Assembly: GCA_024103175.1 (NCBI GenBank)
Contig: JAGFJE010000433.1
Span: 1-64,000 of the forward strand
Length of the DNA: 64,000 bases
DNA from: Phaeodactylibacter sp.
GTDB taxonomy: Bacteria; Bacteroidota; Bacteroidia; Chitinophagales; Saprospiraceae
Direction of reading: 5' to 3'
Part shown: in pieces, positions 1 through 64,000 of the stretch
Layout of the letters: the number at the start of each line of letters is the position of its first letter
Position numbering within the stretch: position 1 is the stretch's first letter
Notes under the pieces: generated by a model
What the model was told of the DNA's origin: nothing
Seen by the model: the letters and a program-made list of their open reading frames with translations, nothing else
The model's database searches: none
Made by a program: the position numbers and the translations under genes

Positions 1-163
1 TACCGCTTCCGACGCAAACAATATCCATATCCTTCGAGGGGCGGGCCAGGAGGCGGTCCCGGACATACCCGCCCACTACATACGCCGGATAGCCTAGTTC
101 CTCTGCCGTCTGGCTGATGACCTCAAATATCTTTCGCTCGTGTGGCTCAATATTGAAAACCAA
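1..163 (-). CDS. CCA tRNA nucleotidyltransferase, N-terminal part (gene runs off the window)
   Basis: The reverse strand reads without a stop from the window edge and encodes a pol-beta-like nucleotidyltransferase start, with the segment VVGGYVRDRLL followed by RPSKDMDIVCVGSG. The GG-x-VRD motif and the DxD metal-binding pair (MDI region) are the signature of the tRNA CCA-adding enzyme/poly(A) polymerase head domain. Such enzymes add or repair the 3' CCA of tRNAs in the cytoplasm. No ATG exists in frame at the front. A TTG at 161-163 is the best visible start and ATT at 167-169 is an alternative. The gene lies 11 bases behind the dusB stop on the same strand, so the two tRNA-modifying genes may be co-transcribed. 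Only about 54 codons are visible, so the C-terminal HD or RNA-binding parts cannot be judged. Confidence 0.72.
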   Translation of the reverse strand, partial: MVFNIEPHERKIFEVISQTAEELGYPAYVVGGYVRDRLLARPSKDMDIVCVGSG

Positions 164-174
164 GACAATTGCTT

Positions 175-1176
175 TTAATGAACTACAGGGGCCTCGGCCT
201 CGGTATATTGGGTTTCTATCTCTCGCAGGGTATCGAAAATGGCAGCCGGGCCGTCCTCGGTTACCAGCTTTTTCCGGAATTCCTTTATTCCGGGATAGCC
301 ACGGAAATAACTGGTGTAATGGCGGCGCATCTCCAGTACGCCCAGCTTTTCCCCCTTCCATTCTACGGAACGGCGCAGGTGCTGCATGGCCGCTTCCACC
401 CTTTCGTGGACGGTAGGAGGCGGCAACAGTTCACCGGTTTTGAAGTAGTGCTTGATCTCCCGGAAGACCCACGGATAACCGATGCTGGCCCGGCCGATCA
501 TGATGCCGTCCACGCCGTAGCGCTCGCGGTATTCTTTTGCTTTTTGCGGGCTGTCAATATCGCCATTGCCGAAGATGGGAATGTGTATCCTTGGATTTTC
601 TTTGATTTTTCCGATCAGCGTCCAGTCCGCTTCCCCCTTGTACATCTGCTTCCGGGTGCGGCCGTGGATGGACAGGGCTTTGATGCCCACGTCCTGCAGG
701 CGCTCGGCCACCTCTTCTATATATTTTGTATTTTCATCCCATCCCAGGCGGGTCTTCACCGTAACCGGCAGGCTGGTTGATTTTACCACCGCCTCGGTAA
801 GTTCCACCATCTTATCGATATCCTGCAAGATGCCGGCGCCGGCCATTTTGCAGACCACCTTCTTGACCGGGCAACCGTAGTTGATGTCCAGGACTTCCGG
901 TTTTGCCTCTTCCACGATCTCCGCGGCCCGCATCATCGAGTCCATCTCGGCACCAAAGATCTGAATGCCGATGGGCCGTTCATCGTCGTAAATGTCCAGT
1001 TTTTGCAGGCTCTTATCAGCATCGCGGATGAGCCCCTCCACCGAGATAAACTCGGTATACATCATATCGCATCCCTGCTCCTTGCAAAGCGCCCGGAAGG
1101 GAGGGTCGCTAACATCCTCCATGGGCGCCAGGAGCAACGGGAATTCACCAACTTCTACATCTCCGATCTTTACCAT
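175..1176 (-). CDS. dusB: tRNA-dihydrouridine synthase (DusB family)
   Basis: A 333-residue FMN-dependent TIM-barrel enzyme that reduces uridine to dihydrouridine in the tRNA D-loop. The N-terminus carries LLAPMEDVSDPPFR, the typical FMN-binding start of the family. The catalytic cysteine lies in NYGCPVKKV at about residue 102, followed by MAGAGIL. KTRLGWDE, SIHGRTRKQMYKG and GNGDI are the further FMN and phosphate contacts, and MIGRASIGYPW closes the barrel. The reading frame extends 23 codons upstream, but that part has no family similarity, and the ATG at 1174-1176 starts directly before KIGDVEVG, so I use it. The length matches DusB. The stop lies 11 bases before the start of the CCA-adding enzyme gene. 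Function is assigned with confidence; the exact Dus subfamily rests on motif recognition. Confidence 0.93.
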   Translation of the reverse strand: MVKIGDVEVGEFPLLLAPMEDVSDPPFRALCKEQGCDMMYTEFISVEGLIRDADKSLQKLDIYDDERPIGIQIFGAEMDSMMRAAEIVEEAKPEVLDINYGCPVKKVVCKMAGAGILQDIDKMVELTEAVVKSTSLPVTVKTRLGWDENTKYIEEVAERLQDVGIKALSIHGRTRKQMYKGEADWTLIGKIKENPRIHIPIFGNGDIDSPQKAKEYRERYGVDGIMIGRASIGYPWVFREIKHYFKTGELLPPPTVHERVEAAMQHLRRSVEWKGEKLGVLEMRRHYTSYFRGYPGIKEFRKKLVTEDGPAAIFDTLREIETQYTEAEAPVVH

Positions 1177-1380
1177 TTGTCTGTATTTCTTTGAACATGC
1201 AAAAATAAGGAAAAGCTGTACTTCACAAAACCAGGAATCCTTCAAACAGTTCCCCGGGCATTGATTTTGCAGATTTATCCTAAAAAGTATAGGCTCAGCA
1301 GGAAGAAAATTATAATTTTAGGCCTGCCGGGCCTTCCCGGCTCCCCCAAAACGATACTATTAATACCAACAAGAACATTC

Positions 1381-2796
1381 ATGACCACAGCTGTAATCCT
1401 CTGTTTCATCCTCGGGTATGCCGCTATCGTATTTGAGCATCCCCTGCGCCTGGATAAGACCGTTCCTGCCCTCATGATGGCAGCGCTGTGCTGGGCGTTG
1501 CTGGCCATCGGTTTCAATTTCGGTTGGCTATCCGTGATCGATACCCACGAAGAAGTATTCAGCATGTTTACCGTTGACGGCCACGGCCACGATGCGGGGG
1601 GGGGGCATGGCGGGCCTCAGGAAGGGTTCAGCAACACCCTGCTTCACCACCTCGGCAAAACTGCCGAGATCCTGATCTTTCTCATTGGCGCCATGACCAT
1701 CGTGGAGATCATCGACCTGCACCGGGGATTCGAAGTGTTGAAAAACTACGTGCGTACCCGAAGCAAGAAGAAGTTGCTGTGGATCGTCGGCGCCCTGGGC
1801 TTTGTCCTGTCCGCCATCATTGACAACCTGACCGCCACCATTGTACTGGTCACCCTGCTGCGGAAGCTGGTGACAAACAAAAGTGAGCGCCTGTGGTTTG
1901 TTTCCATGATCGTCATTGCCGCCAATGCCGGCGGGGCGTGGTCGCCTATTGGAGACGTTACCACCACGATGCTCTGGATCGGCGAAAAAGTATCCGCACA
2001 AGGGCTGATCACCTACCTGGTGCTACCGTCCATCGTCTGCTTTGCCATCCCTACTTTTATCGCAACCTTATTGCCTCAGTTTAAGGGAGAAATATCCCTG
2101 GACGAAGACATGGGCGACGTGGAAGCCCAGAAACTCCTCAGCAGCACAGTGATGCTCTATCTTGGCCTGGGAGCCATCGTATTTGTACCTGTTTTCAAGA
2201 CCATTACCCACCTTCCGCCTTATATCGGAATGATGCTCAGCCTGGGCGTTGTCTGGCTGGTTTCCGAATACATACACCCGGAAGAGGACTTTTCGGAGTC
2301 CCGCCGCCATATGTATTCGGCCCACAAGGCGCTTTCGCGCATTGAAATGTCCAGTATTCTGTTTTTCCTGGGTATTCTTATGGCGGTTGCCGCTCTGGAA
2401 AGCCTGGTATTCGGCGCGGTAATGCACGAAGGCCAGCAAATACAGGTGGGAACGCTGCGTTATGTCGCAGAGTGGCTGGATAAGGTGATCCCAAACCAGG
2501 ATATCGTTGTCATCCTGCTCGGTTTCGCTTCCGCCATCATCGATAACGTCCCTCTCGTGGCTGCCTCTATGGGTATGTATGACGTGCCGATGGATTCCAA
2601 ACTCTGGCATTTCATCGCCTACGCTGCCGGTACCGGCGGAAGTATGCTGATCATCGGCTCCGCTGCCGGCGTTGCCGCTATGGGCATGGAGCGTATTGAT
2701 TTCATCTGGTATCTCCGGAAAGTGGCATGGCTTGCCTTCATCGGTTTCATAGGTGGCGCCATAGCCTTCCTGATGCTTGTGCCTTTGCTATTCTAG
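1381..2796 (+). CDS. nhaD: Na+/H+ antiporter NhaD family
   Basis: A 471-residue inner-membrane protein of the ArsB/NhaD ion-transporter superfamily with about a dozen hydrophobic segments. The two inverted-repeat half-motifs are clear: SAIIDNLTATIVL in the first half and ASAIIDNVPLVAASMGMY in the second. The sequence AGGAWSPIGDVTTTMLW matches NhaD rather than ArsB. The protein would exchange cytoplasmic Na+ (or Li+) for protons, which is typical of marine or saline Bacteroidota. The frame opens 40 codons earlier at a TTG, but that stretch is charged and unlike the family, so the ATG at 1381 is chosen. A histidine- and glycine-rich loop near residues 65-80 is encoded across a run of ten G. A hairpin terminator lies 125 bases downstream. 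Confidence 0.92.
   Translation: MTTAVILCFILGYAAIVFEHPLRLDKTVPALMMAALCWALLAIGFNFGWLSVIDTHEEVFSMFTVDGHGHDAGGGHGGPQEGFSNTLLHHLGKTAEILIFLIGAMTIVEIIDLHRGFEVLKNYVRTRSKKKLLWIVGALGFVLSAIIDNLTATIVLVTLLRKLVTNKSERLWFVSMIVIAANAGGAWSPIGDVTTTMLWIGEKVSAQGLITYLVLPSIVCFAIPTFIATLLPQFKGEISLDEDMGDVEAQKLLSSTVMLYLGLGAIVFVPVFKTITHLPPYIGMMLSLGVVWLVSEYIHPEEDFSESRRHMYSAHKALSRIEMSSILFFLGILMAVAALESLVFGAVMHEGQQIQVGTLRYVAEWLDKVIPNQDIVVILLGFASAIIDNVPLVAASMGMYDVPMDSKLWHFIAYAAGTGGSMLIIGSAAGVAAMGMERIDFIWYLRKVAWLAFIGFIGGAIAFLMLVPLLF
1596..1605 (+). repeat. Run of ten G inside nhaD
   Basis: Ten consecutive G residues lie inside the coding frame, giving Gly-Gly-Gly in a His/Gly-rich loop. Tracts of this length are slippage-prone in bacteria, and a change of one base would truncate NhaD shortly after the first transmembrane segments. 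Whether the tract really varies cannot be seen from one sequence. Confidence 0.85.
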
Positions 2797-2920
2797 TGAA
2801 AGCGGCACCAATTAACGGGTGAGTTTAAGCTGCTGTAAACCAGTACCTTAAGGGGCCGCGAAATCGCCTGTTAATTCGTTCCCGGCGCACTAGTCCTTCA
2901 GCAATAAATTAAAGGGCAAT

Positions 2921-2956
2921 AAAAGCCACGGTGTATTCGCTGTGGCTTTTGTTGTT
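2921..2956 (+). terminator. Rho-independent terminator after nhaD
   Basis: A perfect 9-base-pair stem (aaaagccac / gtggctttt) with a 12-base loop is followed by a T-rich stretch (gttgttt). It stands 124 bases after the nhaD stop and before the promoter of the next gene. The stem is AU-rich at its base, so it could work on both strands. Confidence 0.7.
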
Positions 2957-2981
2957 TATTTTTAATGTTCTCTTAAATTTG
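2948..2981 (+). promoter_or_regulatory. Bacteroidota-type promoter for the small lipoprotein gene
   Basis: TTTG at 2948-2951 and TAAATTTG at 2974-2981, 22 bases apart, match the TTTG / TAnnTTTG pattern of the Bacteroidota primary sigma factor. The predicted start of transcription is about 60 bases before the ATG at 3049. The -33 element overlaps the terminator tail. Confidence 0.5.
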
Positions 2982-3048
2982 CGGCGCCATGCAACCTGGG
3001 CCTCACAACGGCGCTTTATTGAAAGAACCATAACCAAACAACAACTGA

Positions 3049-3432
3049 ATGTACCGCATTTTCAAAATCAGTTTTGCCTTGCTTTTACTGCTCGGCGCCT
3101 GCTCTCCCGTAGATAAAAGCCTGATAGAAGGAACCTGGAAAGGGGTAGCCGTCGTGGAGGAGGGCTCGCCATTAAATGATGTAGACCCCGGCGTAATAGA
3201 GCTGTCGTTCCGGGAAAAAGGTTATGCCTATTCCAGCACTTTAAATTATAAAGAAGCCGGCACTTATTATATCGACTCGAAATACCTGTACACGACCGAT
3301 ACGCTCAACCAGGCCTCAACTGAAAAAGCAGTTGAGATCGTTAAGCTGACTACCGACTCCCTGGTGCTCAAGATGAACGACAGCGGCAGAGAACGCCTGC
3401 TGATGATGGAGAAAGTCCAGCACGGGGAGTAA
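3049..3432 (+). CDS. Small lipocalin-like lipoprotein of unknown function
   Basis: A 127-residue protein with a lipoprotein signal peptide: basic start, hydrophobic stretch, lipobox LLGAC with the acylated Cys at about residue 18. The remainder (IEGTWKG near the front, then alternating beta-strand-like segments) resembles the short lipocalin-like or copper-resistance-like lipoproteins common in Bacteroidota, in which the G-x-W motif opens a beta-barrel. That likeness rests on the motif only, and I do not recognise a named family. It has its own promoter and stands alone. The convergent gamma-glutamyltransferase gene ends 14 bases downstream. It is probably anchored in the outer or inner membrane facing the periplasm. 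Confidence 0.75.
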   Translation: MYRIFKISFALLLLLGACSPVDKSLIEGTWKGVAVVEEGSPLNDVDPGVIELSFREKGYAYSSTLNYKEAGTYYIDSKYLYTTDTLNQASTEKAVEIVKLTTDSLVLKMNDSGRERLLMMEKVQHGE

Positions 3433-3446
3433 AGGAAAAACATCGG

Positions 3447-4925
3447 TCACCCCACCAGGACGTGCCCGTCGCGGCGGCGGTCGCCGGCAACCATCCATTC
3501 TTTGCCCTTCCTGGCCACTGCATTGACCCCGCCGAAAAACATCGATTTTCTCTTCCAGTATAGTATGGCTACCCCGGTGTCTTCGTCTAAGAACGCTTCC
3601 TGAAAACCGGGTTCCAGGTTTAAGGCATTGGGCCCCAGGTGAAGCCGGGGGGCTTCGACCGCTGCTTCTACCGGAAGGCCGTATGCTTCCAGCAGGCAAA
3701 CTACCTGGCTTATGGCGGTAGCTATGCGCCCGGCGCCGCCGCTCCCCAAAACGGCTGCCAGCTGTTTTTCCTGATCCAGCAAAAGCGTAGGCGCCATCAT
3801 AGAAGGCAGGCGGGTTGCCGGTTCCCAGGAATCGAAACCGGCCGGGAGGAGCGCCGCCTCGCCCAGCATGTTGTTCAGTTGGATATCCGTATTCTCCATA
3901 AAATATCCGCATCCTTCACCGTTGGAGGCAGTCAGCCCAACGGCATTGCCAGCTTTGTCTACTATACTGAGATGAGTAGTGCTTCCCAGGCGGCGGGCCA
4001 GCTTATTGGCCAGCGACTCCTGCAAAGCACCCGGCCGCCGGAGAAGCCTCCAGGATTCCCGCTGTGCTTTCAGCCAAGCTCTGATGTATTTCCGGGAAAA
4101 GAGGGCGGGCATATCTTCCTTCCCGGGCAGGCTGAGCAACAGGTGGGCGATGGCGGGCCCTCCCAGGCTGGGCGCCGGATTGGTCAGGACCGTCGCCCCA
4201 CCATAAGGAACAGCCAGGGGCGGCCTGGTTTCTACCCGATATTTCCCGAGGTCCTCCATCCGCAGATGCCCACCCCCTGCTTCATAATCGCGGGCGGTTT
4301 TCCGGGCCACCTCACCACGATAAAAGGCGTCTTCTCCCTCCCGGGACAGGTAATCCAAAAAATCCGCCATCCCGGGCATCTGCAACCGCTCTCCTACCCC
4401 AATAAGCGCCCCCCGGGGAAAATATATTTGCCGCCCCCTTTCACTGAGCTTGAGGATCGGCTCCAACAAGGTGAACAGATATCGCTGGAAACGATTGACC
4501 GCCACGCCTTCTCTTGCCAGTTGTATGGCAGGCTGCACCAGTTCTGTTATAGGTATGCTCCCGTAGCGGCCATGCAGCGAAAACACACAGGCTACAGCGC
4601 CTGGAACGGCAGTAGACCCCAGCCCTACGTGAAAGGGCTCCACCGTATCTCCAAAATTCACTTCAATGGGAAAGAAATCTGCCCTGGAGGCAGGAATTTT
4701 TCTTCCCGGAGTCTGACAAAAACCGTCGAACACCAGGGCTTCTTGCTGGCCGGCAGAAAAATAATGGACGAAAGCCCCTCCTCCGGCAGAAGCCATGCAG
4801 GGCTCCGCTACCCAGGAAGCAAAAAATGCTGCCGTTGCTGCATCGGCAGCGTTACCTCCTGCAAAGAGGATGTCTCCCGCAACCCTGGCGGTTTCTTCGT
4901 GCCCGGCAGCAATGACAAACTCCAT
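3447..4925 (-). CDS. Gamma-glutamyltransferase family protein
   Basis: A 492-residue Ntn-hydrolase of the gamma-glutamyltranspeptidase family, which transfers or hydrolyses gamma-glutamyl groups from glutathione-like substrates after self-cleavage. The front carries ILFAGGNAADAATAA, the classic family start. The autocatalytic and nucleophilic threonine is predicted at about residue 316 in STTHLSIVD, preceded by a linker and followed by NGEGCGYFMENTDIQLNN. The C-terminal small subunit keeps a GSGGAGRI glycine pocket. There is no signal peptide, unlike periplasmic Ggt enzymes, and the protein is shorter than E. coli Ggt, so a cytoplasmic place and a different substrate are possible. Its ATG overlaps the stop of the upstream DUF4403 gene (ATGA at 4922-4925 on the reverse strand), implying translational coupling. 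Confidence 0.85.
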   Translation of the reverse strand: MEFVIAAGHEETARVAGDILFAGGNAADAATAAFFASWVAEPCMASAGGGAFVHYFSAGQQEALVFDGFCQTPGRKIPASRADFFPIEVNFGDTVEPFHVGLGSTAVPGAVACVFSLHGRYGSIPITELVQPAIQLAREGVAVNRFQRYLFTLLEPILKLSERGRQIYFPRGALIGVGERLQMPGMADFLDYLSREGEDAFYRGEVARKTARDYEAGGGHLRMEDLGKYRVETRPPLAVPYGGATVLTNPAPSLGGPAIAHLLLSLPGKEDMPALFSRKYIRAWLKAQRESWRLLRRPGALQESLANKLARRLGSTTHLSIVDKAGNAVGLTASNGEGCGYFMENTDIQLNNMLGEAALLPAGFDSWEPATRLPSMMAPTLLLDQEKQLAAVLGSGGAGRIATAISQVVCLLEAYGLPVEAAVEAPRLHLGPNALNLEPGFQEAFLDEDTGVAILYWKRKSMFFGGVNAVARKGKEWMVAGDRRRDGHVLVG

Positions 4926-6286
4926 CAGTTCAACCCTTTAACATTTACATTCAGCCGCCCGCTCAAGGCAAGGCGAACAACGATAGATTCGGGGGAAAGG
5001 TAGGCATTCTGAATGGCCAGCTCTTCCAATTCTCCTTTCAAAATGACATCCTCGGTAATTTTGTATTCCTCGAGCTGCTCCTGAAACTGTGCCTTCATTT
5101 CCTGCAGGTTGTAATCCAACAGGAAATTCATATTTTCTTCTATCTTGTTTTTCATGGTGCTTTTCAGGAGCCATCCGGCCGATCTGAGCAAAAAGTTTCT
5201 GGTGCTCAGTTCATAATCCAGGCTTTCGATCTCAATGGTATTTTTCCGGAAATTGTAAACAGGCTTGCCAACCAGATAAATACTCCCGTTATAACTCCCG
5301 CTCAACACCGTATTTACGATGATCTTATTGCCTTGCCCGTAGAGCTCGATGTCTTCTACCCGGACAGCCCGTTTCCCCTGGGAAAAGGTTTCTCCCAGCA
5401 ATTGCTCCTTAGCGATGCGTTCGGCTTCTTCATAGGAAATAACCGTGTTTACATAAATGGTGAAGCCTTCTCCGGTATCCTGCCGGGCCTGGAGGTTGGG
5501 CAAGGGAAGCGGGCGTGTATTTGCGGGCAGGCGGCCGATGTTGACCTGTGGCCGGGTCTCCACGAATATGGCGCCCCGTATCCTGTCTCCTTTCATTTCC
5601 AGAGGGGCCATACCAATAGACTGAGGGTTGACGGCCAGCCAGGTGTTATAAGCCTCCGACACCAACACGGGCTCATACATCTTTTCCCAGGCCTCATTGA
5701 CCATTTGCCGAAGGCCGAATTGCTCCTGCACCAGTTTATCAATGCTCCTGGCCAGGGATGATTTGCTGTTTTCCATTACCAGGCCGGCGATAAAGCCGAT
5801 CGGCAGGTTCACAACGCCCATTTTGAGGCGCGGCTTTCGCAACCAATCGTAGCGAATGACCTGGGTGACGGTCTTGATGCCCCAGTCTTCGGTGATGCTG
5901 AAGGCGGTTTTAAAATCAATGGACAGCTCCCCTTCCGCTTCCACCTTGCTGATACCGAGGTCGTATTGTATCCAAAGGGCTAAAGGCACTCTGTATTTGA
6001 TGAGCTGGCTGTCGACGCCCAACCTGATATCCTGCCGCTTTTCGGCGCGTATTCGCATGTTGTCCCCGTCATGGAGGTCATTATCCTCGTAGATTACGCC
6101 TTTAACCTGCTGGTTGAGGGAGCGTTCCATATCCCGAAGGCTGACATCGACCGGAATATTGATCACGGACAACTTCTCTTCCCAAAGCCCTTCATATTGT
6201 TCCAGCGGGCGAACGGGAGGCTTTGTTTTGCAGGAAGCCATCAGCAATAACAGAATTACGGCGGGAAAAAGGAACTGTATTTTCAT
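4925..6286 (-). CDS. DUF4403 family lipoprotein
   Basis: A 453-residue protein beginning with a lipoprotein signal (MKIQFLFPAVILLLLMASC), so Cys 19 or so is lipidated. The body begins with SVINIPVDVSLRDMERSLNQQV, then VIYEDNDLHDGD, and alternates beta-rich segments, which fits DUF4403 (a duplicated BPI/SMP-like fold is suspected for this family). Its biochemical role is not known. A lipid-binding or envelope role is an inference from the fold. The frame extends upstream another 59 codons without likeness to the family, and the ATG at 6284-6286 directly precedes the signal peptide. The stop overlaps the gamma-glutamyltransferase start. The divergent PDZ gene begins about 190 bases away, so both promoters must lie between 6287 and 6479. 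Confidence 0.78.
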   Translation of the reverse strand: MKIQFLFPAVILLLLMASCKTKPPVRPLEQYEGLWEEKLSVINIPVDVSLRDMERSLNQQVKGVIYEDNDLHDGDNMRIRAEKRQDIRLGVDSQLIKYRVPLALWIQYDLGISKVEAEGELSIDFKTAFSITEDWGIKTVTQVIRYDWLRKPRLKMGVVNLPIGFIAGLVMENSKSSLARSIDKLVQEQFGLRQMVNEAWEKMYEPVLVSEAYNTWLAVNPQSIGMAPLEMKGDRIRGAIFVETRPQVNIGRLPANTRPLPLPNLQARQDTGEGFTIYVNTVISYEEAERIAKEQLLGETFSQGKRAVRVEDIELYGQGNKIIVNTVLSGSYNGSIYLVGKPVYNFRKNTIEIESLDYELSTRNFLLRSAGWLLKSTMKNKIEENMNFLLDYNLQEMKAQFQEQLEEYKITEDVILKGELEELAIQNAYLSPESIVVRLALSGRLNVNVKGLN

Positions 6287-6479
6287 CTTTATAGTGTTTG
6301 TGCCAATAACCTGCGAAGTTAGCCAGCATGTGGCACGGAGTAAAGAAGAACGGTGTTTTTTTTGCCGCCGGCAGGCATGAGCAACCCTTTTTGGGAAAGC
6401 GGTGTCTTTATGGTAAGTCCTTATTAAAAAAGTGTTACCCATGGACGGGCGCCAACCCGCCATAAGAAAAAACTACAAA

Positions 6480-7676
6480 ATGAAGTACTTTGCTATTTTC
6501 CTGGCCGCCATGCTATTGGTAAACCTGGCCACAGCCCAAAACACAACACAAAAACGAGCCCCTCTGGAAAACGCCCCGGAAGTTTACTCCGCAGAAAAAA
6601 GATACCAGCCATTCAGAGAAACTGCTTTCCTGGGCATCTACTCCGAGCAATTATCCGAAGAAAAAGCGCGCAAACTGGGTTTTGACAACCTCTATGGCAG
6701 TTATGTGACCCGGGTGGTGGAAAACAGCGCCGCCGAAAGGGCGGGCGTCCGGCCCCTTGACTATATTTATGGAGTCGACGAATACCGCACCGGAAAAGAA
6801 CAGAACCTAACCCATATCATCCGTAAATACAAGCCCGGCCAGCCGGCAGTACTGCACCTCTACCGCCGTGGTGAAAAGCAGGCGCTCAAAGTCACCTTCG
6901 GGGCCCGCACGGAAAGCAAATCCCGGGAAAGGGACAAATGCGAGGACCCCTTTCTGGGCATTTCGGCCGCCGGAAAGCGAGGCGAGGCCCCCGATGGCGT
7001 CACGGTCAATATCATTGACAACTCAACGGCAGAAGCCATCGGCATGCAGGATGGCGACCACATCATCGCCATAAACGGTTACCGGATGCTGGACTGGCAG
7101 GACATCAGCACGGCCATCAACGCTATGAAAGTGGGGGAAAAGATAACCGTTGAGGTGGCCCGAAATGGGAAGGAACAAAAAATGAGAGGCCCGATCAAGT
7201 CTTACTGCGAGACGAAGCCGGAAAAAGCCCTGAATATGGACATTCAGGTAGCGCCCCAACCTGGAGAATGGTTCGACCGCTATTTTAAAAAGGGAGAAAA
7301 GAAAGAAATTGTCATCGTCGGCCCGGAACAAGTGGAAGTTGACGTTCGAAGCCTCGGTGCTGATGAAGCAATAAAGTTGGAACGGGAAAAAAAGATAACG
7401 CTGAAAGCCGTCAATAACCTGGCATTGGAAGGCCTAACCATCGAGCAGGACGGCGACGGCTTTGAGATGGAATTTACCCTGCCTGGACGGGGAGAGACCA
7501 GCATCCGCATCTATAATGAAGCCGGGCGGCTGATCTATCTCTATGACCTCGGCAATTTCTCCGGGGAGTTTCGGGATGAGGTAAACTTATCGCAAAACGA
7601 CACGGGCAACTTCTACCTGGAGATCCGGCAGGGAGATAAGTCTGCGGCCAAAAAGATCACTTTATCTTCAAAATAG
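6480..7676 (+). CDS. Secreted two-PDZ protein with type IX sorting-like C-terminus
   Basis: A 398-residue exported protein. Residues 1-20 form a signal peptide ending in ATAQ. Two PDZ domains follow: the first around residues 45-140 (FLGIYSEQL, then VVENSAAERAGVRPLDYIYGV) and the second around 150-235 (FLGISAAG, then IIDNSTAEAIGMQDGDHIIAINGYRM). There is no protease domain, so it probably binds peptide C-termini. The last 75 residues, with ETSIRIYNEAGRLIYLYDL and GNFYLEIRQGDKSAAKKI, look like the beta-sandwich type A sorting domain used by the type IX secretion system, which would take it to the cell surface. The ATG at 6480 is preferred over the 16 codons farther upstream because it starts the signal peptide. 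It stands 82 bases before the BNR protein gene. Confidence 0.8.
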   Translation: MKYFAIFLAAMLLVNLATAQNTTQKRAPLENAPEVYSAEKRYQPFRETAFLGIYSEQLSEEKARKLGFDNLYGSYVTRVVENSAAERAGVRPLDYIYGVDEYRTGKEQNLTHIIRKYKPGQPAVLHLYRRGEKQALKVTFGARTESKSRERDKCEDPFLGISAAGKRGEAPDGVTVNIIDNSTAEAIGMQDGDHIIAINGYRMLDWQDISTAINAMKVGEKITVEVARNGKEQKMRGPIKSYCETKPEKALNMDIQVAPQPGEWFDRYFKKGEKKEIVIVGPEQVEVDVRSLGADEAIKLEREKKITLKAVNNLALEGLTIEQDGDGFEMEFTLPGRGETSIRIYNEAGRLIYLYDLGNFSGEFRDEVNLSQNDTGNFYLEIRQGDKSAAKKITLSSK

Positions 7677-7758
7677 GCCGGAATCCCTCAAAAACGTTTA
7701 ACTTTCCAGAGTCAAGATTCCCCGGCGAAAGCCGAAAAGTTGAAAAAAGAACACTCCA

Positions 7759-10700
7759 ATGAAAAGGAACAAGACTCTGCTCTTCCTGCTTCTGGCAGGA
7801 GGTTTTCTCTTTGTACATCCCGCAAATGCCCAGCAAAAAACGAAGGAATCCGCACCGGAAAAATTACAATACGAAAAAAGCCTGTACGATGCCATCCAGT
7901 GGCGAAATATCGGCCCTTACCGGGGCGGGCGCTCCTGTGCCGTTACCGGTGTTCCGGGCAAGCCCAATCTCTTTTACTTCGGCTCCACCGGTGGTGGGGT
8001 CTGGCGCACTAAAGACGGAGGGCAGAGCTGGGAAAACATCTCGGACGGTTTCTTCGGCGGTTCCATCGGCGCCGTTGCCGTTAGTGAATACGACCCGAAT
8101 GTGATCTATGTGGGCGGCGGCGAAAAAACCGTACGCGGCAATGTCTCCTTCGGGTATGGCGTATGGAAAAGCGTAGACGCGGGGAAGAGCTGGGAGCAGA
8201 TCGGCCTTCGGCAATCCCGCCATATTTCCCGTATCCGGATACACCCCCGGAACCCGGAACTGGCCTATGCCGCCGTGATGGGCGACCTCTATCAATCCAG
8301 TGAAGAGCGGGGCGTATACCGCACCGTAGATGGAGGCGCAACCTGGGAAAGAGTGCTTTTCGCCAATGCTGATGCCGGCGCTGTCGACCTTCTTCTCGAC
8401 CCCAATAACCCCCGGATCATTTTTGCTTCCACCTGGCGGGTGCGCCGTACGCCCTACAGCCTGGAGAGCGGAGGCGATGGCTCCACGCTCTGGCGAAGCA
8501 CGGATGGGGGGGATACCTGGGAGGACCTCTCCAAAAAAGAAGGGTTCCCTCAGGGGCTCAAAGGAATTATCGGCGTAGCCGTTTCGCCGGCCAATTCCAA
8601 CCGGGTTTGGGCCATTTTGGAAGCCAAAGACGGGGGCGTATTCCGCTCAGACGACGGCGGGGACAGCTGGGCCCGGCTCAACACCGACCGCGCCCTGCGG
8701 CAAAGGGCCTGGTACTACAGCCGCATTTATGCCGACACCCAGGATGAAGAGGTAGTCTACGTCGTGAATGTCCGCTACCACAAATCTACCGATGGAGGCA
8801 AAACCTTCAAACCCTACGTAGCTCCTCACGGCGACCACCATGACCTGTGGATCGCCCCGGAAGACAACCAGCGCATGATCATCGGCGACGACGGGGGCGC
8901 CCAGGTATCCTTTGACGGCGGGGAAAACTGGAGCACTTACCACAACCAACCTACCGCCCAATTCTACCGCGTTACCACCGACAACCACTTCCCCTACCGG
9001 ATATACGCTGCCCAGCAGGACAACTCCACCGTCCGCATTTTACACCGCACCGAATCCAGCGCCATATCCGAACGCCACTGGGAACCCACCGCCGGCGGAG
9101 AGAGCGCCCACATTGCAGTCGACCCCGAAGATGACGACATCGTCTACGGGGGCAGCTATGGGGGGTTCCTAACCCGGAAAAACCACCGCACCGGTGAAAG
9201 CCAGGCCATCAATGTCTGGCCGGACAACCCCATGGGGTACGGCGCCGAAGGCATGAAATACCGTTTTCAATGGAACTTCCCCATCTTCTTTTCCCCTCAT
9301 AACCCGGACAAACTGTACGCCGCCTCCAACCACCTGCACGTAACTTACAACGGCGGCCGCAGCTGGGAATTGATCAGCCCGGACCTGACCCGCAACGACT
9401 CTACCAAACTCGGCCCTTCCGGCGGCCCCATCACCAAGGACAATACCGGAGTGGAGTACTACTGCACCATTTTCGCCGCTGCCGAATCCCCTTACGAAGA
9501 AGGCCTGCTTTGGGTGGGCTCTGATGACGGCCTGGTTCACCTCTCCCGCGATGGCGGGAAAAACTGGGAAAACGCCACCCCTGCCCAGATGCCGGAATGG
9601 ATGATGATCAATAGCGTAGAGCCCGACCCTTTCACCAAAGGAGGGGCCTATATAGCCGGAACCCGCTACAAACTGGGGGATTACCGCCCCTACCTGTATA
9701 AGACAAAAGATTATGGCCAGAGCTGGCAGTTAATTACCGAAGGGATACCGGAGGAACACTTTACGAGAGTAGTACGCGCCGACCCCCGGCGGAAAGGGCT
9801 GCTTTACGCCGGCACTGAAACCGGTATGTACGTCTCCTTTGACGACGGGGCAAGCTGGCAGAAATTCCAACTCAACCTTCCCACCGTGCCCGTTACCGAC
9901 CTGGCGGTCAAGAACAACAACCTGATCGCAGCTACCCAGGGCCGCGGCCTGTGGATCATCGACGACCTCACTCCACTGCACCAACTCAACAGTGAGATAG
10001 CCAACAGCGGCTTTTTCCTTTACCAACCCGCCGATGCATACCGACTGGATGGAAGGCAGAACCCTAATGCAAAGAATGCCGGGACAAACCACCCGAATGG
10101 GGTGTTAACCTATTGTTACCTCAGCGAAATGCCGGAGGACACCTCCACGCTCATCACCCTGTCTTTCCTCGATGAAAGTGGCCGGCTGATCCGGGAATTC
10201 AGCAACCAGGCAAAGGACAAAGAGGATAAACTGGAAGTAGAAGCCGGATCTAACCTTTTCGTCTGGGATATGCACTACCCCAAAGCGAAGGACTTTGACG
10301 GTATGGTCCTCTGGTGGGCGGGGCTGAACGGCCCCAAGGCGCCCCCCGGCATTTACCGCGCGAGGCTGAAGGTGGGCGACAAAGAAACGGAACAGGCCTT
10401 CAACCTGTTGAGAGACCCCCGGAGTACCAGTACGGATGAGGACCTTCAGGCGCAATTCACCTTCATGCAGGAAGTCAACCGAAAGGTATCCGAAGCCCAC
10501 CAGGCCATCATCGATATACGGGAGATCCGCAAACAACTGGAACATTTCACAAGCCGCTGGGAAGGGAACGAGCCTAAGAAAGAACTCCTGGCAAAGGCAG
10601 AAGCCATAGATTCGGTAATGTCAGAAGTGGAAAAGGAGCTGTATCAGACCAAAAACCAGAGCCCGCAGGATCCGCTGAATTATCCCATTAAACTGGCCAA

Positions 10701-10914
10701 TAAACTGGCTCACCTCAACTCTTTGGCTGGCGTCGGCGATTTCCGCCCCACCGAACAGGCCTATCAGGCCAAACGGGAACTCACCGAAAGAATCGACGAA
10801 CAGCTGGCTGCCTTTTACGGTTTGAAAGAGAACGAGATCCCGGCATTTAACGCCATGGTGAAAAAGGCAGCTGTGGATGTGATCATTCTCGAAGAAAGCA
10901 AAGAAAACGAATAA
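7759..10914 (+). CDS. Large BNR/VPS10-type beta-propeller protein, exported
   Basis: A 1051-residue protein with a signal peptide (cut expected after PANAQ, about residue 25). It is filled with BNR/Asp-box repeats such as STDGGDTW, SDDGGDSW, SRDGGKNW and DDGASWQ, which build one or two beta-propellers of the sortilin/VPS10 type (residues about 45-720). The C-terminal third has a Fn3-like region (residues about 760-880) and a helical tail. Bacteroidota annotate such proteins as glycosyl hydrolase or VPS10-domain proteins, but no catalytic residues of a defined glycosidase can be pointed out, so enzyme activity is open. Its likely place is the periplasm or the surface. It follows the PDZ gene closely on the same strand. 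Nested inverted repeats begin right after the stop. Confidence 0.85.
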   Translation: MKRNKTLLFLLLAGGFLFVHPANAQQKTKESAPEKLQYEKSLYDAIQWRNIGPYRGGRSCAVTGVPGKPNLFYFGSTGGGVWRTKDGGQSWENISDGFFGGSIGAVAVSEYDPNVIYVGGGEKTVRGNVSFGYGVWKSVDAGKSWEQIGLRQSRHISRIRIHPRNPELAYAAVMGDLYQSSEERGVYRTVDGGATWERVLFANADAGAVDLLLDPNNPRIIFASTWRVRRTPYSLESGGDGSTLWRSTDGGDTWEDLSKKEGFPQGLKGIIGVAVSPANSNRVWAILEAKDGGVFRSDDGGDSWARLNTDRALRQRAWYYSRIYADTQDEEVVYVVNVRYHKSTDGGKTFKPYVAPHGDHHDLWIAPEDNQRMIIGDDGGAQVSFDGGENWSTYHNQPTAQFYRVTTDNHFPYRIYAAQQDNSTVRILHRTESSAISERHWEPTAGGESAHIAVDPEDDDIVYGGSYGGFLTRKNHRTGESQAINVWPDNPMGYGAEGMKYRFQWNFPIFFSPHNPDKLYAASNHLHVTYNGGRSWELISPDLTRNDSTKLGPSGGPITKDNTGVEYYCTIFAAAESPYEEGLLWVGSDDGLVHLSRDGGKNWENATPAQMPEWMMINSVEPDPFTKGGAYIAGTRYKLGDYRPYLYKTKDYGQSWQLITEGIPEEHFTRVVRADPRRKGLLYAGTETGMYVSFDDGASWQKFQLNLPTVPVTDLAVKNNNLIAATQGRGLWIIDDLTPLHQLNSEIANSGFFLYQPADAYRLDGRQNPNAKNAGTNHPNGVLTYCYLSEMPEDTSTLITLSFLDESGRLIREFSNQAKDKEDKLEVEAGSNLFVWDMHYPKAKDFDGMVLWWAGLNGPKAPPGIYRARLKVGDKETEQAFNLLRDPRSTSTDEDLQAQFTFMQEVNRKVSEAHQAIIDIREIRKQLEHFTSRWEGNEPKKELLAKAEAIDSVMSEVEKELYQTKNQSPQDPLNYPIKLANKLAHLNSLAGVGDFRPTEQAYQAKRELTERIDEQLAAFYGLKENEIPAFNAMVKKAAVDVIILEESKENE

Positions 10915-10920
10915 GCCTGC

Positions 10921-11163
10921 TTTGGCGGCAGGCAAGTAGCTATTTGGTATGTGTTTAGCGTCGAGGTGACATCTTTTTGCCCCTGTTCCTGGAAAATATG
11001 CTTATTCCTGGGGACTGAGGGGGCAAAAAGGTGTTATCTCGTCCTTTCCAGATGACACCTTTCGCCTTTGAAGGACAGTACTACAAGCTGAGGGTTCGGT
11101 GAATAGGCGAAAGATGTCACCTGGAGCACCGCTAAACACATACGCAATTTGCCTGCCGCCAAA
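10921..11163. repeat. Nested inverted-repeat element (outer stem around two hairpins)
   Basis: The terminal arms 10921-10935 and 11149-11163 are a perfect 15-base inverted repeat (tttggcggcaggcaa). Inside lies a perfect 14-base pair (10947-10960 with 11130-11143) and a perfect 13-base pair (10964-10976 with 11110-11122). Two further local hairpins are possible: 10964-10983 with 11020-11039 (17 of 20 match) and 11050-11067 with 11105-11122 (16 of 18 match). One long cruciform and two separate hairpins are thus mutually exclusive folds. No protein is encoded. It may act as transcript end of the BNR gene or be a small mobile repeat. Confidence 0.75.
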
Positions 11164-11557
11164 ATAAATCGTAAAAATCCTTTCTGAAAACGGAACTTCC
11201 GGCGCCTCCTCCCCGTATAGAATATATGAGCGTTTTACAGCTTTCCCCTAAACGAATTTCTCTGTTCTTCCCTGGAGCAGGAAAAAGGTATAAGGCTTAA
11301 GCCTATCCAAGCAAGTACGCATATTTCATCAAGCCAACGCATACCTTCCTGCGAATTTTATGAAAAATTTCACAGGAGGGCCCCGTATCAAAAGCGAACC
11401 TTCTACGTCAAAACAACAGCAGCTAAAGATATTGGGGCTTCGGGTACGCCCTGCCCGCCGCCCGGCAAAAGTCAATGAAGGGTGTTGCCTGCGCCCCATC
11501 GCGTGGTAATCCCTGGAAAGGTGAACAAAATTTATCCCATGATCAAACAGGCGTACA
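11164..11557. other. Non-coding stretch before the penicillin-binding protein gene
   Basis: About 390 bases without a convincing reading frame, RNA gene or clear promoter. The promoter of the penicillin-binding protein gene presumably lies near its 3' end, but no good TTTG/TAnnTTTG pair was found. Confidence 0.5.
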
Positions 11558-13909
11558 ATGAAGGACAGATGGATCAATTTCAAACTTCGATTTGCCGTAA
11601 GCTGGTATAATTTCTGGATCGACTATCCTGCTGCCGGATGGACGGTCAAAGGAGTCAAGGTTTTGCTGGTCCTGGCATTCATAGCGGGAAGCGCTTTCAT
11701 TGCCAGCATTGCCGCCGGCGCTTTTGGCAAACTTCCCAATGAAGAAGACCTGGCCGGCGTGACGCATTACGTCGCTTCTGAGGTTTATGCTTCCGACAGC
11801 ACCCTCCTGGGCCGCTATTATTTCGAGAACCGGAGCAATGTTAAATACAGGGATATCTCCCCCCATTTTATCAATGCCCTGATCGCCACTGAAGACGCGC
11901 GGTTCTTCGAACACAACGGAATAGACTTTCGGGCCTGGTTCCGGGTATTTTTCAAAACAATACTCAGCGGTGAGCGCTCCTCGGGAGGGGGAAGCACCAT
12001 CAGCCAGCAACTGGCCAAAAATATCTATCCCCGGGAAGATTACGGCAAATACTCCCTGATCATCAACAAGATCAAGGAAGTGTTCATTGCTATGCGCCTT
12101 GAAAAGTTGTACGACAAAGAGAAGCTTCTCGAGCTGTACCTGAATACGGTGCCGTTTAGTGAAAACACATTCGGGATCAAAGTCGCCGCCCAGCGCTTTT
12201 ACAATACCAGCCCCTCGCGGCTCACTCCTTCCCAGTCGGCCGTCCTGGTCGCCATGCTGAAGGCCACCACCGTATATAACCCGGTCTCCCAACCCCAGAA
12301 TGCGTTGGCCAGGCGCAACCTCGTCCTCGGGCAAATGGCAAAATACGGATACCTCTCCCGCCGGCTGGCCGACTCGCTGGTAAAAGAGCCCCTGTCGCTG
12401 AACTACTTTCCCATTACCCACAACAAGGGCCCGGCGCCCTATTTCCGGGAACACCTCCGGCTGGAGCTCAAAGAACTCCTCAAAGATAAACGCAAGCCCA
12501 ATGGCATGGCCTACAACATCTACACCGATGGGCTGAAGATATACACCAGTGTTAACGCCCGGATGCAGGCCATTGCCGAAAATGTGGTTGCCGAACAGAT
12601 GAAAAGCCTGCAGAAGGAGTTCACCCGGCACCTCAACGGCGCCGACCCCTGGGAAACGGAAGGGGTGCTGGAAATGGCAAAAAGACAATCCACCCGCTAC
12701 CGAAGCCTCCTCAACGCCGGGCTCGACAGTACAGGCATCGACTCCGTTTTTCGCATCCCGGTAGAAATGGAAGTCTTCAGTTGGAAGGGAGGCAAGGAAA
12801 AACGCAAGATGAGCCCCCTGGACTCCATAAAACATTACCTCGGCCTGCTCAACGCCGGCTTTCTGGCCCTCGACCCGAAAACCGGCGAAGTCCTGGCGTG
12901 GGTCGGCGGGATCAACCACGAATTTTTTCAATATGACCACGTTCTGTCTACGCGTTCGGTAGGCTCCACCTTCAAGCCTATCGTCTATGCCGCCGCACTG
13001 CAGAAGGGCATTCCTCCCTGCTCCTATTTCCCGAACCAGCTTCGGGTATATCCGCAGTACGAATACTGGATGCCCAAAAACGCCACCAATGAATACGGAG
13101 GGTATTACTCTCTGGAGGGAGGCCTGATCAACAGCGTCAATACCGTAACCGTTCAGCTGATGATGCAGGCCGGCCCGAAAAGTGTGGCCCGCCTGGCGCA
13201 CAGCCTGGGTATCGGTACGGAGATACCCGCCGTCCCGGCAATCGCGCTGGGCGCTGCCGATGTATCTCTGCGCGACATGGCCACCGTTTACAGTACCTTT
13301 GCCGCCCGGGGCGCCCGGCCCGAAGTGCATTACATCCGGCGCGTCGAAGCCCCGGATGGGGCCGTGCTCATCGATAACGAGTGGCAAAAAGATACCTGCA
13401 ACTGGGAACGCCCCCTGTGGGAAGAAGAAGCCGATATGATGAACCAGATGCTGCAGGCAGTCATTGACCGGGGCACCGGCCGGCGCATCCGCTACCGGTA
13501 TAATATGAAATATCCGTTAGCCGGCAAGACCGGCACCAGCCAGAACCACTCCGACGGATGGTTTATCGGCTATACGCCCCGGATCGTGGCCGGAGCCTGG
13601 GTGGGCGCCGAATCCCCCGCCGTGCGCTTCCGGGACCTCCGCCTGGGCCAGGGCGCCAATACCGGCCTGCCCATCGTCGCCTTCTTCCTGCAGGAGCTGT
13701 TTGAGGAAGAAAAGCTGAAAGGCTATGTGGATGCGCCCTTCCCCAGGCCGGGCGCAATGGCCGAGCAACTGCTCAGCTGCCCTCCGGTAGTATGGCCCGG
13801 AAAAGAAGAAGCTACCGAAGGAAAGGAAGGGGGAGAAGCCCCCGCCAAAACGGTAAGCAATGACGAAGCCCCCGCTCCTTCCGAAGCCACCGCCAAGCTG
13901 GAACAGTAA
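11558..13909 (+). CDS. Class A penicillin-binding protein (PBP1a type)
   Basis: A 783-residue bifunctional peptidoglycan synthase. A single membrane anchor spans about residues 33-55. The glycosyltransferase GT51 domain (about 80-260) shows its catalytic ATEDARFFEHNGID (Glu 112) and GGGSTISQQLAKN. The transpeptidase domain (about 420-700) has the serine nucleophile in GSTFKP (Ser 470), the SVN motif in NSVNTVT, and the KTGT triad element at residues 657-660 in AGKTGTSQNHSDGWF. It polymerises lipid II and cross-links stem peptides on the periplasmic side of the inner membrane. The C-terminal tail is Ala/Glu/Pro-rich and low in complexity. The gene stands alone and is followed 25 bases later by a strong terminator. 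Confidence 0.94.
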   Translation: MKDRWINFKLRFAVSWYNFWIDYPAAGWTVKGVKVLLVLAFIAGSAFIASIAAGAFGKLPNEEDLAGVTHYVASEVYASDSTLLGRYYFENRSNVKYRDISPHFINALIATEDARFFEHNGIDFRAWFRVFFKTILSGERSSGGGSTISQQLAKNIYPREDYGKYSLIINKIKEVFIAMRLEKLYDKEKLLELYLNTVPFSENTFGIKVAAQRFYNTSPSRLTPSQSAVLVAMLKATTVYNPVSQPQNALARRNLVLGQMAKYGYLSRRLADSLVKEPLSLNYFPITHNKGPAPYFREHLRLELKELLKDKRKPNGMAYNIYTDGLKIYTSVNARMQAIAENVVAEQMKSLQKEFTRHLNGADPWETEGVLEMAKRQSTRYRSLLNAGLDSTGIDSVFRIPVEMEVFSWKGGKEKRKMSPLDSIKHYLGLLNAGFLALDPKTGEVLAWVGGINHEFFQYDHVLSTRSVGSTFKPIVYAAALQKGIPPCSYFPNQLRVYPQYEYWMPKNATNEYGGYYSLEGGLINSVNTVTVQLMMQAGPKSVARLAHSLGIGTEIPAVPAIALGAADVSLRDMATVYSTFAARGARPEVHYIRRVEAPDGAVLIDNEWQKDTCNWERPLWEEEADMMNQMLQAVIDRGTGRRIRYRYNMKYPLAGKTGTSQNHSDGWFIGYTPRIVAGAWVGAESPAVRFRDLRLGQGANTGLPIVAFFLQELFEEEKLKGYVDAPFPRPGAMAEQLLSCPPVVWPGKEEATEGKEGGEAPAKTVSNDEAPAPSEATAKLEQ

Positions 13910-13934
13910 CCGGCCTTTTCATTAAACTGAATAA

Positions 13935-13974
13935 GCTGCAGGACAATGCTTAGTCCTGCAGCCCTCTTTTTTTT
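13935..13974 (+). terminator. Rho-independent terminator after the penicillin-binding protein gene
   Basis: A perfect 10-base-pair stem (gctgcaggac / gtcctgcagc) with an 8-base loop is followed by cctc and eight T. Confidence 0.9.
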
Positions 13975-14131
13975 CTCTTCCATTCTTTTTATCCGCATCA
14001 TCCCAGGGTCAAAATTTCCTCAAGCATCTTTCCTTTTTCTTTGTTTTTTTTAGAAAAAGGATTAACTTTCTTTTGCTTATCTGAATGAGAGGATTGTTAT
14101 CCTTTGATTTCCTAATTAAATTTTTTCAGCT

Positions 14132-14404
14132 ATGAATATTACATTCGAGGAGCTGCGAGCCATCAAGCACAAACTGCCCACCGGCAGTGTTCGCAGAATT
14201 GCCGAAGAATTGAACATCAATGAGCAAACCGTACGCAACTATTTTGGAGCCAACAAATTCGCTGATGGCGATATCGCCGACAAACATATCCAACCCGGCC
14301 CGCATGGCGGCATAGTCCACCTGCAAGACACTTCCATCCTGGAGGCAGCACAGAGGATACTGGCTGAAACTAAAAAATCCGAATTGCAGGAAGAAGAGAG
14401 CTAA
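14132..14404 (+). CDS. Small helix-turn-helix DNA-binding protein
   Basis: A 90-residue protein whose first half is a helix-turn-helix: VRRIAEELNINEQTVRNYFG around residues 20-39, where NEQTVRNYFG would be the recognition helix. The rest is a short linker with GPHGGIVHLQD and a helix (SILEAAQRILAE) with a charged tail. Small one-domain proteins of this form are widespread in Bacteroidota, and their targets are not known. It is bounded by terminators on both sides, so it is monocistronic. It sits at the edge of the lanthipeptide island but has the base composition of the flanking chromosome, so it may be unrelated to it. TTTTG near 14070 and TATCCTTTG near 14099-14107 could be its promoter. 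Confidence 0.72.
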   Translation: MNITFEELRAIKHKLPTGSVRRIAEELNINEQTVRNYFGANKFADGDIADKHIQPGPHGGIVHLQDTSILEAAQRILAETKKSELQEEES

Positions 14405-14493
14405 AAATAAAGGAACAGAGTAATGTCTAACTAACCCTTGACCCGTGTTGGTTAGAAAAGCCAATTTATAAATCAAGCTTTCTCAGGTAAATG

Positions 14494-14540
14494 AAAGTGG
14501 AGTTAAAGGATGGTTATATTCTTTAGCTCCACTTTTAACA
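14494..14540 (+). terminator. Terminator hairpin before the lanthipeptide operon
   Basis: A 15-base-pair stem with one G-T wobble (14494-14508 with 14521-14535) and a 12-base loop. It ends the small HTH transcript, and the A/T-rich flanks would let it act in both directions. Confidence 0.75.
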
Positions 14541-14582
14541 TGATAATGTTTTGTACGCTGCGATCAGGAAAATCAGGCTGAA

Positions 14583-15935
14583 ATGAAACATGATCTGGAA
14601 ATACACAGTGAAGAAGTACAAGATATTTTCGGTGCGGTTTCTCCCTGGGTCATCAGGAGCGGCATTGGAGCCATCCTTTTAATTCTCATTTCCATTATCA
14701 CAGTCAGCTGGTTCATTAAATACCCGGAAACAGTCAGGGCGGAGTTAAGTATAATTTCTGAAAAACCCCGCGCAAGGCTGATCGCCCGCACTCAGGGCAC
14801 CTTAAAGTTTCTTGTCAAAGAAGAAGATCAAGTAAAGAAAGGGGAATGGCTCTCAGTCATCGATAATGCTGCGGATGTGCATGATGTCCTTCGCTTAAAA
14901 CGAGATTTTGCCGAAATTACTGAAGAGAATCAAGTTGGAGGGCCCTTAGGCCAGATCCTCGATAAATACTTTAAAGAAGATCTAAAGTTAGGAGAACTGG
15001 AAAATTCGTATCTAAGGTTTATCCAAGCCAAAAGGGATTACGAATTGGCAAAAGCCTCCAACCTGAAAGAAATACAAATTAAAGAATTTGAAAAACAAAT
15101 AATATTCCAGAAAGAATTGATAGAAAATTTTAAGAAACAAAAAAAAACCAGCGAAAAGCAATTGGAGTTATCCAGAAGAAAATATGAAACCAACAAAAAA
15201 TTATTAGAACAGGGAGTAATTTCGAAAATAGATTTCAACGAAATATTCAATCAATTATTGCATCAGGAGAAAAACGTATATTTGATTGAGGAAAAGATGA
15301 TCTCCACTCAAAAGGAGGTGTCAGTCTTTGAGAACAGGCTAACTGAGATCAAAGCAACGGCATTGGAGAACATAGAGATACAAAAGGGGAATCTATGGGA
15401 TGCTGTAAACTTGATCATTGCCGACCTAAGATCTTGGGAGCAAATGTATGTATTGAAAGCGCCTATAGATGGTACCGTACATTTTGTAAAGTATTGGGAA
15501 GACAATCAGGTAGCCAGTCCAGGAGAAGAGATACTCACCGTATTGCCGAACGAAGAAAAGATCATTGGTGTTGCCATGCTTCCAATGACAGGCTCCAGCG
15601 AGGTTCAAGTAGGGCAACAAGTTCAAGTTTCATTACTGAGTTATTCAAGCATTGAATACGGATATCTATTGGGGGAGATCTTTCAAATCAGTACAATCCC
15701 TCAGGACCTGATGTACAGAGTAATGATAGAATTTCCAGATGAGCTTAAAACCACCTATGGCTTTGAAATCGAGTTCCAACAAGAATTATTTGGTGTCGCA
15801 GAAATAATAACATCCGACCTAAGATTGATAGAACGGTTTTATCATAAACTAATAAAAGCATTTGAGGCAAAACCTGATAAAGTGATCACTAATGAAGAAA
15901 AACGCCCGAGTAATATTCCCCAAAGTATTAACTAG
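14583..15935 (+). CDS. HlyD-family membrane fusion protein of a peptide exporter
   Basis: A 450-residue periplasmic adaptor. A cytoplasmic head of about 25 residues is followed by one transmembrane helix (about residues 26-47, GIGAILLILISIITVSWFI). A lipoyl/biotinyl-like half motif follows (residues 65-95, TQGTLKFLVKEEDQVKKGEWL), then a long coiled-coil hairpin (about 110-270), and the second lipoyl half with YVLKAPIDGTVHFVKYWEDNQV at about 290-310. Such proteins bridge an inner-membrane ABC exporter to an outer-membrane channel. Here the natural partner is the C39-peptidase exporter encoded at 22.4-24.6 kb. No TolC-like channel gene is in the window. It is the first gene of a tightly packed operon, and the LanB gene starts 44 bases before its stop in another frame. 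Confidence 0.85.
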   Translation: MKHDLEIHSEEVQDIFGAVSPWVIRSGIGAILLILISIITVSWFIKYPETVRAELSIISEKPRARLIARTQGTLKFLVKEEDQVKKGEWLSVIDNAADVHDVLRLKRDFAEITEENQVGGPLGQILDKYFKEDLKLGELENSYLRFIQAKRDYELAKASNLKEIQIKEFEKQIIFQKELIENFKKQKKTSEKQLELSRRKYETNKKLLEQGVISKIDFNEIFNQLLHQEKNVYLIEEKMISTQKEVSVFENRLTEIKATALENIEIQKGNLWDAVNLIIADLRSWEQMYVLKAPIDGTVHFVKYWEDNQVASPGEEILTVLPNEEKIIGVAMLPMTGSSEVQVGQQVQVSLLSYSSIEYGYLLGEIFQISTIPQDLMYRVMIEFPDELKTTYGFEIEFQQELFGVAEIITSDLRLIERFYHKLIKAFEAKPDKVITNEEKRPSNIPQSIN

Positions 15936-18618
15936 GATCGCCGGGGGAGTTTTTCAAGATCTTGAAAAACTAAATTCACCAGAGTTAGAAAAACATACTA
16001 AAAAGCTATTTGATTTACATGCCAGAATAGAGGATTCCAAAAATACAATTAGCCAGGAACTCCTTGATTTTTGTCACAGCCTAAGCGAAAGAAAAGTACA
16101 AAATATCATTCAGAATTATCGAAGAGACCTGTACAATGGCCGCCTCAAAAGAAATGAACCGCAAGAGGCGGTATTCGATCTATTACCTGCCTCTATTGTA
16201 GAAAAGGCCATTCAGCATCAAAAGCTGCAAGACGAATATCAATCCTTACTAAAAAGTGGGGAAGAATTATTTGAAAATGAAGCTGCGAACAAAAGAGAGT
16301 CTTTAATGGCCCTGGCCCAAAAGGAGCACCTGAATAAAGGATTGACTTTATCAAGCCATACGCTTTATGAAAGGATCAAACACTTTACAAGAGGTAAAAA
16401 CCTGAAAAACAAAAAAGCAAGGCAAACCGAAATCGGGTTGCTCAAGTATTTATCACGCATATATGCCAAGACTTCGCCTTTCAGTACATTTACCAGCATC
16501 TGCTTGGCAGAAGTTGACCCGGCGACGAAAGGTATTGCATTAAAAGAAAAGGAGGCGCTCGAGAACAGGAATGTTGTGAGATTGAATAATTTTATTTTCC
16601 GGTCCATAAAAACAGCACTTTTTAATTGTCGGCTTTCTTTCTATCATTTCCCGGTAAGCCTCAACCCCTCGATTTTCAGAGAATCATCTCAGTTTCGATA
16701 TCTCATCAATTTTAATAATATAGAATCCATAAAAAGGATCGAGAGTAACCAGGTGTTGGAAGAAATATTTTCTTTACTCAAGAATACTGATGCGCCGCCG
16801 TCTTTCGGAAACCTGGCTCAAGCCTTGATAAAAATTGTAGCTGCATCTGATGCTGAGGTCGAACAGTATCTACTGACCCTTATAAATAACGGCTTCCTGG
16901 AATTCAATCTTCCCGTTTCAGGTATTGACCCCAATTGGGATCAAGCCTTAGCCCATTTTTTAAAATGCCTGAACCTTGACGACAATCCGATAATTGAAAG
17001 GACTATTTCTATATTAACTTCTCTGAGGCACCAGTGCGATGAATTAGGCAGATATGACGCTGCTCAAAGAAAAAAATCCATTCAGCAAGCCTATACAGAG
17101 CTTGTCGAATACTTCATACACATAGAAAAAGAATACATATTTAAAGAGCGGCCTGTGCCTAATCACGAAAATAACCAATCTGCATATTTCAGATTGAAGC
17201 CTGAGAATGTTTTTTACGAAGATACTGCTACTGGCCTGAATGTTACAATCGGAAATAAAGAACTGGATGATTTATTAGAAAGAGTAGACAAACTGATAGT
17301 AGGGCTCAATTATTTTGAGCCGATCTCAGCACAAAGAAAAGGCCTCAGCCAGTTTTTTAATCGGAAATACGGGCCGGAGAATGAGATTCCATTGCTAACT
17401 TTTTACGAAGATTATTTTCGGTTTATACATGAGGCAAACAAGAAAAAAAAAGAAGAGAACAAAAATTGGCCTGTTATTTATTTTCCCACTAATAACCATT
17501 TTGAACAGCAAAAATGGAAGGATCACTTCGCAAAGCGCATATTTGAAAAGCTTCCTGAACAACATACAGAAACAATCCATATCGAAGAAGAGGATCTTTC
17601 GAAGGTGAATGAAATCGTTGGAACCATTGATACAGAAATACAATCTTCTTATTCTTTATTTTCGCAATTATTCAGGGGAAAGGACGGAGGGCTGATGGCC
17701 ACGGTGAACATTCTCACAATAGGATATGGAAAGATGTTCAGCAGGTTTTTACACATTTTTGAAAAGCCTCTCATTGATCAAGTGAGGAAGTGGAATGATC
17801 ATGGCGCCGACGAATATTTAATGGTTGAAGAACATGACGCTTCCTATTTTAATGCAAATTTACATCCTCCCATGTTAGACTACGAAATCCTGATACCCGG
17901 GGGGCATTCTCAATTGCCAAAAAACAAGCAGCTTTTGGTATCTGACCTGACAATAAAATATTCGAAAAAGGAAAATGAGTTAAAACTATACAGCCCGGAA
18001 CTAAAACGAAGCTTATCTGTCCATGACATGGGGTTCCAAAGCCTTAATGGCAGATCCAAATTATTTGATTTATTGAATAAGTTCACTCAATGCCGGCTGG
18101 TTATGAGAATGTTAATTCATTCCGCCTTGAGGAAACATTCCAACGATTCCGCACAGGAAGGCAAGGCTTTCAACTCCAAAATTGATTTTAGGCCCCGAGT
18201 TGTCTTCGAAGACAAGATTATTCTGCAAAGAAAATACTGGATTGTCGATAAGGATGAAATCCCTCAAAAAAGTACAGAAGAATCAGATTGGCATTATTTT
18301 GTCAAATTAGATCATTGGAGGCGGTCACATGGTATGCCAACGGAGATTTTCATCGTAATCAATCCTCATTTGAAAGGGAACCTGCAAAGTAGAATAAAAA
18401 AAGAAATAAACAGCGATGATACCAAACCACAATATATCAATTTTTCCAATTTGTTCCTTGTAAAACTTTTCGAAAAAAGTTCTAAAAGAGTAATGAAAAA
18501 AATGTCAATAGTAGAAATGCTTCCCAACTCCCGGCAACTGCTTAAAACCAATAAGGGTGAAAAATACGTTTCTGAGTTTGTAATTCAATGGCACCTGACC
18601 AACAGCGATTCAAAATGA
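15892..18618 (+). CDS. Lantibiotic dehydratase, LanB N-terminal (glutamylation) domain protein
   Basis: A 908-residue protein matching the N-terminal part of class I lanthipeptide dehydratases. Known LanB enzymes use glutamyl-tRNA to glutamylate Ser and Thr of the precursor and then eliminate glutamate. Here only the glutamylation part is present. Visible family marks are RIYAKTSPFSTFTSI at about residues 189-202 (equivalent of the usual R-x-SPRxTPFG segment) and the ending EMLPNSRQLL...YVSEFVIQWHL close to the C-terminus. The elimination domain is a separate gene directly downstream, an arrangement known from Bacteroidota such as the pinensin producer. Its start lies inside the HlyD gene and its stop overlaps the next start, so all are co-translated. 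The DNA is visibly AT-richer than the flanking chromosome. Confidence 0.88.
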   Translation: MKKNARVIFPKVLTRIAGGVFQDLEKLNSPELEKHTKKLFDLHARIEDSKNTISQELLDFCHSLSERKVQNIIQNYRRDLYNGRLKRNEPQEAVFDLLPASIVEKAIQHQKLQDEYQSLLKSGEELFENEAANKRESLMALAQKEHLNKGLTLSSHTLYERIKHFTRGKNLKNKKARQTEIGLLKYLSRIYAKTSPFSTFTSICLAEVDPATKGIALKEKEALENRNVVRLNNFIFRSIKTALFNCRLSFYHFPVSLNPSIFRESSQFRYLINFNNIESIKRIESNQVLEEIFSLLKNTDAPPSFGNLAQALIKIVAASDAEVEQYLLTLINNGFLEFNLPVSGIDPNWDQALAHFLKCLNLDDNPIIERTISILTSLRHQCDELGRYDAAQRKKSIQQAYTELVEYFIHIEKEYIFKERPVPNHENNQSAYFRLKPENVFYEDTATGLNVTIGNKELDDLLERVDKLIVGLNYFEPISAQRKGLSQFFNRKYGPENEIPLLTFYEDYFRFIHEANKKKKEENKNWPVIYFPTNNHFEQQKWKDHFAKRIFEKLPEQHTETIHIEEEDLSKVNEIVGTIDTEIQSSYSLFSQLFRGKDGGLMATVNILTIGYGKMFSRFLHIFEKPLIDQVRKWNDHGADEYLMVEEHDASYFNANLHPPMLDYEILIPGGHSQLPKNKQLLVSDLTIKYSKKENELKLYSPELKRSLSVHDMGFQSLNGRSKLFDLLNKFTQCRLVMRMLIHSALRKHSNDSAQEGKAFNSKIDFRPRVVFEDKIILQRKYWIVDKDEIPQKSTEESDWHYFVKLDHWRRSHGMPTEIFIVINPHLKGNLQSRIKKEINSDDTKPQYINFSNLFLVKLFEKSSKRVMKKMSIVEMLPNSRQLLKTNKGEKYVSEFVIQWHLTNSDSK

Positions 18619-19559
18619 AGGAATGGTTGTCTGTCCATCTTTTTTTCGCGGGTTCCCTCTCGGCATTCATTGTCGAAGCCATCGTGCCTTTCTTGCAGTA
18701 TGCGAAGCGGGATGGCTTTATTGACCGTTACTTTTTCATCCGGTATGGGGAAGGCGGGCAACACATCAGGCTTCGGTTTTATACAGAAAAGCAAAAACAT
18801 GAAGAACTGAAAGCGCTTGTTTCCTCAATGTTTTCGGATTATTTCCAACACAACCCTTCAAAGAGAAAATATCATACGGATAGAGGCCTTTACCCGAACA
18901 ATTCTGTACAATATATTGACTATGAACCCGAAACAGACAGGTACGGAGGGGTGCAAGCACTAATGATTGCAGAAAACCAGTTTATGGTTTCCTCTGAAAC
19001 TATCATTGAGGAATTGTTGAAACACCGCGAGAAATGGACTTATGACCTGGCCATTGGAACAGGGTTCAAACTTCACGTCGGTTTCGCAAAAGCAGCAGGG
19101 ATACCCGCTTTGTGCGCTTCATTTTTTTTTCAATGCCTGGCCAATTCATGGATATCCAAAGCTTCAAAAGTATTTCAAAACAAGTCAAAAAATCAATTTG
19201 CTGAAACAAGAACAATATTTGAAAATCTCTTCCAACAAGGCAAGTCGCGTTATCTTGAGTATACCAAAGCAATATTCGAGGCCGGGCGAACAGAATGGAT
19301 TGAAGACCCAATTCTCAAGAAATGGATTGAATCAAATGAAAGGATATGTCGTTCATTCCAGTGCCTGCAAGCTGAAGGGAATATTAACTACCCACCTTGC
19401 TCCGAAGCGATCAAAAAAAATACTTGTTTTCACCCGATTTGGCCTATTTATTTCAGCCTTCTCCATATGACTAATAACAGGCTGGGGGTAGGCAATCGCG
19501 ATGAAGCATTTCTTTTTTACCTGCTCTATAGATCGTTCGGGTGGATCTCCAAAAATTGA
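18615..19559 (+). CDS. LanB elimination-domain protein (SpaB_C / thiopeptide-type)
   Basis: A 314-residue protein of the SpaB C-terminal or thiopeptide-type bacteriocin biosynthesis family, the second half of a split LanB that would eliminate glutamate from glutamylated Ser/Thr to give dehydro-residues. The family start WLSVHLFF, the basic strand FFIRYGEGGQHIRLRF (residues about 40-55, likely glutamate-binding arginines), and PETDRYGGVQALMIAENQF (about 118-136) are all present, with late helical segments ending in GNRDEAFLFYLLYRSF. A frame nine codons longer begins at 18588, but the ATG at 18615 makes an ATGA overlap with the LanB stop and directly precedes the family start. The metallophosphoesterase gene follows after three bases. 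Confidence 0.87.
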   Translation: MKEWLSVHLFFAGSLSAFIVEAIVPFLQYAKRDGFIDRYFFIRYGEGGQHIRLRFYTEKQKHEELKALVSSMFSDYFQHNPSKRKYHTDRGLYPNNSVQYIDYEPETDRYGGVQALMIAENQFMVSSETIIEELLKHREKWTYDLAIGTGFKLHVGFAKAAGIPALCASFFFQCLANSWISKASKVFQNKSKNQFAETRTIFENLFQQGKSRYLEYTKAIFEAGRTEWIEDPILKKWIESNERICRSFQCLQAEGNINYPPCSEAIKKNTCFHPIWPIYFSLLHMTNNRLGVGNRDEAFLFYLLYRSFGWISKN

Positions 19560-19562
19560 CCC

Positions 19563-20327
19563 ATGAAAGCCGCTGTATTTTCAGATATACACGAAGATGT
19601 GGCCGCATTAGAAAAAGCGATCGCTAAGACAGAAACCCTGGGATGCCAGGAAATAATCTGTTTAGGCGATATTGTAGGGTTTAGCGTACCTTTTTATGAC
19701 CATTTAACTTCCAGGAATGCCTCAAAGTGCATCGAGCTAATAAAAGATACTTGTTCTGTCATAGTGCTTGGCAACCACGACTTATTTGCGATCAAACAGC
19801 TTCCTTTTCCATTACACCCCTTACTAAATTTGCCTGCCGACTGGTACACAATGGATTATCCGGAGAGAAAAAAAATTGCCAACGGCAATTTTTGGCTTTA
19901 TGAGAATGAACTAGACACGTTGATTTCAAAAGAAGACAAAGAGTTCCTGTCAAGCCTTTCCGAGTTTGTTGCCAAAAGTTATGGCAAGGGCATTAACGTA
20001 CTATTTTCCCATTTTCTATTTCCTGACCTCACAGGTTCGGGGAAATGGTCTTTGCGTATTAGAGAACTCTTGCCTGATCACATTGCTTTTTGCCGGGAGA
20101 AAAAGTGCAAGGTCAGCTTTGTTGGGCACGGGCATCCGGTCAAACCCCTTATCATCTCAGAGAATAACGAATTATTTCCCCTTGATTTTGAAGGTTCGAT
20201 AGTACTGGATCCGAGTATTGGAATAAATATAGTAATGGTACCCGCCATAGGCAATAGAAAGGGCAAGAAGGGGTTCACTGTTTTTGATAGTGATAAATTG
20301 GAACTGTCAGCCATTCCGATCGGATAA
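19563..20327 (+). CDS. Calcineurin-like metallophosphoesterase in the lanthipeptide operon
   Basis: A 254-residue protein with the full metal-binding set of the metallophosphoesterase superfamily: D8 and H10 in SDIHED, D36 in LGDIVG, N71-H72-D73 in LGNHDLF, an isolated His in LFSHF, and the closing GHGHPV. It is predicted to be a cytoplasmic phosphomonoesterase or phosphodiesterase holding two metal ions. The substrate cannot be told. It is translated directly after the LanB elimination gene (3-base gap) as the fourth gene of the operon, which ties it to the pathway. Because an RNA ligase and a nucleotidyltransferase lie in the same island, an RNA-end phosphatase or cyclic phosphodiesterase role is an attractive guess, but a general nucleotide phosphatase is equally possible. 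Confidence 0.85.
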   Translation: MKAAVFSDIHEDVAALEKAIAKTETLGCQEIICLGDIVGFSVPFYDHLTSRNASKCIELIKDTCSVIVLGNHDLFAIKQLPFPLHPLLNLPADWYTMDYPERKKIANGNFWLYENELDTLISKEDKEFLSSLSEFVAKSYGKGINVLFSHFLFPDLTGSGKWSLRIRELLPDHIAFCREKKCKVSFVGHGHPVKPLIISENNELFPLDFEGSIVLDPSIGINIVMVPAIGNRKGKKGFTVFDSDKLELSAIPIG

Positions 20328-20337
20328 AAAAACAAAA

Positions 20338-22194
20338 TTAGTGCTTTCCTTTAGAAATAGTGGCTGGATGCTTTTGGCTGTTTTTTGCAATTTCTATTGC
20401 TTTTAAAAGGAATTCATCCTTTTTCTCTTTTACTCCTTCAATTGTTTTATTAACGTATACATCAGGCAATATTCCGATGCCATGCAATTTGGAACCATCG
20501 TGCTTAACCACCTTTAAGCCAGTCCATTGAACATAGTAATTGCCAGGTAATTTAAATGGATGGATATTCCCATTTGTCCCCGCACTAGGTTGGCCCACAA
20601 TAGTGCCTAAATGATAATGTTTTATAAAACTCATAAAACTCTCTGCATAGCTAATCGCCCGTGCATCCAGGATAAACACTAAATTGGCATTAATTTTTGG
20701 AGTCCGGGGCCTAAGGTACCATCCCTTGCCCAAATAGGTGACATTTTCCTGATCCGGATATCGGATCTGGGGATATTTCATCCAATACCGGCTGGTATCT
20801 ACTTCGGACATAAAATTGCCTAATAAAGTGTGAGGCACATTTCTTGGATACCCTCTCATGTCAAAAATGATGGACGTATAATTATTAAGCTCGGGGATCA
20901 GGCCCTCGATATCTTTTCCAATTTCGTCCAGATTGATATATAGAATGGAGCTGTCAATTTCCATTTTAGCCGGATGGCCCTCTCTTGACAATAAGGAATA
21001 ACCGGATTTCACTGGAAGGCTTCTAATAAGGGTTTCCCGATGTACACCTGTCTCATTTCGATAAGAAATTTCCACTTTTTCTCCTTCAGGCCCCAACAGG
21101 GCATCCAAAGCCGTATGGTGGTCATTGTACCCAGGAGTTGGGTTTGGAACCAATTGCCTTAGGCTGTCGATGACCTGTCTGGCAGGTTGGCCATTAATAG
21201 CCACAACTATATCTCCCGGGCGAATCGAAATATTATTCTCAAATATACCAGAGACTACAAGTTCACCTTCTATCCATTCCCATCTAATTGGCAGGTAATA
21301 CTGTGCCGTGACATCGCCTTTCAAAATAGCCATGCCGTGTCCATCATCAGATGCGGCCAACAGTTTTTTCAGGGTGGCCAGGTGGTCATACACCGTTTGG
21401 TCCGAATACGAAGCTTTAAGCGCCATACGTAAAGCCTGCTCCCACTCTTTTTCCCTTCCTTCCAAATAGGGATAAAAATGCTGGAATACATTCCAGCAAT
21501 TAATGACATTACCCAGGCGGGTGAACAACTGAGCGCCTGAAAGCGCGTCCTTATCCGTTCCACTTTCAAAAGCTTTCCAATCCTCGAACATTGCTTGGCT
21601 GGCCTTGGGGTATGTATGTTCCGAATCGCCATAAAGCGCTAGTGGAGATTGACAAACCAATCCGCTGCCAATATCTCTTTCAAAGGATTCTCCTATTTGG
21701 GGGTGTCCAACGTAGAGGATTATCTCTTTACGGTTGGTCCTTATGCTTTTGAACCTGCTTTTACCTCTTGTAAAATGGTTGCCAAACCCAACGCCTAAAT
21801 GTTGCCAGGTTACTGTTTTATAATTTTCCTTTGAAGGAGGAGTAATGTCTTCAATGTTGAACGGAATGGGTTCATGCGCTGGAAAAATCTTCAGGGTAGG
21901 CGCAACAAATGAAAACGTTTCTTCAAGGATCTGTTTGAGTTCCTGAGTATCTCTGGCTTTTACCACATTCATAGCTCCGTAGATAGCGAACAGGTCCCAA
22001 TCTAGCTCGAAGGCTTCATCACTGGGGTGGAAATACTTTACATAACCGTATACCTTAGCAAAAGAATAAAGGTTTTCAACAGAACGGCCAGGCGCCATTG
22101 AACTCGTCGCACTCTGCGTTTGCGCATAGGCCGAATGCAAGAAAACACTTCCACAAAATAACAAAGTCAGCATTTGATCTTTGTACCCTCTCAT
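20338..22194 (-). CDS. Secreted S41-family (tail-specific-type) serine protease with PDZ domain
   Basis: A 618-residue exported protein. A signal peptide lies at residues 1-24 (cut near AYAQ). A helical N-terminal region (about 35-270) precedes a PDZ-like segment (NNISIRPGDIVVAINGQPARQVIDS, about 315-340) and the S41 catalytic core (about 410-600). The core keeps IIFDMRGYPRN, FILDARAISYAESFMSF with the predicted nucleophilic Ser in SYAES, and GQPSAGTNGN. S41 proteases cut peptides near their C-termini in the periplasm. It lies convergent to the metallophosphoesterase gene (10-base gap) and divergent from the C39 exporter, inside the lanthipeptide island, so leader trimming or degradation of the product (immunity) are both thinkable. 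That role is inferred from position only. Confidence 0.83.
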   Translation of the reverse strand: MRGYKDQMLTLLFCGSVFLHSAYAQTQSATSSMAPGRSVENLYSFAKVYGYVKYFHPSDEAFELDWDLFAIYGAMNVVKARDTQELKQILEETFSFVAPTLKIFPAHEPIPFNIEDITPPSKENYKTVTWQHLGVGFGNHFTRGKSRFKSIRTNRKEIILYVGHPQIGESFERDIGSGLVCQSPLALYGDSEHTYPKASQAMFEDWKAFESGTDKDALSGAQLFTRLGNVINCWNVFQHFYPYLEGREKEWEQALRMALKASYSDQTVYDHLATLKKLLAASDDGHGMAILKGDVTAQYYLPIRWEWIEGELVVSGIFENNISIRPGDIVVAINGQPARQVIDSLRQLVPNPTPGYNDHHTALDALLGPEGEKVEISYRNETGVHRETLIRSLPVKSGYSLLSREGHPAKMEIDSSILYINLDEIGKDIEGLIPELNNYTSIIFDMRGYPRNVPHTLLGNFMSEVDTSRYWMKYPQIRYPDQENVTYLGKGWYLRPRTPKINANLVFILDARAISYAESFMSFIKHYHLGTIVGQPSAGTNGNIHPFKLPGNYYVQWTGLKVVKHDGSKLHGIGILPDVYVNKTIEGVKEKKDEFLLKAIEIAKNSQKHPATISKGKH

Positions 22195-22307
22195 TAATAT
22201 ACCTGAATTTGAGAATTGAGCCCGTCAGCCGACACTTATTTCTGCTATTATGCATTGAATAAGCGTGCCTATAGTGAACCGGCCTGCACAAATTACAAAA
22301 TAACACA

Positions 22308-22337
22308 TTGAAATACTAGAATTTTATACTAACTTTC
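22308..22337 (+). promoter_or_regulatory. Possible promoter of the C39 exporter gene
   Basis: TTG at 22308-22310 and TAACTTTC at 22330-22337, 19 bases apart, are close to the Bacteroidota TTTG / TAnnTTTG pattern, about 38 bases before the ATG. Confidence 0.35.
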
Positions 22338-22375
22338 TCTCCTGTCCAAACCACTAACGCTTTACTTACTTAAGT

Positions 22376-24577
22376 ATGAAAAGCTTTCCCGTATATAGAC
22401 AATTAGATAGCATTGACTGTGGGCCTGTCTGCTTGAAGGCCATTGCCAAACACTACGGAAGGACCATTCCCCTCGAATTGATACGAGAAAAAAGTTATAT
22501 CACTAATCAAGGTACGTCTATCGCTAATTTGGGGGTTGCCGCCGAGGAACTTGGATTCAGGACCCTAAGCGCCAAGCTACCTTTTGAGAACTTAAAAGAA
22601 GACGCCCCTCTGCCTTTAATCGCATTCTGGCGATCTAGGCATTTTGTAGTGGTTTACAAGTTCCGCAAAGGTAAAGTATATGTTGTTGACCCTGCCATCG
22701 GGGCAATAAAGTATAGCGAAAAGGAATTTAAAAAAGCATGGCTGAATGAGAAGGTTGATGGAAAAAAAACGGGCGTTGCCTTAATGTTGGAACCGACCCC
22801 CAAATTCCATGAACCTTCCTATGTAAGTACCCGAAAAAACAGAAGGGAGAAAAGAAAACTTTCCTTTTTTGTAAAATATTTATGGCCCTACCGCAAATAT
22901 TTTCTCCAAATCATCATGGGGCTTCTGATTGGGAGCCTGATTCAACTCATCCTGCCTTTTCTTGCTCAAGCACTAGTGGATAAAGGGATCAACGGCCGCA
23001 ACCTCGGTTTTGTGAACCTCATATTGATAGCCCAGGTATTTTTGCACTTTAGTGGAGCAATTGCAGGCTTTGTAAGGTCTTGGATTTATCTACACCTAGG
23101 TGTTAGAATCAATATTGCCATCATTTCAGATTTCCTCATTAAAGTATTGAAACTTCCAGTCTGGTTTTTTTCATCCCGTTCAGTGGGCGACCTCATGCAA
23201 AGGATCGGAGACCATAAACGGATTGAAAGTTTTCTTACCGGATCGCTACTCAATATTATCTTTTCTGTTTTCAACTTTTTTGTATTCTCAGCCATATTAA
23301 TTTTTTATCACATAAAAATATTTTTAATATTTTTGGCTGGAAGTATATTGTATATCATATGGATATTGCTCTTTCTAAATATAAGAAAGACCATGGATTA
23401 CAAAATGTTTGATCAACAATCCGATAATAAAAACACGCTAATAGAGTTGTTCCAGGGAGTTCAGGAGATTAAGCTACAAAACTGCGAGCAGAAAAAAAGA
23501 TGGAAGTGGGAGCGAATTCAGGCCAGTTTATTCAAAACGAGAATGAAAATGACTATTTTCGGCCAGTACCAATCTGGAGGAGCAATGCTCATTAACCAGA
23601 TAAAAAGCGTCGTGATTTCCTACGTTGCAGCAAAAAGTGTGATTTCCGGAGAGATCACTTTTGGAATGATGCTGGCTATTCAGTATATCCTAGGCCAGGC
23701 CACCGCTCCGATCGGCAGTTTCGTTCAATTTATCACCAATGCACAAATGGCTAAGATCAGCCTTGAACGCCTGAATCAAATTCATCAAAAACGAAATGAA
23801 GAAGATGAAGACAAAAAATTTGTAACCATCTACCCTGAAGACAGGTCGATCAACCTCATCCACCTGGGCTATCAATATCACGGCCCCAAATCGCCATTTG
23901 CGATCCAGGACATTAATATTAAAATTCCGGAGGGAAAGATAACAGCAATTGTCGGAGCAAGCGGCAGTGGAAAAACAACTCTTATCAAGTTATTACTTAA
24001 ATTTTATTACCCTTCAAGTGGAAGCATAAAGTTAGGAGGGGTTAACTTAAAAAATATTAGTGCAAAATGGTGGCGTGATAAATGCGGGGCCGTTTTACAA
24101 GATGGTTATATTTTTACAGACAGTATCGCCAACAATATCGCGGTAAATGATGACATCATTGATAAGGAAAGGCTGATTTATGCCGCATATGTAGCCAACA
24201 TCCAGGAATTTATCGAGTCTTTGCCAATGGGTTATAATACCAAGATAGGAGCCAATGGGCAGGGGATCAGCCAAGGGCAGAAGCAGAGAATATTGATTGC
24301 CCGCGCGGTCTACAAAGACCCCGATTATCTGTTTTTCGACGAGGCGACCAATGCTTTGGATTCAAAGAACGAACACATCATCATGCAGAGGTTGCAAGAA
24401 TTTTACAAAGGAAGGACCGTAGTCGTTGTAGCTCACCGGATGAGCACTGTTAAATCCGCTGATCAAATAATCGTATTGGACAATTCCAGGTTGATCGAAA
24501 AAGGCACCCATGCTGAACTGGTAAAAAAACGAGGCATCTATTACAACCTGATAAGAAATCAATTAGAACTGCATTGA
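22376..24577 (+). CDS. C39-peptidase ABC exporter (PCAT) for double-glycine leader peptides
   Basis: A 733-residue peptidase-containing ABC transporter. The C39 cysteine protease domain (residues 1-135) has its catalytic Cys 15 in DCGPVC, His 89 in SRHFVVVY and Asp 105 in VVDPAIG. It cuts leaders after Gly-Gly. Six transmembrane helices lie at about 165-450. The nucleotide-binding domain (about 500-733) shows Walker A GASGSGKTT, signature GISQGQKQR, Walker B LFFDEATNALD and the His switch VVAHRMS. All three precursor genes of the island carry a GG site, so this exporter most likely cleaves and exports them with the HlyD adaptor. Its gene ends 7 bases before the convergent LanC gene. Class I lanthipeptides normally rely on LanP subtilases, so this pairing is notable. 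Confidence 0.92.
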   Translation: MKSFPVYRQLDSIDCGPVCLKAIAKHYGRTIPLELIREKSYITNQGTSIANLGVAAEELGFRTLSAKLPFENLKEDAPLPLIAFWRSRHFVVVYKFRKGKVYVVDPAIGAIKYSEKEFKKAWLNEKVDGKKTGVALMLEPTPKFHEPSYVSTRKNRREKRKLSFFVKYLWPYRKYFLQIIMGLLIGSLIQLILPFLAQALVDKGINGRNLGFVNLILIAQVFLHFSGAIAGFVRSWIYLHLGVRINIAIISDFLIKVLKLPVWFFSSRSVGDLMQRIGDHKRIESFLTGSLLNIIFSVFNFFVFSAILIFYHIKIFLIFLAGSILYIIWILLFLNIRKTMDYKMFDQQSDNKNTLIELFQGVQEIKLQNCEQKKRWKWERIQASLFKTRMKMTIFGQYQSGGAMLINQIKSVVISYVAAKSVISGEITFGMMLAIQYILGQATAPIGSFVQFITNAQMAKISLERLNQIHQKRNEEDEDKKFVTIYPEDRSINLIHLGYQYHGPKSPFAIQDINIKIPEGKITAIVGASGSGKTTLIKLLLKFYYPSSGSIKLGGVNLKNISAKWWRDKCGAVLQDGYIFTDSIANNIAVNDDIIDKERLIYAAYVANIQEFIESLPMGYNTKIGANGQGISQGQKQRILIARAVYKDPDYLFFDEATNALDSKNEHIIMQRLQEFYKGRTVVVVAHRMSTVKSADQIIVLDNSRLIEKGTHAELVKKRGIYYNLIRNQLELH

Positions 24578-24584
24578 CCTGATT

Positions 24585-26633
24585 TCAACTTATTGCAGCC
24601 ACCTGAATAAAGTTATTCCTTGCTAAAACAGCCGTTTGATCCAACACTTTCTGCCCCACGGCCTCCCGGTCAACTTGATTTTCGATTTCTAATTCTTGAA
24701 AGACAAGCTCCGCCAGGTCAAAAACAGAAATCTCTTGCCTGATTTCTATTTGGCTCAACAAAAAATAATTGAACCTGGTAATTGAGTACTGTTTTGTAGT
24801 TTTGCCGTCAAAGGTGCTGAAAATAAAAACCTCCTGCCCTCTATCGGCCTCTTGGGCCCCCCAGTGGCCAGCCAACCAGTTCCACTCTAACCTAAACAGT
24901 GCAGAAGCCGGTTTGCTTTTCAGGATCAACTGAGAGTCTTTAATTTTACCGGAACTTAATCCATAGAATGCTTGAGAGAAATTTTTTCGGTTGATGAAAT
25001 GTAAAGTACTCAAATAAAAATTCCCATGAGATGTGTTTGGCAATTGCCAGTTCTTTAGTTCAAAATCGAAAACCTCTTTTATCAATTTCGAGTCAGGCAG
25101 TTTGTCTATCACGGCCTGTATTCTTTCGACAAAAGGCTCAAGCCCCTCGTCTCTATTATTCGCAAATAAGGATTGTTCAAGGGTGGAAAACTCCTCCTCT
25201 CCGGCCAGATACTCCAGCAATGATAGCGTTCTTCGAAAAACATTTTTTGTACACCGGCTGAACAAACTCGACTCTGTGGCAAACAAGGATCCCGGCAGAG
25301 GGCCTTTGGCCACAATCGGGCCTGCAACAGAGGGTTTTATTATTGAGCTTTCTTTTCGATCAAGGTAGCTCACATAAAAATATCCTACTCCAGCAAGCCC
25401 CATGAATAGGCTGTAATCTTTGTCATCTTTACTTAGCTTGGCTAAGCCGGGCTGATACCTGCCATGGGAGCTGCAGTATTTGATTTGCCTGGCAATGGTT
25501 GCCTCTAACTGTTCTTCTATTGTTAAAGTTTCCCCATTCAATTCCTCAGCGCAATGGATTATAACCATGGCATTCCCACTTGTCCCATGGCAAAGGCAAT
25601 GACTGAACAAATGGCTCGAATTCAAGGATTGAATAGTGCTCTGAATCGATTTTTTCAAGTCATTTTTCCATAATTCAGAGCCTTGAGTTGATTTTAATTC
25701 AAACCTCGTCAAAGCGATACCTGGTGAACCATGACACCAGGCGTTCATATATTTAGGGCGGGTGAAATAAGATAGGTCTTCCAGGCTCTGAAAGCCATAT
25801 TTCTCCATATTGGCCTCACTATTCAACCTGGGTTTTCTGAAATCTTTCCAATTATTATTTTTTTTACTATAAAATTGATTTTCATAATTAAAACTTTGTT
25901 CTGCAATCCAATAATAAGCAGCGTTGTCGAACAATTTAGCCAATTGTATGAAAACATAACCAATCCCAGACGAACCATGGGAAAAACCCGTGAGGGGCCA
26001 TATCTCCCAACCCGTAATATCCCAAAAAATGCCACGCCTCCCCCACTTAACTCCATCGAGTAAGTGGTTGACATATTGTTCAATAAGTTGAAGTATCTCC
26101 TGGCTTTGTTTTTTCTCGTACAGGAAAAGCAGCCCCAGCAAAGCTCCCGCCGTCCCATTCAACAGGTCATATACCGGCGGGTCCCTCAACTCAATAAACC
26201 TGCCGCATTTTATAGCAAGCTCTTCTGCTTTTTCCAAATAGGCTTTCTCAGCCAACGATTCATATACTTTAAGCAAGGTATACACCACTCCCATCCTGCC
26301 AGTGTAAAAAGCATAATTGTCAGTAGGGTTTTCCCGGCAATACCGGTAAAGCCAGCCAACAGACTTAATAATAGCCTGCCGATATTTATCATCATTCGTT
26401 ATTTCATATAACCTGATGAAAAACAATATTATTCCGCTAACCCCTGAATAAACAGTTTCAAAGGCCTGAAAATAAATTTCCTCATCAATTACTTTCGGTG
26501 AGATCCAGAAATAGTTACCGTATTCATCCTCTTTCCTGGATTCGAGTATTTCTTCTCCAACTCTGATCAGCTCTTTAAAAACAGGTGAATGTTCCACAAA
26601 ACATATTTTTTTCCGGAAAGTTACTACTTTCAA
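24585..26633 (-). CDS. Lanthionine synthetase C-like cyclase with long C-terminal extension
   Basis: A 682-residue protein. Residues about 40-430 form the LanC alpha/alpha-barrel. The zinc ligands are Cys 300 in AWCHGSPG and Cys 348-His 349 in LCHGTSGN, and the catalytic-type His 219 lies in GFSHGSSG. It should add precursor cysteines to dehydro-residues to form (methyl)lanthionine rings. LanC proteins are usually about 400 residues. The extra 250 C-terminal residues have no family I recognise; their last 70 (FNYFLLSQIEIRQEISVF onwards) look like a small winged-helix-type fold, possibly a peptide-binding element. No in-frame ATG exists at the front, so the start appears to be TTG at 26631-26633. 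The gene is convergent with the exporter gene and divergent from the RNA ligase gene. Confidence 0.87.
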   Translation of the reverse strand: MKVVTFRKKICFVEHSPVFKELIRVGEEILESRKEDEYGNYFWISPKVIDEEIYFQAFETVYSGVSGIILFFIRLYEITNDDKYRQAIIKSVGWLYRYCRENPTDNYAFYTGRMGVVYTLLKVYESLAEKAYLEKAEELAIKCGRFIELRDPPVYDLLNGTAGALLGLLFLYEKKQSQEILQLIEQYVNHLLDGVKWGRRGIFWDITGWEIWPLTGFSHGSSGIGYVFIQLAKLFDNAAYYWIAEQSFNYENQFYSKKNNNWKDFRKPRLNSEANMEKYGFQSLEDLSYFTRPKYMNAWCHGSPGIALTRFELKSTQGSELWKNDLKKSIQSTIQSLNSSHLFSHCLCHGTSGNAMVIIHCAEELNGETLTIEEQLEATIARQIKYCSSHGRYQPGLAKLSKDDKDYSLFMGLAGVGYFYVSYLDRKESSIIKPSVAGPIVAKGPLPGSLFATESSLFSRCTKNVFRRTLSLLEYLAGEEEFSTLEQSLFANNRDEGLEPFVERIQAVIDKLPDSKLIKEVFDFELKNWQLPNTSHGNFYLSTLHFINRKNFSQAFYGLSSGKIKDSQLILKSKPASALFRLEWNWLAGHWGAQEADRGQEVFIFSTFDGKTTKQYSITRFNYFLLSQIEIRQEISVFDLAELVFQELEIENQVDREAVGQKVLDQTAVLARNNFIQVAAIS

Positions 26634-26727
26634 ATTAAAGTATAGATAATTTGTACAATCATTTATTTTGCAATATTTTCAGGCTGCTTAATGTGTTGTC
26701 CACCGGATTATAAAACAGAAAACAGAA

Positions 26728-27879
26728 ATGGAGCAATTTAATAAGGCTATCCTTGACCAATACGTGAAAGACACCCCCATCACCTGTGAAAAACATCCTA
26801 CTGAAGACTTGTACATTTACGGTTACTATCCGGGGTTATCCAAACAAAGGATCATTTGGGATGAAGTGAACAAACACTGCCGGGGGCTGATAATCGATGG
26901 AAAAGGCAATGCCCACGCAAGGCCATTCACTAAGTTCTTCACCTTCAAGGAATATGTATCTCCTTTTAAGATCAAATTGTCTGATAATCAAATTTTGAGG
27001 TTACCTAAAGGAAATTTCAAGATCTATGAGAAGGTGGATGGCACTATGGCCACTCTGTACTGGGTTGGAGAAAAACCGGTGTTAGCCACACAGCGGTCGT
27101 TTTCAAATGAAAAAGCTCGCATAGCAACAGAAATTCTGTATGAAAAATACGCCCATACTTTTAATAAACTAAAAAGGGATAGAACCTATGTTTTTGAAGC
27201 TATTTATCCCGAATGTAAAGTCCTTATCGATTATGGTGATAAAAGAGACCTCGTATTAATTGGGGTCATTGACAATTGTACGGGAGAGGACCTCCCCCTG
27301 GAAGATATTGGTTTTCCAATAGCGAAGGACTATACCCAAGAGTACGGGCACATTGTCAACTTTGAAGAAATCCAGCAATTAGATATTAAAAATATGGAAG
27401 GTTTTGTCTTGGTCTATCCTAACTGCATTAGGATAAAACTGAAGTTTCCTTGGTTCATAGAAGCGCATAAATTGATGAGCAGGATCATTAGTCATTTCTC
27501 TGAAATCTATACTGCAAGTAGTACCCTCGCCGACATGTTAAACAAAAGAAAGAAATATATATCCAACTTCACTATTTGGGAACACATGAAAGCGGGTAAA
27601 CCGATAGGCTCCCTTCTCCAATGGGTCCCGGAAGAATATTATTACTGCGGATTTGAGCATTGGATAAAATCTATTTCAGAAGACTTCGAAAGGCGTTATC
27701 ACGACCTTGCCGTTCAGAATAATGGAAATCAGCAGCCAGATCGTGAAAAGATATGGGATTTCCTACAACCAGACGCAGATGCACTGGATGTCTTTAAAGT
27801 TGAAGAAAGAAGGCCGCTTCCGGAAAACAATTCAGTAATGTGGAAATGGATGGAACGGTTTGAGAAGTGGTACGATTGA
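26728..27879 (+). CDS. T4 Rnl1-like RNA ligase
   Basis: A 383-residue nucleotidyltransferase-superfamily ligase. The adenylated lysine is predicted at residue 102 in motif I, YEKVDGTMATLYW (KxDG). Before it come NKHCRGLIID and ARPFTKFFTFKEY, typical of the Rnl1 front. Motif III-like YVFEAIYP, motif IV MEGFVLVYP and motif V RIKLKFPWF follow in order, then a helical C-terminal domain (about 270-383). It would seal RNA 3'-OH and 5'-phosphate ends using ATP; T4 Rnl1 repairs cut anticodon loops. It lies between the LanC gene and the precursor genes and is separated from them only by an IS630-type insertion, so it probably belongs to the island. A link to tRNA supply for LanB is a hypothesis. Confidence 0.87.
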   Translation: MEQFNKAILDQYVKDTPITCEKHPTEDLYIYGYYPGLSKQRIIWDEVNKHCRGLIIDGKGNAHARPFTKFFTFKEYVSPFKIKLSDNQILRLPKGNFKIYEKVDGTMATLYWVGEKPVLATQRSFSNEKARIATEILYEKYAHTFNKLKRDRTYVFEAIYPECKVLIDYGDKRDLVLIGVIDNCTGEDLPLEDIGFPIAKDYTQEYGHIVNFEEIQQLDIKNMEGFVLVYPNCIRIKLKFPWFIEAHKLMSRIISHFSEIYTASSTLADMLNKRKKYISNFTIWEHMKAGKPIGSLLQWVPEEYYYCGFEHWIKSISEDFERRYHDLAVQNNGNQQPDREKIWDFLQPDADALDVFKVEERRPLPENNSVMWKWMERFEKWYD

Positions 27880-27892
27880 TCGAACAGCTATA

Positions 27893-27919
27893 CACCGCTC
27901 GGTCACCAGAGGTGAAAAT
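27893..27919 (+). repeat. IS630 left terminal inverted repeat
   Basis: The left end CACCGCTCGGTCACC-AGAGGTGAAAA pairs with the right end at 29016-29042, with differences mainly in the outermost ten bases. The same form recurs at the right end of the 164-bp non-autonomous element. Confidence 0.8.
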
Positions 27920-27923
27920 GTTG

Positions 27924-28886
27924 TCAAGCCACCTCAAGGAGCTGAAATTTAAGGTTCATCAACTCGTTGATTTCCTCCTCGTGCAACCCTTCATTGACTT
28001 CGTCAATAAAGTTGTCAATGGCTTCAACGAAGTCTTGCTTGGTTGGGTAATGGAAGCCAGCCAGGACTTGCTTTTTGAGGTATTTCCAAAACCGCTCGAT
28101 AAGGTTCAGGTTAGGGGAGTATGGGGGTAGGAAAACCAGGTGAACCCGGTATTTCCTGGCGGCCTTGGCCACCAATTCGCACCTTTGATAGCGGGCATTG
28201 TCCAAAACCAGGTATATGCTCCTTCCCGGCAATTCTTCGCGAAGGAAGCCAATGAGCTCGACAACCGTTGTGGCTTTGATATAATCAGTTGTGCTGATAC
28301 TGTACAATTCGTGCGTGGCAGCATGCATAGCTCCCAGGATGTTCACTCGCTGGCGGCCGCTTGACGTCCTTACTGAGATGGGCTTCTCGCTCCATACATG
28401 GCCGTTGTGAAAGCCTTGTACGGGGTGTGCCGCGTCGACAAAGAACACATCCGCCACTCCTCGTGTGGCCTTGTCCAGCAAGGGGTTCAACTCCTGCTCA
28501 AGGAAAGCCGCCTGCTTGGCAGCCAGCTCTTTGATAGGCAGCTTCCCTCCAGGCAGGGGGCGGAACTTACGATAGCGGAACTTGAGCACGTGCTTGACAA
28601 ATTTGCGCACTTGGCTCATTCCACGCTCCAAGCCGGTAAGCTGCTTGATCCGTTTGCGCGCCTCGCTGGCACAACGTGGCGGATCCTTGTCAAAATCTGC
28701 CTTGATCTTGTCGGCATAGTTCACCAAATCGCTGGAAGGGCGGTAGCACTCTACTGCCAGCAGCCCGGCCCGCCCCCGTTCCATATAGGCCTTCATCCAG
28801 CGGGTAACCGAATTGGGGTGCACATCAGCTACCTCGGCGCACGGGCCAGGCCGAAGCCCCTTGGCCCGAAGATATAGTACATGCAT
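27924..28886 (-). CDS. IS630-family transposase
   Basis: A 320-residue transposase. The N-terminal helix-turn-helix contains ADVHPNSVTRWMKAY (residues about 20-34). The DDE catalytic residues are visible as Asp 151 (VFFVDAAH), Asp 229 (LVLDNARYQ) and Glu 264 (NLIERFWKYLKK), with the FLPPYSPNLN signature before the Glu. The family usually has a further segment ahead of MHVLYLRAKG. Here the codons directly before the ATG read SPLIRQR but are closed by an in-frame stop, while another frame at 28898-28942 encodes a 14-residue start (MNTQDTTKSKVVHH). A one-base frameshift or a programmed shift may therefore separate the true N-terminus. The catalytic part is intact. The gene ends 31 bases from the left IS end. 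Confidence 0.9.
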   Translation of the reverse strand: MHVLYLRAKGLRPGPCAEVADVHPNSVTRWMKAYMERGRAGLLAVECYRPSSDLVNYADKIKADFDKDPPRCASEARKRIKQLTGLERGMSQVRKFVKHVLKFRYRKFRPLPGGKLPIKELAAKQAAFLEQELNPLLDKATRGVADVFFVDAAHPVQGFHNGHVWSEKPISVRTSSGRQRVNILGAMHAATHELYSISTTDYIKATTVVELIGFLREELPGRSIYLVLDNARYQRCELVAKAARKYRVHLVFLPPYSPNLNLIERFWKYLKKQVLAGFHYPTKQDFVEAIDNFIDEVNEGLHEEEINELMNLKFQLLEVA

Positions 28887-29015
28887 ACGTTGGCGGATTA
28901 ATGGTGAACAACCTTACTTTTTGTAGTATCTTGCGTGTTCATAGTCAGCTTCGCTGATTATCGGAGAGTACATATTTTACAGGTTTGGTTACCCACAAAG
29001 ATAGGTACTCTCCAA

Positions 29016-29042
29016 CTTTTCACCTCTAGTGACCGCGCTTAG
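29016..29042 (-). repeat. IS630 right terminal inverted repeat
   Basis: Read inward it begins CTAAGCGCGGTCAC, then TAGAGGTGAAAAG. It matches the left end of the 164-bp non-autonomous element almost completely. Confidence 0.8.
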
Positions 29043-29050
29043 TATATCTA

Positions 29051-29461
29051 TCAGACATACAAGCACCCACCCTCTGCAATGGAATCACAATCCGTATCTG
29101 TATCACATTCCCCTACGGAATCGCATTCACCTATTGTTTGCCCTTCATTTGGTATACAATAAGGGCCATCAGCTGAGGCACATAGATCATTGTCGGAATT
29201 GGGGTCACAAATCACCATATCGCTGTCGCAATTTGTGCCTATAGAATGGCAGAGGCCGTCGAAAGAGTCGCCTTGCCAAAAATCGATCAAAGTATTATCA
29301 TCGCACATTACGCCTACGACTGTCTCGCAGGGAGCACAGGTATTTTCCTGGCCAGTGCCGCCAATTACGTGTTCCATCCCGTTCCTACCCGGCTTGTCAT
29401 TCAAGGTAGTGACAAAACTTTGTATCCTCAGGTCGTCTAACTTGAGTTTTTGCCTGGACAT
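29051..29461 (-). CDS. Lanthipeptide-type precursor 1 (long, 12-Cys acidic core)
   Basis: A 136-residue precursor. The leader (1-35) has QKLKLDDLRIQSFVTTL and ends in HVIGG, a double-glycine site for the C39 exporter. The core of 101 residues holds 12 cysteines, many Asp and many Ser/Thr, and ends in GGCLYV. The leader is of the Bacteroidota class I (pinensin-like) type. Precursor 2 matches it through the last 65 residues: LCxS, CDP/CNP, NDLCAS/NNLCAS, PYCxP, CDSV, CDTxxDCDS and GGCLY in the same order. Known lanthipeptide cores are mostly 20-40 residues, so this core is unusually long. The gene lies 27 bases after precursor 2 on the same strand. The IS630 element sits 7 bases behind its stop. 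Confidence 0.88.
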   Translation of the reverse strand: MSRQKLKLDDLRIQSFVTTLNDKPGRNGMEHVIGGTGQENTCAPCETVVGVMCDDNTLIDFWQGDSFDGLCHSIGTNCDSDMVICDPNSDNDLCASADGPYCIPNEGQTIGECDSVGECDTDTDCDSIAEGGCLYV

Positions 29462-29488
29462 AGGTCAAAATTTGATAATGCGGAAGTT

Positions 29489-29923
29489 TTACGAATACAA
29501 ACACCCTCCCGGAGCTTTGGAATCACAATCATCAACAGTATCGCAACCACCGGCAACCACAGAATCACAATCCTGGATTGTTGGAGTGCAATACGGGCTC
29601 CCGAACGCTTCCGAGGCACATAGATTATTTGAACTCATAGGGTTGCAGACAACCACATTCGAGCTGCAATCACTCTCGTCGGAAACACAAAGGTTTGCCG
29701 AATTATTTTCCCACGCATCTATACAAACATTGCCGTCAGCGCTTTGGCCATCACAGGCCCTGAAACTTTCTGTGTCGCACATGGCTTCACTATCTACAGG
29801 GTTATCGCACGGCCCAGTGGCATCCGTACCACCAATGATTCCCATTGCTTTCAAGCCAACTTCGTCCAAAACGGTAACAAAGCTTTGAATTCTGAGGTCT
29901 TCTAATTTAAGCTTTTCTTTCAT
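29489..29923 (-). CDS. Lanthipeptide-type precursor 2 (long, 13-Cys acidic core)
   Basis: A 144-residue precursor. The leader (1-32) contains MKEKLKLEDLRIQSFVT and ends in GIIGG. The core of 112 residues contains 13 cysteines spread evenly, with an Asp/Asn/Ser/Thr-rich background, and ends in GGCLYS. The C-terminal half is closely related to precursor 1, while the front of the core differs, as if the two arose by duplication and then diverged. The upstream region shares a block of about 30 bases with precursor 3 at the same distance from the ATG. It should be modified by the split LanB and the LanC of the island and exported by the C39 ABC transporter. Confidence 0.88.
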   Translation of the reverse strand: MKEKLKLEDLRIQSFVTVLDEVGLKAMGIIGGTDATGPCDNPVDSEAMCDTESFRACDGQSADGNVCIDAWENNSANLCVSDESDCSSNVVVCNPMSSNNLCASEAFGSPYCTPTIQDCDSVVAGGCDTVDDCDSKAPGGCLYS

Positions 29924-29956
29924 GGTCAGAGTGATTTATGTAAATCTTAAATAGAG
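29924..29956 (-). promoter_or_regulatory. Conserved upstream block of precursor 2
   Basis: Bases directly before the ATG match the block before precursor 3 (30456-30488) with identical spacing: CACTCTGA-(C/T)-C next to the ATG and TATTTAAGAT farther out. It may be a leader region or ribosome-loading site kept after duplication. Confidence 0.5.
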
Positions 29957-30069
29957 CCACATCCGACGCTTTGCCCACAGCACACATTGTCGATACTCAA
30001 AATAATAAAAGCTATTGGAAAACGGATAATTCGCCTTACCACGGGCGAAATCACATTTGGGAAATACTA
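29947..30069 (-). pseudogene. Possible remnant of a further precursor core
   Basis: Between the 164-bp element and precursor 2 a frame beginning at a GTG inside the gap ends with DNVCCGQSVGCGSI and a TAA just before the conserved upstream block. The Cys/Ser/Gly composition resembles a lanthipeptide core end, but there is no leader. It may be a decayed precursor gene or chance. Confidence 0.2.
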
Positions 30070-30071
30070 TA

Positions 30072-30235
30072 CTAAGCGCGGTCACCAGAGGTGATTTTTC
30101 TGAAACCCGCATAAAACCTGACCTTTTTATTATGAGTCTCAAAGTCCGCGTTATCACTGAAGGAAGTAACTTTTGGTTCCAAAAGCTAAGTCTCGGAGCA
30201 TTTGTCAACTTTTCACCTCTGGTTACCGAGGGGTG
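30072..30235 (+). mobile_element. 164-bp MITE-like relative of the IS630 element
   Basis: The left end (CTAAGCGCGGTCACCAGAGGTGA) equals the right end of the IS630 element. The right end, read inward (CACCCCTCGGTAACCAGAGG), equals the left end of the IS. TA flanks both sides (30070-30071 and 30236-30237). The inside has no open reading frame but contains a small palindrome (cttttggttccaaaag). It is a non-autonomous element probably moved by the IS630 transposase, in opposite orientation. It stands 6 bases after the stop of precursor 3 and so splits the precursor operon. Confidence 0.82.
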
Positions 30236-30242
30236 TATATCT

Positions 30243-30455
30243 CTACCAATCATCACATCCCGGAGGCGCAGTGAGACATAGCTCTGCTTCAGTTGGGTTA
30301 CACTGTGGGCCGTCTCTGGTTTCCGTTTGCCAATGGTCAAGCGGCGTTGTAATATCTGCCCCACCAACAATGCCTATATTGTTGATATCAATATTGTTCG
30401 AGGCTGTTACGAAGCTTTGGATTTTCAGGTCTTCCAACTTAAGCTTGTCTTCCAT
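30243..30455 (-). CDS. Lanthipeptide-type precursor 3 (38-residue, 3-Cys core)
   Basis: A 70-residue precursor. The leader (1-32) contains MEDKLKLEDLKIQSFVT and ends in GIVGG. The core of 38 residues starts ADITTP, has Cys 52, 60 and 67 and six threonines but no serine, and ends in GCDDW. Up to three thioether rings are possible. This is a size usual for lanthipeptides, in contrast to the long cores of precursors 1 and 2. It is the promoter-proximal gene of the precursor group. A MITE-like element follows 6 bases after the TAG stop, which lies outside the element, so the peptide is complete. Confidence 0.85.
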   Translation of the reverse strand: MEDKLKLEDLKIQSFVTASNNIDINNIGIVGGADITTPLDHWQTETRDGPQCNPTEAELCLTAPPGCDDW

Positions 30456-30488
30456 GATCAGAGTGTTTTAAATAGATCTTAAATAAAA
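30456..30488 (-). promoter_or_regulatory. Conserved upstream block of precursor 3
   Basis: It shares CACTCTGATC directly before the ATG and TATTTAAGAT about 20 bases farther out with the region before precursor 2, at equal spacing. It lies in the divergent gap to the nucleotidyltransferase gene, which must hold promoters for both. Confidence 0.5.
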
Positions 30489-30688
30489 CAGCGTTAGGGG
30501 CAGCGTCACGTAAAAAGGACGTATTGCCGATGTTAAAATGAAGACGAATAAAGACTATAAAATATCTAAAATCAGAAATTGAGCAAAGGAGTTATAAAGT
30601 TATGAAAAAAATTCAAAAAAGTCCAAATTTGAATATGGATAAATGAAAAAAAAATGCTTCTTTAGGCTATATTCGAAACCTGCCAAAG

Positions 30689-32347
30689 ATGAAAACCCGA
30701 AAAGAGCTTTTTGCTATTGCTAAAAAATTTATCGAAAAAGAATTTCCCGGATCAACAGCGGCTATGCTTACAGGAAGCGTTGTTTCAGGAACTTCCTCGA
30801 AGTTTTCAGACCTGGATATCATTATCGTGATCAACCGTGCAGAGGATCTGGGCAAGCATGAAAGGGTCAAAAATTACGAGGGGGTTCCTATTGATATGCT
30901 TATCATTCCCGAGACTCAATTGTACCGGGTGATGGAAAGAGACCTGAAATCAACTGCCGGCGCCATCATTCGGATGTTAAAAGAAGGCAGGATAATAAAA
31001 GACAATGACTCTTTTCTGGCAGATGCGCAAAATTATGCAAAAACGCTGTATTCAAATGGAAGGCCGTCGCCAAGCAGTGCTGAAATAAAAACAAAAATAA
31101 TTACCATCACAAAAAGGCTTGAGGACCTCAAATCTCCCTCGATCAGCGAAGGCGAGGCATTGTTCCTCGTTCTCGAAATTACAAGAGCGCTGGCTTACCT
31201 CAATCTGATTGCGAATAAAAAGTGGCCAGGCAAAGGAAAGCATCTTGCCAAAAACCTGGAAAACCTATCCTCTTCACTTTACAATGCTTTAGTGGCTAAG
31301 GCAACAAAAGCCATCGCAACAAATGAAAAGGAGCCGTTTATAAACCTCGCCAAAGAAAACCTTCAACTGTATGGAGGGCAGATTGACAGTTATTCTGCCT
31401 CAGAGTTTTTTGAAGATAAAATTCAAAACGAACGCATTACTTTTGAGATCAGAGGCAACTTGGATTATGATGACATCATAATCCACTTCCTTCTTCCGCT
31501 TCAGGATAAACTCACTGGCGGCAGCTATAAGCAGATCCAATTCCAGAGCTACGGAACGCTTTCCAATTCCGTCCTCATTTCCATATCCGGAAAATATGAA
31601 TTCCTTAAGAATATTGTCCTTCCTATTGTTGAAAAACACACCATGGCCTTTTCAGAGATAGCTCCATCAGGCAGGATTGTTATCCAATATAAGGAGTGGG
31701 AAGAATTTCCAATAGAATTCGGTGGGCAAGAAGCATTCAACGCGTTGGAGGGCCTTCGGGGCCAGCTGGGAAACACCGCCTTAATTATTTTCAGAAAACA
31801 TGCTGATGAATGGAACCAGGATATTGCTGTTTCCCAGGCATTGTTTTTGGTAATTGGGGTAATTAAAAGTTCAAGTATTACAAATATAAGCCAATATATA
31901 AGTTATTTATATAATGAATGGATCAAATATACGTTAGCCCGGGATGCGGAATACATCAAACCCAATTACAATAATGTTCAGCAAACGAACCTCAAAAAGT
32001 TCGAAACCCTATACCAAGGAAACTACCTTGCTATCTCCCGGTCTTACAAAAAATTTTTGCTCAAAGGCCTTGATGAACTGGAAATTGAAAATGACTGGTT
32101 TGCAGATTGGATAACAGAGGCTAAACGAGCAGATGGCCTTTTAAACAACATTCCGGAACAAAAAATGAAAGTATACGAATTCAAAAAGAACAACATCCCT
32201 AGCAGTATTCCGGAACAAGAACGAAACCTATATGTTATTTACAAAAGCCTGATAAGATCTGTATTTGATATTTTTGGAGTCAAACCTTTAAATATCCATT
32301 ATTCTGTATTTCTTTTAAAGAAGCTGTTGGAGCAGGAGCAAGAATAG
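30689..32347 (+). CDS. Nucleotidyltransferase with a SpaB_C-like (LanB elimination-like) domain
   Basis: A 552-residue protein. Residues 1-110 are a pol-beta-type nucleotidyltransferase with LTGSVVSGTSSKFSDLDII, the GS-x(n)-DxD core. A helical part (about 130-235) follows, similar in kind to HEPN-like partners of such enzymes. Residues about 245-400 resemble the island's LanB elimination protein when aligned by eye: IIIHFLLP with SVHLFF, FQSYGTLSNSVLISIS with FIRYGEGGQHIRLRF, IQYKEWEEFPIEFGGQEA with QYIDYEPETDRYGGVQA. The arginines of the R-x-R strand are missing, so elimination activity is doubtful. Its position at the island's end, divergent from the precursors, supports a role in the pathway. 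The fusion is my reading, not a database result. Confidence 0.7.
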   Translation: MKTRKELFAIAKKFIEKEFPGSTAAMLTGSVVSGTSSKFSDLDIIIVINRAEDLGKHERVKNYEGVPIDMLIIPETQLYRVMERDLKSTAGAIIRMLKEGRIIKDNDSFLADAQNYAKTLYSNGRPSPSSAEIKTKIITITKRLEDLKSPSISEGEALFLVLEITRALAYLNLIANKKWPGKGKHLAKNLENLSSSLYNALVAKATKAIATNEKEPFINLAKENLQLYGGQIDSYSASEFFEDKIQNERITFEIRGNLDYDDIIIHFLLPLQDKLTGGSYKQIQFQSYGTLSNSVLISISGKYEFLKNIVLPIVEKHTMAFSEIAPSGRIVIQYKEWEEFPIEFGGQEAFNALEGLRGQLGNTALIIFRKHADEWNQDIAVSQALFLVIGVIKSSSITNISQYISYLYNEWIKYTLARDAEYIKPNYNNVQQTNLKKFETLYQGNYLAISRSYKKFLLKGLDELEIENDWFADWITEAKRADGLLNNIPEQKMKVYEFKKNNIPSSIPEQERNLYVIYKSLIRSVFDIFGVKPLNIHYSVFLLKKLLEQEQE

Positions 32348-32367
32348 CGCGCCAATGAAACAATACA

Positions 32368-33093
32368 TCACATTTTAAGGTAGAAAGCCCCTGTAAGTTG
32401 CACATATTCATCTGTCCATTCGTCGATTTCCCCTTTATGAATGGTCAGGATGGATTTCCGCATGGCTTTTGGTTGTTTTTCAAATTGCATTAATAACCGT
32501 TCTAGCTTACTGCCTTGTCGGGGATATACTTCGGCCATCCTCGTGCAATGCAGATTGTAGCTTTGGGCCAGTTCCTGAAAGCGCAACCCTTCTAAAAAGG
32601 GTAAGATCACACAGAAGCGGCCCTCAGGCGCCAGGAGGCTTCTAACCGCAGCCAGGAGATCGCCATGAGGTAATTTGATCGTATGCCTGACACTGTTGCG
32701 GTCTTGATTCTGAGAAAAAGTGCCGCCTGAAAAGAAAGGAGGATTGCTTACAATGAGGCCGTACCGGCTGATGGCAAAGGGTACATAATCCTGCACGGCA
32801 GTATGGAAAACTTTCAGGCGGCTCTTCCAGGGAGAAGCCCTCATATTCTCTGCGGCCTGTTTGGCGGAGGCTGAATCGATTTCAACAGCATGAATGATAG
32901 CCTGCTCCGTTCTCTGAGCTAACATTATGGCGACAAGGCCGCTCCCGGCGCCAATATCTAAAATATTGCTGACGCCTGAAATATCAGCCCATGCCCCTAA
33001 CAAAACCCCATCCGTTCCAACTTTCATTCTGCATCTGTCCTGGTGGATGGTGAATTGTTTGAAGTAAAACGGCTTTGCTTTATCCTGTCGCAT
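32368..33093 (-). CDS. trmN6: tRNA1(Val) adenine-37-N6 methyltransferase
   Basis: A 241-residue class I SAM-dependent methyltransferase. The SAM-binding motif is ILDIGAGSGLVAIMLAQR (about residues 44-61), the acidic residue follows in HAVEID, and the catalytic NPPFF motif for amino-adenine methylation lies at about residue 117. The front FKQFTIHQDRCRMKVGTDGVLLGAW is characteristic of YfiC/TrmN6, which methylates A37 of tRNA1Val. The ATG at 33091-33093 is used; the three codons before it begin with TTG. Base composition returns here to that of the chromosome, so the gene probably marks the right edge of the lanthipeptide island. It is convergent with the nucleotidyltransferase gene, with a 20-base gap. 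Confidence 0.9.
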   Translation of the reverse strand: MRQDKAKPFYFKQFTIHQDRCRMKVGTDGVLLGAWADISGVSNILDIGAGSGLVAIMLAQRTEQAIIHAVEIDSASAKQAAENMRASPWKSRLKVFHTAVQDYVPFAISRYGLIVSNPPFFSGGTFSQNQDRNSVRHTIKLPHGDLLAAVRSLLAPEGRFCVILPFLEGLRFQELAQSYNLHCTRMAEVYPRQGSKLERLLMQFEKQPKAMRKSILTIHKGEIDEWTDEYVQLTGAFYLKM

Positions 33094-33172
33094 AATAATC
33101 AACTTTCACTGTTTAGCAAACAAGCGCAGATATTGAAAATCCTCGGCTCAACAGCAATCCCCCCACAGGTTG

Positions 33173-35197
33173 CTAGCCCCCAATATCACTGGCATTTCTG
33201 GGTTTCAGCTCAACAGCCCCATTGAATTCGGAAGTGATCCCCGTAATGTTTACTTCATTCGAAGGAAGAGGTTCGTCGGCAAAACTCGCACCAGAGCCGG
33301 TGTAAATACTGATCTCCCCGGTGCCGTCATTAACTACATGGGCTCCGGAAAATGTACCGCTATCCAGAAAAACCACGTCGTTTATTTTAATCAGGGTCGA
33401 TTCCCAGGCATCGGAGTTAGCAAGGACCTCTTCTATGGTTGCTACTCTGGGAGTTACGGGCGACGAAGCTGGGCCAAAACTAATGGCATTGGCATTAGGA
33501 ACATCCAAAATTTGCAACAATCCATTGTAATCAGATAGCATTTGCCCGGTAACATTGACCTCTACTTCTTCTCCTAGCGCAAAATCATGGGGGTCTAAAA
33601 ACCGGACAACAATCCCACCGTTATTGTCCTGAAGGACGATATTCCGAACAGGGGTATTCCCGTTGTCCTTGTCTGAAATAACCATGCCCCTTACTTTTTT
33701 TGCTTCGGAAATAAGTGTAGTTCCACTATTAAATAAAGCTCTGATTTCCGCCAAGCTGGCCTCATCAGGGTTGGGTTGACCCTCACTCTCAATATCAGTC
33801 AATTTACGCATCTTTAATTCTGTGTCACCGGATTGAGACACAATGGATACAATGCTCAATTCTCCAACCGGCAATGCCGCGCTGGCAAAGGCAGCAGTAC
33901 TCCGGGTGAAAACATCAATCTGGCCAGTAGCGTCCATCAGGAGCTGTTCTCCGGAGAATGTGCCGCCGTCACTGAAAAAAGCTCCCGAAACCTTCACAAG
34001 TGTAGACTCCCAGGACTCAGCGTTATCCAATATCTCTTTGATCGTCACCTGCCGAGGAATTGGTAGTTGTCCAAAACCTTTCGAAACAGCCAACTCGTTA
34101 TCAACCTCATCCAATTCCAACAACCCATTATATTCTGAAAGTTTCTGCCCCGAAACAATTATCTCGACCTCTTCGCCAAGGCCAAAGCCATGATCAATCG
34201 AAAAACGGACCACGATGCCCGCGGTCGCGTCCTGAATGACGATATTCCTTCTATCAAAATTACCGTTATCCTTTTCAGATATAACTACACCCTGGACCTT
34301 CTTATCCGCCGGCCCCGCTGTTCCGCCGTTATTGAATATATCTCGCAATTCTGCTATCGTTATCAACTGTTCCTGGCCAGTTGCCCCGCTACAGCGCCTT
34401 TTGTTCATCTGCAAATCGTCTAAAGTACGGATATACAATTGCCTGGTGGAGCCGAATACATTGTAAATGGCAACGAGCGTACCGTTGCCCTCCGGAATGG
34501 TATCGCCGGCAAAATTGGCAAAGCCGCTGGTGCGGAGCACGATGGTATTGCCATCACAGTCCTGAATGGTGCGGTTGAGCGTCTGCCGGCCGAATGCATC
34601 GGCGTAGGTGAGGCCCACTTCGGAAAAAGCAAATTCCACATTTTCCAGCTTGACCAGGGTGCTGATGTCCTGTGTGCCCAGCGAGTTGATCGTCCGCACC
34701 GCCGGTTCCGGCGTGCCGATGAGCATGCCGCGGGAGATGCGCTGGTTGAAGTCTACGATGTCTCCGAGTTGTTCGGAGCCACCCTCTATATAAGTATAGC
34801 CGCCCAACTGAACGACGCCGTTGTATTCGCCCAGGTACAGGCCCTGGCAGTCTATGGCCAGCTCGCGGCCAATGGGATAGAAGTTGTAATAGTCCGTCAG
34901 GTTGATCAGCACCTCTATGCCAGCGGATTCATCCTGGAAGATCAGGGAGCGGAAAAAGTTGCCGGAGCGGTCGTCGGCCACCACTACCCCGCGGATGACG
35001 ATATCGTCCTCGATCTTGGTAAGCTTGCCCGGCACATACAGGGCCTTGAGTTCAGCAACTGTGGTATTGGCCTCCACGTCCAGCGGAGTACCGTCGGTAG
35101 GCGGTTCTGTGAACTCCTGGTCGACACAGGAACTGAGCCCGGCGGCCAGCGTAAAAAAGAAGGCGAAATAGATGATTTTCTTGAGATCGAAGTTCAT
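33173..35197 (-). CDS. DUF5689 lipoprotein with three OB-like repeats
   Basis: A 674-residue lipoprotein with its lipobox at LAAGLSSC (Cys about 24). The mature part has a DUF5689 start (TTVAELKALYVPG, then IVIRGVVVADDRSGNFF) and two further repeats of about 195 residues that begin LITIAELRDIFNNGG and LAEIRALFNSGTT. Each contains VxGxVIS-x-KDNGN, IVxQD, VTGQ/VSGQ-x-LSEYNGL and a WESTL segment, and each looks like a pair of beta-barrel nucleic-acid-binding-type folds. The frame opens 49 codons earlier, but the ATG at 35195-35197 starts the signal peptide. It follows the TonB receptor gene on the same strand (46-base gap), so it is probably the surface-exposed partner of that receptor. Confidence 0.85.
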   Translation of the reverse strand: MNFDLKKIIYFAFFFTLAAGLSSCVDQEFTEPPTDGTPLDVEANTTVAELKALYVPGKLTKIEDDIVIRGVVVADDRSGNFFRSLIFQDESAGIEVLINLTDYYNFYPIGRELAIDCQGLYLGEYNGVVQLGGYTYIEGGSEQLGDIVDFNQRISRGMLIGTPEPAVRTINSLGTQDISTLVKLENVEFAFSEVGLTYADAFGRQTLNRTIQDCDGNTIVLRTSGFANFAGDTIPEGNGTLVAIYNVFGSTRQLYIRTLDDLQMNKRRCSGATGQEQLITIAELRDIFNNGGTAGPADKKVQGVVISEKDNGNFDRRNIVIQDATAGIVVRFSIDHGFGLGEEVEIIVSGQKLSEYNGLLELDEVDNELAVSKGFGQLPIPRQVTIKEILDNAESWESTLVKVSGAFFSDGGTFSGEQLLMDATGQIDVFTRSTAAFASAALPVGELSIVSIVSQSGDTELKMRKLTDIESEGQPNPDEASLAEIRALFNSGTTLISEAKKVRGMVISDKDNGNTPVRNIVLQDNNGGIVVRFLDPHDFALGEEVEVNVTGQMLSDYNGLLQILDVPNANAISFGPASSPVTPRVATIEEVLANSDAWESTLIKINDVVFLDSGTFSGAHVVNDGTGEISIYTGSGASFADEPLPSNEVNITGITSEFNGAVELKPRNASDIGG

Positions 35198-35243
35198 TAC
35201 GGTTGATTTTTTTTTCTTCAGATAATGGTGATCATTGGCTGTT

Positions 35244-38036
35244 TTAAAAACGCAGGCTGACGTTAACGAAGTAGTTCCTGCCATACAAGTAGTAGTAACG
35301 CGGGATGAACACCGAATCGTCGCCCGCCCGCACATCAAAGTCAAAGCGAAGCTGGTCGAATCCGCCGGTAATGAAGTCCTGGTTGTCCAGGATGTTGTTC
35401 ACGCCGAGGTTGAGGTACAGGAAGAGGTCTCCGAAACGGAAGGATTTGCCGCCGAAAAAGTCCATGGTGAAAGCGCCGTCTCCCTGCTCCTGCGCGATGA
35501 TCCGGTCGTATTCTGTCGAATTGGGTTCCACGCCCAGTACCACCTCACGGGTGCGGGAAAGCGGGTTGTAGTCGATCCAGACCCCATCGAAATAGTTGAA
35601 GTTGAGGTAGGCGAACCAGTAACCCTTCGGGCGGTACTGCAGGCCCAGGGTGTAGGCGTTCTGCGGCCGCCCTGGCAGGCGGATATTCTCGGCATACACC
35701 TCGAAGCCAGTGGCGTCGGCGTCGAAAGCATCTGAATTGTCCTCGTACAGATAACCGGTGCCGGTGGAGTTGAAGATGTACTGCCCGAGGGCCGCCACCG
35801 CGCTCGCGCTCAGGCTGGGCGTCACCTTGGCTTCCACTGCCAGCTCGGCGCCCAGGTGGCGCTGGTTCAGCCCGGTGATCACGAAAGCGCCGAAGGAGCG
35901 GCTAAGGTCGTTGTAGAACTGAATGAGGTCGATGCGGTTCTCGAACTGGGTATAGTACGCGCTGGCCCTGGCCTTCACGTTCGGGGAGCGCAGCAGGTAG
36001 CCGGCCTCCCCGCCGTAGATCGTCTCGCTGTCCAGCCCAGGCGCCACCTGGTCGCGGGTGCGGGGGGAAACGAAGGAGTTGCGGGCGAATGGCGCGCGGG
36101 TCAGGAAGGCGGCGTTGGCAAAGAAGTAGTTGCGCCCGTCCATTTTATAGGTGGCGCCGCCTTTGATGCCGATATTGGTGAAATTTTCTTTGTCGGATTC
36201 ACCGAAGGAGTTGTCGGGGAAGCGCCCGGTGCGGTACTTGCCGGTGCGCCAGAACTGGCTATGGGAAGCGCTGCCCGCCAGGAAGAGATCTACTTTAGGA
36301 AGCGACATCTCGCCCTGCATCCACAGTTCTCCCTTGCGCACGTCGATGTCGTAGTTGTATCCGAAAACATCACCTTCAAAGAGGATCTCGCTGGGGTTGT
36401 TGAGGTCGTTCTGCTGAATATCGAAGTCATCCGAGAAATCGCGGACGGCGAAGGGGTCTACGTTTACAAAGAAATCGCCGCCGAGCAGGTCCTCCACCGT
36501 TTTAAAGGTCTCGATGGTTTGCGACTGGTAGGAGACACCGCCGGTCAGCGTAAACTGGGTGGTAATGGCGTGCTGGTAGTTGGAATAGAAATTCAGCTCC
36601 CGGGTGTCATAGCGCCGGTCTTCCACCATATACTGCGACCACTTGCCGGTGTATTCCTGGCCCGCCAGCAGGTAGGCGAATTTCTCGTCCAGCAGGCTGT
36701 TGCGGTTGGCGTTGTAGAGGTTCTGCCACTGCACCTGGAGCTCTTCGGGATTGGCCAGCAGGTTGTTCTCGACGATCGTTGCCGCTTCCTCCTGCCCCTG
36801 CAGGCGGAAGAAACTGGGCAGGTAGCGGTAGTAGTCCGGGCGGGGGTCGGGAGCGTCGAACCAGTTGAGAGCGGAGCTGCCGATGCGGCCGAACTGGTAG
36901 GAGGCGGCGGTAGTCAGGGTGGCCTTCGGGCTGATCGTCCAGTCGTGCCGAAGGATCACCACCGGCTGGTGGATGTCGGAGACGCGGGAGTTGCGCACCT
37001 CGCCGTTCTGGTAGCCCCAGTAGGGGTTGTAATAATTGCTGCCCGCCAGGTCATAGAGTTCCTGGGTGCTGGCCCCTGCCCTGCCCCGTTTGGTCGGCGA
37101 ACCGAAGACGTTGAGGTTCAGCAGGTGGTTGTCTCCCAGCTTGCGGTCGACCGACAGGAAGTAGGCCCAGGAATCGTAGAACGTTCCCGGCTGATAGCCT
37201 TCATCGGCCCAGCGGTGCGAGCCGGAAAAGCTGACCGCCCAGCCGTTGTCCAGCATACCGGTGGAGAGGGTGGCCATGGCGCGGTTGCGGTATCCGCGGT
37301 TGGAAAGCGAATAGGTGGCGCGCACCTGCCGGCGCTGGGTAGAGGCGCGGGTGTCAATGGAAGTGGCGCCGCCCAGGCCACCGAAGGAATAGGGCACCGG
37401 GTTGAGGCCGACTTCGGTGTCCCGGTTGCGGACCACGTCGTTGAGGCCGCCCCAGGCGCTCCAGAACACGCGGCCGTTCTCCAACTCATTGAAGGGGATG
37501 CCGTTGATGTACACGGCGGCCTCTTCCGAGTCGTAGCCCCGCAGGCGGAAACGGGCCGAGCCAAAGGTGAAGGCGGCGGCGGACACGAAGACGTCGCGGG
37601 AAGCGGAGAGCACGCCGGAGATATTCTGGTTGTCCGACTCCTGCTCCAGGTCTTCGTCCGACAAGGTAATGGTCGGAATGAAGTCCTCTTTGTTGATGAT
37701 CCCGGATTCCTGTTGCTCGGGCGCCAGCTCGATGACGCCCAGGTTAAAATCCAGGCCACCATCGCTTTCCACCACCGCCTTGATGGACTGGCTGACATAA
37801 CCGTCCGCTTCGATAGTGAAAGTGTGCTCCCCTTCTTCTACTCCGAAGAACAGGAAAGCCCCTTTCTCGTCGGTCACCGTAGTAGCCCTCGATTCGTCCA
37901 TGTTGACGACTACCCCTTCCACCGGCAGGCGGGTCTCACTGTCGTGGACGACACCGCGCACGTTGACCGTTTTGGCGTGGATAGAAAGCGTCAGAAAAAG
38001 GGTTAAAAGGGTAAGAAATGTGCTTTTCAAATGCAT
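35244..38036 (-). CDS. TonB-dependent outer-membrane receptor with carboxypeptidase-like N-terminal domain
   Basis: A 930-residue outer-membrane transporter. The signal peptide covers residues 1-21 (LSIHA). A carboxypeptidase-like regulatory domain (about 24-105, VNVRGVVHDSETRLPVEGVVV) precedes the plug (about 125-260, with FRLRGYDSEEAAVYINGIPFNE) and a 22-strand-type barrel ending in FVNVSLRF with the usual terminal Phe. It takes up a large or scarce substrate with energy from TonB. Its partner is the DUF5689 lipoprotein directly downstream, and an exported nuclease-type protein is encoded divergently upstream. That set suggests import of nucleic-acid breakdown products or phosphate, which is an inference from context. 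Confidence 0.92.
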   Translation of the reverse strand: MHLKSTFLTLLTLFLTLSIHAKTVNVRGVVHDSETRLPVEGVVVNMDESRATTVTDEKGAFLFFGVEEGEHTFTIEADGYVSQSIKAVVESDGGLDFNLGVIELAPEQQESGIINKEDFIPTITLSDEDLEQESDNQNISGVLSASRDVFVSAAAFTFGSARFRLRGYDSEEAAVYINGIPFNELENGRVFWSAWGGLNDVVRNRDTEVGLNPVPYSFGGLGGATSIDTRASTQRRQVRATYSLSNRGYRNRAMATLSTGMLDNGWAVSFSGSHRWADEGYQPGTFYDSWAYFLSVDRKLGDNHLLNLNVFGSPTKRGRAGASTQELYDLAGSNYYNPYWGYQNGEVRNSRVSDIHQPVVILRHDWTISPKATLTTAASYQFGRIGSSALNWFDAPDPRPDYYRYLPSFFRLQGQEEAATIVENNLLANPEELQVQWQNLYNANRNSLLDEKFAYLLAGQEYTGKWSQYMVEDRRYDTRELNFYSNYQHAITTQFTLTGGVSYQSQTIETFKTVEDLLGGDFFVNVDPFAVRDFSDDFDIQQNDLNNPSEILFEGDVFGYNYDIDVRKGELWMQGEMSLPKVDLFLAGSASHSQFWRTGKYRTGRFPDNSFGESDKENFTNIGIKGGATYKMDGRNYFFANAAFLTRAPFARNSFVSPRTRDQVAPGLDSETIYGGEAGYLLRSPNVKARASAYYTQFENRIDLIQFYNDLSRSFGAFVITGLNQRHLGAELAVEAKVTPSLSASAVAALGQYIFNSTGTGYLYEDNSDAFDADATGFEVYAENIRLPGRPQNAYTLGLQYRPKGYWFAYLNFNYFDGVWIDYNPLSRTREVVLGVEPNSTEYDRIIAQEQGDGAFTMDFFGGKSFRFGDLFLYLNLGVNNILDNQDFITGGFDQLRFDFDVRAGDDSVFIPRYYYLYGRNYFVNVSLRF

Positions 38037-38094
38037 AATTATTTTGATTTCTGAAATACCGAAGGGTTGAAGGGCGGTTTTGGGCTGGCAGATA

Positions 38095-38238
38095 GTTGAT
38101 TGGTTGCCCGTCTTCGCTGAGGCTCAGCCGGGTAAAATTGGTTGATTGGTTGCCCGTCTTCGCTGAGGCTCAGCCGGGTAAAATTGGTTGATTGGGGTGA
38201 TTGGGTTGATTGGTTGATTGGGTTGATTGGTTGATTGA
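38095..38238. repeat. 46-bp perfect tandem duplication followed by GATTGGTT repeats
   Basis: The units 38095-38140 and 38141-38186 are identical over 46 bases and contain the palindrome gctgaggctcagc. After them comes a run of imperfect gattgg(g)tt units to about 38238. The intergenic region 38037-38369 holds nothing else that is recognisable, apart from the presumed divergent promoters. An inverted copy of the same unit lies at 57767-57804. Confidence 0.85.
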
Positions 38239-38369
38239 TCTAATCAACAAATTAACCAGATCCTACTGAATAGAGAGTGCAAAATTAGAAGAAATGCACA
38301 ATTGTGAAGCCTTACCTTTGAAAAATTTAAACGAAAGTTAATATCATTGCTGTAAAGAATAAACATACT

Positions 38370-39446
38370 ATGCTTTTCAGACTATCCTTTTTGTTTTTCC
38401 TTTCCCTTCTCTCCCTCCAGGCTTTTGCCCAGCAACAGTACAAGGTGGGCCTCATCGGTTTTTACAACTTCGAAAACCTGTTCGATACGCTCGACGCGCC
38501 CGATGTGCGAGATGAGGAGTTCACCCCCACCGGGAGCAACCTGTGGAATACAGAGAAGTATCTTGAGAAACTCCACAACCTGTCCAGGGTAGTGTCCGAA
38601 CTGGGGACGAGCATAACGCCCGACGGCGTATCCATCCTCGGCGTTTCGGAGGTGGAGAACCGGAAAGTGCTGGAAGATTTCGTCAAGCAGCCCCTGATCC
38701 GGGACAGGAACTACCAGGTCGTGCACCACGACTCGCCGGACGAGCGGGGCATCGACGTAGCGCTGCTGTACAACCCGAAATACTTCGAAGTGTTGGGCAC
38801 AAAGGCCATGCCCCTCATCATCTACCGCGACAGCGGCGAGCGGGACTATACCCGCGACGTGTTCCTCGTCTCCGGCCTGTACGACGGCGAGCCGCTGCAC
38901 ATTATGGTCAACCACTGGCCGAGCCGCAGCGGCGGGGAAGCCGCCAGCCAGCCCTTCCGCAACGCCGCCGCCATGATCTGCAAGGCCGCCGCCGACTCCC
39001 TCATGCGGGAAGACCCCTACGCCAAGGTCATCATCATGGGCGACCTCAACGACGACCCCATCAGCCCCAGCGTAAAAAAGATCCTCAATGCCCAGCGGGA
39101 AAAGGAATCCGTCCGGAGAGGCGGCCTGTACAACCCTATGTACAATTTGTTCAAAAAAGGCATCGGCACCCTGGCCTACCGGGACGCCTGGAGCCTGTTC
39201 GACCAGATCCTGCTCAGCTACGGCTTTGTGAGCAAAAGGGCGGAGGGTTACAAATATTATAAGGTGTTCGTCCACAACGAGCCCTACCTGCTGCAATCGA
39301 GCGGGCAGTACGCGGGCTATCCGTTCCGCACTTTTGGCGGCGGGGCCTACCTGGGCGGGTACAGCGACCACTTTGCGGTGTATGTGGCGTTGGTGAAGGA
39401 GGTTAGCCCCAAGCCCCCCTCAGTCCCCCCGGGGGGGGGAGGTTAG
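38370..39446 (+). CDS. Exported endonuclease/exonuclease/phosphatase-family protein
   Basis: A 358-residue protein with a signal peptide (cut after LQAFAQ). The DNase I-like fold is shown by its order of motifs: GFYNFENLFD, GVSEVENRKVLEDF with the metal-binding Glu, HDSPDERGIDVALLY, VNHWPSRSGGE, IIMGDLNDDP and GGYSDHFAVYV with the catalytic Asp-His. It would cut phosphodiester or phosphomonoester bonds in the periplasm or outside. Divergent transcription with the TonB receptor suggests a joint uptake locus. The last dozen residues (KPPSVPPGGGG) and the stop are encoded by the start of a C/G-rich intergenic repeat, including a run of nine G, so the natural C-terminus was probably altered by repeat invasion. 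Confidence 0.87.
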   Translation: MLFRLSFLFFLSLLSLQAFAQQQYKVGLIGFYNFENLFDTLDAPDVRDEEFTPTGSNLWNTEKYLEKLHNLSRVVSELGTSITPDGVSILGVSEVENRKVLEDFVKQPLIRDRNYQVVHHDSPDERGIDVALLYNPKYFEVLGTKAMPLIIYRDSGERDYTRDVFLVSGLYDGEPLHIMVNHWPSRSGGEAASQPFRNAAAMICKAAADSLMREDPYAKVIIMGDLNDDPISPSVKKILNAQREKESVRRGGLYNPMYNLFKKGIGTLAYRDAWSLFDQILLSYGFVSKRAEGYKYYKVFVHNEPYLLQSSGQYAGYPFRTFGGGAYLGGYSDHFAVYVALVKEVSPKPPSVPPGGGG

Positions 39447-39635
39447 CCCCCTCAGTCCCCCCGATAGCGCCGCAGGTTAAAGTTCTATGTTTTTGGACTG
39501 GAGCGCGGACTTCCAAGTCCGCGAATATGATCGATTAAGCGGGCCTGGAGGCCCGCGCTCCAGTTAGTTTACAATATAAGTTTTCAATCTGCGGCGCTAA
39601 AGGGGGGAGGTTAGCCCCCTCAGTCCCCCCCTCTC
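39399..39635. repeat. C/G-rich GGTTAGCCCCCTCAG repeats
   Basis: Copies of ggttagccccctcagtcccc stand at about 39441 and 39611, with a variant at 39402 inside the end of the upstream gene. They flank the nested palindrome at 39465-39599. The region 39447-39756 has no gene. The repeats are of the dispersed intergenic type, and no function is visible. Confidence 0.7.
39465..39599. repeat. Nested palindromic element inserted in the C/G-rich repeat
   Basis: The outermost arms are 39465-39475 with 39589-39599 (tagcgccgcag, 11 bases, perfect). The next arms are 39497-39507 with 39554-39564 (actggagcgcg, 11 bases, perfect). Inside are two hairpins with 8-base stems, 39505-39522 (gcggacttccaagtccgc) and 39539-39556 (gcgggcctggaggcccgc). 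The design, an outer stem around two hairpins, matches that at 10921-11163. Confidence 0.75.
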
Positions 39636-39756
39636 CTTCGCATAGCTTCGACGAGCGGAGAAAGGGGGAAGGTGGCTGAATGGGGCTGGCGTTATTGGTT
39701 ATTAGAGCATGTTTGGAGGCCACCCTTTGGGCGATAAATTATCCTTTTGAACAAGC

Positions 39757-40374
39757 CTAATCTACGAGAAGCCCAAGGTCTAAAATAAATCCCGGCAGCA
39801 CATTCTCACCATTGAGTTGCTGGTCAAACCCGGTAATAATTTCCTCACTGCCGTCGGCACGGTAGATGTAGGTTTTTTGTTCCTTCGGGTCAATCAGCCA
39901 GGCAAGTGATACGCCGTTGGCCATCCAGATGTCTTTCATTTTGCGTTTCAGGCGGGGCAGGGAATCGGATTGGGAGCGGACTTCGATGATGAAATCGGGG
40001 ACTAAAGGCGGGAAAGTTTTTCGCTGTGCGGGGGTAAGTGGGTTCAGTTTTTCCCAGGAAACCCAGGAGGCGTCCGCCGAGCGGGTGGAGCCATCAGGTA
40101 GGCAGAATCCGGTAGAGGGGCTGAAAGCGCGGCCTTGGCCATCTCGTTTACTGAAATTCCTGAGTTCGGCGAATACTTCGCCTTCGTGATAACCGGAGTC
40201 TAGGTTTACAGGGGGCATGATCCAGATCTTTCCATTGGGCTCCCGCTCAGCCTGTAAATCGGGGTTATTCCGGCAAAACTGTACGAATTCCTCCTGGGTC
40301 AGGGGTTCGGAGAGGCTGATCTCCAGCCCTTCTTCATCGGGTAATGCTATGGTAATACCGGTTGAGCCCGCCAT
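39757..40374 (-). CDS. Uma2-family (DUF820) putative endonuclease
   Basis: A 205-residue protein of the Uma2/DUF820 family with a PD-(D/E)XK nuclease fold. The front has TQEEFVQFCRNNPDLQAERE and GKIWIMPP. The core has RSADASWVSWEKL and PDFIIEVRSQSDSLPRLKRKM, with the metal-binding Asp and Glu-x-x-Ser in place of the usual E-x-K, and the later IDPKEQKTYIYR. Family members occur in many copies in cyanobacteria and Bacteroidota, and their biological role is not settled. The start follows the ATG at 40372-40374. It is flanked by repeats on both sides and stands divergent from the helicase gene. Confidence 0.85.
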   Translation of the reverse strand: MAGSTGITIALPDEEGLEISLSEPLTQEEFVQFCRNNPDLQAEREPNGKIWIMPPVNLDSGYHEGEVFAELRNFSKRDGQGRAFSPSTGFCLPDGSTRSADASWVSWEKLNPLTPAQRKTFPPLVPDFIIEVRSQSDSLPRLKRKMKDIWMANGVSLAWLIDPKEQKTYIYRADGSEEIITGFDQQLNGENVLPGFILDLGLLVD

Positions 40375-40440
40375 GGGTTGTTGATGATTTTGCTTCCCAA
40401 TTTAAGTGTTTTCAGGGGATTGCCAAAAAATGCCGGTTAA

Positions 40441-40475
40441 TAGATCTTCCAGATTTCGGAAATCTGGAAGATCTA
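40441..40475. repeat. Perfect 17-base palindrome
   Basis: The two 17-base arms (tagatcttccagatttc and its complement) are separated by one G, followed by atctttttat. It lies between divergent genes, so it is no obvious terminator. It may be an operator, a repeat element or a DNA cruciform. Confidence 0.8.
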
Positions 40476-40532
40476 ATCTTTTTATCTGCAAGCCAAATTC
40501 CGTAATTTCAGGGTTCAATTACACACCACCCC

Positions 40533-41834
40533 ATGGCGATCGACAAAAAACCGCTGGAACTGAGCCCCGACTTCAAATACGCGCTCGACCGCATCGAAAA
40601 GCAAGGGCGCAACCTGTTCATCACCGGGAGGGCCGGCACCGGCAAGTCCACCCTGCTGCAGCTCTTTCGCAATACGACCCGTAAGAAAACCGTCGTCCTT
40701 GCCCCTACCGGCATAGCCGCCCTCAACGTGAAAGGGCAGACCATCCATTCCTTCTTTGGCTTTCCGCCCCGCCCGCTGGCCCTTTCCGATATCAAGAAGC
40801 GGCGCAACCGGCGATTGTACCAGAATATGGAAGTGCTGGTCATCGACGAAGTGTCTATGGTGCGGGCCGACCTGCTGGACAACATCGACTGGTTCCTGCG
40901 TATCAACCGGGATGTTCCCCTGCCCTTCGGCGGGCTGCAGGTGGTGTTCTTCGGCGACCTGTTCCAACTGCCGCCGGTGGTGGCCAATGACGTGGAGGCC
41001 ATGCGCTTTCAGCTGGAGTACGACTCGCCCTATTTTTTCTCCGCCCGCGTTATGCAGGAGGAGGGTTTTGATATGGAAAAGATGGAGCTGCGCAGGGTCT
41101 ACCGGCAGGAGAACCGCCACTTCCTCCGCCTGCTGGAAGCCGTCCGCCTCAACCGTATCGACTACGACGACCTGGAAGACCTCAACGGCCGCTGCCTGCC
41201 GCAGTTCGAGCCGGAGGATTTCTACATTACCCTCTCCGCCCGCAACGCCACCGTGGACGCCATTAACAATAAAGAATTAGGGCAGATCCCCCTGCCAGAG
41301 AGAATATACCTGGCCGACATCACCGGCGATTTCAACCCCAAGCTCTACCCTACCGACCCGGCCCTGCGGCTCAAGCTCGGCGCCCAGGTCATGTTCCTCA
41401 AGAACGACCCGGACAAGCAGTTCGTCAACGGCACCATCGGCAAGGTGGCGGATATGACGGAGGAGACGATCACGGTGACGATAGAAGAGGAAGGCGGCCA
41501 GCCCCGCCGCATTGAGGTAGGCAAAATGGATTGGGAGATCCTGCGCTACAAACCCAGCCCGACGCAGGCCGATAAGATCGAAACAGAAACCATCGGCACC
41601 TTCCGGCAGTTCCCCGTGAAGCTGGCCTGGGCCATCACCATTCACAAATCCCAGGGTAAGACCTTCGACAAGGCCATCATCGACCTGGGGCGGGGCGCCT
41701 TCGAGCACGGGCAGGCCTATGTGGCCCTCAGCCGCTGCCGCAGCCTGGAAGGCATTGTGCTGCGGCAGCCCATGCGCCTGCAGGACATCATTACCGATGA
41801 GAAGGTGGTGGAGTATTATGAAGCGCATTTTTAG
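40533..41834 (+). CDS. PIF1/RecD-like superfamily 1 DNA helicase
   Basis: A 433-residue ATPase with the helicase motifs in order: Walker A FITGRAGTGKST (about residues 29-40), Ia VVLAPTGIAALNVKG, Walker B VLVIDEVSMV (about 101-110), motif III FFGDLFQLPPV, motif IV region LRRVYRQ, and motifs V/VI TIHKSQGKTFDKAIID and AYVALSRCRSLEG in the last 80 residues. It is close to the PIF1-like helicases of Bacteroidota but shorter than forms with an added HRDC domain. It likely unwinds DNA 5' to 3' in replication or repair. Upstream lies the 17-base palindrome; a cluster of short G/T repeats follows the stop. Confidence 0.9.
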   Translation: MAIDKKPLELSPDFKYALDRIEKQGRNLFITGRAGTGKSTLLQLFRNTTRKKTVVLAPTGIAALNVKGQTIHSFFGFPPRPLALSDIKKRRNRRLYQNMEVLVIDEVSMVRADLLDNIDWFLRINRDVPLPFGGLQVVFFGDLFQLPPVVANDVEAMRFQLEYDSPYFFSARVMQEEGFDMEKMELRRVYRQENRHFLRLLEAVRLNRIDYDDLEDLNGRCLPQFEPEDFYITLSARNATVDAINNKELGQIPLPERIYLADITGDFNPKLYPTDPALRLKLGAQVMFLKNDPDKQFVNGTIGKVADMTEETITVTIEEEGGQPRRIEVGKMDWEILRYKPSPTQADKIETETIGTFRQFPVKLAWAITIHKSQGKTFDKAIIDLGRGAFEHGQAYVALSRCRSLEGIVLRQPMRLQDIITDEKVVEYYEAHF

Positions 41835-41837
41835 CCG

Positions 41838-41882
41838 GTGTTCGGGGTTCGGGGTTCGCTATTCGGGGTTCGGGGTTCGGCC
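41838..41882. repeat. GGGGTTC heptamer repeats
   Basis: The unit ggggttc recurs about five times, interrupted once by gctattc, directly after the helicase stop. Confidence 0.75.
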
Positions 41883-42041
41883 CGCGTCCGCGCCGCCGAA
41901 CTTGGTTGAGCCAGGGCCCCGGTTAAAAATGCCGCGAAAGCACAAATTTGCTCCAAACAGAACCTTTTTGCCTGTTTTTCCGTCAAATATACATGACAGG
42001 CATAAGCTTAAACTTGGTGAAAAACCCATAACAAAAAATAT

Positions 42042-43256
42042 ATGGCACGAAGAGATGCTCCCGGCCCATCGGGATCCAGAAATACGCTGCGGGCTTTTTT
42101 ACTGATCGTCGCTCTCAGCCTTATCGGTATTATTTTGTACAAAAAGTTTATTTCGCCTCCGGGCTACTCCAACGTTCCCAAGGAGCTGCAGATCAACTAC
42201 GTCCCCTCCGACTTCCAGATCAGCATCGATGAAGACGACGCACTGGCCATTCTTTCCAACCCCCAGCGTTACCGGCGGGAATTCAACGACCTGGTGTACG
42301 ACATCAACATGTCTATCCTCTATCACGTGGCCAACCGTATGAACCTCAACCCGGAAGACAAGGCGCAGCTCCAGGACGAATACGAAAAACACCACCCTTA
42401 CCTGCGCAACCTCTACTACCACGATTTTGTGGCATTGAAAGACACCACATCCCAGTTGTATCAGACCTGGTATGATAACGAGGGCTCCAACGCCATCGAT
42501 GTGCTCCGGGAAGTGGCCTCCAAATACACCTGCTTTTTCGTCACCCAGATCATTACCACCCTGGTGCCCACCAAAGGAGGCAGTATTTTCGCCAAAGGGC
42601 AAAGCGTAGACACGCCCTGCGGCGTAGCCATGCAGGAAGCCCTAAACCCCATGATGAAGCGCCTGGAGGAACGGGCCGCCATTGAAGACTTCAGCCGCTC
42701 GCGGGGGCTGCTGCAGGAAAAGGTGGAAAAGGCCATTGCCGAACTGGCCACCATGGAAGTAAGGGATAAAAAGGGGCTGAACAAGCAGCTGCAAACCAGG
42801 GTGCTGGGCTTTGCCGTGTCCTCTTCCGATATAGAAGTCTCGGCCATCAGCATCCTCAAGGTCGGTTTCCGTCTGAATGAATACTTTGACATCAACCTGA
42901 ATGCCAAGCAGGGCATCGTCACCATTACCCTTCCGGAACCCACCATCCTTTCTCATGAAGTATATCCAAAGATCGACAAGCTGGACATCGGCTGGTTGCG
43001 GGAGGTGCAGAGTGTCGACCTCAATAAGAACTTTAACGCACTGCGGGCGGAGTTTCGCCGGGAAGCCCTGGCCAGCGATATTATGGACAAGGCAAGGGCC
43101 AATGCCATCGAATTGATGAACACCATGTTCACACCCGCCGTCAAAGGGTTGAACAACCGGTACAACATCCGGGTGCAGTTCCGGCAAGGAACCGAGGCGC
43201 CGGAATATTATCCGGAAAACGCCCCCTCCACCTATGATAATCAATACCGGGACTGA
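42042..43256 (+). CDS. Membrane-anchored DUF4230-like protein
   Basis: A 404-residue protein with one transmembrane helix near the N-terminus (about residues 16-33, LRAFLLIVALSLIGIILY) and a large soluble part. A helical region (about 60-215) precedes a coiled-coil segment and a C-terminal domain (about 240-385) with VSAISILKVGFRLNEYFDINL, VTITLPEPTILSHEVYPKID and LRAEFRREALASDIMDKA. The latter agrees with the DUF4230 pattern of alternating strands followed by a long helix. Function is unknown; topology suggests the bulk faces the periplasm. It stands alone between the helicase and response regulator genes. The family call is by memory of the pattern and is only moderately certain. Confidence 0.65.
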   Translation: MARRDAPGPSGSRNTLRAFLLIVALSLIGIILYKKFISPPGYSNVPKELQINYVPSDFQISIDEDDALAILSNPQRYRREFNDLVYDINMSILYHVANRMNLNPEDKAQLQDEYEKHHPYLRNLYYHDFVALKDTTSQLYQTWYDNEGSNAIDVLREVASKYTCFFVTQIITTLVPTKGGSIFAKGQSVDTPCGVAMQEALNPMMKRLEERAAIEDFSRSRGLLQEKVEKAIAELATMEVRDKKGLNKQLQTRVLGFAVSSSDIEVSAISILKVGFRLNEYFDINLNAKQGIVTITLPEPTILSHEVYPKIDKLDIGWLREVQSVDLNKNFNALRAEFRREALASDIMDKARANAIELMNTMFTPAVKGLNNRYNIRVQFRQGTEAPEYYPENAPSTYDNQYRD

Positions 43257-43343
43257 AGGAGCTTATCTGAACTAAGTCTAAATTAATTTGTTGAAATCAT
43301 CCCGGATCGCTATTTTCGCAAAGCAACCACTTCACATACACCC

Positions 43344-44012
43344 ATGCGGCCAGTTTCGATCATACTTGCTGACTCCCAATACCTTACCCGATTAGGGCTC
43401 AAACACCTGCTGCGGGGTAAAGAGCAATTTCGGGTAGTTGGAGAAGCCACCAAGGAATCCCAGCTTCTCGAGCGCATTAAAGCCTTTACTCCGCAGGTCG
43501 TCATCCTGGACTACAACCAGCCGGGCAACTTCAGCCACGCCACCGTCGAGAACATCAAGCGGTTAGCTCCTCTGGCCAACATTCTCATTATCAGTGCCGA
43601 CAACAATAAAGAAAATATATACAGTATTCTGGAACTGGGTGTGAACAGCTTTCTGACCAAGGCTTGTGAAGAAGGAGAGATCCTTGACGCCATTAAGGCC
43701 ACAGCCCGGGGAGAGAAGTTTTTCTGCTCGAAGGTTCTGGACTTCCTGCTGGAAAAAAGCTTTTCGAAGAACAACGGCGATGACTCCTGCCATGCCACTC
43801 CCCTCTCTCCCCGCGAAGTCGAGATCGTCCAGTTGATCGCCAGGGGCCTGGTCGCCAAGGAAATTGCCGGCCAGCTCAACCTCAGCCCCCATACGGTTTA
43901 CACCCACCGGAAGAATATCATGAAAAAACTCAAGCTCAACACTGCTTCCGAACTGGTTCTGTACGCCGTCCAAATGGGCTGGGTAGAGAATAGTTGGCCG
44001 TCTCCAGAGTAG
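43344..44012 (+). CDS. NarL/LuxR-family response regulator (orphan)
   Basis: A 222-residue two-domain regulator. The receiver (about 1-125) has the phospho-acceptor Asp 56 in VVILDYNQPG, conserved Ser in IISAD and Lys in FLTKA. Only one of the two usual front acidic residues is present (ADSQYL). The output domain (about 152-217) is a LuxR helix-turn-helix, LSPREVEIVQLIARGLVAKEIA and LSPHTVYTHRKNIMKKL. It should bind DNA as a dimer after phosphorylation. No histidine kinase is encoded in the neighbourhood, so partner and targets are unknown. Confidence 0.92.
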   Translation: MRPVSIILADSQYLTRLGLKHLLRGKEQFRVVGEATKESQLLERIKAFTPQVVILDYNQPGNFSHATVENIKRLAPLANILIISADNNKENIYSILELGVNSFLTKACEEGEILDAIKATARGEKFFCSKVLDFLLEKSFSKNNGDDSCHATPLSPREVEIVQLIARGLVAKEIAGQLNLSPHTVYTHRKNIMKKLKLNTASELVLYAVQMGWVENSWPSPE

Positions 44013-44204
44013 AAAGCCCGTAACGCAATCTTTTTATTGTATTATCCGTTCTACGAATATGTTATGTATTGTGCCACGGCTCAGCAACAAACAGAAGTTG
44101 ACAAACTTGCATAAATTGCTGATTTCATTTACCTTACATGGATTTAAAGCTTGTTTCGGCAAGTTTTGAACTCCATTTCAGGCACGCTAATAAATTGACC
44201 CACA

Positions 44205-46235
44205 ATGAAAAAAATCATTCTGGCGCCTTTTTTCACGCTTCTTATCGGCGCCGTCGCCCACACAGCAAGCCTCTATATCCTTTACGACCCGGCCTGCATG
44301 GACCGCCTGGAATACGTCGCGCTCAATGGTAATGACCAGAGTGAATACATCGTATACCACGTCAATACCAACCCGGGGGTGAAGGTCGTACTGGAAGTGG
44401 GAAATGAGAGTACAGCCCCTTCCCAGGACTTTCAGCCTGCCCAGGTGATCCGGTGCAACAATGCAATGTTCGATGAGAAGTTGGTCAATGCCATCAACAG
44501 CAATATCGACAAAGTATTCATGGTCGTCAGAAGGGGAAATAACCAGTATTACGTTTCTCCGATAGCCTTTGCCGCCCGTTATCTGCGGTCGGAGGATTAT
44601 ATTCTTTATGACTCCCCTAAATACCGCTTTCTGTTTGACACTCGCCTGGGCGCCATTGGAGAAAATATCGCCTATAAAAACCCCAATACGGAGGTTTATT
44701 TCGAAGGCATGCTGGAAAATGAATGTTCGGGAACCTTACTCTTCCGCCAAAAAGCAGAATTTGCCGGCAACCCTCATTCCAATATTGAACTGATACCGGA
44801 AGTGGGTATTGTAGAGGAACGCAGCGGCATTAATGCAACCGACGCCATGCGCAATGTACTGCGCCTCCAGAAGGTGAACGGCAAAAAGCTGGCCCGCTAC
44901 CTGCGGCAATTGTGCCAGGGCATCGACACACCGGAAGAAGAAGAAAACGCCGCCTCCACCCAGCCGGTACAACCCACAGACGAATTTCTCTCGCCTGGCC
45001 CGAGAGTGGAGGCCGTTGCCGCCCGGGGCGGAGCAGATCTTGCAGAAACACTGCCTCCCGGCCAGCCTGCTCCGAATGCCGCCGAATTGCACGAGGTAAA
45101 AAAAGGGGAAACCCTATACCGCATCTCCAAAAAATATAACGTTTCCGTTGAACAGCTCAAAGCCTGGAACAGCAAAGGCAACTCCAACACGATCTACGTG
45201 GGGGAAAAACTACGGGTCTCGCCTCCGGCGACAGAGCGGGCTGCTCCCGTCGAAGGGCAGGCCCAGACATTGGGCGGCCCGTTGGGATTCGAAAAAACCA
45301 CTCCGGCTCCCGCTCCCGCCCCATCGGCGGCAGCTCAGCCCTCTACCCTCTATTCCAGGGGCGCCGGAGGGGGCCAGGAAGCCGACTACCACTATGTCAA
45401 GCGGGGGGAAACCATAGCTTCCATTGCCATGAATTACGGCTATACCGAACAGCGGTTTCGGGAGTTCAACAACCTCAGAAAAAACGACGTGGCCATGATC
45501 GGAATGGCCCTGAAAACTTCTGACTGTGAGTGCCCCACCGGCCAGCCGGCGCCATCGTATGGGGCTACGCCGGCGCCGATGGAACCAGAATATGTACCCC
45601 GCAGTTTTGACGCCGGCCAACCACGAATAACCACCCGGTACTATCAACCCGGTTTTTCCCAACAGCAAGCGGAAGGCGCTACCAGCCGTAGAACAACGGA
45701 AAAGAGCAGCAGCAGCCAGGAAGAGGCATTCTATGAAGATCAATTCTCTCCGAACCGCACCAACTCAGGACAGGAATACCAACACCTGAACACACCTTTA
45801 TTTCTGGACCGAACCAGTACGCCGCCGCCGGCAGGCGCCTCCACCGCCCCCTCCGGGCAGGCAGCCCCGAATACCAACACTTCCCGGGGCCGGGAATATA
45901 GCCCCGAAGGCGACTTTTACAGCATTACCGGCAACAGGATAGAAAATGCCGGCAACGGCGGGGGCTCCGCTAATACGGCCCGCAAAAGCACAGGCCTGAT
46001 CTCCGGCAGTATTTCCAGCCGTTCCCCTCTGGCCGGAGGCGCCGTGCAGGAGTACAGCAACACAGGCCCACGGACAACAGCGCCCAAGGAGCGTAGTTTT
46101 TACGTTGTCAAAGAAGGAGACACCCTCTTTCGCATCGCCCGGATGTACGGAATGTCGGTTGAACGGCTCAGAGAAATCAACAACCTGGGGGCCAATGAAG
46201 TGATCATCCCCTATCAAAAGATCTATCTGAATTAA
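44205..46235 (+). CDS. Exported protein with three LysM domains
   Basis: A 676-residue protein with a signal peptide or membrane anchor at residues 1-20. The first 230 residues form a domain I do not recognise, rich in beta strands. Three LysM peptidoglycan-binding domains follow: about 297-342 (HEVKKGETLYRISKKYNVSV), about 400-440 (YHYVKRGETIASIAMNYGYT) and at the very end, about 630-676 (FYVVKEGDTLFRIARMYGMS). Long Pro/Ala/Thr/Ser-rich linkers separate them. It probably binds the cell wall in the periplasm. Translation of the following CNNM transporter gene begins three bases after its stop, so the two genes form an operon. Confidence 0.88.
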   Translation: MKKIILAPFFTLLIGAVAHTASLYILYDPACMDRLEYVALNGNDQSEYIVYHVNTNPGVKVVLEVGNESTAPSQDFQPAQVIRCNNAMFDEKLVNAINSNIDKVFMVVRRGNNQYYVSPIAFAARYLRSEDYILYDSPKYRFLFDTRLGAIGENIAYKNPNTEVYFEGMLENECSGTLLFRQKAEFAGNPHSNIELIPEVGIVEERSGINATDAMRNVLRLQKVNGKKLARYLRQLCQGIDTPEEEENAASTQPVQPTDEFLSPGPRVEAVAARGGADLAETLPPGQPAPNAAELHEVKKGETLYRISKKYNVSVEQLKAWNSKGNSNTIYVGEKLRVSPPATERAAPVEGQAQTLGGPLGFEKTTPAPAPAPSAAAQPSTLYSRGAGGGQEADYHYVKRGETIASIAMNYGYTEQRFREFNNLRKNDVAMIGMALKTSDCECPTGQPAPSYGATPAPMEPEYVPRSFDAGQPRITTRYYQPGFSQQQAEGATSRRTTEKSSSSQEEAFYEDQFSPNRTNSGQEYQHLNTPLFLDRTSTPPPAGASTAPSGQAAPNTNTSRGREYSPEGDFYSITGNRIENAGNGGGSANTARKSTGLISGSISSRSPLAGGAVQEYSNTGPRTTAPKERSFYVVKEGDTLFRIARMYGMSVERLREINNLGANEVIIPYQKIYLN

Positions 46236-46238
46236 GGA

Positions 46239-47333
46239 ATGGGCTTATTGATCATTTATTTTACGCTCTCCATAGGCTTCTCTTTCCTTTGTTCGGTATG
46301 GGAAGCAGTATTGCTGAGCGTAACTCCTTCATTTGTCGAGATTCAAAACAAGAAGGGCACTCGTTCAGGGAGGCTGCTAAAGCAATTTAAAGACGACATA
46401 GACCGGCCGCTTTCCGCCATCCTGACCCTGAATACCATCGCCCACACGCTGGGCGCTATTGGCGTGGGCGCCCAGGCCGGCCGCATGTATGGAGACAACA
46501 ACCTGGCCATCGCCGGCATGGAAATGCCCTTTTCGGCCGAAGCCTTCATCGGGGCGGCGATGACGCTGGCTATTCTCATCCTGTCAGAGATCATCCCCAA
46601 AACCCTTGGCGCCAACTACTGGGAACAGCTCTCCGGGTTCACCGCCAATGCCATCAACCTCCTCATATACGCCCTTCTTCCTCTGGTCTGGTTGAGCCAG
46701 TTCATTACCAAAAAGATGAAAAAGGACAAGTCCAGGAGTGTTCTGAGCCGGGCTGATTTCACCGCTATGGCCGAGATCGGGGAAAAGGAAGGCATCTTCA
46801 AACGCAACGAATCCAAGATCATTCAAAACCTCCTGCGGTTGAACACCATCCGGGCCAAAGATATCATGACACCCCGGACGGTCGTCAAAGCTGCCGACCA
46901 GGAACAGTCGATCGCCAGTTTCTACCAGGCCAACCAGCAACTGCAGTTTTCCCGTATTCCCGTATATCAAAATACCAAGGACCACATAAACGGGTTCGTG
47001 CTCAAGGACGAAATACTGAGCAACATGATCCACACCAACGGAAACCGCTCCCTGAAAGAGATCATGCGGGACATTATGATCGTCAATGAACAAATGGCCC
47101 TTCCCGACCTGTTCAACCGCCTGATCGAAAAACGGGAACACATCGCCCTGGTCGTCGATGAATTCGGAGGCATGGCCGGCATCATTACCATGGAAGATGT
47201 GATTGAAACCCTTCTCGGCCTGGAAATCGTCGATGAACAGGATAATATCGAAGATATGCAATCCCTGGCGCGCCAGAACTGGGAAAAACGGGCGAGAAAC
47301 CTGGGGCTGATTGATAAGGGGATGAAGGAATGA
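46239..47333 (+). CDS. CNNM/CorC-HlyC family transporter with CBS domains
   Basis: A 364-residue inner-membrane protein. The N-terminal CNNM (DUF21) transmembrane domain spans about 1-160, with three or four helices including IGAAMTLAILILSEIIPKTL. A tandem CBS pair (about 205-330) contains AKDIMTPRTVV, FSRIPVY, INGFVLKDEIL and HIALVVDEFGGMAGIITMEDV. It lacks the C-terminal CorC_HlyC domain of full-length relatives. The family is linked to Mg2+ (and Co2+) export and resistance. It is coupled to the LysM gene (3-base gap). A short run of gaaggaat repeats lies at its end (47321-47357). Confidence 0.88.
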   Translation: MGLLIIYFTLSIGFSFLCSVWEAVLLSVTPSFVEIQNKKGTRSGRLLKQFKDDIDRPLSAILTLNTIAHTLGAIGVGAQAGRMYGDNNLAIAGMEMPFSAEAFIGAAMTLAILILSEIIPKTLGANYWEQLSGFTANAINLLIYALLPLVWLSQFITKKMKKDKSRSVLSRADFTAMAEIGEKEGIFKRNESKIIQNLLRLNTIRAKDIMTPRTVVKAADQEQSIASFYQANQQLQFSRIPVYQNTKDHINGFVLKDEILSNMIHTNGNRSLKEIMRDIMIVNEQMALPDLFNRLIEKREHIALVVDEFGGMAGIITMEDVIETLLGLEIVDEQDNIEDMQSLARQNWEKRARNLGLIDKGMKE

Positions 47334-47365
47334 AGGAAGGAATGAATGAAGGAATGAGTGATTCC

Positions 47366-48307
47366 CTAAAAATCTTTATATACCTCTTCTTTCGGCACCC
47401 GGTTGGGCAGCGGCCCGAAATGGCCCAGTTTCAGTTCGGCCATGCGCCGCCCGGCCTTGGCCCGGTTGGCCAGGGGCTCCCCGTCGAGCCAGGCAGAAAG
47501 GTAGCCCGACCAGAAGGCATCCCCGGCGCCGGTAGTATCTTTGACTTCCACTTTCCTGGCCGGCAGAAAAAGGCGCTCTTCGGCATTCGCCACGAAGCAG
47601 CCTTCACTGCCCATGGTGATACAAGCCTCGGAAGCCCCTAACCCGAGGAAATGATCCGCCGCCGCTTCCGGTTCCTCCAGTTTTGAATTGTAGAGGCGCT
47701 CCCAGTCCACCTCGCTTACTTTCACCAGGGCGCCATAACCACAGTACTGCGCCACTAGTTGCTGCGCCTGTTCCTGATCCCTCCAGATCTTACGCGCGTA
47801 GTTGGCGTCAATACTTAACTGGCACCCTTTCTGGGCGGCCAGCCGGGCGGCGCGCATGATGCTGCTTTGCGCCGGCTCCCGGCTGAGCGCAAAACAGGTG
47901 GTATGGAAAAGCGTGATGTCATCAAAAATACCGGTGGGGAACTGCTCATCAATAATTTCACAATCCGCCCCCCGGTATGCTTCAAAATTGGAGACATTGC
48001 GGGAGCGGGTCACCAGGATCAGCGTGGTGGGCGTATCAATAGAACGCACACTGTGGCAATCTACTCCAATACTTTGCACGTATTTGAGCAGGTAATGCCC
48101 CATATCGTCATTGCCCAGAGCGGCCAGCAGTTTGGCCTTTTTACCCAGGCGGGCCATATTCATGCACATGTTGGCAGGGCTGCCTCCCTGGATACGTTTA
48201 AAATGCTGCACCTCATCCAGGTTTTCGGCAAAATCGGTTGAGATGAAATCAATGAGCAGTTCTCCAACTGCGAGAATGTCATATTTTTTATGGCCCTTAC
48301 CCTCCAT
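47366..48307 (-). CDS. PfkB-family carbohydrate kinase (fructokinase-like)
   Basis: A 313-residue ribokinase/PfkB sugar kinase. The substrate-binding front is AVGELLIDFI and RIQGGSPANMCMNMARLG, and the catalytic segment DTTGAGDAFWSGYLSAWLDG near residue 265 carries the base Asp and the anion hole. It phosphorylates a sugar, most likely fructose or a relative, with ATP. A GTG at 48353-48355 would add 16 residues; the ATG at 48305-48307 stands closer to the conserved fold and is preferred. It lies divergent to glpD, with a GH31 glucosidase gene next, so a small carbohydrate and glycerol region is likely. Confidence 0.87.
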   Translation of the reverse strand: MEGKGHKKYDILAVGELLIDFISTDFAENLDEVQHFKRIQGGSPANMCMNMARLGKKAKLLAALGNDDMGHYLLKYVQSIGVDCHSVRSIDTPTTLILVTRSRNVSNFEAYRGADCEIIDEQFPTGIFDDITLFHTTCFALSREPAQSSIMRAARLAAQKGCQLSIDANYARKIWRDQEQAQQLVAQYCGYGALVKVSEVDWERLYNSKLEEPEAAADHFLGLGASEACITMGSEGCFVANAEERLFLPARKVEVKDTTGAGDAFWSGYLSAWLDGEPLANRAKAGRRMAELKLGHFGPLPNRVPKEEVYKDF

Positions 48308-48362
48308 AGCAAACAATTTTGCGCCTTTAGGTTTATAATTATTGGAGTTACCCACCAGCTTA

Positions 48363-48393
48363 TTGTAATTTTAACACAAAGCGCTTATATTTT
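48363..48393 (+). promoter_or_regulatory. Bacteroidota-type promoter of glpD
   Basis: TTG at 48363-48365 and TATATTTT at 48386-48393, spaced by 20 bases, resemble the TTTG / TAnnTTTG pattern, about 49 bases before the ATG at 48442. Confidence 0.4.
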
Positions 48394-48441
48394 ACCTGCT
48401 GAAAAATAGCAGAATTTTACTCAAAAACAAACTTCGCCCAC

Positions 48442-50127
48442 ATGAGCTCATTATCTTCTACCAACCGAAAAGAGATCATTCAAAAATTATCCGATGAGGC
48501 CTACGGCCTGATCGTAGTCGGCGGCGGGATCACCGGAGCCGGCATTGCTCTGGATGCCGCATCCCGGGGAATGAAGGCCGCCCTGTTCGAAAAGGATGAT
48601 TTTGCTTCGGGAACGAGCAGCAAATCCACCAAACTGATACACGGTGGGCTGCGCTACCTCAAACAGTTTGAGGTCGGGCTGGTGCGTGAAGTAGGCCGTG
48701 AACGCGCCATCGTTCATAATCTTGCCCCCCATCTGGTGCTTGCCGAAAAAATGCTCCTCCCGCTGATCAAAGGAGGGACTTTCGGCCCATTGAGCACTTC
48801 TATCGGCCTGTTCGTCTACGACTTTCTGGCCGGCGTCAAAGGAGCGGACAAGCGGAGAATGCTGGATAAGAAGCAAACGCTAAATTTGGAGCCGCTCCTC
48901 GAAGGGCAAAAGGACGTTCTCAACGGCAGCGGTTTTTATGCCGAATACCGGACCGATGACGCCCGCCTGACGATCGAGATCATCAAAACCGCGGTGAAAT
49001 ACGGGGCGGACTGCATCAATTATGTCAAAGTCAGCGGCCTGTTGTACAATGAAAGCGGGAAAGTGGTTGGCGTCCGCTGCAAGGATACAGAAACCGGAGA
49101 GGAATTTGAGGTAAAGTCCAGCTATGTAGTAAGCGCCGCCGGCCCGTGGGTGGATAAGCTGCGCAAAAAAGACCATTCGCTGAAAGGGAAGCGCCTGTTT
49201 CTGACTAAAGGCGTGCACATCGTCGTGCCACGCGAACGCTTTCCCGCCCGGCATTCTCTGTATTTCGACGTACCGGATGGCCGGATGATGTTTGCCATCC
49301 CAAGGCAAAGGGCCACATATATCGGCACTACGGATACTCCTTACGAAGGAGACCCTGACCGCATACCCATCAACCAGGAAGATGTAGACTACCTGCTGGA
49401 AGCCACCAACCACATGTTTCCCGGGGTGAACCTGTCCACCGATGACGTCGAATCCAGTTGGGCCGGGTTGCGCCCTTTGATCTATGAGGAAGGCAAATCC
49501 GCCTCTGAAATGTCCCGGAAAGATGAGATCTTCGAATCCGAATCGGGGCTGATCTCCATCGCCGGAGGCAAGCTCACCGGGTACCGCAAAATGGCGGAAC
49601 GGATCACCAACCTGCTGAACAAAAAATTCCAGGCAGCCCACGGAAAGCGCTTCCGGGACAGCCAAACAATAAACATCCCCCTGAGCGGCGGGCCTTTCCA
49701 AAATTCTGGCGAAGTAGATGCCTACCGGAAAACGGTAGACAAACGCCTCAACGGCCTGGGGCTCAACAGCTATTATGCCGACTACCTGGTGTCTAACTAC
49801 GGTAAACAAACGGACGAAATCCTGGATAAATTCCAGTCCTTTAACGACAGCCCGGAAGTGGCTCTGGCCAGAGCGGAGGCATGGTACAGCATCCACCACG
49901 AGCTGGCCCTCCACCCCATGGACTTTTTCAACCGGCGCTCCGGCAGGCTGTATTTCAACCTGCCCAGCATCAAACTCGTCCTGGAACCTGTTATGCAGGA
50001 TTTCCAGGCTTACCTGCAATGGACGGACGGCAAGCTGAAGGAGGAAAAGGCCAAAGTCCGGGAAGAGATCGAATGGGTTTCTGAGTTCGAATACTCTTCC
50101 AAAACCGGCAAGGCCGTCTCCTCCTGA
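48442..50127 (+). CDS. glpD: Aerobic glycerol-3-phosphate dehydrogenase
   Basis: A 561-residue FAD-dependent membrane-associated enzyme oxidising sn-glycerol-3-phosphate to dihydroxyacetone phosphate and passing electrons to quinone. The FAD-binding front is GLIVVGGGITGAGIALDAASRG at about 22-43, then FASGTSSKSTKLIHGGLRYL, a strong GlpD mark. SYVVSAAGPWVDKLR, TYIGTTDTPYEGDPD and DDVESSWAGLRPL follow, with GGKLTGYRKMAERI as the second FAD contact. The C-terminal DAO_C helical domain covers the last 130 residues. It is the first gene after the divergent promoter region; a GH31 gene follows 54 bases later. Confidence 0.94.
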   Translation: MSSLSSTNRKEIIQKLSDEAYGLIVVGGGITGAGIALDAASRGMKAALFEKDDFASGTSSKSTKLIHGGLRYLKQFEVGLVREVGRERAIVHNLAPHLVLAEKMLLPLIKGGTFGPLSTSIGLFVYDFLAGVKGADKRRMLDKKQTLNLEPLLEGQKDVLNGSGFYAEYRTDDARLTIEIIKTAVKYGADCINYVKVSGLLYNESGKVVGVRCKDTETGEEFEVKSSYVVSAAGPWVDKLRKKDHSLKGKRLFLTKGVHIVVPRERFPARHSLYFDVPDGRMMFAIPRQRATYIGTTDTPYEGDPDRIPINQEDVDYLLEATNHMFPGVNLSTDDVESSWAGLRPLIYEEGKSASEMSRKDEIFESESGLISIAGGKLTGYRKMAERITNLLNKKFQAAHGKRFRDSQTINIPLSGGPFQNSGEVDAYRKTVDKRLNGLGLNSYYADYLVSNYGKQTDEILDKFQSFNDSPEVALARAEAWYSIHHELALHPMDFFNRRSGRLYFNLPSIKLVLEPVMQDFQAYLQWTDGKLKEEKAKVREEIEWVSEFEYSSKTGKAVSS

Positions 50128-50181
50128 AAGAATATAGGCTACACGCACAACTGAAAAACGGAAAATTAACTTTAACCGCTT

Positions 50182-52686
50182 ATGGCAGAGAAACCCATTA
50201 AAAGCACGGCTCCCCTGATGGTAAGGGAAGGCCAAACCGTCACCGGAGAGCGTTATCCTGATGTTTATCACGAATACCGGCCCGATAAGGTTGTCACCCA
50301 GTACCAGGAAAAAGACGGCATTTTTGTCTATGAATCGGAGAACGGGCTGGCCCTGAAGGTGGAAGTACTTTCAGCAAATGTATTCCGTTTCAGATATGCT
50401 CCGGAAGGGCATTTCGGGAACGGATTTTCCTACGCCATCGACCCTGCCGCGGGCCAATCCATCCCCCGGGTAACCATCGGAGGCGACGACACCCACTTTT
50501 TTATCCATACCCGGACAATCCGTTGCCGGATAGACAAACAGAACCTGCAGGTTGGCCTCTATGATGCAAACAGCCAGAAGCTGATCTGTGAAGACGCCGA
50601 ACCTTACTACTGCCGCCGGACCATCCTCAAAGGCATTGACCTGGCCCGGGTTACCAAAAAAGCGCCGGCAGGCGAAGCTTACTTCGGGCTGGGAGACAAA
50701 ACCTGCTCCGCCAACCTCCGAGGCCACAAGCTGGAAAATTGGAATACCGATTCCTTCTCCTATAAAAAGGGGCAGGACCCCCTTTACCGGAGCATCCCTT
50801 TCTACTATGGGCTTCATCGGGGAACGGGCTATGGCATCTTTCTCAACAACAGCTTCCGGACCCACTTCGATTTTGACAGCCGGCAGAATGGGGCCGCCCG
50901 TTTCTGGGCCGACGGAGGAGAGATGGATTATTATTTCATCTATGGCCCTGGCCTGATGGATGTGGCCTGCCGTTATGCCTGGCTGACCGGCCGCCCCGAG
51001 CTACCTCCGCTGTGGGCGCTGGGGTTTCACCAATGCCGCTGGAGCTACTATCCGGAAAGCCGGGTTATGGAGCTGGCGCAGGAATTCCGGAACAGGCAGA
51101 TCCCCTGCGACGCCATTTACCTGGACATCGACTACATGGACGGCTACCGCTGCTTCACCTGGAACAAAGAGCATTTCCCCAATCCTCCCGAAATGATTGG
51201 CAGGCTTCGGGATCAGGGATTTCAGACGGTGTCCATGATAGACCCCGGCATACGGGTTGACCCTCAGTACCACGTTTACCGCGAAGGCATGAAAGAGAAC
51301 GCCTTCCTCTACCGGTCTACCGGAGAGATCATGCGGGCGCCGGTCTGGCCGCCCGATTGCGTATTTCCCGACTTCACCCATCCGGGCGTCCGCGAATGGT
51401 GGGGAGGGTTGTACAAAGGCCTGTATCTGGAAGACGGCGTCAGCGGCTTCTGGAATGACATGAACGAACCCGCCGTTTTCAAAGTGGATGGCGCGACCTG
51501 CCCCGATAATGTTCTCCACCATTACGAAGGCAATGCATGCGACCACCGCAAAGCGCACAACATCTACGGGCAGCAAATGTCGAGAGCCACCTACGAGGGC
51601 CTTAAACGGCTCAGGCCGGACAAGCGGCCGTTCGTGCTGACCCGGGCCACCTTCAGCGGGGGGCAGCGCTTCGCTTCGGTATGGACCGGCGATAATGCCG
51701 CCACCTGGGAGCACCTGCGCCTGGCCAACCTGCAGTGCCAGCGCCTCAGTGCTTCCGGCTTCTCGTTCGTCGGCACCGACATCGGAGGCTTCAATAAACA
51801 GCCGGATGGCGAACTGTTCATCCGGTGGCTGCAGCTGGCGGTTTTCCACCCGCTTTTCCGCGTGCATTCCATGGGCAACAACATCGATGGCGCCGCCGAA
51901 GCAGAAGCCGAAATGGTTCAGGCGGCAGAGCAGGAAAACCGGCTGGACCAGGAACCCTGGTCTTTTGGAGCGGAAAATACGGCCCTGGCCAAAGAAGCCA
52001 TTGAGTTGCGGTATGAACTGTTGCCTTACATTTACACTGTTTTCTACCAAAACACCCGGGATGGAGCCCCTGCCATCCGCAGCCTGTTCCTCTACAGCCA
52101 GGATGACCCGGCCGCCCTGGAGCGGGAAGAAGAGTTCCTCTTTGGCGACAGCCTCCTGGTAGCGCCGGTATTGGGCCCCGGCGTCAAATCCATAAAGGCC
52201 TACCTGCCCAAAGGCAGATGGTACGGCTACTGGAGCGGGATCCTATATGAGGGTAAGCAACTGGCAACTTTTCAAGCTGAGCCGGGCCGTATTCCTGTTT
52301 TGGCAAAGGCGGGATCGGCCATCCCCAATTATCCCATTCAGCAATATGTTGGTGAAAAGGAGTTCGAGTCTGTTGCTCTCCGGGTTTACTACGGCGAGGG
52401 AAGCAGCGAGTTCTATGAAGATGCGGGCGAAGGGTACGGTTATCAGGAGGGGCAATACAAGCTTCGCACCTTCACGGTTAAAACGGGCAATAACAACTTC
52501 TCCATCGGGCAGGAACAGGAAGGAGGCTACCGGAACACCTACGGCACTTTCCACCTCACCGTATTCGGCCTTCCGTTCAAGGCAAAAAGCTGCCGGGCGG
52601 ATGGGCAGGAGGTCAGCTTTGAACAGGATGGAGGGCAGTTAAAGGCTGATGTTCCTGACGGGTTTAAGGTCCTTCTTTTTATGTAA
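50182..52686 (+). CDS. GH31-family alpha-glucosidase
   Basis: An 834-residue glycoside hydrolase of family 31. An N-terminal beta-sandwich (about 50-270) precedes the catalytic barrel (about 275-640). The nucleophile is predicted as Asp 426 in GFWNDMNEPAVF, and the acid/base as Asp 504 in WTGDNAATWEHL. PCDAIYLDIDYMDGYR and FVGTDIGGF are further family marks. C-terminal beta domains end at 834. There is no signal peptide, so it should be cytoplasmic and release glucose from alpha-linked oligosaccharides or, less probably, act on another alpha-glycoside. It follows glpD on the same strand and may share its transcript. Confidence 0.92.
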   Translation: MAEKPIKSTAPLMVREGQTVTGERYPDVYHEYRPDKVVTQYQEKDGIFVYESENGLALKVEVLSANVFRFRYAPEGHFGNGFSYAIDPAAGQSIPRVTIGGDDTHFFIHTRTIRCRIDKQNLQVGLYDANSQKLICEDAEPYYCRRTILKGIDLARVTKKAPAGEAYFGLGDKTCSANLRGHKLENWNTDSFSYKKGQDPLYRSIPFYYGLHRGTGYGIFLNNSFRTHFDFDSRQNGAARFWADGGEMDYYFIYGPGLMDVACRYAWLTGRPELPPLWALGFHQCRWSYYPESRVMELAQEFRNRQIPCDAIYLDIDYMDGYRCFTWNKEHFPNPPEMIGRLRDQGFQTVSMIDPGIRVDPQYHVYREGMKENAFLYRSTGEIMRAPVWPPDCVFPDFTHPGVREWWGGLYKGLYLEDGVSGFWNDMNEPAVFKVDGATCPDNVLHHYEGNACDHRKAHNIYGQQMSRATYEGLKRLRPDKRPFVLTRATFSGGQRFASVWTGDNAATWEHLRLANLQCQRLSASGFSFVGTDIGGFNKQPDGELFIRWLQLAVFHPLFRVHSMGNNIDGAAEAEAEMVQAAEQENRLDQEPWSFGAENTALAKEAIELRYELLPYIYTVFYQNTRDGAPAIRSLFLYSQDDPAALEREEEFLFGDSLLVAPVLGPGVKSIKAYLPKGRWYGYWSGILYEGKQLATFQAEPGRIPVLAKAGSAIPNYPIQQYVGEKEFESVALRVYYGEGSSEFYEDAGEGYGYQEGQYKLRTFTVKTGNNNFSIGQEQEGGYRNTYGTFHLTVFGLPFKAKSCRADGQEVSFEQDGGQLKADVPDGFKVLLFM

Positions 52687-52705
52687 GATTTGGCCGGTGG
52701 TGAAA

Positions 52706-52760
52706 ACTGGTTGTCCGTATTCACTCCCCTGCTTCGCCATAGGCTCTTCCGGGTAAAATT
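52706..52760. repeat. Degenerate copy of the 38.1-kb repeat
   Basis: ggttg-ccgt, gcttcgccataggctc and ccgggtaaaattcactc follow the order of the 46-bp unit at 38095, with changes. The repeat abuts the end of the DUF6438 gene. Confidence 0.45.
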
Positions 52761-53332
52761 CACTCAACCTTCGGCTGCCACCAGATCTCTTCCGCCAGCT
52801 TATCCAGGAAACGTTCAAAGTTGATCAGGCCAACGGGAGCGAGGTGGTTGTTCACAATGGTTTTCTCCTGCTTGCCGTCATTGAGGTAGATAATGGTCTG
52901 AGGCAGGTCGGCGATAGGCTTGCCCTTTTCGGGGTAGGCGTCGCTCAGGCTGAAGAAGTTGATGTCCCGGGCTTTCTCCATTATCTGCTGAATGGTGCTG
53001 TCGGATACCGTGCCCAGATAGATACCCTGCCGGAGCACATTTTTTTCTCCTTTATACAAAGCCTGTCCGTTGGAGTAAAACTGTATTTCATAAACCGGGC
53101 AATGGCCGTAACAGGAGGTATGTTTCAGGCTGGCAAAAAGGTGCGGTTCTGTTTTGGGCAACAGCAGAGAGCCTTCTGCTGAGGGTGGCTCCGGCTGAAC
53201 CGAAATAGTATCTGCGGCAACCGGCCCGACGGCGTCGAGGCGCTTGTCCTCCTGCCGGGCAGCAGGCTTGCGGCTGCAGGCTTCCACCAGGATGAACACC
53301 AAAAGCAATTGAAGTAGGATGACCCCTTTCAT
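52760..53332 (-). CDS. DUF6438-like lipoprotein
   Basis: A 190-residue lipoprotein. The signal ends in the lipobox LVEAC (Cys about 19). The mature domain has LKHTSCYGHCPVYEIQFYSNGQALYKGEKNV, the Cys-x-x-x-Cys-Pro-x-Tyr pattern of DUF6438, then IYLNDGKQEKTIVNNH and a helical ending. Function is unknown. It follows yidC at a 9-base gap on the same strand, so it is probably cotranscribed with this membrane insertase, which may be without meaning for function. Confidence 0.78.
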   Translation of the reverse strand: MKGVILLQLLLVFILVEACSRKPAARQEDKRLDAVGPVAADTISVQPEPPSAEGSLLLPKTEPHLFASLKHTSCYGHCPVYEIQFYSNGQALYKGEKNVLRQGIYLGTVSDSTIQQIMEKARDINFFSLSDAYPEKGKPIADLPQTIIYLNDGKQEKTIVNNHLAPVGLINFERFLDKLAEEIWWQPKVE

Positions 53333-53341
53333 TCCAGCGTA

Positions 53342-55240
53342 TTATCGCTTGCGTTTTTTCCGCTGTTGCGTTTCTTTTTGTTCCTGAATGCGTTGCTGTT
53401 CTTTCAGCGCGGCCTCCAGCCTTTGCTGAAATCCACCCTTTTTCTTGGGTTTCTTCCGATATTCTTCCAGCTCCCTTTCGATCTTTTCGTTGTCTATAAT
53501 ATAATTCTTGGTCACAATGGTCTGTGCAATATTGAAGAGGTTGCTGAAGAGCAGGTAGCACGTCAGCCCGGAAGCGAAGGTATTGAAGAAACCGAGGAAC
53601 ATGATCGGCATGATGTACTGCATGTACTTCATGGCCGGGTTGGCCGACATATCCATATGCCGGGTGTTGTAGTAGGTATAGATCAAAGTGGTAACGGCCC
53701 AGAGCAGGGTGAACAAGCTGATATGCGCCCCCATATTAAAGGGCAGTTCAAAGGGCAGGTTAAAAAACACGTCGTAAGAGGACAGGTCATCGGCCCAGAG
53801 GAAGCCGGCCTGCCGAAACTCGATGGAGGCCGGGAAGAAGCGATACAGCGCAAACCAGATCGGCATTTGCAGGACCATGGGCATGCAGCCTCCCAAAGGG
53901 TTGACCCCAAATTCCCGGTACAGCTTCATGGTTTCCATCTGCTGCTGCTGGGGGTCATCCTTGAATTTGTCCTTCATGCCTTCAAGCCTCGGTTTCAGCG
54001 CGCCCATTTTGGACTGGGAGTACAGCATGCGGTACGTCAGCGGGTACAGCAAGAGCTTGACGATGAGGGTCAGGAAAAGGATGACTATTCCCTTACTTCC
54101 AATAAATGTGGACAGGAAGTTGAACAACGGGCGGATCACCCAGCGGTTGATCGTGCCGAAAATGCTCCATCCGAACGGAATGATGTCCTGAAGGCTGTTG
54201 TCATAACTGGCAAGGCGCTCAAACTCGTTCGGCCCGACGAAGAAGTCCATCGAAAAGGATTCGCTCTGATTGTGGTTATATGGCAGGCTGATCTCGGAGA
54301 CCAGCAGTTTCAGGTCTTTGGCCTCTTCGGGCAGCATCTTGGTTTCCAGAACCGCCGAATTGAAGGCCTGTTCCGCGATCAGGGAGCTGTTGAAGAACTG
54401 GTTGGCGTTGGAAACCCACTTCACCCGTTGGTTCTGCACCTCTTCGACATCATCGGAAGTACAGGAACAATAGTCCGGGTCTTCTTCAACCGGCTTGAAG
54501 TACACGGTGGAATAGCGCCGCTCATACAGCGTATTCTTTTCCAGCTTACTCAGGTAGTTGACCCAGTTGAGCTTCAGTTCATCGGCATCCTGACGGATCA
54601 GCGTATTGAGGTTTTCGAAACGGAGGTCGTAATCGATGTTATAAGTGCCGTCGGCGATGCGGTATTCCTGTTCGAAGTATCCACCGTTATCGGCAGTGGC
54701 CCGGAAAGTGACAGACGTATCATCGGCTTTTACCACATCAAAATAAAGGCTGCCGGTATTGACGCCACCGGTGGGCAGGTTGGCGATGGGGAAGAAATAT
54801 TCGAACTTGTTTTTCTCGTCTTCGAGCAGGGAAAGAGGCACTTTCTTCTCCTTACCATCTTCTCCTTCCACCACTTTATAGTGTTTTTTCAGCAGTACCT
54901 CCTTGATCCGCCCTCCCTGGCTGGTGAAGGATACTTTGAAAAGCTCGTTTTCGAGCGCCACCTCCTGCGCCTCGCCCGATGCCGCTCCGGAAAAAGGCCC
55001 GAAAGCCGACTGCCGGCGCAAAAGTGCGAGAGAATCGTCTTTTGTTTCAACCACCTCGAGTTGAGCGGCGGTGTCCTTCTCCGCCTTCTGGAGGTTTTCC
55101 TGCAGTTGCTGGACGGTTTCTATCGAATCCTGGCGGCGTTGTTGCTCCTGGATCTCTTCTTCTGTCGGCTGCATCATTTGTTGCCAGACGAGCAGCAGAA
55201 TGAAAATGAGCGTTAAGCCAATTATTGTATTTCTATCCAT
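53342..55240 (-). CDS. yidC: Membrane protein insertase YidC
   Basis: A 632-residue insertase. The first transmembrane helix (about residues 4-22) is followed by a large periplasmic domain (about 60-350) of gammaproteobacterial/Bacteroidota type. The conserved 60-kDa inner-membrane-protein core lies at about 375-585, with GSKGIVILFLTLIVKLLLYPLTYRM, PLGGCMPMVLQMPIWFALYRFF and YIMPIMFLGFFNTFASGLTCYL. The C-terminus is basic (KKKGG...QQRKKRKR), as in ribosome-binding YidC. It helps insertion of inner-membrane proteins with or without SecYEG. The ATG at 55238-55240 is used; the preceding TTG adds one residue. Confidence 0.94.
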   Translation of the reverse strand: MDRNTIIGLTLIFILLLVWQQMMQPTEEEIQEQQRRQDSIETVQQLQENLQKAEKDTAAQLEVVETKDDSLALLRRQSAFGPFSGAASGEAQEVALENELFKVSFTSQGGRIKEVLLKKHYKVVEGEDGKEKKVPLSLLEDEKNKFEYFFPIANLPTGGVNTGSLYFDVVKADDTSVTFRATADNGGYFEQEYRIADGTYNIDYDLRFENLNTLIRQDADELKLNWVNYLSKLEKNTLYERRYSTVYFKPVEEDPDYCSCTSDDVEEVQNQRVKWVSNANQFFNSSLIAEQAFNSAVLETKMLPEEAKDLKLLVSEISLPYNHNQSESFSMDFFVGPNEFERLASYDNSLQDIIPFGWSIFGTINRWVIRPLFNFLSTFIGSKGIVILFLTLIVKLLLYPLTYRMLYSQSKMGALKPRLEGMKDKFKDDPQQQQMETMKLYREFGVNPLGGCMPMVLQMPIWFALYRFFPASIEFRQAGFLWADDLSSYDVFFNLPFELPFNMGAHISLFTLLWAVTTLIYTYYNTRHMDMSANPAMKYMQYIMPIMFLGFFNTFASGLTCYLLFSNLFNIAQTIVTKNYIIDNEKIERELEEYRKKPKKKGGFQQRLEAALKEQQRIQEQKETQQRKKRKR

Positions 55241-55464
55241 CAATTCAGCTTTAGGACTGAGGAAACAGGCTGAGATGACAGCCTTGGGCGAAAAATGCCA
55301 CCCTGCGTTTCTATTCCTATTTTATTGTAAATCAACGCATTGCAAACAAGAAGAGCTAAAAAAACGCCCACTTGCTTCGCAAAGCACCGCAAAGGTACAA
55401 TTTTGTGAGATGATACCGTAACCCGAATAGATGATAATTGTTCAGGCTTCGACGAAGAAGGGCT

Positions 55465-56700
55465 TTACCGGGAGGTAGCCTTCACCGGGACGCGCCCCGC
55501 ACTTTCCACCCGCCCCGGATAGGCCTGCAGGCCGGCTTCCAGGCAATCCATAGCTTTTTGGAGGGCTTCTGAATTGAGCACATAAGCGATCCTGACTTCA
55601 TCTATCCCATGGCCCGGCGAAGCATAGAACCCCTCGCCCGGGGAAAGCATAACCGTAGCGCCGTTCAGGTCGAACTCCTCCAGCATCCACCGGCAGAAGC
55701 GCTCGGCGCTGTCGATCGGGAATTTGGCAAAGCAGTAGAAAGCGCCGCCGGGGCAATAACTGACTACCCCGTCCATCCGGCTAAGCCGGCTGTAGACCAC
55801 GTCCCGGCGCCGGGTATACTCTGTTTTCACTTCCTCCATATAGGTTTCTTCCATATCGAGCGTCGCTTCCGCCAGGATCTGCCCCAGGCCGGGAGGGCTA
55901 AGGCGTAGTTTGGCGTATCGCGTGGCCGCATCCAGGACCGCCCTGTTGCGGGTGACCAAAGAACCGACGCGAGCCCCGCAGGCGCTGTACCGCTTGGAGA
56001 TGGAGTCCAGCATAATAACATGGTCTTCAACACCTTTGATGTTAAGCGCGGAGAAAAACTCGTTGCCATCGTAGCAGAACTCCCGGTATACCTCGTCGAC
56101 GAACAGGAAGAGGTTGTAATTGCGGCACAGTTCCGCCAGGCCTTCGAGCGACTCCCGGGAATAGAAGCAACCGGTAGGGTTATTGGGGTTGGTAATGAAG
56201 ATCCCCTTGGTGTCCGTAGTGACCCTTTTCTCAAAAGCGGCGGTATCCGGCAAGCTGAACCCGTCTTCGATGTGGCAGGTTACGGGCCGGATGCGTATGT
56301 CGGCGATCTGTGCGAACCCGTTATAATTGGCATAGAAGGGTTCCGGTACGATCACCTCATCTTTATGGTCAAGGCAGGACAGAAAAGCGAATTGAATGGC
56401 TTCCGAGGCCCCTGTGGTAACGATAATTTCATCTGCGCTGACCTCGATGCCGAACTTGCGGTAGTAAGCCGTCAGTTTTTTCCGGTAAGACGCCAGGCCG
56501 GTGGCGGGGCTGTATTCCAGCACTTTCATATTGGTGGCGCGGACCTGCTGCAGGGCGTAGGCAGGAGTTTCGATATCAGGCTGGCCGATATTCAGGTGGT
56601 AAACGTGCCTGCCCGCTTCTTTGGCTTTATCGGCAAAGGGAATGAGTTTTCGGAATGGCGACATGGGCACATTTTCACCCCGCTTGGAAATCGAAGGCAT
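55465..56700 (-). CDS. Class I/II aminotransferase (aspartate aminotransferase-like)
   Basis: A 411-residue pyridoxal-phosphate enzyme of fold type I. NIGQPDIETP near residue 39 starts the substrate pocket. IVTTGASEAIQFAFL contacts the cofactor phosphate, IFITNPNNPTGCFY holds the Asn, FVDEVYREF the Asp, and the PLP lysine lies in LDSISKRYSACGARVGSL. It likely transfers amino groups between an amino acid and 2-oxoglutarate; aspartate, aromatic or alanine specificity cannot be set by sight. It stands alone, upstream of yidC on the same strand at a 220-base distance in which no gene was seen. Confidence 0.9.
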   Translation of the reverse strand: MPSISKRGENVPMSPFRKLIPFADKAKEAGRHVYHLNIGQPDIETPAYALQQVRATNMKVLEYSPATGLASYRKKLTAYYRKFGIEVSADEIIVTTGASEAIQFAFLSCLDHKDEVIVPEPFYANYNGFAQIADIRIRPVTCHIEDGFSLPDTAAFEKRVTTDTKGIFITNPNNPTGCFYSRESLEGLAELCRNYNLFLFVDEVYREFCYDGNEFFSALNIKGVEDHVIMLDSISKRYSACGARVGSLVTRNRAVLDAATRYAKLRLSPPGLGQILAEATLDMEETYMEEVKTEYTRRRDVVYSRLSRMDGVVSYCPGGAFYCFAKFPIDSAERFCRWMLEEFDLNGATVMLSPGEGFYASPGHGIDEVRIAYVLNSEALQKAMDCLEAGLQAYPGRVESAGRVPVKATSR

Positions 56701-56802
56701 CGCTTGTCAGTTTACAGTTTACAGAAAATTGGGGCCAAAGATAGCCTAATTTCCAACGGCTGTAAAGCTTTGCCCGCGAAAGATTTTTCCATTTTCCGGG
56801 AT

Positions 56803-57612
56803 CTAACCCTGCTCCCCCAGCATAAATTCCAATGAAGAGAAGGCGCCATCCGGCGCTTTTTCCGATACTTTAATGTTACTCATTCCCCGTTCTCCCCGGC
56901 TGCTGCTGAGCAGGATCTTCCCGTATTGGCGGTAGTCATCCCAGGGGGAAATAAAGCCCGGCTTCTCATCACCGGCTTTCGAAAAGTAGGCCCACTGGCG
57001 AACGAGGTAGCTATTCGTATCGACATAAACGTGGTATTTGTTTTCCGGGGTGTCGCCTACTTTTTCAAAGGTGAGCTGAAGCTTATAGGCAGCCTCGCCT
57101 GCCTGGGTAATTTCCTGCCCCAGGTATTTGAGTGTAACGCCGGAGTCTTTAAGTTTGAAAGGCATCACCAGCCAGTAGGAATCGTTGATCCAGATGCTTT
57201 TTGCAAGCCCCATACGGGCCTCAAGCGTGTCGGGGTTTTCCACAACCTGGCCTTTCTCCATGGCTTTGCCGGAAAGGTTGCGGATATTGACGATATAGAT
57301 CGTGCTGTCGGCGGGGATCTCAATGCGGACATCGCCGGTAAATTTATCCCATAGCAAAGTACGTCGCCCGAAGAAAGTCCATTGCAGATAATGGGTGTTA
57401 TTCCAGGCCCGGCGGCCTCCCATGGCCAGCATCGCCGAATCGGCAATGGAAATCGCACGTTCATCGGAAGCTGTGGCATTGAAGCCCCTGGCTGGAGGAT
57501 TGGCTTCTACGACATCCGGCTCTTCCTCCTGGCCGGAGGCGCTTTCAGGCGGCGAAGGCTGACAGCCCCAGAGCGCTATAGCCAGCAACAACAATCCTAT
57601 CGTTTTTTTCAT
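56803..57612 (-). CDS. Lipoprotein of unknown function
   Basis: A 269-residue lipoprotein starting MKKTIGLLLLAIALWGC, with the lipobox IALWGC. An upstream ATG at 57636 adds eight residues, but the chosen start begins the signal peptide. The mature part has a helical opening (ERAISIADSAMLAMGGRRAWNN) and then a series of beta strands (LQWTFFGRRTLLWDKFTGDVRIEI, VTLKYLGQEITQAGEAAYKLQL), similar in style to LolA/LppX-like lipid carriers seen in Bacteroidota. The name of the family is not known to me. It stands alone with repeats downstream of its start. Confidence 0.72.
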   Translation of the reverse strand: MKKTIGLLLLAIALWGCQPSPPESASGQEEEPDVVEANPPARGFNATASDERAISIADSAMLAMGGRRAWNNTHYLQWTFFGRRTLLWDKFTGDVRIEIPADSTIYIVNIRNLSGKAMEKGQVVENPDTLEARMGLAKSIWINDSYWLVMPFKLKDSGVTLKYLGQEITQAGEAAYKLQLTFEKVGDTPENKYHVYVDTNSYLVRQWAYFSKAGDEKPGFISPWDDYRQYGKILLSSSRGERGMSNIKVSEKAPDGAFSSLEFMLGEQG

Positions 57613-57766
57613 GGTCACAGCTTTTGCACATTTCAAACTGCCTGTTCTGGCCTTCTGTTCAGGAGGGAGCCGCTTCCCATTCAGGGAAAAGCGGCTCCCC
57701 AGGTAAGGATGAAACAGAGCCCTGTTCAGGCCAGGAAGGGAATCAACTCAATCACCCAATTTTACC

Positions 57767-57804
57767 CGGCTGAGCCTCAGCGAAGACGGGCAACCCAATC
57801 AACC
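57767..57804. repeat. Inverted copy of the 38.1-kb repeat
   Basis: It reads the complement of the 46-bp unit at 38095, containing ttttacccggctgagcctc and cagcgaagacgggcaacc, with one extra C. It stands just behind the stop of the HhH protein gene. Confidence 0.8.
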
Positions 57805-57811
57805 ACTTCCT

Positions 57812-58510
57812 CTACTCCTTCCCTCCCTTAAGCTGGTCCTGCAGCTCTTTCAGCTCATCCCACTTACCTTCATTGGCCAGGCCGGCTTGCCGGGGCCAGG
57901 TATTGGGGACGGCCAGGCGGTAGCGTTCGCCGGCGGCAGTCAGGATCTCCTGGAGCCGCTCGACAGAAGAAGCGGCTAGTTCTGCCCAGGTGGTAATGCC
58001 ATCGGCATTCAACAACCCTTCGATCTTCGGCCCGATACCTTCCACGATCTTCAGGTCATCCTGTTTGATCTTGCCCAGAGGAGTGGCGAAAACCATACCG
58101 CCGAGCCCTTTGGACTTAGGCTTATCTTCATCTGTTTTTGCTCCTTTATCTTCGTCGCCTTCCGCGATACCCGATCCCGATGCGGCTTCCTGCTCCGCTT
58201 TCAGCCGGTCGAACTTGCCCTGGATCACCGATTTATCCGCCTCACAGATCCGCAATTTCCGTTTGAGGTCTTCCCTCTCCTTGGTGGTTTCTTCATGCTG
58301 GTATTTCAGGCTCATGAAATCCTTCTCCATAGTGGTCAGATTGGATTTCAGGCGGGCATTCTCCTCTTCCAGTTCCCGCAGGCGTTTGCGGTTGCTGAAC
58401 AACAGGGCGCCAAGCAGAAAGCCCAGCAGGAAGGCCAGAAGAGAGAGGATCAGCCACCACAGCCAACAAGGTTCCAAAGCAGCCAGCAATAAGGTGTTAT
58501 CTGTATTCAT
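57812..58510 (-). CDS. Membrane protein with coiled coil and helix-hairpin-helix domain
   Basis: A 232-residue protein. A transmembrane helix spans about 14-39 (LWWLILSLLAFLLGFLLGALLF). A coiled coil follows (about 42-110, rich in Glu, Lys and Leu heptads), then an acidic linker, and a helix-hairpin-helix domain at about 152-200 (LKIVEGIGPKIEGLLNADGITTWAELA), the type found in Bacteroidota near OmpA or fused to ribosomal L21. The last segment is a charged tail. It lies 30 bases downstream of an OmpA-family gene on the same strand, so they probably form an operon. It may link the envelope to another partner, though its role is unknown. Confidence 0.78.
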   Translation of the reverse strand: MNTDNTLLLAALEPCWLWWLILSLLAFLLGFLLGALLFSNRKRLRELEEENARLKSNLTTMEKDFMSLKYQHEETTKEREDLKRKLRICEADKSVIQGKFDRLKAEQEAASGSGIAEGDEDKGAKTDEDKPKSKGLGGMVFATPLGKIKQDDLKIVEGIGPKIEGLLNADGITTWAELAASSVERLQEILTAAGERYRLAVPNTWPRQAGLANEGKWDELKELQDQLKGGKE

Positions 58511-58540
58511 GTCTTGGTCAGTTTTTTGTTTTGCAATGGA

Positions 58541-59395
58541 TTATTGTTCTTTGATCAGGCGAACCTCCACCCGGCGGTTCTCGTGCCGGCCTTCATCCGT
58601 ATCATTGGAGGCAACGGGTTGGGATTCTCCTTTGGAAATGGTTTCCACCTGATCGGGAGCAACCCCACGGCGAACCAGTATGCGCTTGATGGCCTGGGCG
58701 CGTTCCATACCGAGGCGCATATTGGCATCTTCCTCGCCGACATTATCGGTATGGCCGGTAAGGGCCACTTTTTCACCGGTTTGCTTCACGCGTTCGGCCA
58801 GCTTCTCCAGGTATTCATCCACTTTCGGGTCGTATTCTTTTTCCGTTGAACCGAAGGGGAAACGCATGATGATCCGGTCGTCGAGCTCTTCCACGGTCTC
58901 AGCGACCTTTTCTTCCGGTTCAATCCAGTCAAATGCCGAGGCGGAGAAGGGGTTCTCCCGCATGCCTTCCGCATCATCCATTGTCCGTGCGCGGATCCTT
59001 ACCCGGCCGTCGGGCAGGGCGCCGCCGAACAGGGCGCGGATCTGTTCTGCCCGGGCAAAGCCCAGGTTGTCGAACCCCTCCGGTTTGGGCTCGCCTTCAA
59101 AGTACATACCCGTGATTTCCAGGATGTTGTTGTCTTTCATGCCTGCCAGGACAACCTGCCGGAGGCTGTCGAAATTTTCATTGGTGTAGGCCTTGGCATC
59201 CGACCACTTAAAATAGACCGGATACCGGGGAATGGCCGCCACCGCTGAATCCGTTGACGGGCTCACCGCTCCGGTGGTGGCTTCCCCCTGCTCTCCACAG
59301 GCAAAGCAGAGCTCATCCCTGCACCCGTTGTAGGTGAGCAGAAAATAGAGCAACCACACCACAAAAGCGATCAATAGTCTTAAGGGTAGGGACAT
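58541..59395 (-). CDS. OmpA-family protein
   Basis: A 284-residue protein. A signal-anchor helix (about 4-22) precedes a short linker and a first domain (about 55-150) containing a BON/OmpA-like fold, YFKWSDAKAYTNENFDSLRQ. The OmpA C-terminal peptidoglycan-binding domain covers about 165-284 with VALTGHTDNVGEEDANMRLGMERAQAI and RHENRRVEVRL, including the Asp and Arg that hold diaminopimelate. It would fix the envelope to the cell wall. The next gene downstream is the HhH coiled-coil protein. The long gap upstream is shared with ffh. Confidence 0.85.
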   Translation of the reverse strand: MSLPLRLLIAFVVWLLYFLLTYNGCRDELCFACGEQGEATTGAVSPSTDSAVAAIPRYPVYFKWSDAKAYTNENFDSLRQVVLAGMKDNNILEITGMYFEGEPKPEGFDNLGFARAEQIRALFGGALPDGRVRIRARTMDDAEGMRENPFSASAFDWIEPEEKVAETVEELDDRIIMRFPFGSTEKEYDPKVDEYLEKLAERVKQTGEKVALTGHTDNVGEEDANMRLGMERAQAIKRILVRRGVAPDQVETISKGESQPVASNDTDEGRHENRRVEVRLIKEQ

Positions 59396-59739
59396 ATTTC
59401 GTTTTGTTTTGGTGAATAATTTGGCTTATCGGAACATTTCCGGGCATAAAACGCTAAAGACAGCCCGTACTTACCGTATAAAAATAAGGATTAAATCCGC
59501 AATCCAACAAAACATTTTCCAATAATTACAGGCGCCAAAAAAAAAAGGAGGCCGCATCTTTCCCCTTGCTTCATCAAACTTTAGCTCCGTTCGTTCATTT
59601 ATGTAAGTGTAGTTTCCGGCAAGAATGCGGAAAAATGGGCATCATCGGTTTTTGTGAAGAACAAAACCAGCTGTTTATCAGTATAATTTTACTTTTATTA
59701 TTTTTGCAGGAATTTTGAAGTGCATAAACCATAATTACT
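59396..59739. other. Non-coding gap between ompA-like gene and ffh
   Basis: About 340 AT-rich bases that hold divergent promoters. A run of ten A lies near 59537. No RNA gene or open frame of note was seen. Confidence 0.5.
59674..59706 (+). promoter_or_regulatory. Bacteroidota-type promoter of ffh
   Basis: TTTA at 59674-59677 and TATTTTTG at 59699-59706, 21 bases apart, match the TTTG / TAnnTTTG pattern well at the -7 element, about 34 bases before the ATG. Confidence 0.5.
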
Positions 59740-61101
59740 ATGTTCGATAGTTTAAGCGAAAGGCTTGAAGGTGCATTCAAGACGCTGAAGGGAGAAAGCA
59801 AGCTTACCGATATTAATATTGCGCAATCGGTGAAGGAGATCCGCCGGGCGCTGGTCGGCGCGGATGTCAACTACAAGATTGCCAAAGAATTTACCGATAA
59901 AGTCAAGGAGAAGGCCCTGGGGCAGGATAACGTCCTCAAGTCGGTCAAGCCCGGCCAACTGATGATCAAGATCGTCAACGACGAGCTGGTGGAGCTGATG
60001 GGAGGCACGGCCGCCGACATCAACCTCAAGGGCAAGCCCGCCGTCGTGCTCGTCGCCGGGTTACAAGGCTCCGGTAAAACCACTTTTTCCGGAAAGCTGG
60101 CTTACCACCTCAAAAATGAACGTAAAAAAAGCCCCCTGCTGGTGGCCTGCGACGTGTACCGCCCCGCGGCCATCGACCAGCTGTCCGTCATTGGCGAGCA
60201 GGTGAAAGTGCCGGTCTACAAGGAAGCGGAGAACAAAAACCCGGTAGAGATCGCCCTCAAGGGTATCGCCCACGCCCAGGCCCACAACCACGATGTGGTG
60301 ATCGTGGACACTGCCGGCCGCCTTTCTATCGACGAGGAAATGATGGCCGAGATCGCCAACATCAAAGCGGCCATCCAGCCCAATGAAACGCTCTTTGTCG
60401 TGGACTCCATGACCGGGCAGGACGCCGTCAATACCGCCGAGGCTTTCAATGAACGCATCGACTACGACGGGGTCGTGCTGACCAAACTGGACGGGGATAC
60501 CCGCGGCGGCGCCGCCCTGTCGATCAAGTACCAGGTGGGCAAACCCATCAAGTTCGTCAGCATGGGGGAAAAGATGAATACCCTGGATGTCTTCCACCCC
60601 GACCGCATGGCCAGCCGTATTCTCGGCATGGGCGACATCGTCTCCTTTGTGGAAATGGCAGAACGCCAGTTCGACGAAGAGCAGGCCAAGAAACTGGAAA
60701 AGAAGATCAAGAAAAACAAATTTGACTTCAATGACTTCCTGGAGCAGATCGGCCAGATCCGCAAAATGGGCGACATCAAGCACCTGATGAACATGATCCC
60801 GGGCATGAGTAAAATGACGAAAAACCTGGACATCGACAACAGCGCCTTCAATAAGGTAGAAGCCATCATCTTCTCCATGACCCCTCAGGAACGGGCCAAC
60901 CCCGAACTCATGAATATGAGCCGTAAGCAGCGCATTGCCGACGGCTGTGGCCACAGCATTCACGAGGTCAACGCTTTCCTCAAGCAGTTTGACCAGATGC
61001 GCAAGATGATGCATAAGATGAGTAAAATGCCCGGTATGGGCATGGGCGGCAACGCTTCTGGTGGCGCCGCAAAGCGCAAAAGCCGCCGCCGTAGGCGGTA
61101 A
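59740..61101 (+). CDS. ffh: Signal recognition particle protein Ffh
   Basis: A 453-residue SRP54 GTPase. The N domain (about 1-85) begins MFDSLSERLEGAFKTLKGE. The G domain (about 90-295) shows GLQGSGKTT (about residues 107-115), DTAGR, TKLDGD and GMGD. The methionine-rich M domain (about 300-453) contains LMNMIPGM, ...MRKMMHKMSKMPGMGMGG and a basic end (KRKSRRRRR). It brings ribosomes with nascent membrane proteins to FtsY. The promoter lies upstream, and a structured terminator follows 31 bases after the stop. Confidence 0.97.
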   Translation: MFDSLSERLEGAFKTLKGESKLTDINIAQSVKEIRRALVGADVNYKIAKEFTDKVKEKALGQDNVLKSVKPGQLMIKIVNDELVELMGGTAADINLKGKPAVVLVAGLQGSGKTTFSGKLAYHLKNERKKSPLLVACDVYRPAAIDQLSVIGEQVKVPVYKEAENKNPVEIALKGIAHAQAHNHDVVIVDTAGRLSIDEEMMAEIANIKAAIQPNETLFVVDSMTGQDAVNTAEAFNERIDYDGVVLTKLDGDTRGGAALSIKYQVGKPIKFVSMGEKMNTLDVFHPDRMASRILGMGDIVSFVEMAERQFDEEQAKKLEKKIKKNKFDFNDFLEQIGQIRKMGDIKHLMNMIPGMSKMTKNLDIDNSAFNKVEAIIFSMTPQERANPELMNMSRKQRIADGCGHSIHEVNAFLKQFDQMRKMMHKMSKMPGMGMGGNASGGAAKRKSRRRRR

Positions 61102-61132
61102 GGAAACGTCCTCGGCGGAACAAATGGGCCGG

Positions 61133-61229
61133 AACGCGGATGACGCGGATAAAGAAGGATTGGCGCGGGCCAGGCAATCGAGCTGTCGGCCCGGGCATGC
61201 CCGATCCCTTCGCGTCATCCGCGTTTTAT
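61133..61229 (+). terminator. Structured terminator after ffh
   Basis: The arms 61133-61147 and 61211-61225 (aacgcggatgacgcg and complement) are perfect over 15 bases, with ttttattt directly behind. Inside are further hairpins (gcgggcc / ggcccgg, and the palindrome cgggcatgcccg). The closing loop is long for a simple terminator, so it might also be a repeat element. Confidence 0.55.
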
Positions 61230-61292
61230 TTCGCCCGGGCCATACCAGGGCCGGGGTGGCGGCGTTTTTTCAAACAAACTTAAGCGACTGCA

Positions 61293-64000
61293 ATGAGAAA
61301 CCTACTCAGCCTGTTCGTCCTTTTCCTCCCTCTTCTGCTTTTTTCTCAGCCCTCAGCGCCGATCCCGGTGGACACCACCGTCAGAATGGGCATGTTGCCC
61401 AACGGAATGCACTATTATATCCAGTACAACCAAAAGCCGGAAAACCGGGCGGAGCTGCGCCTGGCCGTTCACGCCGGCTCTCTGCAGGAAGACGAGGATC
61501 AGCTGGGCCTGGCCCACTTTGTGGAACATATGGCCTTTAACGGCACCAGGCATTTCGAAAAGAACGAACTGGTCAACTACCTGGAGAAAACGGGAACCCG
61601 CTTCGGCGCCGACCTCAACGCCTATACCAGTTTCGAAGAGACCGTCTATATGCTGCAGGCCCGTACCGACAGCCTTCCCCTGCTGGAAAAGGGGCTCCTC
61701 ATTATGGAAGACTGGGCGGGCGCCATCAGCTTCGAGCCTGAAGAGATCGACAAAGAACGCGGCGTGGTCGTCGCAGAATGGCGGACCCGGCTGAGCCCCG
61801 ACCAACGCCTTCAGCAGCAGTACTTCCCCGTATTGTACAAAGGCTCCCGCTATGCCCGGCGCATGCCTATCGGCGAGCCCGGGATCATAGAAAGCGCCGA
61901 TTACGAAACCATACGCCGGTTTTATGAAGATTGGTACCGGCCGGAACTGATGGCCTTTATCGCCGTCGGTGATTTTGATGTGGAGTGGATGGAGAAGGAG
62001 GTGATCAGCCGGTTTTCCACCCTGCAGAACACCGAACCAGCCCGGACGCGTAAGGACTACGAAGTCCCCGGCCATACCGAGGCCCTGTCCGTGATCGCCA
62101 CGGACAGGGAAGCGGCTTTCACAACGGTACGCGTCATATACAAGCACCGGGAAAAGCCGGTAAGGACAGTGGAGGATTACCGCCGCGAGCTGGCCCACAG
62201 CCTTTACAACCGGATGCTCAACGCCCGGATGGTGGAAGTTCAGATGCAGCCTGAGCCGCCTTTTACCTTTGCGTATTCCGGCTATGGAAGTGATGTTGGG
62301 AACCTGGGTGTATATACGCTCTACGCTTTTGTAAAAGAAGGAGGCGCGGTCGAAGGCATCAGCGCGGTCCTCAGAGAGACCTACCGGGCGGCGCAGCACG
62401 GGTTCACGCCCACCGAACTGGCCCGCCATAAGGAGGATTTGCTACAAAACGCAGAAAACGATTATAAGGAACGAGAAAAAACGCAGTCCTCCAGCCTGGC
62501 AAGCCGATACATCTATCACTTCCTGGACCAGAACCCCATTCCGGGCCCGGAACAGCGCTTGCGGCTATACCGCGAGCTATTGCCTACTATCACCCTGGAT
62601 GACATCAACCCCCTGCCCCGCCAGTGGCTTACCGACAGCAACCGCGTCGTGATCGTCACCGGGCCGGAGAACGAAGAGGCGCCGCTGCCCGGCGAAGGAG
62701 AGATGCTGGCCTTACTGGAACATTTCGATACCCTGGCGCTGGAACCCTACGTGGATGAGGTGAACGACGCCCCCTTGTTCAGCCAGTCCTTGCAGCCACA
62801 GCCCATCAGCGAAAGAAAGCAGATAGAAAGCCTGGGGATCACGGCGCTCACGTTGGCCAACGGAGTGGAAGTATACCTTAAACCCACCGACTTTCAGAAT
62901 GACGAGATCCTCATGTCGGCATTCAGCCCGGGCGGCCATTCCGTGTACGGCCTCGACGCCTATTACAGCGCCTCCAACGCAGCAGCCATCATCGACCAAA
63001 GCGGCCTGGACGAGTTTTCCCTGCCGGCGCTGCAAAAAAAGCTCGCCGGCAAAACCGTAAGCGCCGGCCCTTACATCAACGAATTGTTTGAGGGAATAAG
63101 CGGAAGAAGCGACGCCGAGAGCCTGGAAACCATGCTCCAACTGGCTTACCTCTATTTCACGAAACCACGCCGGGACTCCGCCGCCTTCCTGTCCTACCTG
63201 TCCCGCCAGGCTTCCATCTTTGAAAACATGATGGCCAACCCTTACTATTATTATGCCGACATCAAAAACCAGGTCAAATATCAGGGCCATCCCCGCCGGC
63301 AGATCACAAGCCTGGAAAGCCTCGAAAAAATAAACCTGGACGAGGCCATGCGCACCTACCGCGACCGTTTCGCCGACGCCGGAGATTTCACTTTTATTTT
63401 TGTCGGTAATTTCGACCCACGAAAACTGGAGCCGCTTCTGGCAACCTATCTCGGCAACCTGCCCGCTACCGGCCGGCAGGAGTCCTGGAAAGACGTCGGC
63501 GCCAACCTGGCCGAAGGGCATATCGATACCACCATCGTCCGGGGGCAGGCGCCCAAAGCGCTGGTGGAGATGAATTACCACGGCCCTTTTGCGTATGAAG
63601 GCCTGCAACGCCACCATTTTTACTCTATGGTAGCGGCTCTGCGCATTCGCCTGCGGGAGGCCATGCGCGAAGATAAAGGAGGGGTTTACGGGGTGAATGT
63701 CAATGGCATCGCCCTTCCCTACCCCGACCCCCATTATCGAATTACCCTTTCCTTTAATTCCGAACCGGAACGCACCCGGGAACTCATCGCTGCGGCCAAA
63801 GCAGTCATCGACAGCCTGCAACGCCACGGAGTGGATGATGAGGTACTGCAAAAGGTACAGGAAACCCAACGCCAGAACCGCATCAAAGGATTAAAGGAGA
63901 ACCGGTACTGGCTGGGGCAGATGAGCACGCGCCTGCAATATGGCATCGGGCTGGAAGGAATACTGCTGGAACAGTATGAGCCTTACATTGAAGCGTTAAC
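61293..64000 (+). CDS. M16-family zinc protease (gene runs off the window)
   Basis: 902 codons are visible without a stop. A signal peptide (MRNLLSLFVLFLPLLLFSQ) starts at the ATG at 61293. The zinc motif of inverted type HxxEH is HFVEHMAFNGT near residue 75, and the downstream Glu lies in the segment around ETVYML (about 110). A first M16 peptidase domain (about 40-260) is followed by an M16 inactive-type domain, and a second pair starts at about residue 520 (SLGITALTLANGVEVYLKPTDF). The total length of such proteins is about 930-950, so only the last few dozen residues are missing. It is likely a periplasmic insulinase-like peptidase (PqqL type) degrading small peptides. Confidence 0.93.
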   Translation, partial: MRNLLSLFVLFLPLLLFSQPSAPIPVDTTVRMGMLPNGMHYYIQYNQKPENRAELRLAVHAGSLQEDEDQLGLAHFVEHMAFNGTRHFEKNELVNYLEKTGTRFGADLNAYTSFEETVYMLQARTDSLPLLEKGLLIMEDWAGAISFEPEEIDKERGVVVAEWRTRLSPDQRLQQQYFPVLYKGSRYARRMPIGEPGIIESADYETIRRFYEDWYRPELMAFIAVGDFDVEWMEKEVISRFSTLQNTEPARTRKDYEVPGHTEALSVIATDREAAFTTVRVIYKHREKPVRTVEDYRRELAHSLYNRMLNARMVEVQMQPEPPFTFAYSGYGSDVGNLGVYTLYAFVKEGGAVEGISAVLRETYRAAQHGFTPTELARHKEDLLQNAENDYKEREKTQSSSLASRYIYHFLDQNPIPGPEQRLRLYRELLPTITLDDINPLPRQWLTDSNRVVIVTGPENEEAPLPGEGEMLALLEHFDTLALEPYVDEVNDAPLFSQSLQPQPISERKQIESLGITALTLANGVEVYLKPTDFQNDEILMSAFSPGGHSVYGLDAYYSASNAAAIIDQSGLDEFSLPALQKKLAGKTVSAGPYINELFEGISGRSDAESLETMLQLAYLYFTKPRRDSAAFLSYLSRQASIFENMMANPYYYYADIKNQVKYQGHPRRQITSLESLEKINLDEAMRTYRDRFADAGDFTFIFVGNFDPRKLEPLLATYLGNLPATGRQESWKDVGANLAEGHIDTTIVRGQAPKALVEMNYHGPFAYEGLQRHHFYSMVAALRIRLREAMREDKGGVYGVNVNGIALPYPDPHYRITLSFNSEPERTRELIAAAKAVIDSLQRHGVDDEVLQKVQETQRQNRIKGLKENRYWLGQMSTRLQYGIGLEGILLEQYEPYIEAL

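Follow-up and report, generated by a model that had tools for sequence, protein, structure and literature searches.

Bacterial MITEs, in the accessible part of their description (PMC10969869), are short, multicopy and intergenic sequences that carry terminal inverted repeats, are bordered by target duplications and fold strongly; they are found inserted into one another, and the palindrome of a MITE can serve as a target for IS1111. The ISBst12 group of IS66 comprises transposase-encoding elements with ends of the GTAnnTnnTYAG type and an 8-bp duplication, such as ISGka4, the element at our locus L222 (485-aa transposase) and ISDge4, for which the accessible part of PMC12898284 gives the ends GTGACTACTCAGCA/GTAACTGCTCAGCA, an 8-bp repeat and a 449-aa transposase. 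Another set of insertion sequences, composed of ISPsy8, ISPa11, ISPpu9/10 and ISRm22, inserts into the intergenic REP palindromes, at the symmetry axis in the case of ISPsy8 and ISRm22, with a REP consensus at the insertion point and repeats of 0-6 bp (Tobes and Pareja 2006, PMC1525189, in its accessible part).

The element described here lies in the window, by which we mean the whole 64-kb stretch of Phaeodactylibacter sp. DNA that was analysed. It has all the attributes of the MITEs cited above and differs from them, as far as the accessible part of that account goes, by its target rule, which is the insertion into palindromes at a fixed offset from the dyad. Its ends resemble those of the ISBst12 group, with a lower score than those of the true members, and its duplication has the length found in that group; with the REP-targeting insertion sequences it has in common the choice of intergenic palindromes. 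The class of the element is already known, and the shape-like target rule is unusual and deserves a test. RAG transposition is reportedly directed to hairpin or cruciform tips, the target being chosen by DNA structure; RAG is nevertheless a different enzyme with a different duplication length. Neither this element nor the targeting of hairpins by a MITE irrespective of their sequence was described in the literature consulted, which was chiefly open-access. The features of the locus are the following.

7759..10914, + strand: upstream gene, BNR/sortilin-like repeats, 1051 aa, ending 32 bp 5' of the element
10921..10935, + strand: left arm of the host hairpin, outside the element; the hairpin is uninterrupted at the orthologous site L208
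10939..10946: left copy of the 8-bp target duplication, GCTATTTG, with one mismatch to the right copy
10947..11143, + strand: MITE with an interior of type I (two hairpins), 197 bp, with bounds common to the copies and perfect 14-bp terminal inverted repeats
10947..10960, + strand: left terminal inverted repeat, GTATGTGTTTAGCG
10962..11041, + strand: internal hairpin A; nearly all copies have G-U at two wobble positions on the + strand
11047..11125, + strand: internal hairpin B; most copies carry A-C mismatches on the + strand that would become G-U on the - strand
11130..11143, - strand: right terminal inverted repeat
11144..11151: right copy of the 8-bp target duplication, GCAATTTG
11149..11163, + strand: right arm of the host hairpin, overlapping the right duplication copy by its first 3 bases
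11558..13909, + strand: downstream gene, transglycosylase/transpeptidase (penicillin-binding protein), 783 aa

The comparison of the 243 bases extending from 10921 to 11163 with the genome of origin (G000), which the earlier note had recommended, revealed a multicopy sequence. It gave 55 matches, the inverted arm-to-arm matches of the palindrome included, and the long matches start and stop at or near positions 10947 and 11143 of the window. The element is matched wholly or partly at 41 places of this genome, that of the window included, and its 14-bp end occurs 85 times with at most one mismatch, of which 48 are exact, against a single occurrence for the control. Complete elements, i.e. those possessing both ends, number 27, of which 25 are in G000 and 2 in the congener G002. 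An 8-bp duplication surrounds 20 of these 27 elements with at most two mismatches (perfect in 16, one mismatch in 2 and two mismatches in 2); the remaining 7, for which no duplication is recognisable, were left out of the site counts. Two complete elements of G002 that were found later, and that are left out of the 27, have no duplication as aligned by our script (6 and 4 mismatches). The element is short and devoid of a transposase gene, the window copy containing no ORF of at least 80 aa. Because its ends are multicopy and are accompanied by 8-bp target duplications, the element at 10947-11143 is a MITE, known in kind, and the guess of a MITE made in the earlier note was right.

The same ends surround different interiors. 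In addition to type I, which is that of the window, an interior of type II is found at L072 and L073, the latter with a perfect duplication, and an interior of type III at L130 and L132 of G002, without duplication as aligned by the script. The interiors of L073 and L130 have no evident sequence in common with type I, and inverted repeats were abundant, by eye, in every MITE interior that was read. A further small palindrome of the CCCGAAAATATCGGG type is present within arm 2 at L009 and L024, in both arms at L032 and, in inverted form, within arm 3 at L069, L083 and L087; it makes a hairpin within a hairpin, perhaps swapped between the arms.

The earlier note had described three perfect arm pairs closing one large stem. 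The pairs are all present, with lengths of 15 bp (10921-10935 and 11149-11163), 14 bp (10947-10960 and 11130-11143) and 13 bp (10964-10976 and 11110-11122), but they are three separate things and do not constitute a single feature: the 15-bp pair is the host hairpin, the 14-bp pair is the terminal inverted repeat of the element and the 13-bp pair is a subterminal repeat inside it. The two competing hairpins reported at the same place are also present and correspond to hairpins A and B. The folding of both strands, recommended in the same note, gave stabilities far above those of shuffled sequences on each strand, since neither the fold of the + strand (-133.2 kcal/mol, z -12.6) nor that of the - strand (z -11.8) was equalled by any of 200 shuffles.

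The orthologous locus was compared at L208 (G002), L209 (G001) and L211 (G031), the locus of G003 (L210) being set aside on account of a stop within the match. In the congener G002, an uninterrupted hairpin is found 3' of the stop codon and is followed by a sequence like that of the window; a hairpin is also present behind the orthologous gene in G001, and no obvious hairpin was seen at the locus of G031. In the occupied sites, all 34 folds have the host arms paired around the element, with 496 of their 506 pairs formed, and the nested appearance of the structure results from the ability of the host hairpin to close around an element which is itself palindromic. The idea that palindromic elements are unique in sparing the host hairpin was weakened by a control with shuffled elements, in which this hairpin is retained in 149 of 170 folds; its re-closing therefore shows tolerance and not design.

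The target rule appears when the empty site is rebuilt by removing the element and one copy of the duplication. In 17 of 20 cases the rebuilt site lies in a palindrome of stem score at least 8, against 15 of 3187 random positions (0.5%) in the same loci; the 3 sites without a strong palindrome were left out of the offset count. In each of the 17 sites the dyad is displaced by 2.0, 2.5 or 3.0 bp from the middle of the duplication, and by exactly 2.5 bp in 12 of them. Of 2951 random positions taken in the vicinity of the elements, 54 are within 18 bp of a palindrome of this strength, and 5 of these 54 show that offset. In the case of 3-nt loops, the duplication is made of the loop and 5 bp of one arm (8 of 8 sites), and in the case of 4-nt loops, of the loop and 4 bp (2 of 2 sites). 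In contrast with the REP consensus and the repeats of variable length of the REP-targeting insertion sequences, the duplicated octamers are 17 different sequences for 17 sites, with one shape. A few of these octamers resemble each other, such as the pairs AGTTTTGG/GGTTTTGG and TTCCGTTG/TTCTGTTG, and some of the target palindromes are related, so that the sites are not fully independent in sequence. The location in palindromes, the constant dyad offset and the differing octamers together point to the recognition of a hairpin or cruciform shape, and we infer that recognition at the target is structural rather than based on sequence.

Called genes in tandem or convergent orientation flank 16 of the 20 sites and divergent ones flank 1; a further site has no called neighbour and 2 fall inside called ORFs, which we think are spurious. 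The reading of the targets as intrinsic terminators was rejected: a U-tract (at least 5 T in 8 nt) accompanies 1 of the 17 target hairpins, and the targets are thus not classical terminators. Some target arms are recurrent, one 16-bp arm having 7 occurrences, spread over 6 of the 77 loci that were examined in the own genome. Elsewhere in the window, an unoccupied 16-bp palindrome (40441-40475, TAGATCTTCCAGATTT CGG AAATCTGGAAGATCTA) resembles the sequence found beside element copies at other loci and is likely to be a free target.

The explanation that we consider highly probable is that a MITE was inserted in the loop region of a hairpin located 3' of the BNR gene, with the duplication of 8 bp, by a trans-acting transposase guided by the dyad. 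At insertion, the host palindrome would be extruded as a hairpin or a cruciform. The putative transposase, acting in trans on a non-autonomous DNA transposon with a 197-bp core, would take the dyad axis of the extruded structure as its reference in positioning the strand transfer, so as to insert the element into the loop region and to duplicate 8 bp. In the case of 3- or 4-nt loops, one joint would fall at the border between loop and stem and the second within one arm, at a distance of 8 bp. The host hairpin could afterwards re-close around the palindromic element; the same ends enclose two or three unrelated interiors rich in hairpins. A bolder proposal is that the transposase reads the shape of the extruded hairpin or cruciform regardless of its sequence, keeps a constant spacing between the dyad and the points of joining (one of which is the loop border when the loop has 3 or 4 nt) and serves several unrelated hairpin-filled elements having only the 14-bp end in common; to this general form we give an even chance of being correct. 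If the geometry reflects the choice of the target, the insertions would mark the places at which living cells form cruciforms or single-stranded hairpins, and would define a transposase able to read DNA shape. Palindromes located behind genes and able to re-close would offer a mobile element a niche at low cost, and such an element accounts for the origin of large nested palindromes that resemble complex RNAs.

The geometry could also be the product of survival: landing would be widespread and not directed by shape, and only the insertions into intergenic palindromes would persist, since with one palindrome lodged in another the hairpins at the 3' ends of genes continue to work and no gene is disturbed. 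The position of 16 of the 20 sites between tandem or convergent called genes, as well as the host hairpins that are still able to close around the element, agree with this view, which we nevertheless regard as unlikely. Selection alone should not yield a fixed dyad offset in 17 of 17 sites; the window contains only 7 palindromes of score at least 10, so that the greater part of intergenic DNA is devoid of palindromes and should be permissive too; moreover, the host hairpin would in most cases survive the insertion of a shuffled sequence, as the control mentioned above indicates. A REP- or BIME-type repeat propagated by a TnpA-REP (RAYT) transposase is, in our estimation, scarcely credible. The element is intergenic, palindromic and present in dozens of copies, as such a repeat would be, and its targets are palindromes of which some are recurrent, yet it measures from 66 to 339 bp among the 27 complete elements and possesses terminal inverted repeats and 8-bp duplications, whereas a REP or BIME is a short single palindrome without target duplication. 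The REP-like nature envisaged in the earlier note is contradicted by this size and by these duplications. The mobilisation of REPs via Y1 enzymes is not known to leave such a duplication.

The same note had evoked a structured RNA with switching folds, and a switch spread as a repeat under selection for its fold has to be weighed against the insertion of a MITE. The fold is very stable (z -12.6 on the + strand), two alternative sets of pairs exist, and the pairing is kept among the copies. The alignment used here contains 19 of 33 rows, all type-I copies, L072 with its unrelated interior and the elements outside 185-240 bp being left out. In the three-way fold, 89.5% of the cells are paired, a value reached by 6 of 500 shuffles and mostly due to the conservation of the sequence itself. 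The cells with changes on both sides of a pair, 12 against 6.2, are reached by 2 of 500 shuffles and all come from 2 pairs, and the covariation score, 0.069 against 0.060, is reached by 9 of 500, in a control that ignores the relatedness of the copies. On the other side, both-sided changes occur in 2 of 57 pairs only, below the shuffle mean of 3.4 (494 of 500 shuffles reach this number), and the further pair types are reached by 500 of 500. The alternative fold with a long hairpin (arm 1/arm 4, arm 2/arm 3) has both-sided changes in 2 of 43 pairs, which is equal to the shuffles, and its arm 1/arm 4 helix is nearly invariant. Furthermore, hairpin A pairs fully on one strand only and hairpin B on the other only, the interiors of L073 and L130 have the same ends and no evident sequence in common with type I, and no Rfam family reached the threshold within the window. 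Such patterns can arise from the relatedness of the copies and from template switching between the inverted arms, so that they make no good case for selection at the RNA level. The reading as an RNA switch is not supported, and we judge it very improbable. The covariation analysis that the earlier note had advised gave a divided answer, the pairing being maintained and the both-sided changes being few; the combination of a single copy and an unconserved pairing, with which that note considered its reading to be incompatible, is not what we found.

The insertion of a MITE by a trans-acting enzyme raises the question of the source of this enzyme. By eye, and among the matches listed for the own genome and 20 relatives, no pair of ends faces each other around a gene as in an autonomous partner, the only ends being those of separate copies. 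Neither PF03050 nor PF12762 was found in G000 and G002 (0 of 2 genomes for each), and in a search of 120 genomes PF03050 had no match in the own genome, G002 being outside the 38 genomes with a match. In the DNA examined at the ten PF01609 loci, no two MITE ends face each other at up to 4 mismatches, and one ISBst12-type transposase used as query gave no match in the own genome. The smallest contig examined in this 790-contig genome has 3,052 bases, so that collapsed IS contigs may be missing, and the lack of a cognate transposase of the ISBst12 group is to be read with an assembly that may be deprived of its short contigs.

The ISBst12 lead comes from the ends and from the 8-bp duplication. 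Among 88 loci with IS66-type matches (60 from genomes and 28 from plasmids, some of one record), 26 distinct sites were left by the search for GT...AC ends with at least 10/13 identity and a duplication with at most one mismatch. The 26 elements have similar ends (e.g. GTAACTATTCAGCG) and 8-bp duplications, both of which were required by the search; L169 and L171, whose ends match and which have no duplication (6 and 4 mismatches), stay outside this set. Scored on a matrix built from 23 distinct ends of ISBst12 type, the end of the MITE reaches 7.4 bits, whereas all members score at least 12.9. It nevertheless exceeds 99.97% of random 14-mers (P 3e-4) and 99.6% of those starting with GT (P 0.0035), for a family that was picked after seeing the data. 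The target sites also differ from those of the MITE: a stem score of at least 8 is found at 1 of the 26 sites, with an offset of 0, and stems of 6-7 at 7 of the 26, of which 2 have an offset of -3. On this comparison of ends and duplications, an ISBst12-type source enzyme for the MITE is a tentative proposal, to which we give somewhat less than an even chance. On a Paraburkholderia plasmid (L245:678-2154), an ISBst12-type element is centred, with an offset of 0, in a 15-bp palindrome.

The element was found in 2 of 60 genomes, the own genome and the congener G002. Its end alone has 14 matches in G002 against 2 for the control, 4 against 2 in G001, of the same genus, and a total of 14 against 26 in the other 18 of the 20 relatives' genomes. 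The element was absent from viral contigs in an exact 19-mer search and from plasmid and phage collections in a blastn search. Two exact 19-mer matches in other phyla (L120 and L121) were set aside, no element being visible by eye around either of them. The contig that bears a half copy (L124:1181-1275) is attributed to Candidatus Brocadia sp. WS118; the ORFs adjoining this half copy look like what we take to be exopolysaccharide genes of Bacteroidota, and a misbinning is therefore suspected. The element is known from one genus, plus this half copy in a contig filed elsewhere.

A second IS, considered as a possible mobiliser of the MITE, was rejected on the basis of its ends, which are CTAGGGTGTTCAGTTAA. 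It is represented at L145:690-2323 of G002 (1634 bp, with an ORF of 440 aa) and also at L037 and L144, and the pieces of related proteins from L037 and L025 had no Pfam or NCBIfam match over the cut-off. An end of this IS is joined to MITE arms at L025, L030, L037, L076, L079, L082 and L103, in junctions which, by eye, would form a CTAG-centred palindrome; at L091 and L140 it adjoins another sequence. A third end sequence, AGCGTGAGTTTACTACGG, is joined to the same MITE arm motif at L016 near position 2249 and at L019 near position 490.

What the first reader, a model, noticed from the sequence alone, without database searches (positions are those of the whole stretch)
29051..29923. Two unusually long, acidic, Cys-rich lanthipeptide precursor cores
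The cores after the GG site are 101 and 112 residues with 12 and 13 cysteines and contain a shared order of motifs up to GGCLY(V/S). Lanthipeptide cores are generally several times shorter. If fully ringed they would be among the largest lanthipeptides, or they could be metal-binding or multi-module products.
Basis: seen in the sequence. Interest (0 to 1): 0.85.

Follow-up and report, generated by a model that had tools for sequence, protein, structure and literature searches.

The report
Two extra-long, Cys-rich lanthipeptide precursors
A bacterium of the phylum Bacteroidota carries a peptide-antibiotic-type gene cluster whose two main raw peptides are about twice as long as their relatives' and look built to be knotted into a chain of a dozen small sulphur rings; the cluster type is known, but these are its longest plain examples found here, longer than the size limit used in one large genome survey.

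Summary
The minus-strand genes at 29051-29461 (136 aa) and 29489-29923 (144 aa) have cores of 101 and 112 residues after Gly-Gly, with 12 and 13 Cys and net charges of -22 and -18. A third paralogue at 30243-30455 has an ordinary 38-residue core. All three pass the cut-off of NCBIfam leader_pinensin. The neighbourhood is a pinensin-type class I cluster: split LanB, LanC, C39-peptidase ABC exporter and HlyD. Selection on the cores is purifying. In the long cores 11/12 and 13/13 Cys have a Ser/Thr 3-7 residues upstream with no Cys between (shuffle p about 1e-4 and 1e-3), the layout of a chain of small (methyl)lanthionine rings; only mass spectrometry can show the rings. Among 60 related precursors cores have median 48.5 and maximum 78 residues (setting aside three with a Hint domain), so these two are extremes of a known kind. 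A large survey capped precursors at 120 aa and would skip them. Core-only searches find no other family. Unexpected neighbours: an RNA ligase beside LanC, a nucleotidyltransferase fused to a degenerate LanB C-terminal domain, and a PqqD-like tail on LanC. Verdict: new variant of a known kind, moderately interesting.

The parts
29489..29923 (-). Precursor P2: pinensin-type leader (32 aa, ends GG) plus 112-aa core, 13 Cys, 21 Ser/Thr
29051..29461 (-). Precursor P1: leader (35 aa, ends GG) plus 101-aa core, 12 Cys, 15 Ser/Thr
30243..30455 (-). Precursor P3: same leader type, ordinary 38-aa core, 3 Cys
15892..18618 (+). LanB N-terminal (glutamylation) protein, 908 aa
   Evidence: PF04738 5.7e-40
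18588..19559 (+). LanB C-terminal (elimination) protein, 323 aa, with FIRY..HIRLR and HMTNNRLG motifs (read by eye)
   Evidence: PF14028 4.7e-39, TIGR03891 1.1e-28
24585..26633 (-). LanC cyclase (zinc motifs GFSHG, WCHG, LCHG) with a C-terminal extension ending in a PqqD/RRE-like domain
   Evidence: PF05147 3.3e-64; fold Z 37.5 to LicM2, 32.7 to NisC; PqqD in 3 of 20 homologous tails
22376..24577 (+). C39-peptidase ABC exporter: leader removal at GG and export
   Evidence: PF03412 5.3e-33, PF00005, PF00664
14583..15935 (+). HlyD-type membrane fusion protein
   Evidence: PF13437 1.6e-9
19563..20327 (+). Metallophosphoesterase, 3 bp after the LanB C-terminal gene; role unknown
   Evidence: PF00149 6.1e-10; no homologue in the related loci
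20338..22194 (-). S41 peptidase with signal-peptide-like N-terminus; possible trimming protease
   Evidence: PF03572 5.3e-12; homologues beside LanC in L136 and L144
26728..27879 (+). T4 Rnl1-type RNA ligase, divergent from lanC
   Evidence: PF09511 3.4e-13; 49% identical copy in the same arrangement in L136
30689..32347 (+). Nucleotidyltransferase domain fused to a degenerate LanB C-terminal-like domain (residues about 331-547)
   Evidence: PF01909 1.1e-6; LanB_C profile E 2.3e-11 in the window ORF set

Best explanation
P1 and P2 are class I lanthipeptide precursors of the pinensin-leader type. The leader (KLKLxDLRIQSFVT...GG) recruits the split LanB and the LanC; LanB dehydrates Ser/Thr in the core, LanC adds Cys to them and makes a linear series of small, mostly non-overlapping (methyl)lanthionine rings (up to 12-13), and the C39 exporter cuts after GG and secretes a polycyclic, very acidic product of about 10-11 kDa. 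Shown: gene content, leader family, coding constraint, Ser/Thr-Cys spacing. Inferred: that the rings form, how many, and that the core stays in one piece. The product's biological role is not known; a secreted competition or signalling peptide is the default guess.
For: Leader family above curated cut-off in all three precursors. LanB_N, LanB_C, LanC, C39-ABC and HlyD within 16 kb. LanC model with high confidence and LanC fold; GFSHG, WCHG and LCHG motifs present in the window protein. Nearly every Cys has a Ser/Thr 3-7 upstream without a Cys between, above shuffles (P1 p 0.0001, P2 p 0.0009); also seen in several related precursors and not in BPTI, EGF or metallothionein. Thirteen Cys in P2 is an odd number. 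Core under purifying selection. No core match in Pfam or PDB and only chance-level hits in 395 genomes of the phylum outside this genome. Bacteroidota class I clusters from Chryseobacterium and Runella limosa, rebuilt in E. coli, gave 7 dehydrations, with three thioether rings shown for the Runella peptide (PMC9993889); R. limosa also carries a relative of this LanC (L138).
Against: No chemistry is shown. 7 of 15 (P1) and 7 of 21 (P2) Ser/Thr directly follow Asp/Glu, a context that NisB disfavours (from memory), so dehydration could be partial. The spacing result is not universal among relatives: several related cores do not exceed shuffles. The pinensin leader model also hits Cys-free peptides in other genomes, some beside no LanB/LanC, so the leader alone proves little.
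Confidence: 0.78

Rival explanations
1. The core is dehydrated and ringed only in part (for example the duplicated C-terminal C-x-S/T units), and the rest is a spacer or a second module that is cut off, possibly by the S41 peptidase.
For: P2 has a significant internal duplication TIQDCDSVVAGGC / TVDDCDSKAPGGC; the C-terminal half is the best conserved between P1 and P2; an S41 peptidase lies in the cluster and beside LanC in two others.
Against: The Ser/Thr-Cys layout runs through the whole core; no second leader is visible inside the core; P1 shows no significant internal repeat.
Confidence: 0.25
2. The cores are ordinary disulphide-bonded or metal-binding Cys-rich secreted domains that use the GG exporter and are not modified by LanB/LanC; only P3 is the lanthipeptide.
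For: High Cys and Asp content; the leader alone is not diagnostic, because Cys-free peptides carry it too.
Against: Same leader as P3; Ser/Thr before nearly every Cys, unlike textbook disulphide and metal proteins; odd Cys number in P2; no Pfam or PDB match; AlphaFold gives no confident fold (pLDDT 31.7, weak because only three sequences).
Confidence: 0.08
3. The products are lanthipeptides that are further joined to a nucleotide or RNA, or whose self-immunity works by RNA repair, through the RNA ligase and the nucleotidyltransferase-LanB_C fusion.
For: RNA ligase beside LanC in two distant Bacteroidota (49% identity, same divergent order); an RNA ligase, a NUDIX-ligase and a nucleotidyltransferase beside a C39 exporter in L210; the fusion protein lies next to P3; both genes are rare in relatives.
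Against: Only three loci; about 15 other RNA ligase loci have no LanB or LanC nearby; no precedent found in the papers searched.
Confidence: 0.08

Closest known systems
Pinensin-type class I lanthipeptide clusters (NCBIfam NF038180; LanA family I 17 of Walker et al. 2020, PMC7268733)
   Same: Leader motif, GG site, C39 exporter, split LanB, LanM-like LanC.
   Different: Cores of 101 and 112 residues with 12 and 13 Cys; precursors of 136 and 144 aa lie outside the 30-120 aa range searched in that survey.
Chryseobacterium artocarpi locus L136 (precursors with 56-68 aa acidic Cys-rich cores)
   Same: C39 exporter, extended LanC, LanB_C end at the locus edge, S41 peptidase, RNA ligase divergent from lanC, acidic Cys-rich cores of charge -13 to -19.
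   Different: Cores 56-68 residues with 6-9 Cys; two RNA ligases and a NUDIX; no nucleotidyltransferase-LanB_C fusion seen in the 21 kb held.
Pedobacter sp. KBW06 locus L127
   Same: Pinensin leader, two tandem long precursors, cores of 75 and 78 residues with 9 and 10 Cys and the same Ser/Thr-Cys spacing.
   Different: About 30 residues shorter, charge only -5, no RNA ligase.
Runella limosa and Chryseobacterium OV715 class I lanthipeptides (PMC9993889)
   Same: Bacteroidota class I systems shown by mass spectrometry to be dehydrated, with thioether rings shown for the Runella peptide.
   Different: Seven dehydrations and, in the Runella peptide, three rings; precursor sequences were not compared here.

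Membership tests
Class I lanthipeptide | LanB dehydratase (glutamylation and elimination domains) | tested here: met
   PF04738 and PF14028 on two adjacent genes
Class I lanthipeptide | Stand-alone LanC cyclase with zinc-binding motifs | tested here: met
   PF05147 3.3e-64; GFSHG, WCHG and LCHG motifs; LanC fold
Class I lanthipeptide | Precursor with leader and a Ser/Thr- and Cys-containing core | tested here: met
Class I lanthipeptide | Lanthionine or methyllanthionine rings in the product | not testable with these tools
   needs mass spectrometry
Pinensin-type leader family (NF038180) | Score above the curated cut-off of 24 bits | tested here: met
   32.1, 27.4 and 31.4 bits; the match covers positions 1-19 of 28
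Pinensin (the compound) | Core sequence similarity to pinensin and antifungal activity | not tested
   The pinensin core was not compared here; likeness is by cluster type only
Disulphide-rich or metal-binding secreted domain | Match to a known Cys-rich domain | tested here: not met
   No Pfam match up to E 10 and no PDB sequence match up to E 10 for either core

The most novel reading that the evidence does not exclude
A chain-of-rings lanthipeptide of about 11 kDa, far larger than classical lantibiotics, made with the help of nucleotide chemistry: an RNA ligase and a nucleotidyltransferase fused to a LanB elimination-like domain act on the peptide or protect its producer, so that 'RNA ligase plus C39 peptide exporter' marks a new kind of modified-peptide system.
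Probability: 0.07. Interest if true: 0.9.

Novelty: new variant of a known kind. Interest (0 to 1): 0.5.

Why it matters
If the cores are fully ringed they would be among the largest lanthipeptides and would test how far a LanB/LanC pair can work along one substrate; the PqqD-like tail on this LanC offers a possible reason. It also shows that precursors above 120 aa fall outside the length range of a large survey, so long lanthipeptides of Bacteroidota are probably under-counted.

Tried and rejected
Core-only homology: nothing outside this genome in 395 genomes of the phylum apart from chance-level hits, nothing in PDB or Pfam. A leader-based scan of 84,980 genomes gave no relative by tblastn. 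The idea that inverted repeats around P1-P2 mark a mobile precursor cassette was rejected: the arms are ends of the IS630-type element at about 27886-29049 and of a short element at about 30068-30242. The idea that P3 is a precursor cut short by that short element was rejected by eye: its stop codon lies before the insertion site. AlphaFold of the precursor gave no usable model, with only three sequences. The Pedobacter lusitanus chemistry paper was not held here.

Full report
What is there. On the minus strand three paralogous precursor genes lie side by side: P1 29051-29461, P2 29489-29923 and P3 30243-30455. All three score above the curated cut-off of NCBIfam NF038180 (pinensin family leader). 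After Gly-Gly the cores are 101, 112 and 38 residues with 12, 13 and 3 Cys. P1 and P2 cores carry net charges of -22 and -18. The whole genome holds no other copy of this leader and no other relative of the core.

Are the genes real? P1 against P2: in the core pN is 0.35 and pS 0.75, in the leader pN 0.21 and pS 0.93. Synonymous sites are saturated while protein changes are held back, so both cores are under purifying selection. Of 14 aligned core columns with a Cys, 11 are Cys in both.

The surroundings. From left to right: HlyD (14583-15935), LanB N-terminal protein (15892-18618), LanB C-terminal protein (18588-19559), metallophosphoesterase (19563-20327), S41 peptidase (20338-22194, minus), C39-peptidase ABC exporter (22376-24577), LanC with an extension (24585-26633, minus), RNA ligase (26728-27879), an IS630-type transposase (27924-28886, minus), the three precursors, and a nucleotidyltransferase (30689-32347). 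Split LanB, GG leaders with C39 peptidase, and LanC proteins resembling LanM cyclase domains are the published marks of Bacteroidota class I clusters around pinensin (PMC7268733). The LanC here indeed matches LanM best and LicM2 best in PDB. Its model has mean pLDDT 88.8 and residues 8-439 take the LanC fold, Z 37.5 to LicM2 and 32.7 to NisC.

The layout of the cores. For each Cys I asked whether a Ser or Thr lies 3 to 7 residues upstream with no Cys in between, as a small lanthionine ring needs. P1 11 of 12 and P2 13 of 13; shuffles that keep Cys fixed give 6.1 and 8.6 (p 0.0001 and 0.0009). The pattern C-x-S/T occurs 7 times in each (p 0.0006 and 0.005). So the core reads as Cys, one spacer, Ser/Thr, a few residues, Cys, and so on: a chain of neighbouring rings. 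Related precursors show the same spacing in part (Pedobacter L127, some of L117, L118 and L136). BPTI, EGF and metallothionein do not exceed shuffles (a small control). P2 has an internal duplication of one such unit near its end.

How unusual is the length? In the loci fetched by a LanC-profile scan of genome contigs and in genomes of the order, 60 other pinensin-leader precursors have cores with median 48.5, 90th percentile 68 and maximum 78 residues. Three precursors of an Ignavibacteria bacterium (L106) are longer, 241-256 aa, but owe it to a Hint domain. P1 and P2 are thus the longest plain cores in this sample. The large RODEO survey accepted LanA candidates of 30-120 aa only, so 136 and 144 aa would be passed over.

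What it most likely does. The shared leader brings LanB and LanC to the core, Ser/Thr are dehydrated and Cys added, the C39 exporter cuts at GG and secretes the product. These are standard steps of the family; for Chryseobacterium OV715 and Runella limosa clusters the modification steps were reproduced in E. coli, with seven dehydrations, and three thioether rings in the Runella peptide (PMC9993889). Not shown for P1 and P2: any dehydration, any ring, the final size, the activity. Against complete modification: 7 of 15 and 7 of 21 Ser/Thr directly follow an acidic residue, a context NisB dislikes (own knowledge).

Extras that set this cluster apart. The last 75 or so residues of this LanC family resemble PqqD, the RiPP leader-recognition fold: 3 of 20 homologous tails hit PF05402, best 1.2e-5; the window's own tail does not hit by itself. 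The nucleotidyltransferase carries at residues 331-547 a second, degenerate LanB C-terminal domain without the HMxxNRLG motif, and no match to this protein turned up in the other genomes of a 110-genome relatives search. The RNA ligase has a 49% identical counterpart, also divergent from lanC, in Chryseobacterium artocarpi, where S41 peptidase and acidic Cys-rich precursors recur, and a 44% one beside a C39 exporter and another nucleotidyltransferase in G322. Both genes are rare in relatives. These links rest on few loci and are leads, not results.

Verdict. Observation confirmed; interpretation largely right, the novelty being one of degree. New variant of a known kind, interest 0.5.

Noticed in passing
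L106:12149-14547 (Ignavibacteria JAQTLX010000003.1): Three tandem pinensin-leader precursors of 241-256 aa in which a Cys-rich TCxxTC core is followed by a Hint domain (PF07591 7.3e-17 in the one scanned), next to LanB, LanC and a C39 exporter: possible self-cleaving lanthipeptide precursors. No paper found for Hint domain with lanthipeptide.
   Followed up: partly
window 30689-32347: Nucleotidyltransferase domain fused to a degenerate LanB C-terminal-like domain that lacks the HMxxNRLG motif; no match in the other genomes of a 110-genome relatives search.
   Followed up: partly
window 26728-27879; L136:8770-9900; L210:8594-10922: T4 Rnl1-type RNA ligases recur beside LanC or C39 peptide exporters, once with NUDIX and nucleotidyltransferase genes and a 161-aa acidic GG-leader peptide.
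   Followed up: partly
window 24585-24986 and homologues in A5: The C-terminal tail of this widespread 620-690 aa LanC family looks like a PqqD/RRE leader-binding domain.
   Followed up: partly
L033-L061, genus g230 and others: The 'pinensin family lanthipeptide' model also hits short peptides without any Cys (for example ...KGGHYVKGRQYTYRTRWTAVDTRAD); several in other genera lie beside a conserved protein of about 512 aa with no LanB or LanC seen nearby. The family name may mislead there.
   Followed up: partly
window 27886-29049 and 30068-30242: An IS630-type element between the RNA ligase and P1, and a short 175-bp element with the same 27-33 nt ends just downstream of P3.
   Followed up: yes

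Follow-up and report, generated by a model that had tools for sequence, protein, structure and literature searches.

Within the 64,000-nucleotide stretch of Phaeodactylibacter sp. DNA analysed here (the window), a single gene joins a nucleotidyltransferase (NTase) to a domain that resembles the elimination domain of LanB dehydratases. The gene lies in an island of the pinensin type, and this raises the question of what such a protein is made of and what it might do to the peptides encoded beside it. The features of the island that bear on the question are listed below.

14583-15935, + strand: HlyD-type exporter adaptor (profile searches)
15892-18618, + strand: glutamylation part of LanB (Lant_dehydr_N; PF04738, 5.7e-40)
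18588-19559, + strand: genuine stand-alone SpaB_C elimination protein (PF14028, 4.7e-39; TIGR03891, 1.1e-28)
19563-20327, + strand: calcineurin-like metallophosphoesterase, directly 3' of the SpaB_C gene in the operon
22376-24577, + strand: C39-peptidase ABC exporter (profile match)
24585-26633, - strand: LanC-like cyclase with a C-terminal extension (PF05147, 3.3e-64)
26728-27879, + strand: T4 Rnl1-like RNA ligase, adjoining the LanC gene (PF09511, 3.4e-13)
27924-28886, - strand: IS630-type transposase-like ORF within the island (assigned by eye)
29051-29461, - strand: pinensin-type double-glycine (GG) leader precursor 1, 136 aa, 12 Cys (NF038180, 32.1 bits)
29489-29923, - strand: pinensin-type GG-leader precursor 2, 144 aa, 13 Cys (NF038180, 27.4 bits against a cut-off of 24)
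30243-30455, - strand: another such precursor, the shortest of the three, 70 aa (leader LKLEDLKIQSFVT...GIVGG)
30689-32347, + strand: the NTase-SpaB_C-like fusion gene, 552 aa, ATG start
30689-31396, + strand: its part for a pol-beta-type NTase with helical substrate domain, residues 1 to about 236 (PF01909 match; free-standing NTases aligned end to end)
31397-32344, + strand: its part for a predicted SpaB_C / Lant_dehydr_C-fold domain in which the elimination residues are absent, residues about 237 to 552 (hhalign, shuffle control, fold match)

The two halves of the fusion protein

An earlier note on this DNA had described an open reading frame with a GS-x(n)-DxD nucleotidyltransferase core in front and a SpaB_C-like domain behind it. 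Both the core and the two-part architecture, with the NTase extending to about residue 236, are borne out by sequence comparison and by the predicted fold. PF01909 (NTP_transf_2) matches residues 12-78 (E 1.1e-6), its score of 29.3 bits exceeding the cut-off of 21; the core reads G29-S30-x10-D41-x-D43, and with D69 as the third acid the NTase motifs are intact. Free-standing NTases of about 240 aa align over their entire length with residues 1 to about 236 and no further, which sets the domain border; they come from the Geobacillus plasmid pGS18 (2e-16), from Streptomyces (3e-15) and from Cytobacillus (8e-13). Residues 1-2 align with the start of a relative in Flavobacterium limi, in keeping with the ATG start. 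The best NCBIfam match of the NTase is the MntA antitoxin (NF047752) and is weak (E 0.0089, 15.9 bits against a cut-off of 60), the F. limi relative giving E 0.0066 with the same model; a sequence search of the PDB with the NTase half returned nothing significant. When plasmids were searched by tblastn with the fusion, the matches covered the NTase only, and a comparable search of phages found nothing. A protein of a Legionella hackeliae plasmid (L020:5974-7149) has the same kind of NTase joined to a GNAT acetyltransferase domain and is another fusion involving this family.

As for the second half, the peptides on which a by-eye likeness to the SpaB_C protein of the island (18588-19559) had been founded are all present (HFLL at 266-269, FQSYG at 285-289, IQYKEW at 332-337, FGGQEA at 344-349 and VSQALFL at 381-387), and the likeness is far beyond chance, with a BLASTP value of 2e-5 for the pair. 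The fusion also reached SpaB_C genes of pinensin islands in other genomes by tblastn, at 1.1e-6 and 2.1e-6. A direct match to SpaB_C / TIGR03891, which the same note had named as support, was not obtained: neither PF14028 nor TIGR03891 matched the full protein or its C-terminal part at E <= 1, and none of the Pfam and NCBIfam SpaB_C models detects the domain. Residues 236-552 were then compared by hhalign with six pinensin SpaB_C sequences. The window domain alone gave E 2.7e-11, and the window and F. limi domains together gave E 9.1e-15 over 260 columns with a score of 106, a value to be set against a peak of 24.5 in 100 column shuffles. The F. limi domain alone gave a weaker match (2.5e-4, 128 columns, in the C-terminal half). 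One profile-profile comparison (E 1e-67) was disregarded, because its profile contained the island SpaB_C and was not independent. The remaining profile-profile comparisons indicate that the C-domain is homologous to SpaB_C.

A full-length AlphaFold model built from two sequences reached a pLDDT of just 44, and this poor model was left out of the fold search. A model of the C-domain from three sequences reached a moderate pLDDT of 63 and a pTM of 0.69; the three-row alignment included the island SpaB_C, so that the fold match is supportive, not independent. The top 21 Foldseek matches of this model were all TbtD, PbtD/[4+2] cyclases, TsrL, MadB, NisB or MibB. In VIA-align the model scored Z 18.8 with NisB chain 732-990 (rmsd 3.0, 225 aligned), 17.7 with MibB and 17.4 with TbtD (rmsd 3.7, 268 aligned), and the best unrelated fold in the VIA ranking had a Z of 7.8. 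The two methods agree with the earlier proposal of an NTase joined to a LanB-elimination-like fold, and together with the homology they predict that residues from about 240 to 552 have the SpaB_C / Lant_dehydr_C fold. The domain had been placed at 240-420 and is in fact longer, reaching the C-terminus. A HEPN or other helical fold, the outcome that had been named as contrary to the proposal, found no support in the structural search. No part of the protein matched PF04738, the Lant_dehydr_N glutamylation domain, and it is thus not a full LanB dehydratase.

Whether the fold could still eliminate glutamate was examined in NisB numbering, fixed by aligning the pinensin SpaB_C profile to NisB (4wd9); this located R784-L-R786, R826-Y827 and H961-x4-R966. 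The island SpaB_C protein has the corresponding RLR, RYGG and H293-x4-R motifs. In the fusion R784 is replaced by L296, R786 by S298, R826 by E343 and H961 by R523, and the absence of the R-x-R arginines, already remarked on in the earlier note, is thereby confirmed. The F. limi relative has lost RLR and H and has kept an R at the RYGG-like place. The NisB mutants R786A, R826A and H961A carry out glutamylation and fail in elimination (PMC4979651; for H961 also PMC4341554). Because the equivalents of R784, R786, R826 and H961 are all replaced, glutamate elimination by the C-domain of the fusion is very unlikely on sequence grounds, and an intact SpaB_C elimination protein is present in the island anyway.

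Relatives of the fusion and their loci

A non-random sample of Bacteroidota (1,998 genome searches in total, repeats included) yielded fusion-type genes in the window genome, in F. limi and in three further genomes, G1082, G1031 and G1202. A scan of genome contigs with the fusion had F. limi as its sole match. The F. limi protein matches the window protein over its full length (1e-25) and has the identical architecture, which rules out a chance fusion or an assembly artefact in the window. Between the G1082 and G1202 proteins (514 and 519 aa) the relationship is clear from end to end (about 3e-42); with those of the window and F. limi it lies in the NTase half. The C-domains of G1082 and G1202 matched neither SpaB_C nor the window C-domain in hhalign; the two proteins are counted as members for their NTase half, their equal length and the context of their loci, together with a weak bridge through F. 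limi (BLASTP alignments reaching F. limi residue 286-287, with 2e-8 and 4e-5 over the entire span), and the SpaB_C fold is not claimed for them. The G1031 copy (L032:9382-10578), nearly identical to that of G1082, is broken by an in-frame stop.

Identity among the four members (window, F. limi, G1082 and G1202) is 16-26%, and the NTase motif is nonetheless conserved, with G29, S30, D41 and D43 invariant. The third acid is D in three of the four and Q in F. limi, whose protein may thus be inactive. Variation is greater in the C-domain (14-23% identity), where only three columns are invariant (L407, Y496 and Y518). The fusion protein is rare yet recurring, and no local accident.

In the window, F. 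limi and G1202 the fusion gene stands beside genes for double-glycine cargo and for an ABC exporter with a C39 peptidase; at least three of the four separate fusion loci therefore adjoin peptide exporters. In F. limi the fusion and C39-ABC genes share 8 bp, HlyD comes next, and a divergent gene encodes a DUF6973 protein that has a GG leader and a glycine-rich linker; the locus also contains a TolC-like gene. The sole LanB and SpaB_C of F. limi are on another contig. The order in G1202 is fusion, GG-leader protein (with a glycine-rich linker and an HExxH motif), 213-aa protein, C39-ABC and HlyD. LanB and LanC genes are absent next to the fusion in both of these loci, and the cargo proteins of both are free of Cys. 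The G1082 fusion is preceded by a VKOR-thioredoxin gene, a homologue of the 213-aa protein (2e-17) and a gene for a 586-aa exported-looking protein that has an HExxH region in common with the G1202 cargo (1.5e-6). In G1082 and G1031 the signal of this exported-looking neighbour is Sec-like, not of the GG type, and the short contig carries no C39 exporter. The GG-leader cargo differs strongly between the loci. The HExxH region that the exported-looking proteins at L046:11046-11729 and L045:6987-8747 have in common belongs to no Pfam family; both proteins contain glycine-rich linkers and are possibly secreted metallopeptidase cargo.

Within the window it is the third precursor gene (30243-30455) that adjoins the fusion gene, divergently. 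The island LanC has an extension of about 250 aa C-terminal to the LanC domain, and LanC proteins of matching length (672-677 aa) are encoded in other pinensin islands (L024, L025 and L026). The other pinensin islands examined do not contain the fusion gene, and for this reason it must be dispensable in canonical islands. Nor do they contain the metallophosphoesterase, which could act together with the fusion NTase by removing nucleotides or phosphate, or the RNA ligase. An Rfam search of 26000-33000 gave no match and PADLOC nothing useful. Beside one pinensin island, two adjacent ORFs (L024:14651-16605) resemble, on visual inspection, the pair of ATP-grasp ligases of a graspetide (microviridin-type) system.

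Possible roles of the fusion

The fusion probably decorates or guards exported cargo. The explanation that we prefer, tentatively and at somewhat less than even chances, is that of a tailoring enzyme in which the SpaB_C fold binds a precursor and the NTase nucleotidylates it. The cargo would be C39-exported peptides or proteins with double-glycine leaders, in the window the pinensin-type precursors. The SpaB_C-fold half would hold it in the manner of the precursor-binding relatives TbtD and MroD, and the NTase would attach a nucleotide, or else a phosphate group derived from an NTP, to a cargo side chain prior to export; catalysis would then fall to the NTase, and the C-domain would hold the substrate and co-vary with the cargo. 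MroD, which has the SpaB_C fold, recognizes a leader peptide (PMC9247985), and 5wa4, among our Foldseek matches, is TbtD crystallised with its leader bound. Lasso-peptide clusters have likewise recruited nucleotidyltransferases, some of them fused to the B2 protein (PMC8498205; PMC9266682). The conserved NTase motif, the lost elimination residues and the setting among exporters and GG cargo at three loci count in favor of tailoring; the Q of F. limi, the poor conservation of the C-domain, the absence of the fusion from canonical pinensin islands, the lack of a GG leader and of a nearby C39 exporter in G1082 and G1031, and the likeness of the NTase to free-standing enzymes count against it.

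A somewhat unlikely alternative is self-protection or control, in which the SpaB_C half recognizes a toxic cargo and the NTase AMPylates or otherwise nucleotidylates that cargo, or a partner protein, to silence it within the producing cell. The model for this would be MntA, which AMPylates and silences HepT. MntA is the best, albeit weak, NCBIfam match of the fusion, the metallopeptidase-like HExxH cargo of G1202 and G1082 and the DUF6973 cargo of F. limi may be toxic, and the divergence of the cargo from locus to locus is in keeping with such a function. However, the MntA score is far under the cut-off, no HEPN partner gene was noticed nearby, and AMPylation-based immunity is not a known need of pinensin-type peptides.

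The acceptor of the NTase could also be a small molecule, since the enzyme resembles free-standing NTases with unrelated neighborhoods. On the plasmids, two of these end-to-end relatives neighbor aminoglycoside-type phosphotransferase genes, and the C-domain is evolving fast, as might be expected if a resistance-like NTase, for example, had been captured by a RiPP locus and the SpaB_C half were a catalytically dead remnant. This is unlikely, because a useless half should vanish, whereas the fused architecture has lasted at about 20% identity in four lineages, mostly by exporters. If instead both halves were degenerate, the fusion might merely escort cargo to the C39 exporter as a non-catalytic adaptor or chaperone, and the Q of F. 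limi, the missing elimination residues and the overlap of the F. limi gene with that of its exporter would agree with this. The complete G-S...D-x-D motif and third acid D of the window, G1082 and G1202 proteins, preserved despite such low identity, make it improbable.

Dha and Dhb are known to arise by way of glutamylation (LanB) or phosphorylation (LanM/KC/L). A further, tRNA-independent LanB analogue, in which the NTase forms a Ser/Thr nucleotide ester and the SpaB_C-like half removes the nucleotide by elimination, leaving dehydroamino acids, would match the LanB-like domain order (activating, then elimination), the loss of glutamate-eliminating residues, which fits another leaving group, and the lack of LanB at the F. 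limi and G1202 loci, but is highly improbable, given that the H961 equivalent is gone, that the invariant C-domain columns offer no candidate catalytic residue, that a complete LanB pair is already present in the window and that the F. limi and G1202 cargo has no Cys. If true, it would add another route to Dha/Dhb.

Comparison with known systems

The position of the fusion beside C39 exporters points to nucleotide-dependent modification, or control, of exported RiPP-like cargo in Bacteroidota, for which the NTase-SpaB_C pairing provides a searchable signature. A tailoring role predicts an unexpected mass on some pinensin-type products. The known roles of SpaB_C folds are glutamate elimination and [4+2] cyclisation; the fusion suggests that the fold can serve other enzymes as a peptide-holding module.

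With SpaB_C / Lant_dehydr_C proteins, that is, the LanB elimination domain and the split pinensin protein, the fusion shares the predicted fold and collinear homology over some 260-280 columns. It differs in escaping the curated models (PF14028, TIGR03891), in the four replaced residues, and in that its C-domain is carried on an NTase, in place of a glutamylation domain or separately from one. The [4+2] cyclases of thiopeptide and pyritide pathways (TbtD, PbtD, TclM-like, MroD), which are leader-binding, were the best Foldseek matches and are examples of the same fold with non-elimination chemistry. Unlike them the fusion carries an NTase; it had no match to NF045556 (thiopeptide pyridine synthase) at E <= 1, and neither a thiopeptide precursor nor azole enzymes were seen in the window island. 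The free-standing NTases of Geobacillus pGS18, Cytobacillus and Streptomyces are homologous across residues 1 to about 236 and have no C-terminal SpaB_C fold. The MntA antitoxin of type VII toxin-antitoxin systems has the same minimal NTase core.

A literature search found no paper joining "SpaB_C" with "nucleotidyltransferase", and the wording RiPP/lantibiotic dehydratase gave only an irrelevant one. The fusion may be an undescribed enzyme type. Its parts are known, and an NTase fused to a RiPP enzyme has precedent in the lasso peptides, where PsmN of pseudomycoidin and the B2-fused NTases were likewise recruited to maturation proteins; the partner there is a lasso leader peptidase, whereas here it is a SpaB_C fold, and both this combination and the way in which it recurs in connection with export appear to be new.
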